Positions 1-64,000 of a stretch of 64,000 nucleotides of DNA are shown piece after piece. A program made the position numbers and the translations under genes. How positions within the stretch are numbered: position 1 is the stretch's first letter; each line of letters begins with the position of its first letter. The stretch lies in contig JAHCAG010000002.1 in the NCBI GenBank assembly GCA_019635015.1, positions 1 to 64,000 of the forward strand, written 5' to 3'. The stretch is from Burkholderiales bacterium (GTDB lineage: Bacteria; Pseudomonadota; Gammaproteobacteria; Burkholderiales; SG8-41). The notes under the pieces are model-generated. The model did not search any database and was not told the origin of the DNA. It worked only from the letters and a program-made list of their open reading frames with translations.

Positions 1-65
1 CTGTCCCGGACAAAGCGCTGCAGGAGGTCGAGGAGGAGGTTGAAGGATTCGGGATCGCGGATCAT
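1..65 (-). CDS. acyl-CoA dehydrogenase family protein, N-terminal fragment cut by the window edge
   Basis: An ATG at 65 on the minus strand opens a frame that runs off the left edge. Its first residues, MIRDPESFNLLLDLLQRFV, resemble the N-terminal helix of acyl-CoA dehydrogenases, which typically start with a short helix ending in RRFVRE. Only about 21 codons are visible, so no flavin or catalytic motif can be checked. It follows the ThDP enzyme gene by about 40 bases in the same direction and is probably the next gene of that operon. The family call rests on resemblance of one helix only. Confidence 0.5.
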   Translation of the reverse strand, partial: MIRDPESFNLLLDLLQRFVRD

Positions 66-105
66 TTTTGGAATTGCCGGATGGACAGGGTCAAGCGCCG
101 CCCTG

Positions 106-1653
106 CTACATCACCAGTTCAATCAGATAAGGCCCCGCTGTCGCCAACCCGCGCCTGAACTGCAGCGCCAGCTCATCCAGCGTCGCCGCCCTTCCTGCTT
201 CAACGCCAAATCCTTTGGCAATCGACACCCAGTCGATTGCCGGCCGGTCCAGCGTCAGCATCGCGCTGGCGTTATGCCCCGGCGCACTGGCGCCTACATT
301 GAGCAGTTCACCCATCAGTATCTTGTAGGCGCGATTGGCAAAAATCACCACGGTCACATCCAGATTCTCCCGCGCCATTGTCCACAGCGCCTGCTGGGTA
401 TAGAGCGCGCTGCCGTCACCTTCGAAGGCGATCACTTTGCGATCCGGCACAGCAATTGCAGCGCCGGTCGCCGCAGCCAATCCCCAGCCGATGGACCCGC
501 CCATGATATTGAGCCAGTCATGCGGACGCGCTCCCATAGTCGCGCCAGTGAAGGCACGGCCGCTGGTGAGGGCCTCGTCGATGATGACTGCGTTCTCCGG
601 AATCAATGCGTTGAACAGCACGCCCAGACCATCAAGTGTGGGATACCCGGTGGGTAGTGCCATATCGCGTCTGGATGCGTTTACCAGAGGCGGCATGTTG
701 CGCGCACCCAGAGCATCGGCCAACGCTTCCAGTGCATGTTCGAGATCGGCTTCAACCGTAGCGACTTTGATCACCGTGCAGCCATCCGGCACCAGCACGC
801 TGGGTTTACCCGGATAGGCAAAGAAAGACACCGGTGATTTGGCGCCGACGAGCAGCAGTTGCCGCACATCCTTGAGCATTGCCAAAACGCTGTCAGCCAT
901 GAAAGGCAGTTGTTTGACCACTGCCCGTCCGGCACCGCGCTCCATGCGGGCATTGTTGTATTCGGAGATCAGCATGCAACCGGTCTTAGCGGCAATGCGA
1001 GCGGCATAATCCAGCGCCTTGCCGCGAAGGGCTGCCCCGCCGAGCAGGATCGCTGCCGGATGGCCGGAGATCAGCGCACGAACCCCTTCTCTGATTGCGC
1101 AGTCCGGAACACGCATTCTTGCCAACGGTTCGTTTACAATCGCAGGCACTTCCGCTTCGCCCCATGCAGTATCCGCAGGCAGGATCAGGGTCGCGATCTG
1201 GCCCGGCGCCTTGTACGCGGCCTCAACCGCCCGCGCACCGTCCGCAGCAACGTCTTTTGATGAGCACGAGGTCAGCACCCAGTCCGACATCGGCCGCGCG
1301 ACACCCTCAATGTCCGCGGTCAACGGCGCATCATGCCGGATGTGGTAAGTCGCGTGTTCACCAACGATGTTGACCATCCCCGAATGCGCCTTCCTGGCAT
1401 TGTGCAGATTCGCCAATCCGTTGCCGAGGCCTGGTCCGAGATGCAGCAGAGTCGTCGCCGGTTTTCCCGCCATGCGGTAATAACCATCGGCCGCACCGGT
1501 GACAACACCCTCGAACAGGCCGAGAACGCAGCGCACGCCTTCGACGCGATCGAGCGCAGAGACAAAATGCATTTCGGAAGTGCCGGGATTGGCGAAGCAG
1601 ACATTGACGTCGCCGTTGAGCAAAGTGCGAACCAGGCTTTCTGCGCCGTTCAT
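106..1653 (-). CDS. thiamine diphosphate-dependent enzyme of the acetolactate synthase / benzoylformate decarboxylase superfamily
   Basis: The 515-residue protein has the three-part layout of the POX/ALS family: an N-terminal pyrimidine-binding domain with the activating glutamate in FEGVVTGAADGYYR (near residue 48), a middle domain, and a C-terminal diphosphate-binding domain with the GDGS...FANRAY motif (about 412-442). Members of the family decarboxylate 2-oxo acids and ligate or oxidise the product. The substrate cannot be read here. The ATG at 1653 is preferred over an upstream extension because AAAAAGG lies just before it and the protein then begins like family members. It lies downstream of the aspartase-like gene in a leftward operon with an aminotransferase, which suggests a 2-oxo acid made by transamination as substrate; that is inference. 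Confidence 0.85.
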   Translation of the reverse strand: MNGAESLVRTLLNGDVNVCFANPGTSEMHFVSALDRVEGVRCVLGLFEGVVTGAADGYYRMAGKPATTLLHLGPGLGNGLANLHNARKAHSGMVNIVGEHATYHIRHDAPLTADIEGVARPMSDWVLTSCSSKDVAADGARAVEAAYKAPGQIATLILPADTAWGEAEVPAIVNEPLARMRVPDCAIREGVRALISGHPAAILLGGAALRGKALDYAARIAAKTGCMLISEYNNARMERGAGRAVVKQLPFMADSVLAMLKDVRQLLLVGAKSPVSFFAYPGKPSVLVPDGCTVIKVATVEADLEHALEALADALGARNMPPLVNASRRDMALPTGYPTLDGLGVLFNALIPENAVIIDEALTSGRAFTGATMGARPHDWLNIMGGSIGWGLAAATGAAIAVPDRKVIAFEGDGSALYTQQALWTMARENLDVTVVIFANRAYKILMGELLNVGASAPGHNASAMLTLDRPAIDWVSIAKGFGVEAGRAATLDELALQFRRGLATAGPYLIELVM

Positions 1654-1915
1654 AAATTGCCTTTTTCCAAGTGCCTGAATTGAATAACCGCGCTTCTTGA
1701 TGCGAATCCGCCGCAGGGGATATCCACATGTTCCGCCCCCAAGAAACTCCCTTGTGCGCAAGCCGGAATGACGATTGAGAAATCCGGAGTTTCTACGTAA
1801 CCACCGGCAGCCCTAGGAACCCTTCCTTCTGGCTGGCCCTGACGTCCGTGTCAGCCGCTCCGCGGCGAGTTCGGGGAAAACCTGGCGGCATGGATTGTTG
1901 TGATTCAGGCCCTGC

Positions 1916-3334
1916 CTATACCGCTTTCTTGTCCGGATTTGTCAGAATTTCAGGCCTCAACAGTGCCTCAATTTTTTTTCTGGTCATGACTTTTCGCCTT
2001 ACCGCCAGATTGACCACGCTATCGCCTGTTTTTAACGCTTCTTTTGCGATGGCAGCCGCCATTTCATAACCAATGTGCGGGTTCAATGCCGTGGCCAGAC
2101 CAATTGAATACTTTACCTGGCGCGCCAGTACACCGCGGTTGGCCGTTATCTCCTTCACACACCTGTCACTCAATGCACAGAATGCCTGCCTCAAATGAGC
2201 AATGCTTTTGAATATGCTGTGTGCAATTATTGGCTCAAACGCATTCAACTGCAGCTGTCCCGCCTCCGCAGCCATGGTGACGGTAATATCATTGCCGATC
2301 ACTTCAAACGCGACCTGATTGACCACCTCCGGGATCACCGGGTTCACCTTGCCCGGCATGATGGAAGAGCCCGCCTGCACTTCGGGCAGATTGATTTCAT
2401 TGAAACCGGCCCGAGGTCCGGACGACAACAACCGCAAATCGTTGCAGATCTTCGAAATCTTCACGGCCACCCGTTTCAGCACGCTCGAAAGCTGCACAAA
2501 GGCTCCGCAGTCCTGGGTGGCCTCGATCAGGTTCTTTGCCGTGACAACCGGAACCCCTGTCAATTCGCCAAGCTTTGCGCAGACCACTTTTGCATAATCC
2601 GGGTGTGCGTTGATCCCGGTTCCGATCGCCGTGGCCCCAAGGTTGATTTCGGCAATCAGCCGACAAGCCTCGCGCAACCTGAGCTCGTCCTCTTCGATCA
2701 TGATCGCGTAAGTCAAAAACTCCTGCCCCAGGGTCATCGGCACGGCTTCCTGCAACTGCGTTCTCCCGATTTTCAGAATGCCGCCGAATTCACGGGCCTT
2801 GGCCTCAAAATCCGCTCTCAAAACGGCCATTGAATCCAGCAATTTTTCAATCTCGTCATATGCCGCCACTTTTATGGCCGTCGGGTAAACATCATTGGTA
2901 CTCTGGCTCATGTTTACATGACCCAACGGGTGCAGATAAGCGTAGTCCCCTTTGCCGCGCCCCATCAACTCCAGCGCCCTGTTGGCAATGACTTCATTTG
3001 CATTCATGTTCGTCGAGGTTCCGGCACCACCCTGGATCACGTCGACCACAAAATGCTCATGCAAGTCCCCGCTTCTGATTTCCTCACACGCGGAAACTAC
3101 AGCGGACATTCTTGGCCTGCCCAACAACCCGATTTCATGGTTCGCAGCTGCGGCCGCCTGCTTGACGGATGCCATCGCAACCACGAACGAGTAATGCCTG
3201 GATACGGGAATCCCGCTGATCCTGAAATTATCAAGGGCTCGACTGGTATGAATGCCATAGTAATGCCTGCATGAAATTCTTCTTTCCCCAATCAGGTCCC
3301 GCTCAACCCGCGTCTTTTTTTCCACAACAATCAA
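1916..3334 (-). CDS. aspartate ammonia-lyase-like enzyme (aspartase/fumarase superfamily)
   Basis: This 472-residue protein carries the superfamily signature GSSIMPGKVNP at about 322-332 and the conserved GTSTNMN (105-111) and QSTND (144-148) segments. Aspartase deaminates L-aspartate reversibly to fumarate and ammonia in the cytoplasm; relatives act on fumarate, argininosuccinate or substituted aspartates. The N-terminus (RVERDLIGERRISCRHYYGIH) matches aspartase rather than class II fumarase. No in-frame ATG precedes the conserved N-terminus; the possible initiators are TTG at 3334 or GTG at 3325, neither with a clear ribosome site. It sits between a Bug receptor gene and the ThDP enzyme gene in the same direction, so it may work on a compound other than plain aspartate. 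Confidence 0.85.
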   Translation of the reverse strand: MIVVEKKTRVERDLIGERRISCRHYYGIHTSRALDNFRISGIPVSRHYSFVVAMASVKQAAAAANHEIGLLGRPRMSAVVSACEEIRSGDLHEHFVVDVIQGGAGTSTNMNANEVIANRALELMGRGKGDYAYLHPLGHVNMSQSTNDVYPTAIKVAAYDEIEKLLDSMAVLRADFEAKAREFGGILKIGRTQLQEAVPMTLGQEFLTYAIMIEEDELRLREACRLIAEINLGATAIGTGINAHPDYAKVVCAKLGELTGVPVVTAKNLIEATQDCGAFVQLSSVLKRVAVKISKICNDLRLLSSGPRAGFNEINLPEVQAGSSIMPGKVNPVIPEVVNQVAFEVIGNDITVTMAAEAGQLQLNAFEPIIAHSIFKSIAHLRQAFCALSDRCVKEITANRGVLARQVKYSIGLATALNPHIGYEMAAAIAKEALKTGDSVVNLAVRRKVMTRKKIEALLRPEILTNPDKKAV

Positions 3335-3381
3335 TCATTGGTTATTTGCACGACATGAGGCTGCTGCCAATGCGGTCCGTT

Positions 3382-4338
3382 TCACCAACTGATCCCGGTT
3401 TCGGTCTGCAGTTTTCTGAACTTGGCGATCTCTCCCGATATAGTTTCGGACAGTTTCTCGGGACTGCTTGCCACCGTATGGAACCCCATGGATGAATATC
3501 TGCCCGAGGTATCCCCACCCAGCACCACCTTGACAACCTCCCTGTTCAAAACCTGGATCAGATGCCCTGGGGTATTCGGAGGGGCGAACAGGCCATTCCA
3601 GAATTCGAACGAGTACCCGGCGAGTCCTGATTCCGAAAATGTGGGAACATCCGGAAGCAAGGTCAGGCGACTGGCGGTGGTGACGCCGATCGCGTACAGC
3701 CTTCCTGACTTCAAGTGGGATACGCATGCAACCGGAGTCAACAGGGCCATTGCCACTTCCCCGGATATCGCAGCCACTTCTGCCGGTGAACTGCCTTTGT
3801 AACGTATCGACTCAGCGCGGAAACCCGCCGCCTTCATAAGCGCGGACAGGGCGATCTCCCCGGTTGGCCCGGCCGATCCGATATTCAGTTTGCCCGGCTG
3901 CTTTCGGGCCAATGTCAGCAGATTCGACATGCTGCGGACCGGCAATGAAGGGTGTGCAACCAGCACCAGTCCGGTCGAGTTGATCAATGAAATGGGCGCG
4001 GTGTCAGCAGACGGGTCAAAACGATTGCTTTTGTAAAAGACCGGCATTATCGAATGCGTTCCCGTATTGCCGAGCATTAACGTTCTTCCGTCAGGGGCCG
4101 CGTTTTTCACCTGCTCGATCGCTGATTGCGCCACGGTTCCCGGCCTGTTTTCGACCACGAATTGTTGCCCCAGTGCGCTGCCCAATTGGGAAGTCAACAT
4201 CCGCATGGTCACGTCAGAAGGCCCGCCAACGGCACCGACAACCAATACCCTGGTTGCCCCCCCGGGGGATTGGGCTTGCACACCCGAAAACGCAAAAACA
4301 GAAAATACGCAGAACATAAGATTTGGCAATGCCTTCAT
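3382..4338 (-). CDS. Bug-family periplasmic solute-binding protein (TctC-like)
   Basis: The 318-residue protein starts with a signal peptide ending near VQAQ and continues into the Bug fold, including GGPSDVTMRML, the ENRPG segment and the YKGSSPAEVAA segment typical of tripartite tricarboxylate transporter receptors. These proteins bind carboxylated ligands in the periplasm. The start at 4338 is fixed by GAGGAGGG a few bases upstream. It lies between the aminotransferase and aspartase-like genes in a leftward operon, so its ligand is probably the substrate of that pathway. No TctA or TctB membrane subunit is encoded in the window; such orphan receptors are common in Burkholderiales. Confidence 0.92.
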   Translation of the reverse strand: MKALPNLMFCVFSVFAFSGVQAQSPGGATRVLVVGAVGGPSDVTMRMLTSQLGSALGQQFVVENRPGTVAQSAIEQVKNAAPDGRTLMLGNTGTHSIMPVFYKSNRFDPSADTAPISLINSTGLVLVAHPSLPVRSMSNLLTLARKQPGKLNIGSAGPTGEIALSALMKAAGFRAESIRYKGSSPAEVAAISGEVAMALLTPVACVSHLKSGRLYAIGVTTASRLTLLPDVPTFSESGLAGYSFEFWNGLFAPPNTPGHLIQVLNREVVKVVLGGDTSGRYSSMGFHTVASSPEKLSETISGEIAKFRKLQTETGISW

Positions 4339-4403
4339 ATTCCCTCCTCGTGTCTCGCAGAAAAACACATTGGGGCGACTCACCCCGGTCCCGGCTTTCC
4401 CGC

Positions 4404-5600
4404 TTATTGAAGCAAAGCCAGTGATTTTTTTATGCGGTTTAATCCATCCTCAAGCTGACGTTCCGGCCGGGTATAAGCGATCCGGATGCAGTTTTTATCT
4501 CCAAATGGATCACCCGGTATTACCGCAACCCCTGAGTGATTGAGAAGATAGTCACACAAACCCTGCGCATCATTAATCACATACTCATTGCACCTGGTGC
4601 CAAAATAATCCTTGATATCGGGGAAGAAATAAAAAGCCCCCTGCGGGAGGCCGGTTTTGATACCGGGCAGCCGGCACAAATGTTCGTAGACTAGGTCTCT
4701 CCGCCTTCTGTATTCTTCAACCATGTATAAACTTCTGTCAGGGCCACCGCTTATCGCCTCATAAGCCGCCCTCTGCGAGATGGATGAATTCGCCGAAGTC
4801 ATCTGCCCCTGGATTCTGGTTGCGGCATCGGCAATCCATTGCGGCGCCCCCATATACCCAACCCTCCATCCGGTCATCGCATGCAACTTTGAGAATCCAT
4901 TCACCGTTACCGTCCGGTCAGCCATCCCCGGCAACGAGGCAATACTTGCGTGACTCCCCGAATATTCGATGAATTCATAAATTTCATCGGAAATGACAGT
5001 AATACCCTCATTCGACCTTACAACTTCCGCTATGCCTTCCAGCTCATCTCTTGAATAAACAGCTCCAGTAGGATTTCCCGGAGATGAAAACAGGATCAGC
5101 TTTGTTCTCCGTGAAACGGCCTTTCCCAATTGCTCTTTTGATACCTTGAAACCCGATTCTGCATTGGCCTTTACAAACACCGGCGTTGCACCGGTAATCC
5201 TGATCAATGACTCATAACTCACCCAGTGCGGAGAAAAAACAATCACCTCATCGCCCGGGTCCAGTAACGCCAGCAATACATTGACAATAGCCTGCTTTGC
5301 GCCATTGGAAACAACAATTTGCTCATGGGTGTAATTGATATTGTTTTGGGTATTGAACTTTGATGCTATTGCCCTGCGCAGATCCAGATACCCGGCAACA
5401 GGGGGATAAGAAAAGTACAACCTCGAATCGATTGCCTGCTTTGCCGCTTCGCAAATATATTCGGGAGTGGGAAAATCCGGCTCTCCGAGCGAAAGATCGA
5501 CAATATCAAGACCGCACTCCCGAAGTTTCCTGACCCTGGCCGCTACCGCCAATGTTTCAGATTCACTTATGCCAATTACCCTCTCAGATAATCTCTTCAT
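4404..5600 (-). CDS. class I/II pyridoxal-phosphate aminotransferase (aspartate aminotransferase-like)
   Basis: A 398-residue fold-type I aminotransferase. Visible landmarks are SPGNPTG (173-179), SDEIYE near 204-209 for cofactor contact, the Schiff-base lysine in GFSKLHAMTGWR (Lys238), and the substrate-carboxylate arginine in CIRIAYTRPE near the C-terminus. It would transfer an amino group between an amino acid and a 2-oxo acid in the cytoplasm; donor specificity is unknown. Its start overlaps the 3' end of the NIPSNAP gene by 17 bases, so translation is probably coupled. Base composition is clearly AT-richer than the housekeeping genes to the right, consistent with acquisition by transfer. 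Confidence 0.92.
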   Translation of the reverse strand: MKRLSERVIGISESETLAVAARVRKLRECGLDIVDLSLGEPDFPTPEYICEAAKQAIDSRLYFSYPPVAGYLDLRRAIASKFNTQNNINYTHEQIVVSNGAKQAIVNVLLALLDPGDEVIVFSPHWVSYESLIRITGATPVFVKANAESGFKVSKEQLGKAVSRRTKLILFSSPGNPTGAVYSRDELEGIAEVVRSNEGITVISDEIYEFIEYSGSHASIASLPGMADRTVTVNGFSKLHAMTGWRVGYMGAPQWIADAATRIQGQMTSANSSISQRAAYEAISGGPDRSLYMVEEYRRRRDLVYEHLCRLPGIKTGLPQGAFYFFPDIKDYFGTRCNEYVINDAQGLCDYLLNHSGVAVIPGDPFGDKNCIRIAYTRPERQLEDGLNRIKKSLALLQ

Positions 5601-5928
5601 GAATCAGTCTTTCAAGTTTTCCCGAAAAAAATGGCGCGCATTTCATGACACGAACCTCCCTGTCCAGGATCAATGGTTTTATTTTCGCCACATAATCCTT
5701 CCAGGCGGGATCGGACTGCATTGCGGATTGACTGGCGGCCTTGTCATCCAGATCGACAAATCCCCACAACTGCACCAGAGTGTCTTTTTTATCCCCTTCC
5801 TCATAAAAAAAGCCGACCATGTGTTTTGAATGTTTTTTTTGCACCGCCATGCCTTCGGCTTGATACAAATTCAGGAAATCCAGGATCCGGCCTTTTTCAA
5901 TTGCATACACTCTTTCTTCAATAATCAT
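5584..5928 (-). CDS. NIPSNAP family protein (dimeric alpha-beta barrel)
   Basis: The 114-residue protein begins MIIEERVYAIEKGRILDFL and contains GMAVQKKHSKHMVGFFYEE and VQLWGFVDLDDKAASQSAM, the pattern of NIPSNAP proteins: a strand EERxY, then a strand with GxF, then LVxLWxYxDLxxR. The biochemical role of bacterial members is unknown, though they often sit in catabolic operons. The ATG at 5928 is chosen because the conserved strand starts there; a 31-residue upstream extension is in frame but unlike the family. It is the first gene of a leftward operon and lies 93 bases downstream of a conserved upstream element shared with the second operon. Confidence 0.85.
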   Translation of the reverse strand: MIIEERVYAIEKGRILDFLNLYQAEGMAVQKKHSKHMVGFFYEEGDKKDTLVQLWGFVDLDDKAASQSAMQSDPAWKDYVAKIKPLILDREVRVMKCAPFFSGKLERLIHEEII

Positions 5929-6020
5929 GTTTACCGTCTCTATTCGTTTTGAATCTTCTTTTGAAATTGAAAAATGCCCATGCAGTCCGCTACTGCCAAT
6001 TTCCGCACCCCATAAATACA

Positions 6021-6200
6021 TGGCTGGCCGCTCATTTGAATTATTTATCTCCGCTCATTCTTAGTAAATTGATTATTTGTCATTAGCCGATGACTTTTTG
6101 TCCCGCCCCGGCCAATGAAATCTCATGTTCTGACGGCACTACTTCCGGGAAACAGACCGCTTCACTGAACATAATTCATGCGGTGATTCCTGGATGGAAG
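6021..6200 (-). promoter_or_regulatory. shared upstream control element, copy 1
   Basis: This stretch aligns, apart from small indels, with 11701-11877 at about three identical bases in four. It lies 93-272 bases upstream of the NIPSNAP start, in the position of a promoter region. Two palindromes are conserved between copies: GTCAT-N6-ATGAC (6079-6094) and TTCC-N-GGAA (6143-6151). An ATAAATAATTC block near 6039-6049 is also kept and could contain the -10 region. No -35 box of good quality is visible, which would suit an activator-dependent promoter. The regulator is not encoded in the visible part of the island. Confidence 0.65.
6079..6094. promoter_or_regulatory. candidate operator, GTCAT-N6-ATGAC
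   Basis: Perfect 5-bp inverted arms with a 6-bp spacer. The arms are identical in the second copy of the element (11755-11770) while the spacer differs at two positions, the pattern expected for a dimeric regulator's site. Confidence 0.5.
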
Positions 6201-6459
6201 CTGGAAATCACGCGCTGCGGGCCTGCGCGTCCTGCTTGCCATCAGTCTGTGATGATCTGTTGAACCGGAATGGCGGCAGGTGGATTTATTGGCGCGAGAT
6301 TGAGAGGCGACCGTCTGCTGGTTTGCGGTGTGCCGGGGAAATCATTTTGCCCATGTCATCGCAAGCCGAAGAGGGTCGAGTTTAATCGCGGAGTTCCAGG
6401 CCTCAATTACGCCGAATACCTGCAAGCAAGGAATGGAGCCGATGTCCTGTGTGTCGGCG
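6201..6459. other. intergenic stretch without a recognisable gene
   Basis: Lies between the shared control element and the end of the next Bug gene. Only short frames occur here and none resembles a known family or has a convincing ribosome site. It may hold the 3' untranslated region of the second operon and decayed coding sequence. Confidence 0.5.
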
Positions 6460-7434
6460 CTACTCTTGTTTGATGTCGAGTTCGTGAACTACGGGTCCCC
6501 AGTCACCAAGCCCCTCCTTGAGCAATACCGTCAGTGCGTCTGGGGTTGATCCTTCGCCTTGAAAAGCCTGTTGTTCGAACTGCACCTGCACCGAAGGCCG
6601 CTTCAGGACCTGGTTCAGATCGAGAGACAATCGCTTCACGATATCATGGTGCATCCTTGCAGGGCCGAACACACCCGCCCACAACGTGACTGTGACTTCC
6701 GGCATGCCTGCCTCAGTTATCGTGGGTATCTCCAGGGCGGCCGGGCTTCGCCTCGGCAGGAGAATTGCCAGCATGCGCAATCTTCCAGTGCGCACATGGG
6801 GCATGGCGGATTGAATGGGCACGATCAACGCCTGAACCCGTCCGGCAACGATATCTGGGATCGCCTGTGCCGCGCCCTTGTAGCGCACCCTCTCCATGAC
6901 AATTCCGCTCGCCTTCAACAGTTGGGCAAAAGCAACAACGTCGCCCAGGCTGCTGGTCGCATAGTTGAGCTTTCCAGGATTGGCCCGCGCATGTCCAACC
7001 AGTTCCGCCAGGGATGTGACCGGCAAATCCGTGTGCACGAACAATCCCAGCGTGAACCGGCCAACGAGTGACACGGGTGCAAAACTCTTGATCGGATCGA
7101 AGACCGGATTCTTGTGCGTGAGCGGCACACCCACCAGCGTGGAGTTCCCTGCCCAGAAAAGTGTGTGTCCATCAGGCGGCGAATTGAGAACCGCCTGAGC
7201 CGCGATCACACCGTCGGCACCAGGCCTGTTCTGGACGATAACCTGCTGCCCAAGCGCCTGCGAGAGTTCCTGGCTCACGATGCGGGCCAGACCATCGCTC
7301 GGACCACCAGCGAGAAAAGGCACGATTAGCCTTACGGGCTTAGTCGGGTATGCCTGCGCCTGCGCTTGCGCAAGCGCTGCGCCTCCTTGAATCACAAGCA
7401 GCAGCAACACCTTGATGGTCGATCGATATGTCAC
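6460..7434 (-). CDS. Bug-family periplasmic solute-binding protein (TctC-like)
   Basis: The 324-residue protein has a signal peptide (MTYRSTIKVLLLLVIQGG, ending near AQAQA) followed by YPTKPVRLIVPFLAGGPSDG, the QNRPGADG segment, PPDGHTL and RYKGAAQAIPDIVAG, all typical of the Bug receptor family that delivers organic acids to tripartite tricarboxylate transporters. Initiation is probably at the GTG at 7434, since GGAGGG lies seven bases before it. It is the last gene of the leftward aldehyde dehydrogenase / GMC / Bug / Bug operon. No transporter membrane subunits are visible. Confidence 0.92.
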   Translation of the reverse strand: MTYRSTIKVLLLLVIQGGAALAQAQAQAYPTKPVRLIVPFLAGGPSDGLARIVSQELSQALGQQVIVQNRPGADGVIAAQAVLNSPPDGHTLFWAGNSTLVGVPLTHKNPVFDPIKSFAPVSLVGRFTLGLFVHTDLPVTSLAELVGHARANPGKLNYATSSLGDVVAFAQLLKASGIVMERVRYKGAAQAIPDIVAGRVQALIVPIQSAMPHVRTGRLRMLAILLPRRSPAALEIPTITEAGMPEVTVTLWAGVFGPARMHHDIVKRLSLDLNQVLKRPSVQVQFEQQAFQGEGSTPDALTVLLKEGLGDWGPVVHELDIKQE

Positions 7435-7464
7435 GCCCGACCCTCCTCTGGAAAAGCATCCTGA

Positions 7465-8463
7465 TTAGTCGGCGCGGATGCCATGGCGCTTGATGACAGA
7501 CTCCCAACGCTCACGATCCCTGCGGATGAGGGCGGTAAAGTCCTCGGGGGTTCCGCCAAGCGTAGTGGCACCGAAGAGCGTCATCCGCTCTTTGAACTCC
7601 GGCGAATTGAGAACAACGGCCGCATCGCGGTGAATTTTGTCAATGATCTCCTGCGGCGTACCGGCGGGCACCATTAGTCCGAACCAGGCACCTGCCTCGA
7701 CATTCCTGTATCCGGCTTCGGCAAACGTTGGAAGGTCAGGAAACTGCTCCAAGCGGCGGGATCCCGCATTCGCGAGCGGCCTGAGTTTCCCGGATTTGAC
7801 CCCTGCGACCGCGGTTTGCAGCCCCACGAGACTTAGATTCACCTCACCGGCAATCAAGGCCTGGTCTTGGAGCGCCCCTCCGCGAAACGGCACATGCACC
7901 AAATCGATCCCGGCCTCATCGGAAAACAACACCATGCCAAGGTGACCGGATAACCCGTGACCAGGCGTGGCGTAGGTTATTTTTCCGGGCCGGGTTTTGG
8001 CGTATGCGACCAGTTCGGCAATCGAATTTACCGATGGAGGGATGCTATTGCTCACCACCAGGATGTTTGAAATGGACGCCAGCAGCAGCACCGGGGCGAA
8101 TGCGTCCCTTCCATAAGGCACTTTGGGATAAATCATGTGATTGGATACGTTCGTGGTATTCGTCCCGATCAGGATCGTGTATCCATCTGGCGCGGACTTG
8201 GCTGCGAAGTCGGCACCTATCATGCCGCTCGCCCCGGGGCGATTGTCCACGATGACGTTCTGGTTCCAAATCTTCGCAAGCTGGCCGGCAACCACGCGCC
8301 CAAGAGTATCGGTGAAGCCACCTGGTGGAAATGTCACGACCAGCCGGACCGAACGGTTCGGATATTGCTGCGCGAGCAGACTGGTCGACGCGAGGCTCAA
8401 TACCGCCGCAGTCGCAACCCCGAGAATCCACGCACCACGCGTGCGCTCAAACTGGAACATCAT
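7465..8463 (-). CDS. Bug-family periplasmic solute-binding protein (TctC-like)
   Basis: A 332-residue receptor with a signal peptide ending near LLAQQYPN, then VRLVVTFPPGGFTDTLGR, DNRPGASGMIGADF, SAPDGYTILIGTNTT and VPFRGGALQDQALIAGEV, the standard Bug family landmarks. The ATG at 8463 follows AAGGAGG closely. Its first codons overlap the end of the GMC oxidoreductase gene by 17 bases, so the two are probably co-translated. It is followed by a second, clearly different Bug gene, so the operon has two receptors, perhaps for the alcohol-derived acid and a related compound; this is inference. Confidence 0.93.
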   Translation of the reverse strand: MMFQFERTRGAWILGVATAAVLSLASTSLLAQQYPNRSVRLVVTFPPGGFTDTLGRVVAGQLAKIWNQNVIVDNRPGASGMIGADFAAKSAPDGYTILIGTNTTNVSNHMIYPKVPYGRDAFAPVLLLASISNILVVSNSIPPSVNSIAELVAYAKTRPGKITYATPGHGLSGHLGMVLFSDEAGIDLVHVPFRGGALQDQALIAGEVNLSLVGLQTAVAGVKSGKLRPLANAGSRRLEQFPDLPTFAEAGYRNVEAGAWFGLMVPAGTPQEIIDKIHRDAAVVLNSPEFKERMTLFGATTLGGTPEDFTALIRRDRERWESVIKRHGIRAD

Positions 8464-10105
8464 GTCTTCCTCCTTCAGTAAGTTGACCGTTGATTTCTCT
8501 TCTGCCAGACCGGATCATGTCGGCTGCTTTCTCGGCGATCATCAGCACGGAAGCGTTGAGATGCGCCGAGATAAGCCGAGGCATGACCGATGCATCCACA
8601 ACCCGCAGGCGCTCCACGCCGAGCACCCGGAGCTCCGGGTCGAGTACTGCACTTGGCCCACTTCCCATCGCGCAGGTTCCGGTCGGGTGAAACACCGTTG
8701 CCACAGTGCGCCGGATCCATTCCACGATGTCCGATTTCGTCCTGACATCAGCGCCAGGCGCGATCTCGGCTCCGCGAAAGGGATCGAGTGGCGCTGCGCA
8801 AGCCATCTGGCGCGCGCGTTCAAAGCCTTCGAGCAAAGTGACCAAATCTCCTGGCTCAGAGAGAAAATTAAAGTGGATCCGCACGGGATCCAGTGGCCCG
8901 GCCGAGCGCAGCAGGACTTCACCCCGGCTACGTGGATGCAGCAGCGCTGGACGAATGCCGAATCCGTCCCTGTAGGCAGGCCGCAGCCACGGGAACCAGA
9001 GCCGTGCACCAGGCGGTGCGCACCGGATCATGAACTCGATGTCCGGGACCACGAAATCCGGACAGGTCTTGACGAACGCGAGCAACCCGCCAGGCAGCTC
9101 CGTGGCTGCGCCCGCACCGAAGAGATATGCCGCCAGCATGCTGGCTGACATCCGATCGAACCGCATCCTCCTATGAAAAGGCCCCGGCTCCCGTCGCTCC
9201 CAATACATGGAAAGGGCAAGATGATCTTGCAGGTTTTTCCCAACTGGCAGGTCCACCAATGGCTTAATGCCGAACTCCTGCAGATGGCCAGCGGGTCCGA
9301 TACCCGACAGCATCAGCAGTTGCGGGGTATTGAACGTTCCGGAGGACAGGATCACTTCACGATCCGCGATCACACGCACGCGGCTGCCTCGGTGTATGTA
9401 TTCGAGGCCGGTTGCACGCCGTCCTTCCACTGCGACCTTGGCTGCATGTCCACCCGTGACAAGGTGAAGATTCGGGCGCCGGAGTGCCGGCTTAAGGTAC
9501 GCCGCAGCGGCAGACGATCGCCGCCCTCCTCGAATGCTGTACTGGGTCCGGCCAAAACCTTCCGGCCGCAGGCCATTCAAGTCATCCGTGTGCGTGAATC
9601 CGGAAACTTGGCCCGCCTCAATCCACGCGTCGAGAAGCGGATCCCGGAACCGCCCGCCTTCCACACCAACCGGCCCGTCACCTCCACGCACATCGTCCCC
9701 GCCCCTTTCCCAACTTTCGCTTCGCTTGAAATATGGCAAAACATCCTTGAATGACCACCCGTGCGCCCCGTCTTGCACCCATTGGTCATAGTCCCCGGGA
9801 TGCCCGCGCGTGTACGCCATCATGTTGATTGAGGACGATCCGCCGAGAACCTTGCCGCGCGTCGCGACAATTGCTCTTTCATGCAACTGCAATTCCGGCT
9901 CGCTCTTCAATCCCCAATCAAACATGCCTCTCTCGAGCATCCTGCCAACGCCGAGCGGAATATGAATCAGCGGATGGCGATCATGCCCGCCCGCCTCGAC
10001 AAGGAGCACATGTATCCCCGGATCTTCGGTCAGGCGGTTCGCAAGCACACAGCCCGCCGATCCAGCCCCTACCACGATATAGTCGTAAGATCTTCTGCTG
10101 AGCAC
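8447..10105 (-). CDS. GMC-family FAD-dependent oxidoreductase (choline / alcohol dehydrogenase-like)
   Basis: A 552-residue flavoprotein with the ADP-binding GAGSAGCVLANRL motif at about 13-25, the GMC signature region around GKVLGGSSSINMMAYTRG, the second signature SSGTFNTPQLLMLSGIGP, and the active-site FHPTGTCAMG (His near 473). The closing SAHLNASVLMIAEKAAD carries the second active-site position (His near 515, Asn two residues on). GMC enzymes oxidise primary alcohols to aldehydes. Initiation is likely at the GTG at 10105. The gene follows the aldehyde dehydrogenase gene, so alcohol to aldehyde to acid is the obvious route. Substrate is unknown. Confidence 0.93.
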   Translation of the reverse strand: MLSRRSYDYIVVGAGSAGCVLANRLTEDPGIHVLLVEAGGHDRHPLIHIPLGVGRMLERGMFDWGLKSEPELQLHERAIVATRGKVLGGSSSINMMAYTRGHPGDYDQWVQDGAHGWSFKDVLPYFKRSESWERGGDDVRGGDGPVGVEGGRFRDPLLDAWIEAGQVSGFTHTDDLNGLRPEGFGRTQYSIRGGRRSSAAAAYLKPALRRPNLHLVTGGHAAKVAVEGRRATGLEYIHRGSRVRVIADREVILSSGTFNTPQLLMLSGIGPAGHLQEFGIKPLVDLPVGKNLQDHLALSMYWERREPGPFHRRMRFDRMSASMLAAYLFGAGAATELPGGLLAFVKTCPDFVVPDIEFMIRCAPPGARLWFPWLRPAYRDGFGIRPALLHPRSRGEVLLRSAGPLDPVRIHFNFLSEPGDLVTLLEGFERARQMACAAPLDPFRGAEIAPGADVRTKSDIVEWIRRTVATVFHPTGTCAMGSGPSAVLDPELRVLGVERLRVVDASVMPRLISAHLNASVLMIAEKAADMIRSGRREINGQLTEGGRHDVPV

Positions 10106-10136
10106 GGTGCGCCGTCTCGAATCTATTGGGCCGTAC

Positions 10137-11585
10137 TCAGTTCAACTGCGTGACGAACTTCGTTACGAGGTAACCGTCGAAATTCTCAGATCCCCCTTTG
10201 CTCCCGTAGCCACTGTCTTTGGTGCCGCCGAATGGGGTCTCGGCAAGCGCCATGCCAAAGTGATTGATATTGACCATCCCCGCCTCGAGCCCATTCGACA
10301 CAGCGGTTGCGACCTTCGTTGATGTTGTGAATGCATACGAAGCAAGACCATACGGCAGACTGTTCGCTCGCGCGATGACCTCGTCTAATGTCTTGAAACG
10401 CACGATCGGCGCGATCGGCCCGAAAGGCTCGGTCGTCATCAACCTGCAGTCATCGGGAAGATCAGTCACCACGGTTGGCGAAAAAAAATTGCCGCGTACA
10501 CCAATCCTGGACCCACCCACCAGAATCCTGCCGCCGCGCCGATCAGCATCCTCCATGAACGATGCCATCACCGGCATGCGGCGCGCAATCGCGAGCGGCC
10601 CCATCCCGGTATCCTTCTCCAAACCACTGCCGACCTTGAGTGCCCTCGCGTAGTCGGCGAATTTCCCGACGAAGCGGTCGTAAACCTTCTCGTGTACATA
10701 CATCCGCGAAGGTGACACGCAGATCTGGCCCGAGTTCCGGTACTTGAAGGCGGCCAGCATCTCCGCGGCACGTTCAACTTCGGCATCCTCGAACACAATC
10801 GCCGGAGCGTGCCCGCCCAACTCCAGCGTGCAACGCTTCACCAGCGATCCGGCGAGCGCCCCGAGTTGCATCCCAACGGCCACCGAACCCGTGAACGAGA
10901 TGACTCGCACGATGGGTGAACGAATCAGGTAGCTGGAAATTTCCGCTGGATCACCCCAGACGCAGTTCAAGCACCCGGCAGGCAGTCCGGCGTCATGGAA
11001 TATGCGTGCCAGCGCGACTGTTGCACTGGGCGATTCTTCGGGCCCCTTCAGAATGACGGTGCAACCCGAGGCCAGCGCCGCAACAACAGCGCGGATGGGG
11101 AACGGGAAATTCCAAGGTGTGAAGGCCGCGCATACACCTGCAGGCTCACGGATCACTATCTGGCGCACACCCTCAGCACGCGGAGGAATTACACGACCGT
11201 AGATACGGCGGCCCTCCTCCGCGCTCCACTCCGCATGCTCTGCACCGTTGTTGACCTCGTTGATTGCATCCGCTATTACCTTGCCCTCGTCAAGCGTGAT
11301 GTTTCGCGCGATCTGTTGTGCACGGTCGCGCACCAGTTCAGCCGCCTTTCGAAGCACCTTCGAGCGCTCCATTGGCGAGGTTGCGCGCCAGATCCGGAAC
11401 GCCTTCTGTGCAGCAAAGAGCGCGCGATCAAGATCGTCCTTTGTCGCGTGCGGCAACTGGCCGAGAACCTCGTCGGTGGCGGGGTTGAGGACATCCTGCG
11501 TCTTCCGACCTTCATGCCCCAGGAATTGTCCATCAATGTAAAGGGATAGATCTTCGTAAACTCGAGCGCCCGTAGGCATATCCAT
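10137..11585 (-). CDS. NAD(P)-dependent aldehyde dehydrogenase (succinate-semialdehyde dehydrogenase-like)
   Basis: The 482-residue protein has the complete ALDH active site: PWNFPF (Asn159), the general-base glutamate in LELGGHAP (Glu255) and the nucleophile in [11 protein letters not shown] (Cys289). Architecture and length fit the succinate-semialdehyde / glycolaldehyde dehydrogenase branch. It would oxidise an aldehyde to the acid in the cytoplasm. The start at 11585 has AGGAG upstream and removes a 32-residue extension that looks unlike the family. It is the first gene of the operon that continues with the GMC oxidoreductase and two Bug receptors, and its promoter region contains copy 2 of the shared control element. 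Confidence 0.93.
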
Positions 11586-11700
11586 CTGAGAATGCTCTCC
11601 TGTATCTTGAACAAAGTTCCGGAAGTGGCGTGTTCTGCTGCCATGGCCCCGCAATGCCAGTGCGATGCGTGACCGGGCCAACCTGTGCCCCTCATTTGAC

Positions 11701-11877
11701 TGGCTGCTTTTTTGAATTATTTATTCCCCATCCATCCTAAGGAATTGATTATTTGTCATCAGTCGATGACTTTTTGTCTCACCCTGACCAACAAAATTTT
11801 ATGTTCTGACAGCGCCGTTTCCAGGAAACAGACGGCTTCACAGACCATCGTTCACGTTGGTTATTCCCAGCAGGAAG
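11701..11877 (-). promoter_or_regulatory. shared upstream control element, copy 2
   Basis: Diverged duplicate of 6021-6200, here 116-292 bases upstream of the aldehyde dehydrogenase start. Both palindromes are kept: GTCAT-N6-ATGAC at 11755-11770 and TTTCCAGGAAA at 11818-11828. The ATAAATAATTC block recurs near 11712-11722. Similarity stops at about 11877, where high-GC sequence of a beta-propeller gene begins on the other strand. Confidence 0.65.
11755..11770. promoter_or_regulatory. candidate operator, GTCAT-N6-ATGAC
   Basis: Second copy of the palindrome at 6079-6094; arms identical, spacer changed at two of six positions. Confidence 0.5.
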
Positions 11878-12326
11878 ACAGCTGCCAAATCTGGGTCGCC
11901 ACCGACCACGGGAAGGTGGCTTTCGACCCCGCCAGCGGCAAGGTGCTGGCCTCGATCCCCGCGCCCGGCCAGGGCAACGACTCGGGCCTCGCCTGGGCCG
12001 AGGGCAGCCTGTGGGTGGGCCAGTACCGCGAGCGGAAAATTTTCCAGATCGATCCGGAAACCGGCAAGGTCCTGCGCAGCATCGAATCGAACCGCTTCGT
12101 CACCGGCGTGACCTGGGTCGACGGCGAACTGTGGCACGGCACCTGGGAAGGTGATGACAGCGACATCCGCCGCATCGATCCGCAGAGCGGCGCGGTGCTG
12201 GAACGGCTGGAAATGCCCAAGGGCGTTGGTGTCAGCGGACTGGAGTCCGACGGCAAAGACCTGTTTTATGCCGGTGGCGGCGGCAGCGGGCGGGTGCGCG
12301 CGGTCAGAAGGCCGAAACGGGGCTGA
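11878..12326 (+). pseudogene. 5'-truncated beta-propeller protein (glutamine cyclotransferase / Vgb-like)
   Basis: The readable 3' part encodes about 148 residues with three or four repeats of the type LAWAEGSLWVGQYRERK and VTWVDGELWHGTWEGD, each followed by IDPxTGxVL, and ends SGRVRAVRRPKRG. This repeat pattern is that of small beta-propellers related to glutamine cyclotransferase and streptogramin lyase, which as recalled are about 230 residues long, so roughly the first third is missing. The frame stays open leftward only through the control element of the aldehyde dehydrogenase operon, which is not coding for this family. The gene appears to have been cut by insertion or rearrangement at about 11877. 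Confidence 0.65.
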
Positions 12327-12372
12327 TCAAAAAGCGAAGCCTCGCTGTCGGGAAACGCAGGGCCGGCAGGCC

Positions 12373-14166
12373 CTACCCCGCCCTGCGCCCCGCAATCCAC
12401 CCCAGCAGTTCCTCCGCCGGAAACGGCCGCGCGATGGCATAACCCTGCGCATGGTCGCAGCCGTGGGCCGCGAGGTATTCGATGGCGGCGGGATCCTCGA
12501 CGCCTTCCGCGGTCACTTCCAGCCCGAGGCCCTGCGCCATCGCGATCACGGTCTTGACGATCGACTGGTCGCGGCGGTCGGTGAGCAGGTTGCGGACGAA
12601 GGCCTGGTCGATCTTCAGGTGATCGACCGGCAAGGCCTTCAGGTACTGCAGCGAAGACTGCCCGGTCCCGAAATCATCGACCGCCAGCCGGAAACCGCGC
12701 TGCTTGAGGGTCTGCAGCAGGCGCGCGCTGATGTCCTGGTCGCCGAGGATGCCGCTCTCGGTGATCTCGAATTCGATCTGCCGCGGATCGATCGTGTGGC
12801 GCGCGGCAAGGTCGTCGATGAACTGCGGCAGATCGGGGTCGCCCAGGTCGCGCGCGGTGAGGTTGATCGACACCTGCAGGTCCGGAAGCTCGGCGCGCCA
12901 GACCTGCAGGTGGTCAAAGGCGGATTCCAGCACCCAGCGGGTCAGCAGGTGGATCAGCGAGGTGCGCTCGGCATGGGGAATGAAGGTCGCGGGCGGTATG
13001 CCGTCGCTGCCGGGCGGCTGCCAGCGCATCAGCATCTCGACGCCGGTGTAGCGCCGGTCGGAGAGACGCAGCTTGGGCTGGCACCAGAGCCGGAATTCAC
13101 CGGCGGCAACGGCGTCGGGAATGCGGCCCAGCAGCGTCAGTGTCTCGCGGTTGGCGGCATCGGCGCCGCGGTCGTAGATCGACCAGGCCTGGCCCTTCTT
13201 CATCGCCGCGTGCATCGCGATGCTGGCCTTCTGGATCAGTTCCTCGGGTTCGCTGCCGTGCAGCGGGAACTCGGCCATGCCGATGCTGGTGTCGACGTAG
13301 ACGTGGATGTCATCCACATCGAAGGAGCGGCACAGCACGGCGGTGACGCCGCGCAGGGACTCCGACGAGCCCTCGGCCCGGGTCACCGCGACGAAACGGT
13401 CGGTATGGTACTGGCACAGCAGGAAGGGTTGAGGCAGGCAGCCGGCTATGCGCTCGTACACCGCGGTCATCAGCGGCTTGCTGAGATCCGGCCCCAGCGT
13501 GTTGATGATCTCGAGATAGTTGTCGACGTTGATCACGACGACCAGGAATTTCGGCGACAGAGTGTGCCGGCGCAGCGCATCACGCAGCGCGCGCTCGAGG
13601 TACATGCGGTTGGGGAGTCCGGTGTGGACATTGCGCTCCGACACCCATTGCGTGCGCGTGATGTGGGCGCGCATCACCGAGAACAGGTAACCCGCAAGGC
13701 CGCCGACCAGGCAGAAGAAGAACATGCGGTAGACCCAGTTGACCGTGTGCTGCAGCTCGCCGGTGACGGTATCGATGGGCATGTACGGCCCCAGCACGAG
13801 GCCGCCGGCGATGCCGGCGATGATTCCGCCGGGCAGGCCGAACAGCAGACCCGCGATCACCAGCGCCAGGTACATCGCGTGCGAATAGACGAACTTGATG
13901 CCGCCGGTCGCATGCACCAGGAAACCGACGCCGGCGATCAGCAGCACAACCAGGATGAGGGCCGCGATCCTGACCGCGGGACGGTCCGCGTAATCGAACC
14001 ACCGGACATTGCGCAAATGGCGCAACAGCGGACTCTGCATGTCCATCAGACTTGCCCTGTCTGCCGGGGGAGCACGGCGATCCGCGCGTCCGGCTGCGAT
14101 TGTTTTTGTTGTTGCGGGAGCGGGCAGCACCGTCACACCTTCGCGCGCCGGTCGCATGTCCACCAT
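12373..14166 (-). CDS. membrane-bound GGDEF-EAL protein, probable c-di-GMP phosphodiesterase with degenerate GGDEF
   Basis: A protein of up to 597 residues with several N-terminal membrane segments (about 66-86, 95-125, 147-165), a GGDEF-fold domain (about 175-335) and a C-terminal EAL domain (about 345-590). At the GGDEF signature the sequence is YHTDRF (253-258), so cyclase activity is unlikely. The EAL motif reads EML (377-379), but the glutamates and aspartates of INLTA, FEITES, VDDFGTG and LKID and the TAEGVE segment are kept, so hydrolysis of c-di-GMP is plausible. The start is uncertain: 14166 or the ATG at 14046, which drops a 40-residue low-complexity leader. It is divergent from a second EAL gene. 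Confidence 0.9.
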   Translation of the reverse strand: MVDMRPAREGVTVLPAPATTKTIAAGRADRRAPPADRASLMDMQSPLLRHLRNVRWFDYADRPAVRIAALILVVLLIAGVGFLVHATGGIKFVYSHAMYLALVIAGLLFGLPGGIIAGIAGGLVLGPYMPIDTVTGELQHTVNWVYRMFFFCLVGGLAGYLFSVMRAHITRTQWVSERNVHTGLPNRMYLERALRDALRRHTLSPKFLVVVINVDNYLEIINTLGPDLSKPLMTAVYERIAGCLPQPFLLCQYHTDRFVAVTRAEGSSESLRGVTAVLCRSFDVDDIHVYVDTSIGMAEFPLHGSEPEELIQKASIAMHAAMKKGQAWSIYDRGADAANRETLTLLGRIPDAVAAGEFRLWCQPKLRLSDRRYTGVEMLMRWQPPGSDGIPPATFIPHAERTSLIHLLTRWVLESAFDHLQVWRAELPDLQVSINLTARDLGDPDLPQFIDDLAARHTIDPRQIEFEITESGILGDQDISARLLQTLKQRGFRLAVDDFGTGQSSLQYLKALPVDHLKIDQAFVRNLLTDRRDQSIVKTVIAMAQGLGLEVTAEGVEDPAAIEYLAAHGCDHAQGYAIARPFPAEELLGWIAGRRAG

Positions 14167-14597
14167 TTGCGCACCCGTTCAGATCAGTTCAGATGCGACA
14201 CACCGAGAGTAATACCGAATTCGTGGCGTGACAAACCTAACAAAATGATAGATTTTGCCGCCGCACAGTCCATTATTTGCACGCGCAATGGCTGTAACAG
14301 CAATTCAGCAGACACTGATTCACGGTGGAAGAGCCCACCGGGCCACCGGTGACACCCGCATCCTCCCGTGGCCACAGCCGGCCTGCCATACCGGCATCCA
14401 CTCCGGCTCACCGCGCACCGCCAACCGGATGAGCCCGCCCGAAAATTCCGGAAGATGCGGGACAGGAATTAAAGTGAAGTTAAAATTGTCTCATCCAATC
14501 ATCGGCACACGCTTCCCCTGCAGCACGGGACCGGCACCGCCGACACCAAGAGCCGTATGGCCGGAAAAATGATCGGATCAGTTGAGCACGGAGGATC
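14167..14597. other. divergent promoter region between the two c-di-GMP genes
   Basis: About 430 bases with no gene recognised. It must hold promoters for both the GGDEF-EAL gene (leftward) and the EAL gene (rightward). The part 14210-14310 is AT-richer than the rest. No confident -35/-10 pair or operator could be assigned. Confidence 0.5.
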
Positions 14598-15413
14598 ATG
14601 ATGATGAGCGAAAAAAACTTCAAATCACTGTCATGCAAAGAGTGCCGCGAAGGCGCGGGCCTCGATTTCGACTTCACGATGGCGTTTCAACCGTTCGTCG
14701 ATGTCTCAACCGGCGGCATATTCGGCTACGAGGCCCTGGTGCGCGGCCCCAATCAGGAAGGCGCCGGCGTCATCCTCGGCAAGGTAAACGACAGCAACCG
14801 CTACCAGTTTGATCAGGCTTGCAGGGTGAAGGCGATCGGGCTCGCGGCAAAGCTGGGGCTGGAGGGGGTTTTGAGCATCAACTTCCTGCCGAATGCGATT
14901 TACCGGCCGGAGACCTGTATCCGCGCCACGCTGGAAGCTGCGGAAGAGCTGGACTTCGCGACCGAACGCCTGATGTTCGAAGTCACCGAGGGCGAGCGCG
15001 TCAGCGACCATTCCCATCTGACCAATATTTTCAAGGAATACAAGCGCATCGGTTTCAGGACCGCCATTGATGATTTCGGCGCGGGATATTCCGGACTCAA
15101 CCTGCTCGCGGAATTCCAGCCGGACTACATCAAGCTCGACATGGCATTGACGCGCAACATCGACAAGGACCGCGTGCGCCGCGCAATCGTGCACGGCATC
15201 GTGAGCACCTGCCAGGAACTCAACATGAGGATCATTGCCGAGGGCATCGAGTCTGCAGGCGAGTGCCTGGCCCTGCAGGACGAAGGCGTCACCCTGTTTC
15301 AGGGTTATTTTTTCGCCAAACCCGGCTTTGAACATCTGCCCCGGATTTCCCCCGACGTCCTGGCATCGGTAAAACCGCGCCGCACCGCCGACATCCGCCG
15401 CAGGCCGGGCTAG
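14598..15413 (+). CDS. stand-alone EAL domain protein, probable c-di-GMP phosphodiesterase
   Basis: A 271-residue single-domain EAL protein. Catalytic landmarks are intact: EALVRG (45-47 for EAL), NFLPNAI, FEVTEGERV, AIDDFGAGYSG, YIKLD, IIAEGIES and the FQGYFFAKP end. The N-terminus carries SCKEC, a CxxC pair at residues 13 and 16, ahead of the domain. Three consecutive ATG codons occur; GGAGG at 14590-14594 fits 14601 or 14604 best by spacing, so the first two methionines may not be used. It would hydrolyse c-di-GMP in the cytoplasm and may work with, or against, the divergent GGDEF-EAL protein. Confidence 0.92.
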   Translation: MMMSEKNFKSLSCKECREGAGLDFDFTMAFQPFVDVSTGGIFGYEALVRGPNQEGAGVILGKVNDSNRYQFDQACRVKAIGLAAKLGLEGVLSINFLPNAIYRPETCIRATLEAAEELDFATERLMFEVTEGERVSDHSHLTNIFKEYKRIGFRTAIDDFGAGYSGLNLLAEFQPDYIKLDMALTRNIDKDRVRRAIVHGIVSTCQELNMRIIAEGIESAGECLALQDEGVTLFQGYFFAKPGFEHLPRISPDVLASVKPRRTADIRRRPG

Positions 15414-15415
15414 CC

Positions 15416-16150
15416 TTAGCCGGTGATCTTGCCCGCCAGCACCTCGGCCACATGCAGCACCTGTGTCTGCGCGTCGCCGCGCCGGCGCAAGCGGCCTTCG
15501 ATGTTGAGCATGCAGCCGAGGTCGCCGAGCACCACGGCGTCGGCGCCGCTTGCCGCGATGTTCTCGCATTTGCGCTCGGCAATGTGCGCGGAGATCTCGC
15601 CGTACTTGACGGCGAAAGTGCCGCCAAAACCGCAGCACTGTTCACACTCTTCCATTTCGCGCAGTGTTGCGCCCTCGACCTGCGCCAGCAGCGCGCGCGG
15701 CTGCTGCTTGATGCCCAGTTCCCGCAGTCCCGCGCAGGAATCATGATAAGTTATTGATTTTATTGATATTTTTGACTTTGGCGCAAAACGGGCGATGTTG
15801 GCCAGAAAGTCGGTCAGTTCGTAGGTGCGATCCGCCAGCGCCTTGAGCGGTGCCCCCTCCTCTTCCGGCAGATCCTTCAGCAGCTCGGGGTAATGCGCGC
15901 GGATCATGCCGGCGCAGGAACCGGAAGGCACGACAACATATTCGCAGTCGGCAAACTCGCGCCACAGCTTGCGCGCCAGCGCGAGTGCCGAAGCGCGGTC
16001 GCCGGAGTTGTAGCCGGGCTGGCCGCAGCAGGTCTGGGTTTCCGGCACAACGACTTCGCATCCTGCCTCCTCCAGCAACTGCAACGCGGAGAATCCGATG
16101 CGCGGGCGCATCAGGTCGACGAGGCAGGTCACGAAAAGGCCGGTTTTCAT
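15416..16150 (-). CDS. LutA/GlcF-like (Fe-S)-associated CCG-domain protein
   Basis: The 244-residue protein has two CCG cysteine-rich domains: TQTCCGQPGYNSG (Cys41-42) with SGSCAGM, and HDSCAGL with CEQCCGFGGTF (Cys172-173). This is the layout of LutA, the subunit of the LutABC L-lactate oxidation complex, and of the C-terminal half of glycolate oxidase subunit GlcF. LutB and LutC genes are not adjacent. The ATG at 16150 begins the conserved MKTGLFVTCL. Codons for residues 124-138 (15742-15785) are strikingly AT-rich, with three ATA and three TCA codons in an otherwise high-GC gene. Confidence 0.85.
   Translation of the reverse strand: MKTGLFVTCLVDLMRPRIGFSALQLLEEAGCEVVVPETQTCCGQPGYNSGDRASALALARKLWREFADCEYVVVPSGSCAGMIRAHYPELLKDLPEEEGAPLKALADRTYELTDFLANIARFAPKSKISIKSITYHDSCAGLRELGIKQQPRALLAQVEGATLREMEECEQCCGFGGTFAVKYGEISAHIAERKCENIAASGADAVVLGDLGCMLNIEGRLRRRGDAQTQVLHVAEVLAGKITG
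15742..15782. other. AT-rich motif inside the LutA-like gene
   Basis: Plus-strand GTTATTGATTTTATTGATA resembles the dispersed AT-rich motif seen in intergenic regions at 26128, 30145, 50437, 52401 and 59720. Here it is coding, through rare AT-rich codons. Confidence 0.45.
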
Positions 16151-16172
16151 GCCGGCGATGATACGCGCAAAA

Positions 16173-16200
16173 ACAAACCCCGGCCGCAGCCGGGGTTTGT
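16173..16200 (-). terminator. rho-independent terminator of the exoprotein gene
   Basis: A perfect 12-bp stem (16173-16184 with 16189-16200) around the loop CGCA. On the minus strand it ends in GGTTTGTTTTTG, giving the T-run, 18 bases after the stop of the exoprotein gene. It also separates that gene from the downstream LutA-like gene. Confidence 0.85.
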
Positions 16201-16217
16201 GGCGAGGCTGCCGCCGT

Positions 16218-19200
16218 TCAGCGGCAGACCGGCGCATCCTTCTTCTTTTCGTCTTCCGTTTCCTTGAACACGTCCTTGTCCTTTTCGGCGTCCGGCGGTT
16301 CCTGCGATTGGCCGGTGGCGACGATCAGGGTCTGCACCGGCGGTTCGATGCCGGCCGTCGATCCGCTGCCCGAGCCGCTGCCGCCGCTGCCGGTCAGTCC
16401 ATAGGTCACGATCATGCTGCTGCCGAGAATCCCGGGGCTGCCGCCGGCATAAAACCCGGAACCACTGGCATCGGTGATCGCGCCCTCGACGCCGTTGACG
16501 AAATAACCGCCGCTGGCGAGATTGGGAAAATCGAGGTACACCGTGGTCGATGCCACCGTTTCGACCACTGCAGTGGCACCCGTCCCAGCGCCGGTCACCA
16601 GGTTCACGCTGCCGCCGACGTTGATGAACACTTCGCTCGAGGCGAAGATTTCCGCGCTCGATCCGGCACCGGCACCGCCGGTCAGGTTGACGCTGCCGCT
16701 GGCATCGATCGTGACCATGTCGCCCGAGATCCGTGCGTACTGCGAGCCGCCGCTGCCGCCGGTGAGGCTGACGTTGCCACCGGAGGTCAGCGTGACTTCG
16801 CCATCGCTGCTCACCGAAGTCGACTGCGTCGTCGAGGCCAGCGCGATGCCGGTGGCCGCGCTGATGTGGATCGGGCCGCCGTAGGAGGTGCTGAGCGAGG
16901 CATCATGGATGGTCACCGCGCCGTTGGCGGCGGTCATCTGGATGCTCGACGGCGACAGCGACCCGGCGCTGACGGAGGCACCGCCATTGATGCCGATGCC
17001 GCCACTGGCATGAAGCTCGACCGGTCCGCCCGCCGCCGACACCGAGCCCCCGGTCAGGACCAGGTCGCCCGAGGCGGCAACCGCCTTGAACTTGTTGTAG
17101 GCCGACACCGACCGCACGGTCAGATTGCCGCTGGCCTGGTTGATGATGACATCGCCACTGGTGCCGGTAATGCTGCCTGCAGACTGCGAAAAGGCATCGT
17201 TGACGGTCAGGCTGGACACCGCGATGGAGCCGGCAGTCTGCGTCAACGCATCCACTTCCAGCGCACCGCCCTGCACCGTGCCGGCCGTGTCCAGCGAGGC
17301 CAGCACCGCGCCGTTGACCAGGTTCAGCGTGCTGCCCGCGCCGACCGAAACCGCACCCGTGGCATCGAAATTGTCATTGAAGTTGACGGTCTGGCCGCCA
17401 CCGATGGTGACTGCCGCATCGTTGAGCACCGTGACCGGCGCATTGATGGTCCAGGGCGTGGCGCCGCTGGTGAACACCACAGCGCCACCACCCTCGGGTG
17501 ACAGGGTCAGCGAGTCCGCCGCGATGGTGGCTGCCGCGCCTGCGTCGAAGACGATGTCGTCGCCGCCCGTGGCCGCCAGCAGGAGATCAATGCCCGACTG
17601 CGACAGGCTGCCATTGACCCGCAGCGCGCCATTGCTGGCCGTCAACGCGACCGTCTGTCCCGATGGCGCAGACAGCGTGTAGCGGCTGGTGAGCAGATCT
17701 CCCGACACCTGGTCGATGGCAATGCCGCCGGAAAGTGACGCAAGGTTCAGTGTTCCGGCACCCGGATCGACCTCGACAGACTGGCCGCCGACGGTGCCGA
17801 TCGAGGATGCGTTGCCGATGGTGATGTTGCTGGTTCCATCGCCCTCGACCGCGATCACCTCGCCGGCCGCACCGATCAGCTGGTTGCCGCCGAGGTCGAG
17901 GTTGACGCTGCCGCCGTAATTCGCCGATGCGCTGGCCTTGATGCCGCTCACCGTGTCGACGGTTTCGAGGCTCAGGTTGCGCGTGTTCCTGAACTGCACC
18001 CGGCGGTCGGTGTCGACCACCGCATGGCCGGCAAAAGCGGCGAAGTGATCGACCTGGTTGTTCGCGGCACTCAGATCGACGTTGCCGTTGGTCGCGGTCG
18101 CGGCCAGGCCGTGCGCGGTGATGACGCCCGAGGCGTTCTGCCGGATCGTGGCATTGGTGTCGAGCAGGATCACGTTGCCGGCGGAACCCGCATTTACCGG
18201 CGCGTTGATTTCCATGCTGTTGCCGCCGACATCACTCAGGTGCGTGGTGAGGCGGATGTCGGCACCGGCCGGATTGGCGCCGGCGCCGGTGCTGTCGAGG
18301 CCGGCATTGATGTACAGCGCGCCCTCGCCCTGCAGCGGAGGGCTGCCGGCACCGGCGACCAGGTTGATCTCCCCGCCGCGCGTGGTGATGCTGCCGAACA
18401 CATTCAGAAAACCGCCGGCCTCCAGCGTGATACTGACGCCGTTGTTGGCCAGGAAAACGGGATCGTTGACGTTGATCGTGTCGTTGGCCTGCAGGATGAT
18501 GTTCGCCGTCGATGCATTGAGCACCGAGGGATGGATCGCAATGGTCGCGCCCGGCGCCTCGCTGAACAGCAGCTCGCCGTCACTCAGTGTGCCCGCCCCG
18601 AGCGTGCCGAGCAGGATTTCCAGCAGCCCCGACAGCAGTCCGGTCGTGGCGTCGATGTCGATGTTCTCCGGATCGAGCAGCAGCGTGCCCATCGTGCCAT
18701 GCGCCGCACCAAGATTCGCCGCGCCCTGGAAATCCAGCACACGTTTGCCCGAAACTTCGGCGAATCCGCCGTCGCCGCCCTGGGCACCGCCGCGGGCCGA
18801 GATGTTGCCGTAGTAACGCGTGATGTCATCCGCCCAGACGATGACCCTGCCGCCGTCACCCTCGGTGATCGCGTCGGCATGGATGGCGACGTTCTCTCCG
18901 ACATAAGTGCGGAAGGCATTGTCGATGCCGGGATTGGCGCCCTGGTAATCGCCGCCCACCAGCACCGTGCCGCCTCCGGTCTCGCCGGAAGCATCGATGC
19001 GGGCATGGCCGATCAGGCCAACCTTGTCGCCGAGGACATGGACGGTGCCGCCCTTGCCGGCGCTGCCCGTGGCCGCAATATCGCCTTCGACGAGGACCAT
19101 GTCACCGGCCTGGACATCGACCATGCCGCCGGTCGTGCCGCTGGCTGAAAGCTGGCTGGCTGCGGCAAGGTGCACATTTTTGCTCGCCTTGAGCAGGATG

Positions 19201-19976
19201 CGGCCGCCTTCGACCACCGCACTGCTGGCGTTGAGCGTGCCGGAGTTGTTGATCAGCCCCGCGTAGATGCCGATGCGCCCGGCCTCCGCGCTGATCGTGC
19301 CGAGGTTCCTCGCTTCGTTCTCCGGCGCGGTTATCTCCACCCGCAGGTTCGGCGTGCCCGGGCTCACCAACTCCACGCTGTTGCCCGCCGCCAGCACCAC
19401 TTCGCCATTGCGGCTGGTGATCAGGCCGTTGTTGCTCACCGCATTGCCCACCAGGTAGACACTGCCGCCGGTGATCTGGCCCTGGTTCAGGACGCTGCCC
19501 GCACCCGCGCCGTCGGTGAAGCGCATGCGGTTGTTGAGGAAGTCGTCGTTGCTCAGGTTCAGCGTCGAGGCCACCAGTCCTGCCACGTCGACCTGCGAGC
19601 CGGCGCCGAAGACGATGCCGTTGGGGTTGATCAGGAACACCCGGCCGTTCGACTGCAGTGCGCCGAGGATCACCGAGGGATCCTGGCCGGTCACGCGGTT
19701 CAGCACCGCCGACAGGGCGGAAGGCTGGATGAAGCGGGTCAGTTCGCCGACGCTGATCGAGAACGAGCCCCAGTTGATGATCGCGTTGGCACTGTTGGTG
19801 ATGTTGAGGATGTTGCCGGCCTGCTGGAACGTGGCCGTGCCGTGCACCACCGTCGGATTCGACGGATTGGCCAGCGCCGCGCCGCTGAAGCAGGCGGCGA
19901 CAGCGATGGCTGCAGCCGTCGGGCGCAATGTGCCGATGGATCCTCGGGATGATTTCCGGATGTCGTTGTTGTTCAT
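16218..19976 (-). CDS. TpsA-type two-partner-secretion exoprotein (filamentous haemagglutinin N-terminal domain)
   Basis: A 1252-residue secreted protein. A signal peptide ends near AALANPSN (about 36), followed by the TPS secretion domain with NPNGIVFGAGSQVDVAGLVAS (about 117-137; NPNG is the family hallmark). The rest is glycine- and serine-rich beta-helix sequence with repeated TxGGxxxL-type strands. A charged tail, KDKDVFKETEDEKKKDAP, precedes a terminal Cys-Arg. Such proteins cross the outer membrane through a TpsB pore and act in adhesion or interaction. No TpsB gene is present in the window, so the partner must lie elsewhere. GGGGAAATA precedes the ATG. A strong hairpin terminator follows the stop. 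Confidence 0.9.
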   Translation of the reverse strand: MNNNDIRKSSRGSIGTLRPTAAAIAVAACFSGAALANPSNPTVVHGTATFQQAGNILNITNSANAIINWGSFSISVGELTRFIQPSALSAVLNRVTGQDPSVILGALQSNGRVFLINPNGIVFGAGSQVDVAGLVASTLNLSNDDFLNNRMRFTDGAGAGSVLNQGQITGGSVYLVGNAVSNNGLITSRNGEVVLAAGNSVELVSPGTPNLRVEITAPENEARNLGTISAEAGRIGIYAGLINNSGTLNASSAVVEGGRILLKASKNVHLAAASQLSASGTTGGMVDVQAGDMVLVEGDIAATGSAGKGGTVHVLGDKVGLIGHARIDASGETGGGTVLVGGDYQGANPGIDNAFRTYVGENVAIHADAITEGDGGRVIVWADDITRYYGNISARGGAQGGDGGFAEVSGKRVLDFQGAANLGAAHGTMGTLLLDPENIDIDATTGLLSGLLEILLGTLGAGTLSDGELLFSEAPGATIAIHPSVLNASTANIILQANDTINVNDPVFLANNGVSITLEAGGFLNVFGSITTRGGEINLVAGAGSPPLQGEGALYINAGLDSTGAGANPAGADIRLTTHLSDVGGNSMEINAPVNAGSAGNVILLDTNATIRQNASGVITAHGLAATATNGNVDLSAANNQVDHFAAFAGHAVVDTDRRVQFRNTRNLSLETVDTVSGIKASASANYGGSVNLDLGGNQLIGAAGEVIAVEGDGTSNITIGNASSIGTVGGQSVEVDPGAGTLNLASLSGGIAIDQVSGDLLTSRYTLSAPSGQTVALTASNGALRVNGSLSQSGIDLLLAATGGDDIVFDAGAAATIAADSLTLSPEGGGAVVFTSGATPWTINAPVTVLNDAAVTIGGGQTVNFNDNFDATGAVSVGAGSTLNLVNGAVLASLDTAGTVQGGALEVDALTQTAGSIAVSSLTVNDAFSQSAGSITGTSGDVIINQASGNLTVRSVSAYNKFKAVAASGDLVLTGGSVSAAGGPVELHASGGIGINGGASVSAGSLSPSSIQMTAANGAVTIHDASLSTSYGGPIHISAATGIALASTTQSTSVSSDGEVTLTSGGNVSLTGGSGGSQYARISGDMVTIDASGSVNLTGGAGAGSSAEIFASSEVFINVGGSVNLVTGAGTGATAVVETVASTTVYLDFPNLASGGYFVNGVEGAITDASGSGFYAGGSPGILGSSMIVTYGLTGSGGSGSGSGSTAGIEPPVQTLIVATGQSQEPPDAEKDKDVFKETEDEKKKDAPVCR

Positions 19977-20204
19977 TATTTCCCCAGTGGCCGCGCGTAT
20001 CCGGCTCGTTTCGTCAGCGATCGAAAGACACCAGGATTATTTCACGCCGGCTTGCAAAGGCCGCGTGAACAATCTCTCGTTTGCGGGAATTTGAATACGG
20101 CCGCGAATGCCGCGTGAACCGCGCGCGCCGACAGGATCGGTGGCCATCCCGCGGCAAACAGTTGCATTAAAAGTTTATTTTAATCAGCCACTTGGATGCC
20201 AATC

Positions 20205-21179
20205 TCAGGCGCGGCGCCAGGGCAACAGATATTCCAGGCGGTCGCCGCTCTGCACAATCAGATGCTTCACCACCTTGTCGCGCACGATGTGCAGCGTGAC
20301 GTCGATGCCGGCGCCGCCGCTGCCCCACAGGCTTTCATAGAACTCGCTCTGGCCGGCGATCGAGTCGCCACCGACGCCGAGGATGATGTCGCCGCGCTGC
20401 AGGCCGGCGTGAGCCGCAGGGGAGTCGGGCAGCACACGGGAGACAACGACATGGCCGTCCACCTGCTCGGTATTGAGGCCCAGCCAGGGCCTGCCCGCGC
20501 CCGGCCGGCGGCCGTCGCGCACCAGATCATCGAGCACGTCCTTCAGCAGGTTGATCGGCACGAACATGTTGCCCGGAAAGGCCATGCCGCTGCCGAGCAC
20601 GTCGCTGACCCACAACGAGGCGATGCCGACCAGCCGTCCTTCGCCGTCGAACAGCGCGGCACCGCTGTGTTCGTAACGCGGCGGCGCGGTGAACAGTGCA
20701 TCCTCGATCATGTATTCCCACCAGCCTGTGAAACGGCGGCGTGACACCAGCGCCGCGCCGGTGATGCCGCCGGCGCCTTCGTGACCGGCAACCACCAGCG
20801 ATTGCAGCTCGGCCAGCGCATCCGAATCACCGAGCTCCACCGGCGCGCAGGACGGCGCCGGGCTTGCACGCAGCAGGCCGAGGCCGCTGGCATGGTCGAA
20901 GCCGATCACGCTGGCCGGGTAGATGCGATTGTCCCCGGCCATCACCAGCACCGATGCGGCCTCAAGGATCAGGTAACCGATGGTCAGGATCAGGCCGTTG
21001 CCGTCGATCAGGATGCCGGTGCCCTCGCGTTCCGCGCCCAGCGTGTCGGCGGTGCGCGCACCTTCGGCGGCACGGATCGACAGCTTCACCACGGCGTCGA
21101 GCGGCGGCTCGGCCGGACGCGGAATGCCGTTGGTCGCGCGCCAGGCCGCGACCGAGGCGGCAAACAGCGAGGCGGTCAC
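20205..21179 (-). CDS. HtrA/DegP-like protein with PDZ domain, catalytic histidine lost
   Basis: A trypsin-like domain (about 40-225) is followed by a PDZ domain (about 231-324, starting PWLGLNTEQV, with GLQRGDIILGVGG). Against the HtrA pattern TNxHVV the sequence reads TIGYLI, so the triad histidine is tyrosine (Tyr69). The aspartate in FDHASGLGLL (Asp95) and the serine in EHSGAALF (Ser172, normally GNSGGPLF) remain. Proteolysis is therefore unlikely; a binding or chaperone role is possible. The GTG at 21179 overlaps the greB stop as GTGA and has GGAG eight bases upstream, so it is preferred to an upstream start inside greB. An N-terminal hydrophobic segment suggests export or anchoring. Confidence 0.8.
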   Translation of the reverse strand: MTASLFAASVAAWRATNGIPRPAEPPLDAVVKLSIRAAEGARTADTLGAEREGTGILIDGNGLILTIGYLILEAASVLVMAGDNRIYPASVIGFDHASGLGLLRASPAPSCAPVELGDSDALAELQSLVVAGHEGAGGITGAALVSRRRFTGWWEYMIEDALFTAPPRYEHSGAALFDGEGRLVGIASLWVSDVLGSGMAFPGNMFVPINLLKDVLDDLVRDGRRPGAGRPWLGLNTEQVDGHVVVSRVLPDSPAAHAGLQRGDIILGVGGDSIAGQSEFYESLWGSGGAGIDVTLHIVRDKVVKHLIVQSGDRLEYLLPWRRA

Positions 21180-21712
21180 CGCGCCGGCTCCGCGGCGACC
21201 GCCGTGTAACACACGCCGGCGATCTCGATGTCTTCGGGGCCGGCCGGCGTCATCAGGCTGACGGTATCGCCGGCGCGGCGCTTGAGCAGCGCTTTTGCGA
21301 TCGGCGAGATCCAGCTGACATGGCCGCGCGCCGGATCGACCTCGTCGACGCCGACGATGGTCACCCTGTGTTCTTCGCCGCGGCTGTCGATGTAATCGAC
21401 AGTGGCGCCGAAAAACACCTGGTCGGTGTCACCGCGCGCGGCGGGATCAACGACTTCCGGTTTGTCCAGGCGCTTGTTGAGGTAATGGATGCGGCGGTCG
21501 ATCTCGCGCAGGCGTTTCTTGCCGTAGAGATAATCGCCGTTCTCGGAGCGGTCGCCATTCGACGCGGCCCAGGACACGACCTTCACCAGTTCCGGCCGCT
21601 CGACGTCGAGCAGGTGCATCAGCTCACGCTTCAGCCGCGCGTAACCCTCGGGGGTCATGTAGTTCTTCGGCGGCGCTGCAGCGGCGTCGGCAATCTGTGC
21701 GGGTTTCGGCAT
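21176..21712 (-). CDS. greB: transcription elongation factor GreB-like
   Basis: The 178-residue protein has the GreA/GreB layout: an N-terminal coiled coil (about 20-95) with NYMTPEGYARLKRELMHLL and the acidic tip motif NGDRSENGDYLYGKKRLREI, then a C-terminal FKBP-like domain with ISPIAKALLKRRAGD. GreB enters the RNA polymerase secondary channel and triggers cleavage of backtracked RNA. The DYLYGKKRLREIDRRI form points to GreB rather than GreA. An extra ~16-residue Ala/Pro leader precedes the domain. Its stop overlaps the GTG start of the HtrA-like gene, so the two are translationally coupled. Confidence 0.9.
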   Translation of the reverse strand: MPKPAQIADAAAAPPKNYMTPEGYARLKRELMHLLDVERPELVKVVSWAASNGDRSENGDYLYGKKRLREIDRRIHYLNKRLDKPEVVDPAARGDTDQVFFGATVDYIDSRGEEHRVTIVGVDEVDPARGHVSWISPIAKALLKRRAGDTVSLMTPAGPEDIEIAGVCYTAVAAEPAR

Positions 21713-21829
21713 AGGTCCGTCAGTGTAGCGAAAACCGGCTTGTCACACGGGCTGGACGACCGCGTTTCATAATGTAAAATCGTGTCAAACTCCAGCCGTT
21801 GCGCCCGTCCATCCTCTCCAACGCCGACC

Positions 21830-22597
21830 ATGGCCGAAAAAAACGCGAAACCGTCGATCCAGGTCATCGAGCGCATGATGCAGCTGCTCGACGTGCTGTC
21901 GCAGCATGCAATGCCGGCAACGCTGAAACAACTGGCGCAGGCAACGCAGCTGCACCCGTCCACCGCGCACCGCATCCTCGGCGTGATGGTCGACAACCGG
22001 CTGGTCGACCGCATCGAGCCCGGCACCTACCGCCTCGGCATCCGCCTGGTCGAACTCGGCAGCCTGGTGAAATCGCGGATCAGCGTGCGCCAGGAAGCGC
22101 TGCCGTACATGCAGGCCCTGCACCAGCAGCTCGGCGAAACGGTCAACCTGTCGGTGCGCCGCGACGACGAGGTGGTCTACATCGAGCGCACCGCCGAAGG
22201 CAACACGATGATGCGCGTGGTGCAGATCATCGGTGCCCACGCGCCCCTGCACATCACCGCGGTGGGCAAGATTTTCCTCGCCGCGGACACGCCGCAGCGT
22301 GTCGCCGAATACGCCAAACGCAGCGGCCTGCCGCGTTATACCGACCAGACACTGACCGACCTCGCGAAACTCAACCACGAACTCGACGGGATCCGCGCCC
22401 GCCGCTACGCCTACGACAACGAGGAAGCCGAACGCGGCGTCTGCTGCGTCGGCGCCGGCATCTTCAACGACGAAGCCCGGCTGGTCGCCGGCCTTTCCGT
22501 GTCAGCCCCCACCGAACGTTTCAAAAAGAACTGGGCGGAAGCGGTGCGCCTGGCGGCGGAGCGGATTTCGCGGGCGATGGGTTACCAGAACCGGTAA
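21830..22597 (+). CDS. IclR-family transcriptional regulator
   Basis: The 255-residue protein has an N-terminal winged helix (IQVIERMMQLLDVLSQH, then LKQLAQATQLHPSTAHRIL) and a C-terminal IclR effector domain with HITAVGKIFLAA and the ERGVCCVGAGIF segment. Members bind small acids and control catabolic genes. The ATG at 21830 is preferred to one 16 codons upstream because family members start here. It is divergent from greB and upstream of an exonuclease gene and a Bug/aldolase pair; the Bug/aldolase pair is a reasonable but unproven target. Confidence 0.93.
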   Translation: MAEKNAKPSIQVIERMMQLLDVLSQHAMPATLKQLAQATQLHPSTAHRILGVMVDNRLVDRIEPGTYRLGIRLVELGSLVKSRISVRQEALPYMQALHQQLGETVNLSVRRDDEVVYIERTAEGNTMMRVVQIIGAHAPLHITAVGKIFLAADTPQRVAEYAKRSGLPRYTDQTLTDLAKLNHELDGIRARRYAYDNEEAERGVCCVGAGIFNDEARLVAGLSVSAPTERFKKNWAEAVRLAAERISRAMGYQNR

Positions 22598-22599
22598 TT

Positions 22600-22693
22600 G
22601 GTTATTGGTAAGTGGTGAATGGTGATTCGACAAGAACCCGCAAGCCGGCCTGACCACTGATACCAATTACCACTTACCCACCACCAGTCACCC
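22600..22693. repeat. heptamer-phased inverted repeat, locus A
   Basis: Left arm 22600-22627 steps in seven-base units (GGTTATT, GGTAAGT, GGTGAAT, GGTGATT). Right arm 22661-22693 is its rough inverse (ACCAATT, ACCACTT, ACCCACC, ACCAGTC). The arms could pair as a long imperfect hairpin after the IclR stop codon. The right arm also abuts the start of the exonuclease gene. Confidence 0.6.
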
Positions 22694-22694
22694 G

Positions 22695-24107
22695 ATGTAC
22701 GACCGCCCCCTCGTCTTCCTCGACCTCGAAACCACCGGCGCCACGGCGACGCATGACCGCATCACCGAAGTCGGCATTGTCGAAGTCGACAAGGGGCGCT
22801 TCGTGCGCGAATGGTCCTCGCTGGTCAATCCGGGCATGAGCATCCCGCCGGCGATCCAGTCGCTGACCGGCATCAGCAATGCGATGGTCGCCGGCGCGCC
22901 GCGTTTCGAGGAGATCGCGCGCGAAGTGTGGGAGGCGATCGACGGCCGGGTGCTGGTCGCGCACAACGCGCGTTTCGACTACGGCTTCCTGAAAAACGAA
23001 TTCAAACGGCTGGGCAAGGCCTTCAGCGCGCCGGTGCTGTGCACGGTGAAACTGTCGCGGAAACTGTTTCCGCAGCATGCGCGCCACAACCTCGACAGCC
23101 TGATGACGCGCCACGGCATAGCCTGCGACGCGCGCCACCGCGCGCTGGGCGACGCCCGGGTACTGTGGCAGCTCGCGCAGCAGTGGCGCGAGGACCCCGG
23201 CGAAGCGGCGGTGTTAGAGGCGACGGCGAAGCTGCTGAAAACCGCGACCGTCCCCGCCGGACTGCCCGACAACGCCTTCGAGCACATTCCGGAAGGCCCC
23301 GGGGTCTATCTCTTCTACGGCGAGCGCGACGTGCCGCTGTACGTCGGCAAAAGCATCAGCCTGCGCACGCGGGTGATGTCGCATTTCTCCGGCGATCACC
23401 GCGTGGCCAAGGACATGCGCATTGCCGCCGAGGTCAAACGCATCGACTGGATCGAGACCGCCGGCGAACTCGGTGCGCTGATCGAAGAGGCCCGGCTGGT
23501 CAAGAAACTCGCGCCGGTGCACAACCGCCAGCTGCGCCGCGCCGGCGAACTCTGCGCCTGGCACTGGCCGGCGCAGTGCGCGGCGGCACCGCCGCAACTG
23601 GTGTCGGCGCGCGATCTGACCGGCGGCGAATTCCGCGACCTCTACGGCCTGTTCCGCTCGCGCCGCGCGGCGATCGAGGCCCTGCGCGAGCTGGCGACCG
23701 AACACCAGCTCTGTCACGGGCTGCTGGGACTCGAAAAACGCGACGGCCCCTGTTTCGCCTGGCAGATCAAGCGCTGCCGCGGCGCCTGCGCCGGTGTCGA
23801 AACCGCGGAGTCCCACGCGCTGCGGCTGACCGCCGCGCTGGCGAAGCTGCGCGTGCGCGCCTGGCCCTTCCCCGGCCGCATCGGCATCCGTGAAACCTCC
23901 GCCGGCGGTGAACGCTGCGAGCTGCATGTCCTCGACCAGTGGTGCCACCTCGGCACCGTGCGCAACGATGAGGAGCTGCGCGATCTGCAGGAGGGCGCGC
24001 CGCGGCCGCTGTTCGACCTCGACACCTACAAAATCCTGACCCGCTACCTGCTCAACGGCAAACACCGGCCACAAATCATTCCGCTGCACGCCGCTGCTGC
24101 GGCATAA
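22695..24107 (+). CDS. DEDDh 3'-5' exonuclease fused to a GIY-YIG (UvrC/Cho-type) nuclease domain
   Basis: The 470-residue protein joins two nucleases. Residues 1-180 are a DnaQ-type exonuclease with DLETTG (Asp10, Glu12), HNARFDYGFL and the HRALGDA motif containing His and Asp. Residues 198-280 form a GIY-YIG domain with GPGVYLFYGERDVPLYVGKS and the catalytic arginine region SLRTRVMSHF. The C-terminal part is rich in conserved-looking cysteines (CFAWQIKRCRGACAG), as in UvrC and Cho. Family members are annotated as repair nucleases, but their in vivo role is unclear. The ATG at 22695 directly follows heptamer repeats and has no strong ribosome site. Confidence 0.9.
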   Translation: MYDRPLVFLDLETTGATATHDRITEVGIVEVDKGRFVREWSSLVNPGMSIPPAIQSLTGISNAMVAGAPRFEEIAREVWEAIDGRVLVAHNARFDYGFLKNEFKRLGKAFSAPVLCTVKLSRKLFPQHARHNLDSLMTRHGIACDARHRALGDARVLWQLAQQWREDPGEAAVLEATAKLLKTATVPAGLPDNAFEHIPEGPGVYLFYGERDVPLYVGKSISLRTRVMSHFSGDHRVAKDMRIAAEVKRIDWIETAGELGALIEEARLVKKLAPVHNRQLRRAGELCAWHWPAQCAAAPPQLVSARDLTGGEFRDLYGLFRSRRAAIEALRELATEHQLCHGLLGLEKRDGPCFAWQIKRCRGACAGVETAESHALRLTAALAKLRVRAWPFPGRIGIRETSAGGERCELHVLDQWCHLGTVRNDEELRDLQEGAPRPLFDLDTYKILTRYLLNGKHRPQIIPLHAAAAA

Positions 24108-24148
24108 TCGTTCTGCACCCATAAAACCATCATCCGGAGGAGGATGTC

Positions 24149-25129
24149 ATGACACTGAAATTGCCGATTGCCGCACTGTCGACCCTGGCCGCCGCGCTTG
24201 CCGCGTTCATGCCGCTGAGTGCAGGCGCCCAGCAGTACCCGAACAAGACCGTGCGTTTCATCATTCCCTTCCCGCCCGGCGGGCCGACCGACATCATGGG
24301 CCGCATGGCCACCGACATCCTGGCCAAGGCCACCGGCCAGCAGTTCGTGCCCGACAACCGCGGCGGCGCCGGCGGCAACATCGGCGCCGAAATGTGCGCG
24401 AAGTCGCCGCCCGACGGCTACACGCTGTGCATGATCACCGCGGCACAGGGCGTGTCGCCGGCGATCTACCGCAAGATGTCCTACGACCCGGTGAAGGATC
24501 TCGCCACCGTGACACTGATGGCGAGCCTGCCGAGCCTGCTCACCGTGCACCCCGCGCTGCCGGTGAAGACGGTGAAGGATCTGATCGGCCTGGCAAAATC
24601 GAAGCCCGATGCGCTGACCTACGCCTCGACCGGCAACGGCAGCAGCCCGCACATGCTGATGGAAATGTTCAAGTTCATGACCGGCACGAAAATGGTCCAT
24701 GTGCCGTACAAGGGCCAGGCCCCGGCGGTGCTTGACCAGATCTCCGGCCAAGTGCAGCTCGCCTTCAACACCGCGATCAGCGTGATCCCCCAGGTCAATG
24801 CCGGCCGGCTGAAGGCCGTGGCGATCTCGTCGAAAGACCGCTTCCCGCCGATGCCGGACCTGCCCACCGTCGAGGAAGGCGGCGTCAAGGGCTTCGACGG
24901 CGGTTCCTGGCAGGGTGTGGGTGCGCCGGCGGGCACGCCGGCGGAGATCATCCGCCGCGTCAACAGCATCCTCGTCAACGAGCTGAAGACGCCGGCAACG
25001 CGCGAGCTGATGCTCAAACGCGGCGGACTGGTGGTAGCCAACTCGCCGGAGGAGTTCTCGGCCCACCTGAAAGCCGAGATCGCGCGCTGGACCCAGATTG
25101 CCCGCGCCGCCAAGATCTCCATCGACTGA
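24149..25129 (+). CDS. Bug-family periplasmic solute-binding protein (TctC-like)
   Basis: A 326-residue receptor. The signal peptide ends at SAGAQQYPNK, followed by VRFIIPFPPGGPTDIMGRM, DNRGGAGGNIGAEM, SPPDGYTL and VPYKGQAPAVLDQISGQV, the typical Bug landmarks. GGAGGAGG lies just before the ATG. A class II aldolase gene follows after four bases, so the pair probably serves one substrate: uptake of a carboxylic acid and cleavage or decarboxylation of its derivative. No TctAB genes are nearby. Confidence 0.94.
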   Translation: MTLKLPIAALSTLAAALAAFMPLSAGAQQYPNKTVRFIIPFPPGGPTDIMGRMATDILAKATGQQFVPDNRGGAGGNIGAEMCAKSPPDGYTLCMITAAQGVSPAIYRKMSYDPVKDLATVTLMASLPSLLTVHPALPVKTVKDLIGLAKSKPDALTYASTGNGSSPHMLMEMFKFMTGTKMVHVPYKGQAPAVLDQISGQVQLAFNTAISVIPQVNAGRLKAVAISSKDRFPPMPDLPTVEEGGVKGFDGGSWQGVGAPAGTPAEIIRRVNSILVNELKTPATRELMLKRGGLVVANSPEEFSAHLKAEIARWTQIARAAKISID

Positions 25130-25133
25130 CGCG

Positions 25134-25871
25134 ATGGCGGCGCACAGCGCGGAGCAGCAGGCCCGCATCGACCTCGCCGCGGCGCTGCGCAGCGCATCGC
25201 GGATGGGCCTGGGCGAGGGCATCTGCAATCATTTCAGCGCCGAGCTGCCCGGTCGCCCCGGTTTTTTCCTGATCAATCCGCAGGGCCTGCACTGGTCGGA
25301 GGTGACCCCCGCCGACCTGGTGCTGGTCGATGCGCAGGGCCGCAAGGTGTCCGGGAAATACGAGGTCGAGCCGACAGCCTTCTTCATCCACGGCGCGGCA
25401 CACCGCAGCAAGCCCGACGCGAAATGCGTGCTGCACACCCACATGCCCTACGCCACCAGCCTGACCGTGGTCGAAGGCGGCCGCCTCGAGGCGGCGAGCC
25501 AGGTGGCACTAAAGTTTTACGGCCGCACGGCCTATGACGAGGCCTACAACGGGCTTGCGCTGGATACCGCCGAGGGCGAGCGCATCGTCGCCGGGCTGAA
25601 GAATGCCGACGTGCTGTTCCTTGCCAACCATGGGGTGATCGTCACCGGGCCGTCGATGGATCTCGCCTTTGACGATCTCTATTATCTCGAACGCGCCTGC
25701 ATGCTGCAGGTGCTGGGTGCGGGCACCGGCAAGCCGCTGCGCGTGGTGCCGGAGGAAATCGCGCGCCAGACGGCGTCCCAGATGACGGACGACACCCAGG
25801 CGCGGCTGCATTTCACCGCGCTGAAACGCCTGCTCGATCGCGACGAGCCGGGCTGGGACCGGCTCGACTGA
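25134..25871 (+). CDS. class II aldolase / adducin family protein
   Basis: The 245-residue protein has the class II aldolase fold: EGICNHFSAELPG at the phosphate-binding end, the zinc-ligand segment LHTHMPYATSLTVV (HxH), and FLANHGVIVTGPSMDLAF with the third histidine. The family includes fuculose-phosphate aldolase, ribulose-phosphate epimerase and decarboxylase-like members; which activity applies is unclear. The start at 25134 follows the Bug stop by four bases and matches the conserved N-terminus. It shares an operon with the Bug receptor. Confidence 0.88.
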   Translation: MAAHSAEQQARIDLAAALRSASRMGLGEGICNHFSAELPGRPGFFLINPQGLHWSEVTPADLVLVDAQGRKVSGKYEVEPTAFFIHGAAHRSKPDAKCVLHTHMPYATSLTVVEGGRLEAASQVALKFYGRTAYDEAYNGLALDTAEGERIVAGLKNADVLFLANHGVIVTGPSMDLAFDDLYYLERACMLQVLGAGTGKPLRVVPEEIARQTASQMTDDTQARLHFTALKRLLDRDEPGWDRLD

Positions 25872-25878
25872 CCGCGGG

Positions 25879-26112
25879 TCAGTGGTAGACGACGGGGAAG
25901 TTCAGCAGCACGCTGAAGTTGTCGAGAAACTCGTCGATCTTCTCGGTCGAGGCCTCTTCGCCCGCCGCCTCGTTCATCGCGTTGGCGAATTTCTCCGCGA
26001 CGTCGCCGTTGAAATAGGTGCCGCGCGCGCTGCGCTTGTCCACCAGTTCCAGGCCCTGCTGGCCCGGATATTCGGCGACGTAGTACTGCTCACTGTTGTA
26101 GACGATGCGCAT
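25879..26112 (-). CDS. DUF3567 family protein
   Basis: A 77-residue protein, MRIVYNSEQYYVAEY at the start and DEFLDNFSVLLNFPVVYH at the end. The opening RIVYNS and the closing DEFL...F..L...PVVxH are the marks of DUF3567, a small family restricted, as far as I recall, to Betaproteobacteria. Function is unknown. It stands alone on the minus strand, converging on the aldolase gene, with an AT-rich motif immediately upstream that may be its promoter. Confidence 0.85.
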   Translation of the reverse strand: MRIVYNSEQYYVAEYPGQQGLELVDKRSARGTYFNGDVAEKFANAMNEAAGEEASTEKIDEFLDNFSVLLNFPVVYH

Positions 26113-26127
26113 GGCGGTTTCCTTTCG

Positions 26128-26195
26128 TTATAAGCCTTTGATTTTTATCGGAAATTTTATAAAAATTCCAATAAAAACAACAACTTGTAAACGAT
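26128..26195 (-). promoter_or_regulatory. AT-rich motif upstream of the DUF3567 gene
   Basis: On the minus strand it reads GTTGTTTTTATTGGAATTT, a member of the dispersed AT-rich motif. It lies 16-83 bases before the DUF3567 start and may provide -35/-10 and UP-like elements. Confidence 0.45.
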
Positions 26196-26216
26196 ATGGG
26201 GGAAGCCACCGCCATT

Positions 26217-30121
<3,905 letters not shown>

Positions 30122-30144
30122 TCCCCGCGCCCCGGAAATACGCA

Positions 30145-30178
30145 ACTATTTGTTTTTATTGACTATTTATATAGTCGC
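30145..30178. repeat. AT-rich motif between convergent purB and dedA
   Basis: Contains TATTTGTTTTTATTGA on the plus strand, identical over 16 bases to the minus strand at 52401-52440. It continues into the inverted repeat GACTA-N6-TAGTC (30161-30176). It lies between two converging genes, so a terminator or protein-binding role is possible. Confidence 0.5.
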
Positions 30179-30242
30179 ATTTGCTCGCCTTGAAATCGGC
30201 CCAGTGCCACGGTGATTTGCGGCATCCGCAGCCGGAGGTTCA

Positions 30243-30884
30243 TCAGGCCGGACGGTTGCGGTGGCGCAGGTACTCGAAGACGCCGGGCAGGATCGACAGG
30301 ATGATGATGGTGATGATCACCACTGTCAGGTTGTCCTTGATCAGCGGAATGTTGCCGAAGAAGTAGCCGGCGTAACCCAGCGACACCACCCACAGGATCG
30401 CGCCGCTGACGTTGTAGAGCGCGAAGCGCGGGTAGGGCATGCTCGCCGCGCCTGCGACAAAGGGCGCATAGGTGCGGACGATGGGCACGAAGCGGGCGAT
30501 GATGATGGTCTTGCCTCCGTGGCGTTCATAGAAGGCATGCGCCCGCTCAAGGTGCCTGGGATTGAGCCAACGCGAATTGCGGTCCTTCAGCACCCGCGGT
30601 CCGATGTAGTGGCCGATGCTGTAGTTGACGGCATCGCCGATGATCGCCGCAATGATCAGCAGCACGACCAGCAGGTGGATGTTCATGCCGCCGGCGGCGG
30701 CGATTGCGCCGGCCACGAACAGCAGCGAATCGCCGGGCAGGAAGGGGGTCACCACCAGCCCGGTCTCGCAGAACACGATCAGGAACAGGATCAGGTAGAT
30801 CCAGGCGCCGTAGGCGGCGACCAGCGCCTGCAGGTGGTCGTCGAGGTTGACGACCAGATCGATGAACAGCGCGAGCAGTTCCAA
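30243..30884 (-). CDS. DedA/SNARE-associated family membrane protein
   Basis: A 213-residue polytopic membrane protein with the DedA core FCETGLVVTPFLPGDSLLF, the GDAVNYSIGHYIG segment, and FERHG-type ERHGGKTIIIARFVPIVRT followed by GAASMPYPRFALYNVSG. DedA proteins are membrane phospholipid flippases or support envelope homeostasis. Initiation is at TTG 30884, 13 bases after the secF stop; the N-terminus MELLALFIDLVVNLDDHL then matches the family. It is the last gene of the queA-tgt-yajC-secD-secF series. Confidence 0.93.
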   Translation of the reverse strand: MELLALFIDLVVNLDDHLQALVAAYGAWIYLILFLIVFCETGLVVTPFLPGDSLLFVAGAIAAAGGMNIHLLVVLLIIAAIIGDAVNYSIGHYIGPRVLKDRNSRWLNPRHLERAHAFYERHGGKTIIIARFVPIVRTYAPFVAGAASMPYPRFALYNVSGAILWVVSLGYAGYFFGNIPLIKDNLTVVIITIIILSILPGVFEYLRHRNRPA

Positions 30885-30897
30885 GGCCGCAGCCCGC

Positions 30898-31845
30898 CTA
30901 GACTACGGCGCCGTCCTCGCCGGGCTTCTGTGCAGCCTCGGGCTTGACCAGGTCGTCCCTTGAAATGCCCAGATACATCACCAGCGGACAGGCCACCAGC
31001 ACCGAGGAATAGATGCCGAAGCAGATGCCGATGGTCAGCGCCAGCGCGAAATGGAACAGGGTCTCGCCACCGAAGAAGAGCATGGCGAGCACCATCAGCT
31101 GGGTGGAGAAGTGGGTGATAATGGTGCGCGACATGGTCTGGGTGATCGCCGCATCGAGTACATCCGGAACACGGGCATTGCGGTACTTGCGGCTGCGGAA
31201 ACATTCGCGCACGCGGTCAAAAACCACCACCGACTCGTTGACCGAATAACCGAGGATGGCGAGCACCGCCGCCAGCACCGGCAGCGAAAACTCCCACTGG
31301 AATATCGAGAACACGCCAACGATGATGATCACATCGTGGAGGTTGGCGATGATCGCAGACAGGCCGAACTTCCATTCGAAGCGCAGTGCCAGGTAGGCCA
31401 CGATGCCGAGACAGACAAACAGCAACGCCAGCGCCCCGCTCTCGAAAAGCTCCTTGCCCACCTGGGGACCGACAAATTCGACGCGGCGTATCTCCACCGA
31501 GGCCTCTTCCTTGCGCAGCTCCTCCAGCACCTGCTCCGACAGCCGGGCGCTGGTCACGCCCTCTTTCACCGGCAGGCGGATCAGCACGTCACGGGCGGTG
31601 CCGAAGTTCTGCACCGCCGCCTCGGTGAAACCCAGCCTGGCCATCGACGCGCGTATCCGGTCAAGCTGCGGCGGCTGCGCGTAGGACACCTCCATCACCG
31701 TGCCGCCGGTGAAGTCGACGCCAAAATTGAGCCCCTTGGTCGCCAGTGAGCCGACGGCAATGAGGAAGGTAATCAGGGATATCACGTTGAACATGCGCGC
31801 ATAGCGCATGAACGGGATGTCCTTCTTGATGCGGAAGATTTCCAT
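30898..31845 (-). CDS. secF: protein translocase subunit SecF
   Basis: The 315-residue membrane protein has the SecF features: a first transmembrane helix after EIFRIKKDIPFMRYARM, the GVDFTGGTVMEV motif, a short periplasmic domain, and five C-terminal helices with LGYSVNESVVVFDRVREC. With SecD and YajC it uses the proton gradient to pull exported proteins through SecYEG. It follows secD by 15 bases in one operon. Confidence 0.97.
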   Translation of the reverse strand: MEIFRIKKDIPFMRYARMFNVISLITFLIAVGSLATKGLNFGVDFTGGTVMEVSYAQPPQLDRIRASMARLGFTEAAVQNFGTARDVLIRLPVKEGVTSARLSEQVLEELRKEEASVEIRRVEFVGPQVGKELFESGALALLFVCLGIVAYLALRFEWKFGLSAIIANLHDVIIIVGVFSIFQWEFSLPVLAAVLAILGYSVNESVVVFDRVRECFRSRKYRNARVPDVLDAAITQTMSRTIITHFSTQLMVLAMLFFGGETLFHFALALTIGICFGIYSSVLVACPLVMYLGISRDDLVKPEAAQKPGEDGAVV

Positions 31846-31860
31846 GACTTTGCCGTCCCG

Positions 31861-33693
31861 TCAGCCGATGCTGATGCGGTCGAGCTTGCGCCGGCCGCCG
31901 TAATAGAGGTTAACCATAGAGCGCGACACCATCACCGCGCTGAAAATCGATGTCAGGATGCCGAGGCACAGCACCACTGCGAAGCCCTTCACCGGGCCCG
32001 AGCCGAAGGCGAACAGCGCGAAACCGGCGATCAGCGTGGTGATATTGGAGTCGAGAATCGTGCCCCAGGCGCGGTCGTAGCCGGAATAGATCGCGGCATG
32101 CGGCGTGTTGCCGTTGCGCAGCTCCTCGCGGATGCGCTCGTTGATCAGCACGTTGGCATCGATGGCCATGCCGATGGTCAGCGCGATGCCGGCCATGCCG
32201 GGCAGGGTCAGCGTCGCCTGCAGCATCGACAGCAGGGCGATCAGGAACAGCACGTTGGCCGCCAGAGCCAGCACTGAAAACACGCCGACCGTCGTGTAAT
32301 AAATGATCATGAACACCGCAATCGCCGCGAAGCCGTAGAGCGCCGAATTGAATCCGATCTGGATGTTCTCGGCACCCAGCGACGGGCCGACCGTGCGCTC
32401 CTCGACGATTTCCATCGGCGCCGCCAGCGCGCCGGCACGCAGCAGCAGCGACACGTCCCGCGCCTCCTGCGTCGTCATGCGGCCGCTGATCTGCACCCGG
32501 CCGCCGCCGATCTCGCTGCGGATCACGGGGGCCGTGACCACCTCGCCCTTGCCGCGCTCGAACAGCAGGATCGCCATGCGCTTGCCGACGTTTTCGCGGG
32601 TCACCTGCTGGAAAATCCTCGCGCCGGCGCCGTCGAGGTTGATGTGCACTGCAGGCTCGCCCGTGGTTCCGTCAAAGCCGGGCTGCGCGTCATTGATGCG
32701 CTCACCGGTCAGCACCACCAGCTTCTTCACCAGCACCGCTTCGCCGTTGCGATCGTAGTAGAGGTCGGTGCCGAATGGCACCTGCCCCGCCTTCGCCTGC
32801 TGGATGGCCGCAAGGTCGAGCATCTTCTCGTCGTCGACCATGCGCACTTCCAGCGTCGCGGTGCGGCCGAGGATGTCCTTGGCCTTGGCGGTGTCCTGCA
32901 CGCCCGGCAACTGCACGACGACCCGGTCGGCACCCTGTTGCTGGATGATCGGCTCGGCAACGCCCAGTTCGTTGACGCGGTTGCGCAGCGTGTTGATGTT
33001 CTGCTGCAGCGCCGATTCCTGGATGCGGCGCTGCTCCTCGATCTTCAGCACGCCGCTGATGCGGTACTCGCCGGCGTCATCGCCGGTTTTCAGATCCAGC
33101 GCCGGCATGTCCTTGGCAATGCGCGCCAGCGCGCGGTCGCGCAGGGCGGCATCGCGGAAACGCACCGTCAGTGACTGGCCGTCACGCGAAATGCCCGAAT
33201 ACTGGATGCGCTGCTCGCGCAGCAGCGTGCGGATGTCATTGGTATAGGCATCCAGCTGCTTGATCAAGGCCGACTTCATGTCGACCTGCATCAGGAAATG
33301 CACGCCGCCGCGCAGGTCGAGGCCCAGGTACATCGGCAGCGCACCGATCGAAGTCAGCCACTGCGGGCTGCGCGACAGCAGGTTGAGCGCCACCACGTAG
33401 TCGTCACCCAGCGCGGCCTGCACGGCATCCTTGGCCTTGAGCTGGTCATCGGTCGTGGTGAGACGCACCTTGACGGTCCCCGCATCGAGGGCGATGCCTT
33501 CCGCCGCCAGTTCCGCCTTTTTCAGAGCCGCTTCGACGCGATCCATCAGCGCCGCATCGGCCTTCAGGTTGCTGCGCAGCGGGGATACCTGCACTGCCGG
33601 CACCTCGCCATAGAAGTTGGGCAGGGTGTAGATCAGCCCGATGACCAGTGCGGCAAGGATCAGCAGGTATTTCCAGAGGGGATAACGGTTCAT
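31861..33693 (-). CDS. secD: protein translocase subunit SecD
   Basis: The 610-residue protein has an N-terminal helix (PLWKYLLILAALVIGLIYTLP), the P1 periplasmic region with GLDLRGGVHFLMQVD, VRNRVNELGVAEPIIQQQG-like sequence, and six C-terminal helices with MAIDANVLINERIREEL, where the conserved aspartate takes part in proton use. Together with SecF it completes protein export at the periplasmic side of the inner membrane. It lies between yajC and secF. Confidence 0.97.
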   Translation of the reverse strand: MNRYPLWKYLLILAALVIGLIYTLPNFYGEVPAVQVSPLRSNLKADAALMDRVEAALKKAELAAEGIALDAGTVKVRLTTTDDQLKAKDAVQAALGDDYVVALNLLSRSPQWLTSIGALPMYLGLDLRGGVHFLMQVDMKSALIKQLDAYTNDIRTLLREQRIQYSGISRDGQSLTVRFRDAALRDRALARIAKDMPALDLKTGDDAGEYRISGVLKIEEQRRIQESALQQNINTLRNRVNELGVAEPIIQQQGADRVVVQLPGVQDTAKAKDILGRTATLEVRMVDDEKMLDLAAIQQAKAGQVPFGTDLYYDRNGEAVLVKKLVVLTGERINDAQPGFDGTTGEPAVHINLDGAGARIFQQVTRENVGKRMAILLFERGKGEVVTAPVIRSEIGGGRVQISGRMTTQEARDVSLLLRAGALAAPMEIVEERTVGPSLGAENIQIGFNSALYGFAAIAVFMIIYYTTVGVFSVLALAANVLFLIALLSMLQATLTLPGMAGIALTIGMAIDANVLINERIREELRNGNTPHAAIYSGYDRAWGTILDSNITTLIAGFALFAFGSGPVKGFAVVLCLGILTSIFSAVMVSRSMVNLYYGGRRKLDRISIG

Positions 33694-33808
33694 TGGCGGA
33701 GCCGTGCGGACATGGGTGCGGGAAAGGTGGAGACGGTGGCGACCGGCAGGGGCAAAAGGGCGGTAACGCCGCCCTTCCGCACCGTCAGGACTTCACCGAC
33801 TCAGGGAT

Positions 33809-34135
33809 TCATTGGATGGTCTTGATCGTGCCCTTGGGCAGCACGGTCTGCACGGCATGGCGCTGCATCTGCATCTCGACGCCTTCGGCAACACCTACGG
33901 TGATGTACTGGTCATCGACTTTGGTGATGCGGCCGAGGATGCCCCCGGCAGTAACCACCTCGTCACCCTTCTGCAGGGCATCGACCATGGACTTGTGCTC
34001 CTTGGCGCGTTTCATCTGCGGCCGGATCATCAGGAAATAAAGCACGGCAAACATCGCGACGATGAGCAGCATGCTTTCGATGCCGCCGCCCTGGGCGGCA
34101 GCCGGGGCCTGTGCCCAAGCGGGACTGATCAACAC
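33809..34135 (-). CDS. yajC: preprotein translocase subunit YajC
   Basis: A 108-residue protein with one transmembrane helix (IESMLLIVAMFAVLYFLMI), the following RPQMKRAKEH and the cytoplasmic LQKGDEVVTAGGILGRITKV, typical of YajC. It associates with SecDF. Initiation is at GTG 34135, preceded by AGGGAGG. It is followed by secD after about 115 bases. Confidence 0.96.
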   Translation of the reverse strand: MLISPAWAQAPAAAQGGGIESMLLIVAMFAVLYFLMIRPQMKRAKEHKSMVDALQKGDEVVTAGGILGRITKVDDQYITVGVAEGVEMQMQRHAVQTVLPKGTIKTIQ

Positions 34136-34220
34136 GGTAAACCTCCCTTGTGGAAATGGGGCGCCTCAAACCGGCAGCTTCCGGACTCCGGGCGCTTCGT
34201 CAAAGTGTTGTATTTTAACA

Positions 34221-36370
<2,150 letters not shown>

Positions 36371-36390
36371 CGGGCGGATTATACGGATGG

Positions 36391-36420
36391 TTGCCGTATT
36401 CCCGCCGTTTCGCCGATAAT
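36391..36420 (+). promoter_or_regulatory. promoter of the tRNA-Leu gene
   Basis: TTGCCG (36391-36396) and GATAAT (36415-36420) are separated by 18 bases and lie 13 bases upstream of the tRNA, as expected for a sigma-70 promoter. Confidence 0.5.
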
Positions 36421-36432
36421 CATCGGCCCCGT

Positions 36433-36517
36433 GCCTCGGTGGTGGAATTGGTAGACGCGCCGGACTCAAAATCCGGTGCCGCAAGGCGTGTCGGTTCGAG
36501 TCCGACCCGAGGCACCA
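36433..36517 (+). tRNA. tRNA-Leu, anticodon CAA
   Basis: An 85-nt cloverleaf with acceptor stem GCCTCGG/CCGAGGC, discriminator A and encoded CCA. The anticodon loop is CTCAAAA within the stem CCGGA/TCCGG, so the anticodon is CAA and it reads UUG. The long variable arm (GCCGCAAGGC) is that of a class II tRNA, and the T loop is TTCGAGT. It lies between queA (divergent) and the enoyl-CoA hydratase gene. Confidence 0.97.
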
Positions 36518-36588
36518 CTCTGACAACACTGCCGGCCCTGCATGCCACCGCCTGGCGGCGCCTGCAGGGCAACCCCGTAAAAACAGAA

Positions 36589-37377
36589 ATGATCATGAGC
36601 GAACCTGAAATCGGCGTCAGCATCGAAGGCCATGTCGCAACGGTGGAACTGCGCCGTCCGCCCAACAACTTTCTCGACGCCGGGCTGATCGGCGAACTGG
36701 CCTCCGCGCTGGAAGCACTGGATCACGACGCGAACGTGCGCGCAGTGGTGCTCGCCGCCGCCGGCAAGCATTTCTGCGCCGGCGCCAATCTCAAAAAACG
36801 CGTCGACGACGAGGCTGCGGGCAGGAAGCAGACGGCGCAGCCGCGCCACCTCTACCATGAAGCCCAGCGCCTGGTGCAGACCCGCAAGCCGATTGTCGCG
36901 GCGATACACGGCAGCGCCATCGGCGCCGGTCTCGGACTTGCACTGGTCGCCGATTTCCGCGTCACCTGCAAGGAGGCACGTCTGGCGGCAAACTTTGCCG
37001 CGATGGGTTATCACCCGGGCTTCGGCATGACCGTAACACTGCCCCGTCTTGTGGGGCATCAGACCGCGAAATGGCTGTTCCTCACCGGCAAACGCATTCC
37101 CGGCGAAGAAGCCTTTGAACTGGGGCTTGCCGACCGGCTGGTCGCACAGGATCAGGTACGGCAGGCGGCGCAGGAAATGGCTGCCGAACTGGCGAAATCA
37201 GGTCCGCTGGCGGTTCAGGCCACGCGCGAAACACTCAATGGCGACCTCTACACGGCGTTCCGTGCCGCGACCGAACGCGAAGCCTTCATCCAGATGATGC
37301 TGCGTGAAACCAACGACTTCAAGGAAGGCGTCAAGGCGGGTTTCGACCGCCGGGATCCGGTTTTCACCGGAACCTGA
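36589..37377 (+). CDS. enoyl-CoA hydratase/isomerase family protein
   Basis: About 262 residues with the crotonase fold. [15 protein letters not shown] provides the first oxyanion-hole segment, and [18 protein letters not shown] the second. The glutamate positions that catalyse hydration in true enoyl-CoA hydratases are not obvious here ([21 protein letters not shown]), so substrate and reaction are open. The start is either 36589 or the ATG at 36595; no strong ribosome site decides. It follows the tRNA and converges on panC. Confidence 0.9.
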
Positions 37378-37381
37378 AGGC

Positions 37382-38215
37382 TCAGGGCGCGGTGACTTCG
37401 ACGTTGTCGATCAGCCGTGTCCTACCGAGCCGGGCGGCGGCAAGAATCACCAACTCACGCTCGCCATTTGACGGCGGCTGAAGGTCGGCACGACGGCGCA
37501 CGGCAACGTAATCGGGCTTCCAGCCGTGCTTCGCCAGTTCAGCCATCGCGCCGAGCTCGATGCGCTGGTAGTCGCGCGCACCGAGCGCGATTTCACCCCT
37601 GGAGTTTCTCAGCACACGGTATAGACGCGGCGCCTCCTGCCGTTCAACAGGCGTCAGGTAGGCATTGCGCGAGGACAGTGCCAGTCCGTCCTCGGCACGC
37701 ACCGTTTCCGCGAGAATGATCTCGATCGGCAGCGCGAACTGGCGCACCATGTTGGTCAGCACCAGGCACTGCTGGTAATCCTTCTTGCCGAAAATCGCCG
37801 CATGCGGCGACACCATGTTGAAGAGCTTCAGCACCACGGTGGCGACGCCGCGGAAATGCCCGGGACGCGCGCCGCCGTCGAGGATGTGCTGCAGGTCGGA
37901 AGGTTCGACCACGTAGGTCTGCGGCTCCGGATAGATTTCCTTCTCGTCGGGCGCGAACACGACATCGACGCCGGCCTTGCGCAGGCGTTCGCAGTCGGCC
38001 TCGAAGGTGCGCGGGTAACGGTCGAAATCCTCGCGCGGGCCGAACTGCAGCCGGTTGACGAAAATGCTGACCACGGTGCAGGCCGCGCGCGGCTTGGCGA
38101 TGCGCATCAGCTCGATGTGTCCCTCGTGGAGATTGCCCATGGTGGGCACGAACACGTTGTCCGGCTCGCGGCGCAGGCGTTCCCGCAGTTCGGGAACAGA
38201 ATGTATGACGTCCAT
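37382..38215 (-). CDS. panC: pantothenate synthetase
   Basis: The 277-residue enzyme joins pantoate and beta-alanine with ATP. It shows [15 protein letters not shown] (the MGxLHxGH nucleotide motif), [32 protein letters not shown] (KMSKS-equivalent region with lysine) and [10 protein letters not shown]. In the usual motif the residue before the second G is ALH; NLH here is a mild variant. It is the last gene of the leftward pcnB-folK-dgk-panB-panC operon, separated from panB by a repeat-containing gap. Confidence 0.96.
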
Positions 38216-38221
38216 GACGGC

Positions 38222-38332
38222 AGTGATGAGCTAGGAGTGATGAGTGATGAGCAAAAGCCGGAGAATCATACTAGAGAACGCAAGTGATGACGTTTTTCAT
38301 TCATCACTCATCGCTCATCATTCATCACCGCC
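38222..38332. repeat. heptamer-phased inverted repeat, locus C
   Basis: Left arm 38222-38256 (AGTGATG, AGCTAGG, AGTGATG, AGTGATG) and right arm 38283-38332 (TCATTCA, TCACTCA, TCGCTCA, TCATTCA, TCACCGC) step by seven bases and are inverse to each other. They fill the panB-panC gap and could fold into a long hairpin in the operon transcript. Confidence 0.65.
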
Positions 38333-38333
38333 C

Positions 38334-39128
38334 TCAGAACGAGTGTTCGCGGCCCGGGAATTTCCCGGAGCGCACTTCCTCGACGTAGAGCGAAACGGCA
38401 TCCTGGATCGAGCCGGCCGCCGCCTTCATGTAATTCTTGACGAACCTGGCCTTTTTCCCGGGGTAGACGTCGAGCATGTCGTGCAGCACCAGCACCTGGC
38501 CGTGGCAGTCGGCGCCGGCGCCGATGCCGATCGTCGGCACGCCGGCAGCGGCGGTGATCTGGCTGGCGAGCGCCGCCGGAATCGCCTCGAGCACGATCAT
38601 GCCCGCGCCCGCCTGCTCAAGGATGCGCGCGTCGTCGAGCAGGCGCTGCGCGTCGTCCTCGGTCTTTCCCTGCACGCGGTAACCGCCCAGCTGGTGCACC
38701 GACTGCGGCGTCAGCCCGAGATGCCCGCAGACCGGGATGCCGCGATCGGTGAGGAAGGAAATGGTTTCGAGCATCGGCCGGCCACCCTCGATTTTCACCA
38801 TCTGCGCGCCGGCCGCCATGATCTCGGCGGCATTGCGGAAGGCGTCCTGCGGGCTGACCTGGAAAGTGCCGAAGGGCATGTCGCCGACGATGAAGGTGCG
38901 TTTCGCGCCGCGCGCCACGCAGGCGGTGTGGTAGACCATGTCGCGCAGCGACACCGGCAGCGTCGATTCGTGGCCCTGCAGCACGTTGCCCAGCGAATCG
39001 CCGATCAGCAGCGTGTCGAGCCCGGCTGAATCGAGCAGGGACGCGAAACTCGCGTCATAACAGGTCAGCATGGTGATCTTTTCGCCGTCCCGCATCATCT
39101 TTTGCAGATTGCTGAGTGTGATACGCAT
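38334..39128 (-). CDS. panB: 3-methyl-2-oxobutanoate hydroxymethyltransferase
   Basis: The 264-residue enzyme makes ketopantoate from 2-oxoisovalerate and methylenetetrahydrofolate. It has [31 protein letters not shown] with magnesium-binding aspartate, [34 protein letters not shown] and IPTIGIGAG-type [21 protein letters not shown]. The ATG at 39128 is the conserved start. It follows the deoxynucleoside kinase gene after 13 bases and leads to panC. Confidence 0.97.
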
Positions 39129-39141
39129 GGGATTCTCCGGG

Positions 39142-39786
39142 CTAGCCGCCCAGGCTGAAGAATTCGCGCGGGCCGCGCATGGCATTGATCCGCTGCAACA
39201 ATAAATCAAAATCCGCCGCCGAATCAACGAAGTTCAGATTTTCGGAATTGACGATCAGCAGCGGCGCCGCGGTGTAGTGGTGGAAAAAGCGCGCGTAGGC
39301 GTCGGCGAGTCGAAGCAGGTATTCGTCCGGGATGCTTTTTTCATACGCCGTTGCGCGCCGCCGCACCCGCTCCACCAGGGTTTCCGCGCCGGCCTGGAGG
39401 TATATAACCAGATCGGGCTGCGGCGCCTGCGGTTTCAGGTGGTCGTAGATCTGGCGGTAGAGCGCGAGTTCGTCATCGTTGAGGTTCAGGCGCGCGAACA
39501 GCGGATCCTTCTCCAGCATGAAATCGGCGACGGTGACGCCAGAGAACAGGTCGGACTGCACGAGATCGCGCACCTGGTTCATGCGCTGGAACAGGAAAAA
39601 CAGCTGCACCGGGAGCGCATGGCGCGCGGGATCCTGGTAGAAGCCGGGCAGGAAGGGATTGGCGTCGGGATCCTCGAACAGCGTTGCCGCACCCAGGTGT
39701 GCGGCGAGGCGCCGCGCCAGCGTGGTCTTGCCCGAGCCGATCGGCCCTTCGACCACGATATAGCGGTATTTTGCGTTCAGCGTCAT
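39142..39786 (-). CDS. deoxynucleoside kinase (deoxyguanosine/deoxyadenosine kinase-like)
   Basis: A 214-residue P-loop kinase. It has the Walker A motif [17 protein letters not shown] (about 13-29), [12 protein letters not shown], the DE/DRS-like region, and the arginine-rich lid [23 protein letters not shown]. Such kinases phosphorylate deoxynucleosides for salvage. Its ATG overlaps the folK stop as ATGA. The folK-dgk-panB-panC order is usual in Betaproteobacteria. Confidence 0.92.
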
Positions 39787-40286
39787 GCCGGGATCCGCCG
39801 CAGCTGCGCAACGCTGCCGGCATCCAGACGCGCGGCCAGTTCGCGCACAGTGCCATGCCCCGGCACCCCGGCATCGGGCGCGATCTCCGCCAGCGGCAGC
39901 ATCACGAAAGCGCGCTCGAGCATGCGGGCATGCGGGATCGTCAATCCCGGTTCATGCAGCACCAGGTCGCCGTAGAGCACGATGTCGAGATCCAGTGTGC
40001 GCGGCGCGTTGGGAAAATCGCGCACCCGGCCGTGGGCGCGTTCGATGGCGAGCAGCGCATCGAGCAGGGCCTGCGGTTGCAGCACGGTCTCGATCATCGC
40101 CACGGCATTGATGAAATCCGGCTGGTCGGCATAACCGACGGGTGCGCTGCGGTAGAGGGAGGATCGGGCGATGAGCCGGGTTCCGGGCAGCGCGTCCAGC
40201 GCGGCAAAACCGGCTTCGATCTGGCGCAGCGGCTCGCCGATGTTGGCCCCGAGCGCAACGCAGGCGGTGCGGGTCTGCGCCGACAC
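39783..40286 (-). CDS. folK: 2-amino-4-hydroxy-6-hydroxymethyldihydropteridine pyrophosphokinase
   Basis: The 167-residue protein shows CVALGANIGEPLRQIEAGF, SSLYRSAPVGYADQPDFINAV and RTLDLDIVLYGD, the HPPK motifs with magnesium-binding DxD. It transfers pyrophosphate from ATP to the pterin in folate synthesis. Initiation is likely at GTG 40286, five bases after the pcnB stop; longer frames run inside pcnB and are not conserved. It is coupled to the deoxynucleoside kinase gene by ATGA. Confidence 0.95.
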   Translation of the reverse strand: MSAQTRTACVALGANIGEPLRQIEAGFAALDALPGTRLIARSSLYRSAPVGYADQPDFINAVAMIETVLQPQALLDALLAIERAHGRVRDFPNAPRTLDLDIVLYGDLVLHEPGLTIPHARMLERAFVMLPLAEIAPDAGVPGHGTVRELAARLDAGSVAQLRRIPA

Positions 40287-40291
40287 CCGTT

Positions 40292-41638
40292 TCAGTCCGC
40301 GGCCGGCGCCGGCGGACCGCCGGCCTTGCGGCGACGGCGCTTGCGGCGTTTTTTCGCGGGCCCGGTGTCGGCCACCAGCATCGCGGCGCGGCCCTCGGCG
40401 TCGGTATCCTGGAAACTCGTCCACCACTCGCCGATCTCGGCATCGACCTCGCCGCTTTCGCAGCGCAGCAGCAGGAAGTCGTAGGCGGCACGGAAACGCG
40501 GGTGTTCGAGCAGGCGGAACGGGCGCTGGCCGGCGCGCTGCTCGAAACGCGGCTGCAGCGCCCACAGCTCCTTCATGTCTGACGTGAAACGCCGCGGTAT
40601 CGCGAGCTGCTCGGTCTGCTTGTCGAGCATTTCATCCATCGCCTGGTACAACGCGGGGATCGGCGGCACGCCGCGGGCCTCGATCTTTTTCCAGGCCGCC
40701 AGCACCTCGTGCCACATCAGCGCCGCAAACAGGAAGGCCGGCGAAACCGGCTTGCCTTCGCGGATGCGCGCATCCGTGTTCTGCAACGCGAGCATCACGA
40801 ACCGTTCGCCCAGCGGCTGCTCGAGGATCACATCGAGCAGCGGCAGCAGCCCGTGGTGCAGCCCTTCCCTGCGCAGGCGCTTCACGCACTCGGCGGCGTG
40901 GCCCGACAGCAGAAGCTTGAGCATCTCGTCGAACAGCCGCGCCGCCGGCACATTGGCCAGCAGCTTTGCCAGGGCCTTGACCGGCTTGCGCGTGGGCGCG
41001 TCAATCTCCAGCCCGCAGGCCGCGGCAAAACGCACCGCGCGCAGCATGCGCACCGGGTCCTCGCGGAAACGCTGAACCGGGTCGCCGATCATGCGCAGGC
41101 GCCGACGCTTCAGGTCGGCGACGCCGCCGTGGTAATCCCAGACCTGCTCGCGGGATGGATCGTAGAACAGGGCGTTGATGGTGAAATCGCGGCGCGCCGC
41201 ATCCTGCGCCTGGTCCCCCCAGACATTGTCGCGCAGCAGGCGGCCGTGTTCGTCCTCGACCTGCGCGGCAGCACCGCCCTCGTCGGCCGGACCGCGGAAG
41301 GTGGTGACCTCGACCAGGTCGCGGCCGCACATCACGTGGACGATCCTAAATCGCCGGCCGATGACCCGGGAACGCCGGAAAATCCCGCGCACCTCCTCGG
41401 GCGTCGCGTTGGTGGCGACATCGAAATCCTTGGGATCGCGGCCGAGGATCAGGTCGCGCACCGCGCCGCCGACGACAAAGGCGCTGTAACCGGCTTCCTG
41501 CAGCGCGTCGCAGGTGCGCAGCGCGCAGCTGCCGATGCGGTCGCGGGTGATGCCGTGCTCGCCCACCGCGATGATTCGCGGTTTGGACGATTCGAACATG
41601 CGGCCGGAAAACACCCGGCCGAGCAGCTTCTTGATCAT
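40292..41638 (-). CDS. pcnB: poly(A) polymerase I
   Basis: The 448-residue protein has the nucleotidyltransferase head FVVGGAVRDLILGRDPKDFDVATN, where the DxD (DFD) binds metal, plus VVGRRFRIVHV-like IGRRFRIVHVMCG, NALFYDPSREQVWDYHGGVADL and RFREDPVRMLRAVRFAA. A basic tail (KKRRKRRRRK) follows the catalytic body, as in PcnB and unlike the CCA-adding enzyme. It adds A tails that mark RNAs for decay. The ATG at 41638 begins MIKKLLGRVF. It leads into folK. Confidence 0.95.
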   Translation of the reverse strand: MIKKLLGRVFSGRMFESSKPRIIAVGEHGITRDRIGSCALRTCDALQEAGYSAFVVGGAVRDLILGRDPKDFDVATNATPEEVRGIFRRSRVIGRRFRIVHVMCGRDLVEVTTFRGPADEGGAAAQVEDEHGRLLRDNVWGDQAQDAARRDFTINALFYDPSREQVWDYHGGVADLKRRRLRMIGDPVQRFREDPVRMLRAVRFAAACGLEIDAPTRKPVKALAKLLANVPAARLFDEMLKLLLSGHAAECVKRLRREGLHHGLLPLLDVILEQPLGERFVMLALQNTDARIREGKPVSPAFLFAALMWHEVLAAWKKIEARGVPPIPALYQAMDEMLDKQTEQLAIPRRFTSDMKELWALQPRFEQRAGQRPFRLLEHPRFRAAYDFLLLRCESGEVDAEIGEWWTSFQDTDAEGRAAMLVADTGPAKKRRKRRRRKAGGPPAPAAD

Positions 41639-41774
41639 GCGGAAATCATGCGGAAATGGCAGGCGGCGCATTCAGTGTGGACGGTGTCTACCGTCCGGTC
41701 GCCGCAGCAGGGAAAACCGGCGCGATTATACATGCCCCCATCATGGCGCCGGCAGCGCCGCAAGCCGCCGCCGC

Positions 41775-42431
41775 TCAGCCGAGGCTGATCACCGGCCAGC
41801 CGCGCGCCGCGGCGTGGGCACGCAACGCGGCGTCGGGATCCACCGCCACCGGATGGGTGACCTGTTCGAGCAAGGGCAGATCATTATGGGAGTCACTATA
41901 AAATGTTGATTTTAAACAACTTTTTATACTTTCCCCACGGGACGCCAGCCATGCCTCAAGGCGCTCGACCTTGCCTTCGCGGAAACTCGGCGTGCCACTG
42001 ACCCCGCCGGTGAACCCGCCGTCACGAACCTCGGGTTCGGTGGCGATCAGGTGTTCGATGCCGAAGGCGCGCGCGATCGGCGCGGTGACGAAACTGTTGG
42101 TCGCGGTGATGATCACGCAGACCTCGCCGCGGTGGCGCTCGACCAGCGCGCGCGCCGAATCACGGATCATCGGTTCGATGCGCTCGCGCATGTACTCGGC
42201 GTGCCAGGCATCAAGCTCGCGGCGCGGGTGGCGCGACAGCGGCTTCAGCTGGAAATCGAGGAACTCGCGGATATCCAGCGTGCCGGCCTTGTACTGGTCG
42301 TAGAACTCCTGGTTGCGTGCTTCGTAGGCTTCGCGATCGAGCACTCCGCGGTCGATCAGGAACTGCGCCCATTCAAAATCGCTGTCACCGGCGAGCAGCG
42401 TGTTGTCGAGGTCAAACAATGCCAGCTTCAT
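41775..42431 (-). CDS. HAD-superfamily phosphatase (HAD-IB, SerB-like)
   Basis: A 218-residue hydrolase. Motif I is LALFDLDNTLLAGDSD with the nucleophile aspartate, motif II is ITATNSF, and motifs III/IV are the lysine in FREGKVERL and STFYSDSHNDLPLL. This is the HAD-IB layout of phosphoserine phosphatase-like enzymes; substrate is unknown. Codons for ESIKSCLKSTFYS (41889-41930) are unusually AT-rich. It lies between hda and pcnB in the leftward operon. Confidence 0.9.
   Translation of the reverse strand: MKLALFDLDNTLLAGDSDFEWAQFLIDRGVLDREAYEARNQEFYDQYKAGTLDIREFLDFQLKPLSRHPRRELDAWHAEYMRERIEPMIRDSARALVERHRGEVCVIITATNSFVTAPIARAFGIEHLIATEPEVRDGGFTGGVSGTPSFREGKVERLEAWLASRGESIKSCLKSTFYSDSHNDLPLLEQVTHPVAVDPDAALRAHAAARGWPVISLG
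41889..41930. other. AT-rich codon run inside the HAD gene
   Basis: About 14 consecutive codons use A/T-rich choices (AGT ATA AAA AGT TGT TTA AAA) in an otherwise high-GC gene, with an embedded GTTG...CAAC inverted repeat. Confidence 0.5.
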
Positions 42432-42453
42432 GCCTGTTTCCGTTTCCCTGTTC

Positions 42454-43131
42454 TCATGATGATTTAAGGCTCGTCAGCAGCTCCCGCGCCAGCGGCACCG
42501 TGATCGCCCGTTTCTGTTCCAGCGACAACCGGTCCAGCGTGTCCACCAGCGCGCGCAGCGAACTGAGGTCGCGCGGCGCGCGGGCCAGCAGGTAATCCTC
42601 GACATCCCGCGGCAGGATGAAGCCGCGTGCCGCCGCATAATCCCGCAGCGCCGCGCGGCGGTCTTCCTCGCTCAGCGCGCGCACTTCGTAGACCAGCCCC
42701 CAGGCCAGCCGGGTCAGCAGATCGGGCCGCAGCGGCAGCCGTGCCGGCGGCAGGTCGCCGGCGGCAAGCAGCACGCCGCCGCCTTCGCGCAGGATGTTGC
42801 AGACATTGAACAGCGCGATCTGCGCCGGATCATCCAGCCGCTGCACGTCGTCCGCGACGCAGGCATCATCGGACTGCAGTCCCTCCGCACTGCCGTCGAA
42901 CAGGATGGTGTTCCTGCCCGCCCCGCGCAAGGCCTGCAGCGCCGCCTTCAACAGGTGGCTGCGGCCGCTGCCGCTGCCGCCCCAGAGATAAATGAATCGC
43001 TCCGACTGTCCACCATGAGGCAAGGCGCGCAGCGCGGCCACCAGTTCCGCGTTCTCCCCGATGACAAAGTTGTCCAGCGTCGGCGCAGGCGGCGCCGCCA
43101 GCTCCAGCGCAAGCTGCTTTATGGCCCGCAC
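42454..43131 (-). CDS. hda: DnaA regulatory inactivator Hda
   Basis: The 225-residue AAA+ protein resembles DnaA domain III: FVIGENAELVAAL, the P-loop WGGSGSGRSHLLKAAL, the Walker B-like VADDVQRLDD, and the sensor region LPLRPDLLTRLAWGLVYEV. Hda with the beta clamp stimulates ATP hydrolysis on DnaA and limits initiation. The P-loop carries arginine where lysine is usual in DnaA. The start is GTG 43131 after GGGGAATGAA. It follows the AI-2E transporter gene. Confidence 0.93.
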   Translation of the reverse strand: MRAIKQLALELAAPPAPTLDNFVIGENAELVAALRALPHGGQSERFIYLWGGSGSGRSHLLKAALQALRGAGRNTILFDGSAEGLQSDDACVADDVQRLDDPAQIALFNVCNILREGGGVLLAAGDLPPARLPLRPDLLTRLAWGLVYEVRALSEEDRRAALRDYAAARGFILPRDVEDYLLARAPRDLSSLRALVDTLDRLSLEQKRAITVPLARELLTSLKSS

Positions 43132-43159
43132 TTCATTCCCCGCATGTCATGCCCCGCAT

Positions 43160-44218
43160 TCACTGCCGGTACATGCCGCTCGCCAGATAGTCGCGGCGCA
43201 GATGGCGCGCCCAGACCAGCAACGCGGCGCTTACCGGCAGCGCAAGCAGGACACCGAAAAATCCGAACAGGCTGCCGAAGGCAAGCAGCGCGAAAATCAC
43301 CACCACCGGATGCAGGCCGATGCGTTCACCGACCAGCCAGGGCACCAGCAGATAGCCCTCCACCATGCTCGCCAGGATGAACACGCCCCAGACCAACAGC
43401 AGCGGTGTCAGTTCCTGGAACTGCAGCAGGCTGGTCAGGGTTGCCAGCACCACGCCGACGATGATGCCGAGGTAGGGCACGAAGGTCACCAGCCCGGCGA
43501 AAATGCCCACGGACAGCGCGTAATCGAGCCCGACCAGCCACAATCCGACCGTGTAGAACAAGGCCATGCACAGCATCACCAGCAGCTGCCCGCGCAGGAA
43601 CTGGCCGAGCACTTCGTCGATCTCGCGGGCAAGCTGGCTGATACGGCCGTAGTAGCGCCGCGGAATCATCGCATCGATGCCGGCGATGATGCGGTCCCAA
43701 TCGCGCAGAAAATAGAACAGCACCAGCGGGACCAGCACCAGATTGACCAGAAAACCGACGACGGCCAGGCCGCCGCTGGTCAGCTTGGGCAGCAGCTTCA
43801 GCGCGAAATCGCGGATGTCGGCAAGGTGCGCCGTCACCCAGTCGCGCACCATCGCGATCTCCAGCTGCACACCCAGCAGCTCTTCCAGCCGCGGTGCGGC
43901 GGCGGCGCGCAGCCAGTCGATGAACACCGGCGCCTGGTCGGCGATCGCGCGCACCTGGCGGATCAGCAGCGGCAGCAGAACCACCAGCAGCACCAGCATG
44001 CAAAGCAGCAACAGCAGCAGCACCAGCGCCGTGGCCAGGGTGCGCGGCACGCGGCGGCTGGTCATGCGCCCCACCAGCGGATTGCAGATGTAGGCAAGGA
44101 TCGCCGCCAGCAGGAAAGGCGTCAGGATCGGGCTCAGCAGGTAAATCGCGGCGACGGCGATCGCCGCTGCGACCAGCCATTGCCAGAGATGCTGCGGAGT
44201 GCGGCCCGGGTTATCCAT
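43160..44218 (-). CDS. AI-2E / PerM family transporter
   Basis: A 352-residue membrane protein with about eight helices in the PerM layout: two N-terminal helices (LVAAAIAVAAIYLLSPILTP, then the leucine-rich TALVLLLLLLCMLVLLVVL), a soluble segment, then helices such as VVGFLVNLVLVPLVLFYFL and LSVGIFAGLVTFVPYLG. Functions proposed for the family range from autoinducer export to ion exchange; substrate is unknown. It is the first gene of the leftward operon and divergent from purM, an arrangement typical of Betaproteobacteria. Confidence 0.93.
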   Translation of the reverse strand: MDNPGRTPQHLWQWLVAAAIAVAAIYLLSPILTPFLLAAILAYICNPLVGRMTSRRVPRTLATALVLLLLLLCMLVLLVVLLPLLIRQVRAIADQAPVFIDWLRAAAAPRLEELLGVQLEIAMVRDWVTAHLADIRDFALKLLPKLTSGGLAVVGFLVNLVLVPLVLFYFLRDWDRIIAGIDAMIPRRYYGRISQLAREIDEVLGQFLRGQLLVMLCMALFYTVGLWLVGLDYALSVGIFAGLVTFVPYLGIIVGVVLATLTSLLQFQELTPLLLVWGVFILASMVEGYLLVPWLVGERIGLHPVVVIFALLAFGSLFGFFGVLLALPVSAALLVWARHLRRDYLASGMYRQ

Positions 44219-44321
44219 TTAAGATAAAATTCGCGTCGTTCAGGTGTGATGCCGGCGCCTATCTTATCAGGGCGATGGAAGCGCGCCCCGCCCAGACACT
44301 GCATACCCTCCGAGGACCGTC

Positions 44322-45371
44322 TTGAACCGCAAAAAACCAGTCCGCAAGCCGCTGACCTACCGCGATGCCGGCGTCGACATCGATGCCGGCGACGCGCTCG
44401 TCGACCGCATCAAACCTTACGCGAAGCGCACATTGCGTCCCGGCGTGATGGCGGGCATCGGCGGCTTCGGCGCGCTGTTCGCCGTGCCGCGCGGCTACCG
44501 CGAGCCGATCCTGGTGTCCGGCACCGACGGCGTGGGCACCAAGCTGAAGCTCGCCTTCGAATGGCGGCGCCACGACACCATCGGCATCGACCTGGTCGCG
44601 ATGAGCGTCAACGACATCCTGACGCTGGGCGCCGAACCGCTGTTTTTCCTCGACTACTATGCCTGCGGCAAACTCGATGTCGGCGCGGCGACCGACGTGG
44701 TGAAAGGCATCGCCGCCGGCTGCGAGATGGCCGGTTGCGCGCTGATCGGCGGCGAGACCGCGGAAATGCCGGGCATGTATCCCGCCGGCGAATACGACCT
44801 CGCCGGTTTTGCCGTCGGCGTGGTGGAAAAGAAAGGCATCATCGACGGCCGCGGCATCCGCCCCGGCGACGTCGTGCTGGGACTCGCCAGCAACGGCGCA
44901 CACTCCAACGGCTATTCGCTGATCCGCCGCATCCTCGCCCAGCCCGGCCTCAGGCTGCCGGCGAAGATCGGCGGCCGCGCGCTGAAGGATGCGATCCTCG
45001 CGCCGACGCGCATTTACGTGAAACCGGTGCTGCAGCTGATGAAAAAAGTGCAGCTCAAGGGCCTCGCCCACATCACCGGCGGCGGTCTGGTCGACAACGT
45101 GCCGCGGGTACTTGGCAAAGGCCTGACCGCCGAAATCCGCGGCGATGCCTGGCCGCTGCCGCCGCTGTTCCGCTGGCTGCAGGAACAGGGCAACGTCGCC
45201 GACGATGAGATGCACCGCGTCTTCAACTGCGGCATCGGCATGGTGCTGGTGGTGGCGGAAAAGGATGCCGCGCGCGCGCAGAAGCTGCTCGAGAAGGCCG
45301 GCGAGCGCGTCTGGCGCATCGGCCACGTGCGCCGCCGGCGCCGCGGCGAAGCACAGACCGTAGTCGTCTGA
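44322..45371 (+). CDS. purM: phosphoribosylformylglycinamidine cyclo-ligase
   Basis: The 349-residue enzyme closes the imidazole ring of purines. It shows [55 protein letters not shown] and [15 protein letters not shown]. Initiation is at TTG 44322, with GAGGA five bases upstream and the N-terminus then starting [17 protein letters not shown]. It is divergent from the AI-2E transporter gene; purN follows after 11 bases. Confidence 0.96.
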
Positions 45372-45382
45372 GGAGCAGGCTC

Positions 45383-46024
45383 CTGAAGCGCATCGCGATA
45401 CTGATTTCCGGGCGCGGCAGCAACATGGAAGCCCTGCTGAAAGCAGGGCTGCCGGCGCGGATCTGCGCGGTGATCAGCAACGATCCGGCAGCAAAGGGTC
45501 TGGCGACCGCGGCCGCGCAGGGCATTCCCACTGCGGTGGTGGACCACAAGGCGCATGCGACGCGCGAGGCCTTCGACGCCGCACTGGCGCAGGCCATCGA
45601 CGCGCATCGCGCCGACCTTGTCGTGCTGGCCGGTTTCATGCGCATCCTGACCGCGGATTTTGTCGGCCGTTACCGCGGCCGCATGGTCAACATCCACCCT
45701 TCGCTGCTGCCCTCGTTCACCGGCTTGCACACCCATCGCCAGGCACTTGCCGCCGGTGTGCGCATCCATGGCTGCACGGTGCATTTCGTGACACCGCAGC
45801 TCGATCACGGGCCGGTCATCATCCAGGCCGCAGTGCCGGTGCTGCCCGGCGATACCGAGGAGACCCTCGCCGCGCGGGTGCTGGGCGAGGAACACCGCAT
45901 CTATCCGCAGGCCCTGCGCTGGCTGTGTGAAGACCGCGTCACCATGGACGCCGGCGGCCGCGTCATCATCCGCGATGCAGTGCAGGCCTCCGGCGCGCTG
46001 CGTTCGCCCGCCACCGATGCCTAG
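45383..46024 (+). CDS. purN: phosphoribosylglycinamide formyltransferase
   Basis: The 213-residue enzyme formylates GAR in purine synthesis. It has ILISGRGSNMEALL (phosphate loop), VLAGFMRIL, VNIHPSLLPSFTGLHTH and HGCTVHFVTPQLDHGPVI, with catalytic Asn, His and Asp all present. The conserved N-terminus KRIAILISGRGSN has no ATG, GTG or TTG ahead of it after the purM stop; CTG at 45383 lies seven bases after AGGAG and aligns with the usual initiator methionine. The first ATG (45425) would delete the phosphate loop. CTG initiation is therefore inferred. Confidence 0.93.
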   Translation: MKRIAILISGRGSNMEALLKAGLPARICAVISNDPAAKGLATAAAQGIPTAVVDHKAHATREAFDAALAQAIDAHRADLVVLAGFMRILTADFVGRYRGRMVNIHPSLLPSFTGLHTHRQALAAGVRIHGCTVHFVTPQLDHGPVIIQAAVPVLPGDTEETLAARVLGEEHRIYPQALRWLCEDRVTMDAGGRVIIRDAVQASGALRSPATDA

Positions 46025-46727
46025 ATCGCCGGCCATCGCGCTGCTGCTGGCCGCAGCCCTGCTGCAGCCGGCCGCGGCAAAAACTGCTCCGCCGCAAACC
46101 GTGCAGGCCGAATATGGCCTGTCGGTCAACGGCGCCCCGGTCGCGGTGATGCAGGAAACCTTCGAAATCCGCGATGGCAGTTACCGGGCAGTCAGCGAAA
46201 CCCACGCGGTGGGCCTGTTCGCGCTGGCGCAGCGCCGGCCGGGGCGCGTGACCAGCAGCGGCGGCGTCGACGGTTCGGGACTGCGCCCGATGACCTTCGA
46301 CGGCACGCGCGGCGGCCGCGACGAGCGGCGCGTGAACGCGGAGTTCGACTGGAGCGCGCGCACGCTGACACTGCAACACGACGGCCGCAGCGACACCGTG
46401 GCACTGCCGCCGGGCACCCAGGACCGGCTGTCGGCGATGTACCAGTTCCTGTTCCTGGATTTGGAAAAGCTGCGGGACCTCGGGTTCGCAATGACCAACG
46501 GCCGCAAGCTCGACCAGTACCGCTACACCATCGGGCCCGACACCGCCATCGACACGCCGCTGGGGCGCCTCGAAGTCATCCACCTCGTCAGGCGGCACCA
46601 GCCGGGCGAAACCGCCAACGAAATCTGGCTCTCCCGCGAGCACCGCCTGATGCCGGTGAAAATGCGCATCGTCGAGGACGACGGCAAGCGCTACGAGCAG
46701 CTCATTTCGCGGCTGGACATCCGCTGA
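46017..46727 (+). CDS. DUF3108 domain protein with signal peptide
   Basis: The 236-residue protein begins RSPAIALLLAAALLQPAAA, a signal peptide, followed by QAEYGLSVNGAPVAVMQETF and later STP-like DTPLGRLEVIHLVR and EIWLSREHRLMPVKMRI, the DUF3108 beta-barrel-like pattern. It is probably periplasmic or lipid-facing, with unknown role. Its ATG overlaps the purN stop by eight bases. A second DUF3108 protein is encoded immediately downstream. Confidence 0.85.
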   Translation: MPRSPAIALLLAAALLQPAAAKTAPPQTVQAEYGLSVNGAPVAVMQETFEIRDGSYRAVSETHAVGLFALAQRRPGRVTSSGGVDGSGLRPMTFDGTRGGRDERRVNAEFDWSARTLTLQHDGRSDTVALPPGTQDRLSAMYQFLFLDLEKLRDLGFAMTNGRKLDQYRYTIGPDTAIDTPLGRLEVIHLVRRHQPGETANEIWLSREHRLMPVKMRIVEDDGKRYEQLISRLDIR

Positions 46728-46735
46728 CCGGTTCC

Positions 46736-47782
46736 ATGCGCCCCTCCTCCCAGCGCCTGCTCGCCGCCGCGGCCCTGTCGATGGCCGCCCATGCCGCGCT
46801 GCTCGGCGGCATGACTGTCCCGGAACGCGAAGCCGCGACGCAACTGCAGCCCCTGAGCGCGCGGCTCGAAGCTCCGCCGCCTCCGGCGCCGCAGGCAAAA
46901 CCGGCGGTGCGCAGAACGGTGGCGCCCAGGCCGCAGCCGCCACAACAGATCGCCGCGCTGCCGCGCCCGACGCCTGCTGAACCGGTGATCTCCATTCCGG
47001 CAGCGGAGCCCGTAGCTGCTGCGCCAGCCCCCGAGGCTGAAACCGCCGCTGCAGCCGAACCGCCGGCCGTGGTCGCCAGCACGGCGCCAACCATGTTCCG
47101 CGACCCCGAGCCACCACCCCTGCCCGGTTTTCCGCGCAAGGGACGCATCACCTACCTGCTCACCATGGGCGTCGACCAGACCCCGGTGGGCCGCACGGTG
47201 CAAAGCTGGGAGTTCGAAGACGGCCGCTACACGGCCGGCAGCGACTCCGAGAGCACCGGCCTGATCGAACTGTTCCGGCCACACCGCTACCGCTACCTGA
47301 GCCAGGGCTCGATCATCGCCAACCGGCTGCGGCCCGAGCGCTTCCTTGCCAGCGTCAAACGCGGCAGCCGCAGCGAGGAAGCGCAAGCCCTGTTCGACTG
47401 GGAAGGGAACAGCCTGCGCCTGGGACGCCTGCCGCAGCTGAACACGTTGGCCCTGCCCGCCGGCAGCCAGGACCTGATCAGCTTCATGTACAACATGGCC
47501 CTGACCCCGCCCGCCCCCGGCCGCATCACCCTGCCCTTCACCCGCGGCAGCCGCCTCGACACCGTCAGTTTCGACGTGCTGCCGGCGGAACCCATAGACA
47601 CGCCGCTGGGACGGCTGCTTGCCGTGCCGGTGGTGCAGCTGCGCAAGGCCGGACAGGAAAGCATCGCATTGTGGCTGGCATCCGATTACCGCAACCTGCC
47701 GGTGCGCATCCGTTTTTTCAACCGCGAAGGCGAGCTGACGGGCGAACAGCTGGTCAGCGAAATACAGGTCGGCAATCCATGA
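46736..47782 (+). CDS. DUF3108 domain protein with N-terminal anchor and Pro/Ala-rich linker
   Basis: A 348-residue protein. A hydrophobic N-terminal segment (LLAAAALSMAAHAALLGG) is followed by a proline- and alanine-rich linker (about 45-125), as in TonB-like spanning proteins. The DUF3108 domain covers about 130-345 (GRITYLLTMGVDQTPVGRT, PIDTPLGRLLAVPVVQLRK, ALWLASDYRNLPVRIRF). It seems to reach from the inner membrane into the periplasm. It lies nine bases after the first DUF3108 gene and overlaps rsmB as ATGA. Confidence 0.85.
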   Translation: MRPSSQRLLAAAALSMAAHAALLGGMTVPEREAATQLQPLSARLEAPPPPAPQAKPAVRRTVAPRPQPPQQIAALPRPTPAEPVISIPAAEPVAAAPAPEAETAAAAEPPAVVASTAPTMFRDPEPPPLPGFPRKGRITYLLTMGVDQTPVGRTVQSWEFEDGRYTAGSDSESTGLIELFRPHRYRYLSQGSIIANRLRPERFLASVKRGSRSEEAQALFDWEGNSLRLGRLPQLNTLALPAGSQDLISFMYNMALTPPAPGRITLPFTRGSRLDTVSFDVLPAEPIDTPLGRLLAVPVVQLRKAGQESIALWLASDYRNLPVRIRFFNREGELTGEQLVSEIQVGNP

Positions 47783-49068
47783 AACCCGCAGTCTCCGAAT
47801 CCGCCGCGCGCATCCCGAATGCGCTGCGCCTCGCCGATGCCGCCCATGCGCTGTCGCGCGTGCTGGCCTTCACTTACCCCGCCGATGCCGTGCTGAGCCG
47901 CTATTTCCGCGAACGCCATGTGCTCGGGCCGCAGGACCGCGCCTTCGTCGCCGAAACCGTGTTCGGCGTACTGCGCCGGAAAATGCTGCTCGACCACATC
48001 GCGCCGCAGGCTGACGCGCGACAGCTGGTGTTGCTGTGGCTGACACGCATCGGCGGTTACAGCAGCCGGGACATCGGCGCGCTGTGCTCGACGGAGGAGA
48101 AGGCCTGGCTCAATGCCACGCGCGCGCAAGCGGCCGCGGAACACCCGCTGAGCGTTGAAGCCGACCTGCCCGCCTGGGTCGTCGACCGCCTGCTCACCAC
48201 GCATGATGCGGATTTCATCCGCGCGCTGGGCCGCGCGCTGCAGGAGCCGGCGCCACTGGACCTGCGCGTCAACACGCTGCGCGGCAACCACGACGCGGTG
48301 CTCACCACCCTCAACAAGAGCGGCATCCCGGCTGCAGCCGCGCCATGGTCGCCGATCGGCATCCGCGTGCAGGGCAAACCGTCGATCAACCGCCACCCGC
48401 TGTTTGCCTCCGGCACAGTCGAAGTGCAGGACGAAGGCAGCCAGCTGCTGGGTTACCTGCTGGCGCCGCGGCGCAGCGATCTTGTCGTCGATTTCTGCGC
48501 AGGGGCCGGCGGCAAGACCCTGATGCTCGGCGCGATGATGAACTCCCAGGGCCGCCTCTACGCCTTCGACATCTCGCAGAAACGGCTTGACCGGCTCAAG
48601 CCGCGGCTGAAACGCTCCGGACTGTCCAATGTGCATCCGCTGGTGATCGCCCACGAGAACGACACCAAGGTCAAACGTCTTGCCGGCAAAATCGACCGCG
48701 TGCTGGTCGACGCCCCCTGCAGCGGCCTCGGCACCCTGCGCCGCAACCCCGACCTGAAGTTCCGCCAGTCGCCGCAGAGTGTCGCCGAACTGACCGTCAA
48801 GCAGGCCGCGATCCTCAAATCGGCGGCGCGACTGGTCAAGCCCGGCGGCCGCCTGGTCTATGCCACCTGCAGCCTACTGGAGGAGGAGAACAGCGGCATC
48901 GTCAGCGCATTCCTTGCCGCGCACCCGGACTTCAGAAGCCTCGATTGCGGCGAACTGCTGCGCCGGCAGGACATTGCAGTCGAGTGCGGCGAACACCTGA
49001 AACTGTGGCCACAGCAGCACGGCACGGACGGATTCTTCGCCGCAACCATGGAACGCCTTCCCGCCTGA
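47779..49068 (+). CDS. RsmB/NOP-family rRNA (cytosine-5)-methyltransferase
   Basis: The 429-residue protein has an N-terminal NusB-like/ferredoxin-like region and a Rossmann methyltransferase domain: VVDFCAGAGGKTLMLG (SAM binding), YAFDISQKRLDRLKPR, DAPCSGLGTLRRNPDLKF and YATCSLLEEEN with the two catalytic cysteines. The family makes m5C in rRNA (RsmB at C967) or tRNA; the exact target is inferred. The ATG at 47779 overlaps the preceding stop. Confidence 0.92.
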   Translation: MKPAVSESAARIPNALRLADAAHALSRVLAFTYPADAVLSRYFRERHVLGPQDRAFVAETVFGVLRRKMLLDHIAPQADARQLVLLWLTRIGGYSSRDIGALCSTEEKAWLNATRAQAAAEHPLSVEADLPAWVVDRLLTTHDADFIRALGRALQEPAPLDLRVNTLRGNHDAVLTTLNKSGIPAAAAPWSPIGIRVQGKPSINRHPLFASGTVEVQDEGSQLLGYLLAPRRSDLVVDFCAGAGGKTLMLGAMMNSQGRLYAFDISQKRLDRLKPRLKRSGLSNVHPLVIAHENDTKVKRLAGKIDRVLVDAPCSGLGTLRRNPDLKFRQSPQSVAELTVKQAAILKSAARLVKPGGRLVYATCSLLEEENSGIVSAFLAAHPDFRSLDCGELLRRQDIAVECGEHLKLWPQQHGTDGFFAATMERLPA

Positions 49069-49143
49069 GTTGCGTGCGGAGCCCGTGCTAAGATCATCCG
49101 AGACACGCGCCTGCAGGCGCGGCAAACCCTCCGAAGCGCATTG

Positions 49144-50433
49144 ATGTCCGCATCCTCCGAATTCCAGGCCCTGCTGCTCGACCTGTGGGCAGACCTGCAG
49201 AGTGTCAGCATCCTCTGGCAGGTCGGCGTGCTCGTTGCCTGCATCGCCGCCGGCTGGCTGCTGTCCCGCTCCTACGCCAACCGGCTGAACAGCCACACTC
49301 CGGCCGACGCTGCCCAGGCACGGGGCATCGGCAGCCTGAAACGGCTGATGTTCCCACTTTCCTCGCTGCTGCTGGTGCTGATCTCCGGCGCCGTGCTGCG
49401 CCACTGGCAAAACACACACCTGCTCGACGTTGCAGCCCCCCTGCTGCTGGCAATGGCGCTGATCCGGATGTCGATCTATGCCATGCGCCACACCTTCGCT
49501 CCCAGCGCGTGGCTGCGCGCATCCGAACGCTGGATCAGCTGGATAGCCTGGATCGGGGTCGCGATATACCTGACCGGGCTGTGGCCCCATGTGCGCGAAG
49601 CACTGCTCGACATCGGCTTCACCGTCGGCAAGCAGAAGTTTTCGCTGCTGCTGGCGCTGCAGGGCACGCTGTCGATCGTTGTCACGATCCTGGTGGCCAT
49701 GTGGCTGGGGCGGCTGATCGAATCGCGGCTGATGCGCGCCACCACGATGCAGGTCAACCTGCGGGTGATGTTCTCGAAACTCGCGCAGACCCTGCTGCTG
49801 CTGGCGGCCGTCCTGATCGCATTGCCGGCCGTGGGCATCGACCTCACGGTGCTGTCGGTGTTCGGCGGCATGCTCGGCGTCGGCATCGGCTTCGGCCTGC
49901 AGAAAATCGCCGCCAACTATGTCAGCGGCTTCATCATCCTGATGGACCGCTCGGTCAGCCTCGGTGACCTGGTCACCATCGGCGAACACACCGGCACGCT
50001 GACCCAGATGACCGCGCGCTACGTCGTCGTGCGCAGCCTCGGCGGACTTGAGGCGATCATTCCGAACGAAACCATCATCACCTCGACGGTGCTGAACCAT
50101 TCCTTTTCCGACCGCAAGGTCCGCGTCGGGTTGCCGATCCAGGTCGCCTATGCCACTGACCTCGACATCGCGCGGCAGATCATGGTCGATGCCGCGGCTG
50201 CACACCCGCGGGTGCTGAAGGATCCCGCGCCCGGCGCGCTGATCCTGGCCTTCGCCGACAGCGGCATCAACCTCGAACTGGGCGTCTGGGTCGCCGACCC
50301 GGACAGGGGTCTTGGCGGCCTGCGCTCCGACCTCTACGCCGCGATCTGGCGCGAGTTCAAGGCACAGGGCATCGAGATTCCCTTCCCCCAGCGTCAGATC
50401 CGGGTCATCGGCGAGGCCAAAACCATATCCTGA
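49144..50433 (+). CDS. MscS-family mechanosensitive ion channel
   Basis: A 429-residue membrane protein with several N-terminal helices and the MscS core: pore helix VLSVFGGMLGVGIGFGLQKIAANYVSG (about 235-260), then the beta domain LMDRSVSLGDLVTIGEHTGTL and PNETIITSTVLNHSFSDRKV. Such channels open under membrane tension to release solutes in hypo-osmotic shock. ATG 49144 is the likely start; a TTG directly precedes it. It lies downstream of rsmB. Confidence 0.93.
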   Translation: MSASSEFQALLLDLWADLQSVSILWQVGVLVACIAAGWLLSRSYANRLNSHTPADAAQARGIGSLKRLMFPLSSLLLVLISGAVLRHWQNTHLLDVAAPLLLAMALIRMSIYAMRHTFAPSAWLRASERWISWIAWIGVAIYLTGLWPHVREALLDIGFTVGKQKFSLLLALQGTLSIVVTILVAMWLGRLIESRLMRATTMQVNLRVMFSKLAQTLLLLAAVLIALPAVGIDLTVLSVFGGMLGVGIGFGLQKIAANYVSGFIILMDRSVSLGDLVTIGEHTGTLTQMTARYVVVRSLGGLEAIIPNETIITSTVLNHSFSDRKVRVGLPIQVAYATDLDIARQIMVDAAAAHPRVLKDPAPGALILAFADSGINLELGVWVADPDRGLGGLRSDLYAAIWREFKAQGIEIPFPQRQIRVIGEAKTIS

Positions 50434-50436
50434 AAA

Positions 50437-50500
50437 TGGTAATTTTATTCAAAAAAAACAAATACCTGCGATTTGGTTCAAATTATATTTCAGCTATTGG
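50437..50500. promoter_or_regulatory. AT-rich region upstream of the desaturase gene
   Basis: Minus strand reads GTATTTGTTTTTTTTGAATA, a variant of the dispersed AT-rich motif. It lies about 75-137 bases before the desaturase start and probably contains its promoter. Confidence 0.4.
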
Positions 50501-50573
50501 ACTATCCCGTTCCGGTGTTCTTCAGTACACTTCCGGCGGTTCAGTCTTAAAGCGTTAAAAAGCGAGGAGTTCA

Positions 50574-51734
50574 ATGTTTACAGGGGTTCTGGATCTGCCG
50601 TGGTGGGGCTATGTGGTTTATGCGCTGGTGCTCACCCACATCACGATTGCCGCCGTCACGATTTACCTGCATCGCCATTCCGCTCACCGCGCACTGGACC
50701 TGCACCCGATCCCGGCGCATTTTTTCCGTTTCTGGCTGTGGCTGACGACCGGCATGCTGACCAAGCACTGGACGGCCATCCACCGCAAGCACCACGCCAA
50801 GTGCGAGACCGTCGAGGATCCGCACAGCCCGCAGATCTTCGGCATCCGCAAGGTGCTGCTGCAAGGCGCCGAGCTCTACCGCAAGGAAGGCCGCAACCAG
50901 GAAACCCTGGAGCGTTACGGTTATGGCACGCCCGACGACTGGATCGAGCGCAACATCTACAGCCATGACCGCTGGGGCATCGGCTCGATGCTGGTCATCA
51001 ACATCATCCTGCTCGGACCGATCGGCCTGACGATCTGGGCGGTGCAGATGGCGTGGATCCCGTTCATGGCCGCCGGCATCATCAACGGTGTCGGTCACTA
51101 CTGGGGTTATCGCAATTTCCAGCCCGAAGACGCCAGCACCAACGTCTTCCCCTGGGGCATCCTGATCGGCGGCGAGGAACTGCACAACAACCACCACGCC
51201 TATGCCACCTCGGCCAAGCTGTCGAGCCGCTGGTACGAGTTCGATATCGGCTGGCTCTACATCCGCATCCTTGAAACGCTGGGCCTGGCCAAGGTCAAGA
51301 AAGTCGCGCCGAAGCTGATGCTCGACAATTCGAAGACCCGCTGCGACCTCGCCACGCTGCAGGCAATCGCCACCCACCGCTATGAAGTGCTGGCGAAATA
51401 CACCGCCTCGCTGCGCGCGACCTGCGCTGCCGAACTGCAGACCCTCAAAGGCCAGGCTGCCGGTGTCGACATGGGCAAGCTCAAGCGCTGGCTGCATATC
51501 GACAAGTCCGCACTGCCCGCCGCCGAACTGGAACAGCGCGAGGCGGTGATCCGCCACAGCAGCGTCCTTGCCACGGTCTACACCATGCGCGACGAACTCG
51601 CGCAGCTGTGGCAGCGTTCGACGGCCTCGAAAGAGCAGCTGGTCAGGCAGCTGGAAGACTGGTGCCACCGCGCCGAAGCCAGCGGCATCGAAGCCTTGCA
51701 GCAGTTCTCCCGCCAGCTGCGTTGCTACGCCTGA
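50574..51734 (+). CDS. membrane fatty acid desaturase (delta-9 / DesA-like)
   Basis: The 386-residue protein has the three histidine boxes of membrane acyl desaturases: HRHSAHRA (about 34-41), HRKHH and HNNHH, between hydrophobic helices. It would insert a double bond in acyl chains with electrons from ferredoxin or cytochrome. GAGGAG precedes the ATG. Residues about 260-386 form a mostly helical extension beyond the desaturase core (HRYEVLAKYTASLRATC...MRDELAQLWQ), known in related DesA proteins. A hairpin terminator follows. Confidence 0.93.
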   Translation: MFTGVLDLPWWGYVVYALVLTHITIAAVTIYLHRHSAHRALDLHPIPAHFFRFWLWLTTGMLTKHWTAIHRKHHAKCETVEDPHSPQIFGIRKVLLQGAELYRKEGRNQETLERYGYGTPDDWIERNIYSHDRWGIGSMLVINIILLGPIGLTIWAVQMAWIPFMAAGIINGVGHYWGYRNFQPEDASTNVFPWGILIGGEELHNNHHAYATSAKLSSRWYEFDIGWLYIRILETLGLAKVKKVAPKLMLDNSKTRCDLATLQAIATHRYEVLAKYTASLRATCAAELQTLKGQAAGVDMGKLKRWLHIDKSALPAAELEQREAVIRHSSVLATVYTMRDELAQLWQRSTASKEQLVRQLEDWCHRAEASGIEALQQFSRQLRCYA

Positions 51735-51762
51735 AGCACCGCGCCGGACTGCGCAGCGCTTC

Positions 51763-51793
51763 AAAAAAAGCCCGCCGATTGGCGGGCTTTTTT
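51763..51793 (+). terminator. rho-independent terminator of the desaturase gene
   Basis: Arms AAAGCCCGCC and GGCGGGCTTT around the loop GATT, followed by a T-run. It is flanked by A-runs too, so it may work in both directions. Confidence 0.85.
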
Positions 51794-51853
51794 ATTCCCC
51801 ATGCTAAGTGCCTGTTTGCACAACCTCCAATGCGGGCATTAGGGAAAGATTTT

Positions 51854-51897
51854 GCGGCAATAAAAAACCCGCCGGAAGGCGGGTTTTTTATTGCCGC
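51854..51897. terminator. bidirectional terminator between desaturase and rpmG
   Basis: A perfect 20-bp inverted repeat (51854-51873 with 51878-51897) around GGAA. The core CCCGCC/GGCGGG is flanked by A- and T-runs, giving a terminator on both strands for the converging desaturase and rpmB-rpmG genes. Confidence 0.9.
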
Positions 51898-51908
51898 TGA
51901 CGCAGCGC

Positions 51909-52064
51909 TTACTTGATCTTCGCTTCCTTGTACGCCACATGCTTGCGCGCGACGGGATCAAACTTCTTGATCTCCATCTTCTCGGTCATCGTGCGCTTGT
52001 TCTTGGTCGTGGTGTAGAAGTGGCCGGTGCCGGCGGTGGATTCGAGCTTGATTTTTTCACGCAT
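51909..52064 (-). CDS. rpmG: 50S ribosomal protein L33
   Basis: A 51-residue basic protein starting [19 protein letters not shown] and ending [12 protein letters not shown]. The pattern [16 protein letters not shown] and [13 protein letters not shown] is that of bacterial L33. It has no cysteines, so it is the zinc-free form. It lies 11 bases after rpmB in the same direction, the usual pair. Confidence 0.97.
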
Positions 52065-52074
52065 GGTCCTGTCC

Positions 52075-52311
52075 TCAGATGTTCATGCCCTGCTCGCGCA
52101 GGTCGGCGAGCACCACATCGATGCCCTTGCGGTCGATGGTGCGCAGGCCGGCGGTGGATACCCGCAGGTTGATCCAGCGGTTTTCGCTCTCGACCCAGAA
52201 CCGGCGCTTTTGCAGGTTGGGCAGGAAACGCCGTTTCGTCTTGTTGTTGGCATGGGAAACATTGTTCCCGGTCATCGGTTTCTTGCCGGTGACGTCGCAG
52301 ACCCGAGGCAT
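52075..52311 (-). CDS. rpmB: 50S ribosomal protein L28
   Basis: The 78-residue protein begins [20 protein letters not shown] and contains [13 protein letters not shown] and [17 protein letters not shown], the L28 signature. It has a single cysteine, so it does not bind zinc through a CxxC set. The ATG at 52311 is the conserved start. rpmG follows; the promoter probably lies in the AT-rich region at 52401-52440. Confidence 0.97.
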
Positions 52312-52400
52312 GGTTGTGCTCCGCAAATTCAGAAAAGGGCGGATCATACACTGGAAACGCCCCCCGCCTCAACCCGCAGGGCATAACAGCGCCATTTCGG

Positions 52401-52440
52401 CAAAAACAAATAATTCAATAAAAACAAATACTTACAACAA
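52401..52440 (-). promoter_or_regulatory. AT-rich motif upstream of rpmB, overlapping the radC stop
   Basis: Minus strand contains TATTTGTTTTTATTGA, identical over 16 bases to the plus strand near 30147, and TTGAATTATTT, shared with the control elements at 6021 and 11701. It likely includes the rpmB-rpmG promoter. Confidence 0.5.
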
Positions 52441-53106
52441 TCCGCGTTCGGCGAACGAGAGGGCTCCGTCACCAGCCACGACAAAATGGTCCAGAACCCG
52501 CACGTCAACCAGCCCCAGAGCCTGCTTCAGCGCGGCGGTCAGCGCCTCGTCCGCACGACTCGGTTCAGCGACGCCGGAGGGATGGTTGTGCGCCAGGATC
52601 ACTGCCGCGGCATTGTGATGCAGCGCACGTTTGACCACCTCCCGCGGATAGACGCTGGTCTGGGTCAGTGTGCCGCGAAACAGCTCCTCCGAAGCCACCA
52701 CGCGATGCTGGGCATCGAGAAACACCACCACGAACACCTCGTGCGGGCGCGCGTGCAGCATCAGCCGCAGGTAATCACGCACCGCACCCGGGCCGGACAG
52801 CGCGGCCCCGGCATCGAGTTTCTCGCGCAGCGTGCGCCGCGCGATCTCCAGCGCCGCCTGCAACTGGGCATATTTGGCGGGGCCGAGGCCGGGACCCGCG
52901 CAGAAATCCTCGTTGGCCGCTCCGGCCAGCGCGGACAGCGAACCAAAGCGCAGCAACTGTTCGCGCGCGACTTCGACCGCGGTTTTGCCGCGCACGCCGG
53001 TGCGCAGGAAAATCGCCACCAGTTCGGCATCGGACAGGCTTTGCGGGCCCTTGGCCAGCAGTTTCTCGCGCGGACGGTCGTCCAGCGGCCAGTCGGTGAT
53101 TGTCAT
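52432..53106 (-). CDS. radC: RadC family (JAMM/MPN+ fold) protein
   Basis: The 224-residue protein has an N-terminal helix-hairpin-helix region ([37 protein letters not shown]) and the RadC MPN domain with [14 protein letters not shown], the JAMM metal motif. Despite the name a repair role has been questioned; members are often linked to mobile DNA or natural transformation. It stands alone, divergent from coaBC. Confidence 0.93.
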
Positions 53107-53215
53107 TGGTCTGCACTCCGGAGTGTTTATCCCTGAACGCGCTGCCGCAGGCCCGGTTTACCCGTCCGCGAATTTGCAGTTACACTTGCCATCCCCTCGC
53201 CGCGGAAAGCGCTAC

Positions 53216-54436
53216 GTGACTGATATTCAAGGAAAAACCGGCCGCAAAAAAGTCCTGCTCGGAATTACCGGCGGCGTCGCCGCGTACAAGGCGGCAGAAC
53301 TGGTGCGCCGGCTCGGCGACCGCGGCATCGAGGTTGACGTGGTGATGACCGAAGCCGCCTGCGGCTTCATCACACCGGCAACACTGCAGGCGCTGTCCGG
53401 ACACCCGGTCTATACCGACATGTGGGACGGGCGCATCGCCAACGGCATGCCGCACATCGAGCTGTCGCGCGACAAGGCCGCCATCGTCGTCGCGCCGGCC
53501 ACTGCCGACTTCATCGCCAAGTGCGTGCACGGACTGGCTGATGACCTGCTGTCCACGCTGTGCCTCGCCCGCGACTGTCCGCTGATCGTCGCGCCGGCAA
53601 TGAACCGCCAGATGTGGGAACACCCGGCCACGCAGCGCAACGTCGCCCAGCTCAGACGCGACGGCGTCACCGTCCTCGGCCCCGACAGCGGCGACCAGGC
53701 CTGCGGCGAAACCGGCATGGGCCGCATGCTTGAGGCCGATGAACTCGCCGAAGCGGTCAGCGCCTTCCTTGAACCGAAAACACTCGCCGGCAAACGCCTG
53801 CTGATGACCGCCGGCCCGACCTTCGAGCCGATCGACGCCGTGCGCGGCATCACCAACCGCAGCTCCGGCAAGATGGGTTATGCGCTGGCACGCGCGGCAA
53901 TCGCTGCCGGCGCCGAAGTCACGCTGGTCTCCGGCCCGGTCAGCCTCGCCGTCCCGGGTGGAGCCCGCGTCGAACGCGTGCAGACCGCTGCGGAAATGTT
54001 CGAAGCGGTGAAGAAACATGCGGCCAGGACCGACATCTTCATCGGTGTCGCCGCAGTTGCCGACTATCGTGTCAGCAGCCCGCGCCGGCACAAGATCAAG
54101 AAAACCGACGAGACGGGACTGACCCTGGATTTCGTGCCCAACCCGGACATCCTCGGCTGGGTCGCCTCGCGGCCGAAACCACCGTTCTGCGTCGGCTTTG
54201 CGGCGGAAAGCCGCAATCTTGATGCCTATGCCGACGAAAAACGCCGGCGCAAGAAAGTGAAGCTGATGATCGCCAACCTCGCGCAGGACGCGATCGGCGC
54301 CGACGACAACGAAGTGTCGCTGCTGGATGACCAGGGCACCCACCGCCTGCCGCGCGCGCCGAAAGACATCGTGGCGCGGCAGATCATCACGCACATCGCA
54401 GGACTCATCGGCCGCAAAACCCGAAACGCCCGGTAA
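53216..54436 (+). CDS. coaBC: bifunctional phosphopantothenoylcysteine decarboxylase / phosphopantothenate-cysteine ligase
   Basis: The 406-residue protein makes 4'-phosphopantetheine from phosphopantothenate and cysteine. The N-terminal CoaC flavin domain has LLGITGGVAAYKAAEL, PHIELS with catalytic His, VAPAMNRQMWEHPATQRN and ACGETGMGRM. The C-terminal CoaB domain has MTAGPTFEPIDAVRGITNRSSGKMG and KIKKTDET. Initiation is likely at GTG 53216 after GGAAAG. A far upstream in-frame ATG would overlap radC and is rejected. It leads into dut. Confidence 0.96.
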   Translation: MTDIQGKTGRKKVLLGITGGVAAYKAAELVRRLGDRGIEVDVVMTEAACGFITPATLQALSGHPVYTDMWDGRIANGMPHIELSRDKAAIVVAPATADFIAKCVHGLADDLLSTLCLARDCPLIVAPAMNRQMWEHPATQRNVAQLRRDGVTVLGPDSGDQACGETGMGRMLEADELAEAVSAFLEPKTLAGKRLLMTAGPTFEPIDAVRGITNRSSGKMGYALARAAIAAGAEVTLVSGPVSLAVPGGARVERVQTAAEMFEAVKKHAARTDIFIGVAAVADYRVSSPRRHKIKKTDETGLTLDFVPNPDILGWVASRPKPPFCVGFAAESRNLDAYADEKRRRKKVKLMIANLAQDAIGADDNEVSLLDDQGTHRLPRAPKDIVARQIITHIAGLIGRKTRNAR

Positions 54437-54450
54437 TGCAGTGCCGCGGG

Positions 54451-54512
54451 TTACTCCGCTTACCGCTTACCATTTACCACTTACCGCTGACGATTCACCG
54501 CTCATCCGCCTC
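54451..54512. repeat. heptamer-phased repeat, locus D
   Basis: Units TTACCGC, TTACCAT, TTACCAC, TTACCGC, then TGACGAT and TCACCGC keep seven-base phase in the gap between coaBC and dut. Confidence 0.65.
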
Positions 54513-54514
54513 CC

Positions 54515-54964
54515 ATGAAATCCATAGACGTCAAGATCCTCGACGCGCGCCTGCGCGACCAGTTCCCGCACTACGCCACGCCCGGCTCCGCCGGCCTCGA
54601 CCTGCGCGCCTGCCTGGAAGCGCCACTGACCCTGCAACCGGGACAGACCGAACTGATCCCCGCCGGCATGGCCATCCACATTGCCGACCCCGGACTAGCC
54701 GCAATCATCCTGCCGCGCTCGGGACTCGGCCACAAACACGGCATCGTGCTCGGCAACCTGGTCGGACTGATCGACTCGGACTACCAGGGCCAGCTCTTCA
54801 TCTCGACCTGGAACCGCGGCAACACGGCCTTCACCATCAACCCGCTGGAACGCCTGGCACAGCTGGTGGTCGTACCCGTCGTGCAGGTCGCCTTCAACAT
54901 CGTCGATGATTTCGCAGCCTCGCATCGCGGCGCCGGCGGTTTCGGCAGCACCGGCAAGGGCTGA
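54515..54964 (+). CDS. dut: deoxyuridine 5'-triphosphate nucleotidohydrolase
   Basis: The 149-residue enzyme has the five dUTPase motifs: [11 protein letters not shown] (1), [13 protein letters not shown] (2), [13 protein letters not shown] (3, with catalytic Asp), [10 protein letters not shown] (4) and [10 protein letters not shown] (5). It turns dUTP into dUMP and keeps uracil out of DNA. The coaBC-dut order is common in proteobacteria. Confidence 0.97.
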
Positions 54965-54968
54965 TTTA

Positions 54969-55355
54969 ATGGCGCAGACCGCAGGGCTGGTGCTGTTCGC
55001 CCATGGCGCCCGCGACCCGGAATGGGCGGAGCCCTTCCGCGCCATCGCCGACCGCGTTGCCGCCGACCGCGGTGACCTGTCGGTCAAACTCGCCTTCCTG
55101 GAATTCCAGGGCCCGGCACTGCACGAGGCCATCGCGGAACTCGTCGCCGCCGGCCGGCGCGTGATCCACGTCGCGCCGCTGTTCATGGCCCAGGGTGGCC
55201 ACCTGAAGAACGATGTGCCGAAGCTGCTCGCGGAGATCCGCGGCCGCCATCCCGGACTGGTCATTGACCTGCTGCCCGCCATCGGCGACGTGCCGGAGCT
55301 GCGCGCAGCCATCGCCGGCTGGCTGACCGGCACCGTCCCGGGAACACCCGCATGA
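54969..55355 (+). CDS. CbiX/SirB-family sirohydrochlorin chelatase
   Basis: A 128-residue small CbiX-type protein: LVLFAHGARDPEWAEPF with the metal-binding histidine near the N-terminus, then VIHVAPLFMAQGGHLKNDVP with the second histidine site. Short, single-domain CbiX proteins insert cobalt, nickel or iron into sirohydrochlorin. The ATG at 54969 follows the dut stop by four bases. It overlaps the DUF192 gene as ATGA. Confidence 0.9.
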   Translation: MAQTAGLVLFAHGARDPEWAEPFRAIADRVAADRGDLSVKLAFLEFQGPALHEAIAELVAAGRRVIHVAPLFMAQGGHLKNDVPKLLAEIRGRHPGLVIDLLPAIGDVPELRAAIAGWLTGTVPGTPA

Positions 55356-55783
55356 AACGCCTCCTCTTCATCGCCCTGTTCTGCTTCACGGGCTTCGCCG
55401 CCGCCGCGATGCCGCAGATTGAACTCGCCATCGGCAAACACGCATTGACCGCCGAAGTCGCCAGCAACGACCCCGACCGCATGCAGGGCCTGATGCACCG
55501 GCGCATGCTGCCGGAAAACCGCGGCATGCTGTTCGTGTTCCGCGACGTCGCTTACCACGGCATGTGGATGATGAACACGTACATCCCCCTGTCGGTCGCC
55601 TTCATCGACGAGGCCGGCATGATCGTCAACATCGAAGACATGCAACCGCACACCCGCGACTCGCACACCGCGAAGAAGCCGGTACGTTACGCGCTGGAGA
55701 TGAACCTCGGCTGGTTCCGCAAGCGCGGCATCGGACCGGGCATGAAAGTCGAAGGCCTGGAAAAAGCACCGCCACCGCGCTGA
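55352..55783 (+). CDS. DUF192 family exported protein
   Basis: The 143-residue protein has a signal peptide (KRLLFIALFCFTGFAAAAMP) and the DUF192 pattern RMQGLMHRRMLPENRGMLFVF, then MWMMNTYIPLSVAFIDEAG and YALEMNLGWFRKRGI. Function is unknown; members are small beta-rich secreted proteins. It is the last gene of coaBC-dut-cbiX-DUF192, followed by a hairpin terminator. Confidence 0.92.
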   Translation: MKRLLFIALFCFTGFAAAAMPQIELAIGKHALTAEVASNDPDRMQGLMHRRMLPENRGMLFVFRDVAYHGMWMMNTYIPLSVAFIDEAGMIVNIEDMQPHTRDSHTAKKPVRYALEMNLGWFRKRGIGPGMKVEGLEKAPPPR

Positions 55784-55794
55784 CCTGCAGTCGC

Positions 55795-55823
55795 AAAAAA
55801 GCCCGGCAATGCCGGGCTTTTTT
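55795..55823 (+). terminator. rho-independent terminator after the DUF192 gene
   Basis: Stem GCCCGGC/GCCGGGC around AAT, flanked by A6 and T6, so it can serve the DUF192 operon and the converging sodB gene. Confidence 0.85.
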
Positions 55824-55848
55824 GTTTCAGCAGATCCTGCACAGGGGA

Positions 55849-56430
55849 TCAGCCGAAGTTTTTCGCCGCGAAATCCCAGTTGGCGAGGCTGTTGAGGAAA
55901 GTCTCGACGAACTTCGGACGCGCATTGCGGAAATCGATGTAGTAGGCGTGTTCCCACACATCGATCGTCAGCAGTGCCGTGTCGGCAGTGGTCAACACGG
56001 TGCCGGCATTCGAAGTGTTGACGATATCGACGCTGCCGTCGGCCTTTTTCACCAGCCAGGTCCAGCCGGAACCGAAGTTGCCGACCGCGCTCTTGGTGAA
56101 GGCTTCCTTGAAGGCGTCAAAGCTGCCCCATTTTTTATCGATGGCCGCGGCCAGCGCGCCCGCGGGCTTGCCGCCGCCGGCCGGTTTCATGCTGTGCCAG
56201 AAGAAGGTGTGGTTCCAGACCTGGGCCGCGTTGTTGAACACGCCGCCGGCCGATTTTTTGATGATGTCCTCGAGCGACGAGTTCTCGAACTCGGTACCCT
56301 TGATCAGGCCGTTGAGGTTGGTGACATAGGCCTGATGGTGCTTGCCGTAATGGAACTCGAAGGTTTCCTTCGAGATGTGCGGCGCCAGCGCGTCCATTGC
56401 GTAGGGGAGTTTCGGCAATTCGTGTTGCAT
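55849..56430 (-). CDS. sodB: superoxide dismutase, Fe/Mn family (probably Fe)
   Basis: The 193-residue enzyme dismutates superoxide in the cytoplasm. Metal ligands lie in [21 protein letters not shown] and [11 protein letters not shown]. The sequence [16 protein letters not shown] and the length fit Fe-SodB. AAGGAAGATCA precedes the ATG at 56430; a longer frame upstream runs through non-coding sequence. Confidence 0.96.
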
Positions 56431-56516
56431 TGATCTTCCTTTGCTGGTGGCGGGAAAAAATCGCGATGATACGGGAGCCCGGCCTTCCGGCCAACCCGCG
56501 GCGTCCCGAAAAGCAA

Positions 56517-56541
56517 AACGCCCGGGGAGTCCCCGGGCGTT
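56517..56541 (-). terminator. rho-independent terminator of the PuuD-like gene
   Basis: An 11-bp stem, AACGCCCGGGG with CCCCGGGCGTT, with loop AGT. On the minus strand it is followed by a TTGCTTTT tract after the PuuD-like stop. Confidence 0.8.
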
Positions 56542-56564
56542 CTGACAGCGGAAAAAGCCGGAAG

Positions 56565-57152
56565 TTACAGGCCGCCGTTCTGCTGCGCCACCATGCAGAA
56601 CAGCATCGGGATCGACAGCATGGTGTTGACCCGCGAGGTGATCATCGCCACCCGCGCGGCCTTCGCCTTGGCGTCGGCATCGACCTGGACAATGCCCAGC
56701 GCCTTCTTCTGGTTGGGCCAGATGATGAACCAGACGTTGAAGGCCATGATCAGCGCCAGCCACATGCCGATACCGATCGCGACGAAACCTTCGCCGAACA
56801 TCAGCGCCGAGCCGAGGTATCGGTTCATGCTGGCAACGATCAGGCCGGTGATCACGGTGGCCAGCGCCGCCCAACGGAACCAGAACAGCGCGGTCGGCGC
56901 GATCACCTTGCCGATGGCCGGTTTCTGCTCATCGGGGATTTTCGGCATCGACGGAATCTGCACGAAATTGAAATACCACAGCAGACCGATCCACATCACG
57001 CCCGCCATCACGTGCAGCCAGCGGAACACGAAGCCCCACCAGGCATGGTCACCGCCGCGCGCGCCGGCGCCACCGGTGACTATGATCAGCAGGACAAGGA
57101 TGATGAAGCCGGCGAGGACGGTGCGGCCCAGAGACTGGAATATGGCTCCCAT
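56565..57152 (-). CDS. urate oxidase N-terminal (PuuD-like) membrane protein without the cytochrome domain
   Basis: The 195-residue protein has about four or five helices with [56 protein letters not shown] and [23 protein letters not shown]. This is the pattern of the N-terminal membrane part of PuuD, which oxidises urate with the help of a C-terminal cytochrome c. That cytochrome domain is absent here, so the role is open. GAGGAG precedes the ATG at 57152. It has its own terminator. Confidence 0.8.
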
Positions 57153-57302
57153 GCGTAAACTCCTCTCGTTATCTGTTGTTTTACCGAAATGGATGAAACG
57201 CCAAAGCAGCGTGCAGTCTAGCACGCCGGCCGGAGGCCAAACCCATGATGCGGAAAGGGAAAACGGGCGCGCCGCGGAACCGGCACGCCGCAGAAACGGC
57301 AA

Positions 57303-58271
57303 TCAGGCGGCAGCGAGGCTGCCGGTCTCGACCGCGGCGATCGCCTTGGCCTGGTTGATGTCCTGCGCGTAGCCGGTGCCGTAAAGGCAGCAGGCAAACT
57401 GGTTGGCAATCGGCACCGGCATCGGGATGCGGCCCTCGAGCACGCCGCTGATCCAGCGCGCGGTGCCCTTCAGATCCTGCGCCGCGGGCAGCGGATGCGC
57501 GCAGCGCGGCGTCACCTCGGCATCGAAGAGTTGGCGCACCGTGCCGTCACGCACAAGTTCGATGCCCGGCCGGCACTGCGCATCGACGACGGGATCACCG
57601 TCGCGGGTTTCGAACAGCAGCGCATTCTTTTCGACATCACAGAGCAGCGAGCGCAGCACCGCGCGTTCCTGCGCATGTTCCGCGGGCAGCAGTTGCAGGG
57701 CGGCGCCGCCGAAAGGATCTGCAAGCCGCGCGAGCACGCGCGCGTAGGCGCCGCCACCTAGGCGCACCCGCATTGCCAGCAGGTCGGCCAGCGCAGGCGC
57801 CAGCGCACCGGTGGGCACGAAGGCGAGATGTCCCGCCTGCAGTTCCTGCTGCGCCTGGGCGAGGCTCGCGCAGGGCATGACGCCCATTTCACGCAGGATA
57901 TAGGCCGCGGCCACGCCGCGTTCACCGCTCAGCATGCCGTGCACCAACACCGGAATGCCGAGGCGCTGCAGGCTCTGCGCCAGCAGCGGCAGCAGGTTCG
58001 GCTGCTCGCGCAGGCCGCCATAACTCGGCATCAGCACCGGCCGCCATTGCGTGTCCGGTGCCGCGAGCTGGAACACCCGCGTCGACAGCGCGGCCATCAC
58101 GCCGACCAGTTCCTGCTGGGACAGCGGACGCTGTTCGATCAGCGCCAGCAGGCCGCCCAGTTCGAGATCCGGCACGCCGCCGTCGAACATCGCGGCGAAC
58201 AGGGTTTCGGCCTCGCTTTCGGACAGCGGCTGTCCCGCTGCCAGTTCATCAATCAGGTGCGCCCACGTCAT
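57303..58271 (-). CDS. YbiB-like protein (anthranilate phosphoribosyltransferase fold, TrpD2)
   Basis: The 322-residue protein has the TrpD layout with an N-terminal helical domain (LIDELAAGQPLSESEAETLFAAM) and a larger alpha/beta domain (PVLMPSYGGLREQPNLLPLLA, PVLVHGMLSGERG). The GTGD phosphate loop of true TrpD is absent (PSYGGLR in its place), so anthranilate transfer is unlikely. YbiB-type proteins bind DNA nonspecifically. The start at 58271 fits family members. Confidence 0.85.
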   Translation of the reverse strand: MTWAHLIDELAAGQPLSESEAETLFAAMFDGGVPDLELGGLLALIEQRPLSQQELVGVMAALSTRVFQLAAPDTQWRPVLMPSYGGLREQPNLLPLLAQSLQRLGIPVLVHGMLSGERGVAAAYILREMGVMPCASLAQAQQELQAGHLAFVPTGALAPALADLLAMRVRLGGGAYARVLARLADPFGGAALQLLPAEHAQERAVLRSLLCDVEKNALLFETRDGDPVVDAQCRPGIELVRDGTVRQLFDAEVTPRCAHPLPAAQDLKGTARWISGVLEGRIPMPVPIANQFACCLYGTGYAQDINQAKAIAAVETGSLAAA

Positions 58272-58477
58272 GCTGCTCTCCTCCGGCCTGAACACCGATG
58301 GTTCGTGTGTCCCTGCCCTGAGCAACCCCCGTGCCATGTGCCGCAAAGCCGCCGCACCTGCGGAGAACAACGGTAAAACCACCCTGCGGCGCCATCTATC
58401 GGTGCGACCGCCCGCGACCCCGCTTTATTTTGGTGCCACGGCAGCATCATGCTGCAACGCGGCATGCGATCCGGCAA

Positions 58478-59263
58478 TCAGTGCGCCGGTTTGCGCGTCA
58501 GCGGCACGAAACGCACGTCGATCACACGCCGCTGCGTCACCCTGCCGCGGGCATCCTTCTCGACCAGCGTCAGCACCTGCGCACCGCCGCGTTCGCCGAG
58601 CGGAATCACCAGCCGGCCGCCGGGTTTCAGCTGCTCGACCAGTGGCTGCGGCAGGTACGGCGCCGCGGCAGTCACCATGATTGCATCGAAAGGCGCCTGT
58701 TCCGGCCAGCCGGCATAACCATCGCCGATGCGCGGATGCACGTTCCAGTAACCCGCGGCAAGCAGTGCCCGCGCCGCAGTGCGTCCCAGCGGCTCGATGA
58801 TTTCGATGGTATAGACCGCGCGCACCAGTTCCGCCAGCACCGCCGCCTGGTAACCCGAGCCGGTGCCGACCTCGAGCACCCGGTGATCCGGCTGCAGGTC
58901 CAGCAGATCCGTCATCAGCGCGACGACGAAGGGCTGCGAAATGGTCTGCTCGTGCCCGATCGGCTGCGCATGATTGTCGTAGGCGCGCGCGGATACTGCA
59001 GGAGGCATGTAACGGTGACGCTCGACCTTGCGCAGCGCCGCGAGCACCCGCGCATCAAGCACCGGCCGGCCGGTGGCCTGCGCGGTGTCGCGCGCCATCT
59101 GCTCGACCTCCGCGATCATCCGCGCACGGCGTGCATCCGGTTTGTCGGCGGCTTCAGCGGCCATGCCTGCTCCCGACAGCAGGCAGACCGTGCACAGCGC
59201 ACGGACACAAGCCGCGGCGGAAACCGCGCGTCGCACTGCCGTCATCAAATGAAAATGGGGCAT
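58478..59263 (-). CDS. protein-L-isoaspartate O-methyltransferase, exported form
   Basis: About 261 residues. The methyltransferase part (about 75-255) has RVLEVGTGSGYQAAVL for SAM binding, HRYMPPAVSARAYDNHAQPIGHEQTISQPFV before it, and GRLVIPLG. It repairs isoaspartyl residues in aged proteins. An N-terminal hydrophobic segment (VRALCTVCLLSGAGMAAEAA) suggests export to the periplasm, unlike the usual cytoplasmic Pcm. The ATG at 59263 has GGAAACGGT upstream; 59245 is an alternative. Confidence 0.88.
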   Translation of the reverse strand: MPHFHLMTAVRRAVSAAACVRALCTVCLLSGAGMAAEAADKPDARRARMIAEVEQMARDTAQATGRPVLDARVLAALRKVERHRYMPPAVSARAYDNHAQPIGHEQTISQPFVVALMTDLLDLQPDHRVLEVGTGSGYQAAVLAELVRAVYTIEIIEPLGRTAARALLAAGYWNVHPRIGDGYAGWPEQAPFDAIMVTAAAPYLPQPLVEQLKPGGRLVIPLGERGGAQVLTLVEKDARGRVTQRRVIDVRFVPLTRKPAH

Positions 59264-59336
59264 ACCGTTTCCAGTATGCCCCTGTGGCACCCGCTGCCGC
59301 AATGCGGCGGCGGAATCCCGATGCCCGGCCCGAATT

Positions 59337-59708
59337 TCAGCCTTTCAGGCAGCTGCTCATGAACTTCTTGCGCTCGTCACCCGACTTGCCCTCGGCCTTC
59401 GCGTTGCAGTCCTTCATCCGGTCCTGCTGCTTCTTCTGCGCGGCAGTGGGCTCCTTGCCGGAGGATGTTTCACCCTTCAGGCAGCTGCTCATGAATTTCT
59501 TGCGCTCATCGCCGGACTTGCCTTCGGCCTTCGCATTGCAATCCTTCATGCGCTCCTGCTGTTTCTTCTGCGCTTCGCTCGGCTCTTTCTTCGCCTGTTC
59601 AGCCTTCTTCTCGGCGGCTGGCGCGCCTTTTTTCGCCTCGCCCTGCTGGGCATGGGCGGATGACAGCGCGAACAATGCACAAACCGCGGCCACGATCAGT
59701 TGTTTCAT
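59337..59708 (-). CDS. PsiF-repeat exported protein
   Basis: The 123-residue protein has a signal peptide (KQLIVAAVCALFALSSAHA) and two near-identical ~40-residue PsiF repeats, each with KKQQxRMKDCNAKAEGK and SGDERKKFMSSCLKG. Each repeat has two cysteines that may pair in the periplasm. PsiF is phosphate-starvation-induced in E. coli; its role is unknown. GGGAGG precedes the ATG at 59708. Confidence 0.93.
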   Translation of the reverse strand: MKQLIVAAVCALFALSSAHAQQGEAKKGAPAAEKKAEQAKKEPSEAQKKQQERMKDCNAKAEGKSGDERKKFMSSCLKGETSSGKEPTAAQKKQQDRMKDCNAKAEGKSGDERKKFMSSCLKG

Positions 59709-59719
59709 GATTCCTCCCG

Positions 59720-59756
59720 GATATAAAAATATCAATAAAAAACATATGGTTATCGT
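59720..59756 (-). promoter_or_regulatory. AT-rich motif upstream of the PsiF-repeat gene
   Basis: Minus strand reads TGTTTTTTATTGATATTTTT, part of the dispersed AT-rich motif, 12-48 bases before the start. A promoter or leader element is likely. Confidence 0.45.
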
Positions 59757-59817
59757 ATTGCCTCGGCAGCAGACGACGCGCCGCAGCCCGATGTTTCCAG
59801 TAACGCGGCCACAGCCC

Positions 59818-60831
59818 CTAGGGATGACAGAGCTCAAAAACACCGGCCAGCAGTTCGTAGGAACGCAGCCGCGTGTCGTAATCACCGGTGATGGTGATCA
59901 CCATCAGCTCGTCGGCCTCGAACTGCGCCTGGATCTCCAGCAGTCGCTGTCTGACGACATCGGGCGTGCCCAGCACCACGCGGCGGCGGTGATGCGCAAT
60001 CCGCTCGCGGTCGGTGTCGGTGTAGGGATAACGCTCCGCCTCTTCCAGGGTCGGCACCGGCGCGTTGACGCCGTAGTCCATGTTGAGCCGCCGCAGGTCC
60101 ACGCTCTGCGCGAGGCGCTCCGCCTGCGCCTGGGTCTCGGCGCAGATCACGAACACGCAGACCAGCGCCTGCGGCTGCGGCTCGCGTGGCGAAGGCTGGT
60201 AACGCCTCCTGAAATCGCGCATCACCGTGTCCCCGCCACGCGCACTGATGAAATGGGCAAAGGCGAAGCGCAGGCCGAGCTGGGCCGCCAGCGCGCCGCT
60301 GTAATCCGAAGACCCGAGCAGCCAGATCTGCGGGCTGCCCTCGCCTGCCGGCTGCGCCTTAACCTGCGCGAAAGGATGACCTTTGGGCAAATCATCATCG
60401 AGATAGGCCGCGAGGTACTGCACCTGCTCCGGAAAATCATCAGCCGAGGGATAACGCCCCTGGCCCATCGCCATCGCGGTGGCCTGGTCGCCGCCGGGCG
60501 CGCGGCCGATGCCGAGGTCGATGCGTCCCGGGAACAGCGCTTCGAGCATGCGGAACTGCTCGGCGATTTTCAGCGGACTGTAGTACGGCAGCAGCACGCC
60601 GCCGGTGCCGACACGAATCGTCGAAGTCGCCGCCGCCAGCCGCGTCACCAGGATCTCCGGGCAGGGATCGGCCAGCGCCATCACCGAATGATGCTCGGCG
60701 CACCAGTAGCGGTAAAAACCCATCTGCTCCGCTGCCTGCGCCAGGCGGATGGTCTGCTCTATCGCCTGCCGCGGCGTGTGGCCGCTGATGATGGGGGACT
60801 GGTCGAGTACGCTGAGTCTGATCGGGTTCAT
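59818..60831 (-). CDS. LLM-class flavin-dependent oxidoreductase (luciferase-like)
   Basis: The 337-residue protein has the luciferase-like barrel: LSVLDQSPIISGHTPRQAI, YWCAEHHSVMALADPCPEI, TGGVLLPYYSPLKIAEQFRM, RIDLGIGRAPGGDQ and GTPDVVRQRLLEI. It probably uses FMN/FMNH2 for a monooxygenase-type reaction; substrate is unknown. The ATG at 60831 begins the conserved MNPIRLSVLDQSP. It stands alone between psiF and the second MscS gene. Confidence 0.93.
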   Translation of the reverse strand: MNPIRLSVLDQSPIISGHTPRQAIEQTIRLAQAAEQMGFYRYWCAEHHSVMALADPCPEILVTRLAAATSTIRVGTGGVLLPYYSPLKIAEQFRMLEALFPGRIDLGIGRAPGGDQATAMAMGQGRYPSADDFPEQVQYLAAYLDDDLPKGHPFAQVKAQPAGEGSPQIWLLGSSDYSGALAAQLGLRFAFAHFISARGGDTVMRDFRRRYQPSPREPQPQALVCVFVICAETQAQAERLAQSVDLRRLNMDYGVNAPVPTLEEAERYPYTDTDRERIAHHRRRVVLGTPDVVRQRLLEIQAQFEADELMVITITGDYDTRLRSYELLAGVFELCHP

Positions 60832-60892
60832 CCGGGTTCCGCTGCAAGATATACGCAAACAACATGCGGCCCGGCGCAACCCTGACTGAATA

Positions 60893-62179
60893 TCAGGCTG
60901 CAGCGCCGGCGGCCGGCCGCCGGTCCGGCGACTGCAGCATTCTAGCCGCATCGCCCAGCCCGCGGATGTCCGCGCCGCTGGGTTCCTGGTAGATGCGCAA
61001 TCCGAATTCCGGAATGATCGCCAGCAGGTGATCGAAAATGTCCGACTGGATCGCCTCGTATTCGCCCCAGGCCGTGGTATTGGTGAAACACCAGATCTCC
61101 AGCGGCAGTCCGGTGGGCCCCGGGTTGCGCTGGCGCACCAGCGTCGTCATGCCCTGGTGGATGCCGGGATGGTTGCGCAGATAGCTGTCCACATAGATGC
61201 GAAAAGTACCGAGGTTGGTCAGCCGCCGCGCATTGACCGGATCGCGGCCCTGGGCCTCCAGCTGCGCGTTCCACTCGCCGATCTCGCGCTCCTTGCCGTC
61301 GAGGTAGTCGCGCAGCAGCACGAAGCGGTGCAGGCGCTCGCGCTCGGCGGCGCTGAAAAACCGCACGCTGTTCTGGTCGATCAGCAGCGAGCGCTGGATG
61401 CGTCGGCCTCCCGATTCGCTCATGCCGCGCCAGTTCTTGAAGGATTCCGTGATCAGGCGCTTGGTCGGAATGGTGGTGATGGTCTTGTCCCAGTTCTGCA
61501 CCTTCACCGTGTGCAGAGCAATGTCGATCACGTCGCCGTCGGCATTCAACTGCGGCATCTCGATCCAGTCGCCGACACGCACCATGTCGTTCGACGAAAT
61601 CTGCACGCTCGCCACCAGCGACAGCAGCGTGTCCTGGAACACCAGCATCAGCACCGCAGCCATCGCGCCGAGCCCGGAGAGCAGGATCAGCGGCGAACGG
61701 TCGATCAGCGCCGCGATGATCAGGACCGTCGCCAGCACGTAGACCACCAGCTTGACCACCTGCAGATAACCCTTGATCGGCTTGCTGGCGGCGTCCGGAC
61801 GGCGGCGGTAGAGGTCATTGGCAACATCCAGCGCCGCGCCCACCGCCAGGGCCAGCGTCAACACCACGAAGGCGCCGCAGACGTTCTGCACCACGGTCAC
61901 CAGCGCCGCCGGCAGGTCGGGCACCACCGCGACCCCGGCGGACAGCACCACCGCCGGCACCACGTTCGACAGCCGCCGGATCACGTCGTGGCGGGACAAA
62001 CCGTCATCGACGCCCAGCGGTGTTGCACGCAGCAGGCGCCAGGCGCCGCGCACGAGGATGCGCTTGGCGATCCAGTTCGACAGCCAGGCCGCCACCAGCA
62101 GCAGCGACAGCGCAATCAGCGTGTACGCCTGCGGGTAATCGTTGAGGATTGCGGAAAGTTGCTCGAAGCCGTTGATCAC
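60893..62179 (-). CDS. MscS-family mechanosensitive channel (YbdG-like)
   Basis: A 428-residue protein with five N-terminal helices and the MscS core: LLSGLGAMAAVLMLVFQDTLLSLVASVQI (about 170-198), then VGDWIEMPQLNADGDVIDIALHTVKVQNWD, where WIEM and ADGDV resemble YbdG. The C-terminal cytoplasmic part (about 270-428) is larger than in MscS. It would open under tension, and YbdG in E. coli gives a small conductance. Initiation is at GTG 62179 after GAGGAG. Confidence 0.92.
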   Translation of the reverse strand: MINGFEQLSAILNDYPQAYTLIALSLLLVAAWLSNWIAKRILVRGAWRLLRATPLGVDDGLSRHDVIRRLSNVVPAVVLSAGVAVVPDLPAALVTVVQNVCGAFVVLTLALAVGAALDVANDLYRRRPDAASKPIKGYLQVVKLVVYVLATVLIIAALIDRSPLILLSGLGAMAAVLMLVFQDTLLSLVASVQISSNDMVRVGDWIEMPQLNADGDVIDIALHTVKVQNWDKTITTIPTKRLITESFKNWRGMSESGGRRIQRSLLIDQNSVRFFSAAERERLHRFVLLRDYLDGKEREIGEWNAQLEAQGRDPVNARRLTNLGTFRIYVDSYLRNHPGIHQGMTTLVRQRNPGPTGLPLEIWCFTNTTAWGEYEAIQSDIFDHLLAIIPEFGLRIYQEPSGADIRGLGDAARMLQSPDRRPAAGAAA

Positions 62180-62328
62180 GGTCTGTTCTCCTCTTGATGA
62201 ATTGCAGTCCGTTGTTGCGGACCGGCGAAAAACGCGCGCAAACGCGCCGGCGCGGGGAGCGCCTCCCTATAGGGACAAGCAGACACCGCGGGAGGTTCCC
62301 GCGGATTTTCAGCGGATACAGCGGGGAA

Positions 62329-63285
62329 TTATTTTTGCGAACCGCGGATAAAAGCGTCGAGCACGCCGCACCAGCCCAGCGCCAGGTTGTTGCGGTTATA
62401 GCCGCCACCGCCGAAACCCATGATGCGTCCGCCGCACATCTCATTGGCCAGCACACACAGCCGTTGCGCGGCATGGGCATGCGCGCCGGGCGTGTACTGC
62501 AGGTGCGCCAGCGGATCACCGGCAATGCTGTCGGCGCCCGCCTGCAGCAGGATGAACTCCGGTCTGTGCGCGCGCAGGTGTTCCTCGACACGCTCCCAAG
62601 CCTTCATGAACTGCGCATCGGTCGAGCCCGGCTGCATCGGGATGTTGAGTTTCAGCCCAGCGCCGGCGCCCTTGCCGCGCTCTGTCTCCGCCCCGGTGCC
62701 GGGATAGAGGTAACGCCCGTCCTCGTGGATGTCGGCATAGATGAAATCGGGATCGGATTCGTAGGGGTAATACAGGCCATCACCGTGGTGCACGTCGATA
62801 TCGACATAGGCCACACGCTTGACGCCGTACTGCAAACGCAGCGTGTCGATCACCACACCGCAGTCGTTGAACACGCAGAAACCCGCGGCGCGCTCGCGCG
62901 CCGCATGGTGCAGGCCGCCGATCGGCTGGAAGCTGCGCAGGATTTCGCCCGCCATGATGCGGTGCAGGCCGTCGAGCGCCGCGCCGACCACGTGGGCCGA
63001 GGCCTCGTAGACCCCGGAGAAAGCCGGCGTATCGCCGTGATCGATCAGGCCGTAACCCTGCTCCGACAATTCATGCACCCGGGCGACATGGGCCTCGTCG
63101 TGGAAACGGCTGATTTCCTCGACCGTGGCCGCGCGTGACCCACAGACCTCGGCCGACTTGTCGAGTTTTTGCCCTCTCGCCTCGTTCCAGAACGCATCCT
63201 GCCGGTCCGGACCCCAGGGATGCCCGTCGGGAAAACCGTAACTGCCCAGGTCCTCGTCGACATACAGCGCCACTTCCGTTTTCAT
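62329..63285 (-). CDS. histone deacetylase-fold hydrolase (AcuC/HDAH-like)
   Basis: The 318-residue protein has the arginase-deacetylase fold. Zinc ligands are in YVDIDVHHGDGLYY, and the charge-relay region FCVFNDCGVVIDTL and FGGGGYNRNN are present, with the catalytic tyrosine in the last motif. Bacterial members deacetylate polyamines, acetoin-pathway proteins or lysine; which applies is unclear. AGGAGG precedes the ATG at 63285. Confidence 0.9.
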   Translation of the reverse strand: MKTEVALYVDEDLGSYGFPDGHPWGPDRQDAFWNEARGQKLDKSAEVCGSRAATVEEISRFHDEAHVARVHELSEQGYGLIDHGDTPAFSGVYEASAHVVGAALDGLHRIMAGEILRSFQPIGGLHHAARERAAGFCVFNDCGVVIDTLRLQYGVKRVAYVDIDVHHGDGLYYPYESDPDFIYADIHEDGRYLYPGTGAETERGKGAGAGLKLNIPMQPGSTDAQFMKAWERVEEHLRAHRPEFILLQAGADSIAGDPLAHLQYTPGAHAHAAQRLCVLANEMCGGRIMGFGGGGYNRNNLALGWCGVLDAFIRGSQK

Positions 63286-63320
63286 GCCGCCTCCTGAAAA
63301 GCGAAAAACCTGAAACCTTT

Positions 63321-63422
63321 TAGCCACAGAGGGCACAGAGAACTTCAAATCAAAAACCGAAACCTCCTGCGACAAGGTCTCGATGACGGGTTTTCTCTGT
63401 GTCCTCTGTGTCCTCTGTGGCT
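63321..63422. repeat. inverted repeat of nonamer-phased units
   Basis: Left arm 63322-63342 (AGCCACAGAGGGCACAGAGA) and right arm 63393-63422 (TCCTCTGTG repeated, ending TGTGGCT) are inverses, the right arm holding one extra nine-base unit. They flank about 50 bases between the HDAC-like gene and the radical SAM gene. Similar CACAGAGGA repeats recur in many proteobacterial intergenic regions. Confidence 0.6.
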
Positions 63423-63438
63423 GCTTTTGACTTTGACT

Positions 63439-64000
63439 TTAAAACAAATCCCCCTGCTTCATAACCCCCGGCACCCGGAACTGCGTGGTGTCACGCCGCA
63501 TGCCTTCGCCGCGCCGCGCCTGGTTGAGGCCGGCCTTTTTGCAGGCCACATCGAAACGCTGTGCCAGCAGTTTGGCGAATTCGCCGCTGCCGCGCATGCG
63601 GCTGCCGAATTCCGGATCGTTGTCGCGCCCGCCGCGCAGCGCCTGCACGCGGCTCATGACATGCGCGGCCTTCAGCGGGTAGTGGCGCTCCAGCCAGTCG
63701 CGAAACAGCGTCTTCACTTCGTAGGGCAGGCGCATCAGGATGTACGCGCAGCGCTGCGCGCCGTGTGCCGCCGCCGCGGCGACCAGCGCCTCGATCTCGT
63801 GGTCGTTGAGGAAGGGCACCACCGGCGCCACCATCACGCCGGCCGGAATGCCGGCGTCCGCCAGCGCACGCACGGCCTGCAGCCGCCGCGTGGGCGCCGT
63901 GCAGCGCGGCTCCATGCGCCGCGCCAACTCGTGGTCCAGCGTGGTCACCGACACGAACACCTCCGCCAGGCCCCTCTTCGCCATCGGCGCGAGGATGTCG
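63439..64000 (-). CDS. PA0069-family radical SAM protein (SplB-related), C-terminal part
   Basis: The frame runs from the right edge to a stop at 63439, about 187 residues of a protein that continues beyond the window. SVTTLDHELARRMEPRCTAP, RRLQAVRALADAGIPAGVMVAPVVPFLND and ARRGEGMRRDTTQFRVPG are typical of the spore-photoproduct-lyase-related PA0069/Rv2578c radical SAM family. The radical SAM CxxxCxxC motif would lie outside the window. Function is unknown in detail. Confidence 0.88.
   Translation of the reverse strand, partial: DILAPMAKRGLAEVFVSVTTLDHELARRMEPRCTAPTRRLQAVRALADAGIPAGVMVAPVVPFLNDHEIEALVAAAAAHGAQRCAYILMRLPYEVKTLFRDWLERHYPLKAAHVMSRVQALRGGRDNDPEFGSRMRGSGEFAKLLAQRFDVACKKAGLNQARRGEGMRRDTTQFRVPGVMKQGDLF

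Follow-up and report, generated by a model that had tools for sequence, protein, structure and literature searches.

A foreign segment of catabolic genes was probably inserted at a resident propeller gene of a variable chromosomal locus, by means of an incoming propeller fragment and host recombination, as judged from the two contigs that carry the ends of the segment. The window analysed is a 64,000-bp stretch, positions 1-64000 of contig C12 in a 42-contig metagenome-assembled genome (79.9% complete, 3.4% contamination), and holds one end of the insertion; contig C24 of that genome holds the other. The assembly does not bridge these contigs, and their join into one island is likely but unproven. 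The features of the window are listed in Table 1.

Table 1. Features at the island junction, in the foreign segment and in the resident flank (window coordinates)
Feature	Position	Strand	Basis and remarks
Acyl-CoA dehydrogenase gene, first 21 codons	1..65	-	Translation; matches genus gene start; runs off contig end
Foreign segment right arm, catabolic genes	66..11876	- (all)	ORFs, Pfam, GC 0.557-0.60
TPP enzyme gene	106-1761	-	
Fumarase-like lyase gene	1916-3334	-	
TctC receptor genes	within 66..11876	-	
Aminotransferase gene	4404-5600	-	
NIPSNAP gene	5584-6021	-	
GMC oxidoreductase gene	8447-10105	-	
Aldehyde dehydrogenase gene	10137-11585	-	
Element of about 170 bp	11697..11870	-	Upstream of aldehyde dehydrogenase gene, ends at junction
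Truncated propeller gene (probable pseudogene)	11877..12326	+	Native C-terminus RRPKRG*; open frame extends to 11700
Propeller blade 1 remnant at right junction	11877..11922	+	Alignment to C24
398-bp direct repeat common to window and C24	11923..12320	+	C24 reverse strand, about 6396-6793
GGDEF/EAL gene	12373..14166	-	Pfam; resident flank common to G019, G001, G014
EAL-domain gene	14598..15413	+	Pfam; resident flank common to G014, G006
LutA-like cysteine-rich-domain gene	15416..16237	-	Pfam; conserved right border of variable locus

The junction is marked by a step in base composition. GC content is 0.563 over 1-11876 and 0.651 over 11877-64000, and 80 windows of 11,876 bp slid along the right-hand part ranged from 0.637 to 0.668, with none below 0.637. 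The best change point was 11893, identical for the ranges 1-30000, 8000-16000 and 11600-12326, and none of 200 shuffles of 11600-12326 reached the observed change-point likelihood. The match to the propeller gene of congener G015 sets in at 11877 (85% over 68 bp, E 3e-15), which bears out the first-pass annotation in placing the change from low-GC sequence to high-GC propeller at about this position. On C24, positions 1-6395 have a GC content of 0.536 against 0.636 beyond, and the change points, 11893 in the window and C24:6402, lie close to where homology ends (11877 and 6396). The deviation extends to codon positions: GC3 is 0.46-0.68 in the right-arm genes versus 0.77-0.86 in the four genes to their right.

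The open frame of the window copy runs from a stop at 11697-11699 through 12326, and left of about 11876 its sequence is not propeller, so that the leftward continuation of the frame, noticed at first pass, does lead through unrelated DNA. The same annotation had the first third of the gene missing: compared with intact homologues, 69/219 residues (32%) are indeed lost, yet in two separate losses rather than one, namely residues 1-32 and an internal 37 residues (49-85). Through the internal loss, which spans one 37-residue period, blade 1 runs into blade 2 at the corresponding turn (FDPASG / IDPASG); judged from the alignment, this missing blade period is the product of an out-of-register join. 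The N-terminal strands in the strand list of the predicted model are also absent from the window copy, from which we infer that it is non-functional.

Intact homologues (in G015, G016, G004 and on C24) have about 210-219 residues, and 80 homologous loci all cover query residues from 12 or earlier to 212 or later, although this set retains the best-scoring matches and is thus biased towards full-length genes. The gene on C24 encodes 219 residues and is predicted to form a propeller (mean pLDDT 91.5), with five blades by our reading of the strand order. The best fold matches of the intact protein are the bacterial glutaminyl cyclases 3nok and 3mbr (PDB; TM 0.78 and 0.77), a likeness shared by the window copy through a Pfam Glu_cyclase_2 match; identity is 18-19%, however, and the likeness is one of fold and profile only. 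Propeller genes with 71-85% protein identity occur across Burkholderiales, Luteimonas/Lysobacter and myxobacterial genomes (loci L024-L103). An HTH-like gene accompanies the propeller gene in genomes G043 and G059. The propeller gene and HTH-like gene on C24 (L013 6390-8799) are possibly a mobile cassette.

The first-pass annotation had suggested looking at the island's far end for the 5' part that is missing, and C24, the site of the only other close propeller copy in the genome (96% over 411 bp), bears a complete gene there, next to low-GC catabolic genes. At 1-297 the contig carries the end of an acyl-CoA dehydrogenase gene, followed up to 6395 by genes for LysR, an amidohydrolase, a PuuE-like deacetylase, a TctC receptor and an amidase; from 6396 come the intact propeller, AHSA1-like, HTH-like, FRG-domain and Glycos_trans_3N genes and a last stretch which we take to be nitrite-reductase-like DNA. 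Since the far end holds a complete gene, the propeller gene was not split in two; about 400 bp were duplicated. In G016, G015 and G004 the DNA upstream of the propeller gene corresponds to the outer side of C24, and the DNA on the downstream side of that locus corresponds to the window from 15416. The flanks thus match opposite sides of one congener locus, and the two contigs are most simply taken as two sides of one locus. What had been called an insertion or deletion junction at one end of a transferred segment is accordingly read as an insertion junction, with C24 as the other end. The possibility, raised in the same annotation, that relatives carry the same short gene without an island does not apply to G015, G016 and G004, in which the gene is full-length; the closest relatives by LutA-like protein (G014, G019 and G001) have no close propeller match.

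The two copies of the 398-bp direct repeat differ at 12 positions, of which 6 are synonymous, and the last 102 bp are identical. Divergence between window and C24 declines rightward, from about 31% in 11877-11927 (16/51 bases, counted by eye on the alignment) through 12/296 in 11923-12218 to 0/102. G016 has the C24 base at 8 of the 12 differing sites and the window base at 2, and shares neither at the other 2. The stretch 11877-11927 differs from G015 at 9/51 bases, also by eye, and with the 16/51 against C24 this makes another propeller gene a possible source, from which the part left of 11923 may derive. The C24 copy loses identity one codon short of the native stop and has different terminal codons (RRPKRRA*), while the ending of the window copy is also seen in G015. 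Joining the flanks in silico gave an uninterrupted 218-residue propeller gene with the G015-type C-terminus. A hairpin with A and T tracts was seen by eye at the left island end (AAAAAACAGGGC ... GCCCTGTTTTTT, L013 on C24, about 6340-6390), and is absent from the output of a terminator scan run across the C24 junction.

We then compared the locus in the genus, in which the LutA-like gene is present in 19/21 genomes, own included. Stretches from 17 congeners were compared, and 12 of these carry both borders on a single contig. The distances between LutA and glycosyltransferase span 62 bp to 11.4 kb, namely 62 (G011), 501, 2501, 3627, 4392, 5283, 6691, 7882, 8238, 8713, 11384 and 11387 bp, where those of G019 and G001 include the resident GGDEF/EAL part of each; the other five (G014, G012, G006, G017 and G009) do not have both borders on the compared stretch. 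None of the 12 two-border congeners has DNA matches to the foreign genes between the borders. The same conserved borders enclose differing contents in these 12 congeners, as in a hotspot, and the contents at the locus include FRG, AAA plus subtilase, ThsB-like TIR and kinase genes. Such gene types are often linked to defence (C24 9117-9938 in L013; L014 3113-6509; L150 7348-7731; L149 2999-4081).

With regard to origin, no donor with the same segment was found among 399 genomes of the order, in a plasmid search or in the homologue flanks of five genomes. The right arm at 4300-11870 had no close DNA match in the 399 genomes, own included, and only single-gene homologues at 63-72%; the plasmid search returned only partial homologues at 60-80%; and the flanks of aldehyde dehydrogenase homologues in five order genomes shared no gene cluster beyond TctC receptors (27-38% identity). 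Among 20 congeners the best protein identity for the aldehyde dehydrogenase was 56%. The TPP gene is nearest to that of G020 (83%) versus 78-79% for G014, G001 and G019, the closest relatives of the genome itself, which suggests that this part came from a related donor lineage. A second TPP-gene copy in the genome, on C4, is likewise only 78-79% identical to the one in the window.

The element of about 170 bp that ends at the junction has a second copy at 6021-6190 (77% identity); as a two-copy repeat it measures 171 bp, with the junction copy at 11697-11867. Each copy lies upstream of a minus-strand operon, and both contain the dyad GTCATCG(A/G)CT(A/G)ATGAC. We read the element as an upstream region common to two operons, and possibly as the common operator of the island's two operons; a search with an operator-like pattern was circular, the pattern having been written from the two copies, and its match total was at chance level. 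Rfam gave only a chance-level match on window 1-16000, so no known RNA accounts for the element. A mobile repeat was rejected, as among the 399 order genomes the element is present only in its own. A match of a C24 repeat on C6 was likewise discarded as an element and is a paralogous acyl-CoA dehydrogenase. Elsewhere in the window there are a 107-bp direct repeat (89%) and a 44-bp palindrome-like match, at 59335-59573 and 51854-51897.

Together the two contigs carry about 18 kb of foreign DNA. C12 ends in the start of the acyl-CoA dehydrogenase gene and C24 in the end of one, in compatible orientations; measured on the intact G014 gene, some 784 bp would separate them, and joining the contigs would give an island of about 19 kb. 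Such a join through one dehydrogenase gene is likely but unproven, since a third contig, C23, also ends in the gene and competes for the same join: its positions 1-65 (L168) begin at the same alignment point as C12, and it carries the neighbour of the dehydrogenase found in most congeners. An assembly broken at a repeat would be expected to look like this, with three contigs ending in one dehydrogenase gene and two of them sharing the terminal base in the alignment. The join is also weakened by the resident rather than foreign look of the dehydrogenase fragments at both contig ends, the one on C24 having a GC3 of 0.82 and 97% protein identity to G014.

We propose that a foreign catabolic segment entered the variable locus of this betaproteobacterium at the resident five-bladed propeller gene with its glutaminyl-cyclase-like fold. 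The incoming DNA, probably from a related lineage, would have carried a propeller fragment, and on one side host recombination between repeated blade motifs would have linked this fragment, out of register, with the resident gene; the other side would have been formed by an illegitimate or circular (Campbell-type) join, and the intervening segment thereby duplicated. The two ends differ in keeping with such unequal joins: at the C24 end the gene is complete and its last codons are insert DNA, and the copy at the window end begins within blade 1 and passes from there into blade 2. An incoming propeller fragment as the recombination partner is favoured by the repeats of coding sequence, the out-of-register blade join and the divergence that falls from left to right, and the homologous-recombination step is one we infer from the repeats and the divergence only. 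Pfam recognised no integrase or transposase in the 13 foreign genes, of 14 on C12 and C24, that were searched, and the two tyrosine-recombinase matches of the genome are on C13 and C34. With no mobility gene recognised in the foreign genes examined, homologous and illegitimate recombination are favoured over an integrase. Within the window no tRNA lies at the border, the sole tRNA there being at 36433-36517. Recombination between the repeats could excise the island and restore an intact propeller gene.

The main technical rival, a minor and in our judgement unlikely one, is a crossed assembly, in which the resident locus is uninterrupted, the foreign genes and a propeller fragment belong to another genome or locus, and the partners were swapped in the repeat. 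This would be in keeping with a metagenome assembly in which both contigs share 102 bp of exact repeat and end in a repeated dehydrogenase gene, C12 and C23 starting at the same alignment position; however, both contigs run through repeat copies that differ at 12 sites and in the blade-1 part, the bin contains no third close propeller copy or uninterrupted locus, and two wrong joins would be needed, both of them matching genus gene order. The replacement of the last codons of the C24 gene exactly at the end of identity brings to mind site-specific integration at the 3' end of the propeller gene, with the crossover at the repeat end (12320) and the truncated copy brought by the element, as integrating elements can rebuild the 3' end of their target gene. 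We consider this improbable: neither an integrase nor a transposase was recognised in the 13 foreign genes searched, the hypothetical gap would be taken up by the dehydrogenase gene, and the target-gene copy is about 0.4 kb here, whereas such copies on site-specific elements are usually short.

That the C24 dehydrogenase piece is host-like and that C23 holds the native gene start would also fit a rearrangement of the propeller locus with the native dehydrogenase locus, with C23 and C24 joined and no single island enclosed by C12 and C24. This is still less probable, as a translocation would be needed in addition to foreign DNA, and a single island accounts for both propeller ends and the gene order in fewer events. 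The native downstream neighbour of the dehydrogenase, sought in the genome with the G014 sequence, gave only a 79-bp match. Insertion by way of an incoming propeller fragment is the reading we retain. A more general version, in which propeller blades are landing pads where an incoming similar blade recombines out of register and inserts an integrase-free island, is doubtful, and if true, the duplicated blades would later permit clean removal, bringing back the intact gene and making the disruption reversible.

The event is a clear, neatly preserved but ordinary gene transfer into a variable chromosomal spot, of a kind already known. It illustrates how an island can enter without a recognised integrase: both ends are located, each bears an imperfect coding-gene repeat, and the spot is variable in most of the congeners examined. 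Homology-facilitated illegitimate recombination, reportedly described by de Vries and Wackernagel in 2002, would account for the asymmetric ends by one homologous and one non-homologous join. The foreign segment can be set beside several published systems. Variable segments flanked by repeats made up 10-18% in four alignments (PMC2884548). The microcin H47 island of E. coli is a 13-kb system with extensive imperfect direct repeats and no recombinase of its own; its excision and integration were shown experimentally, with a hybrid repeat remaining at the empty site (PMC3191183, PMC5426353). It resembles the present island in the flanking imperfect direct repeats and the lack of an own recombinase, whereas its cargo and repeat are others and the mobility of the present island is hypothetical. 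For transfer hotspots without mobile elements, homologous recombination in flanking core genes has been proposed (Oliveira et al. 2017, PMC5635113). These hotspots share with our locus the variable content between the same two conserved genes, the lack of recognised mobility genes and the proposed homologous recombination at the borders; they differ in that their recombining flanks are core genes, whereas the sequence duplicated in our case is a propeller gene, accessory and located within the spot.
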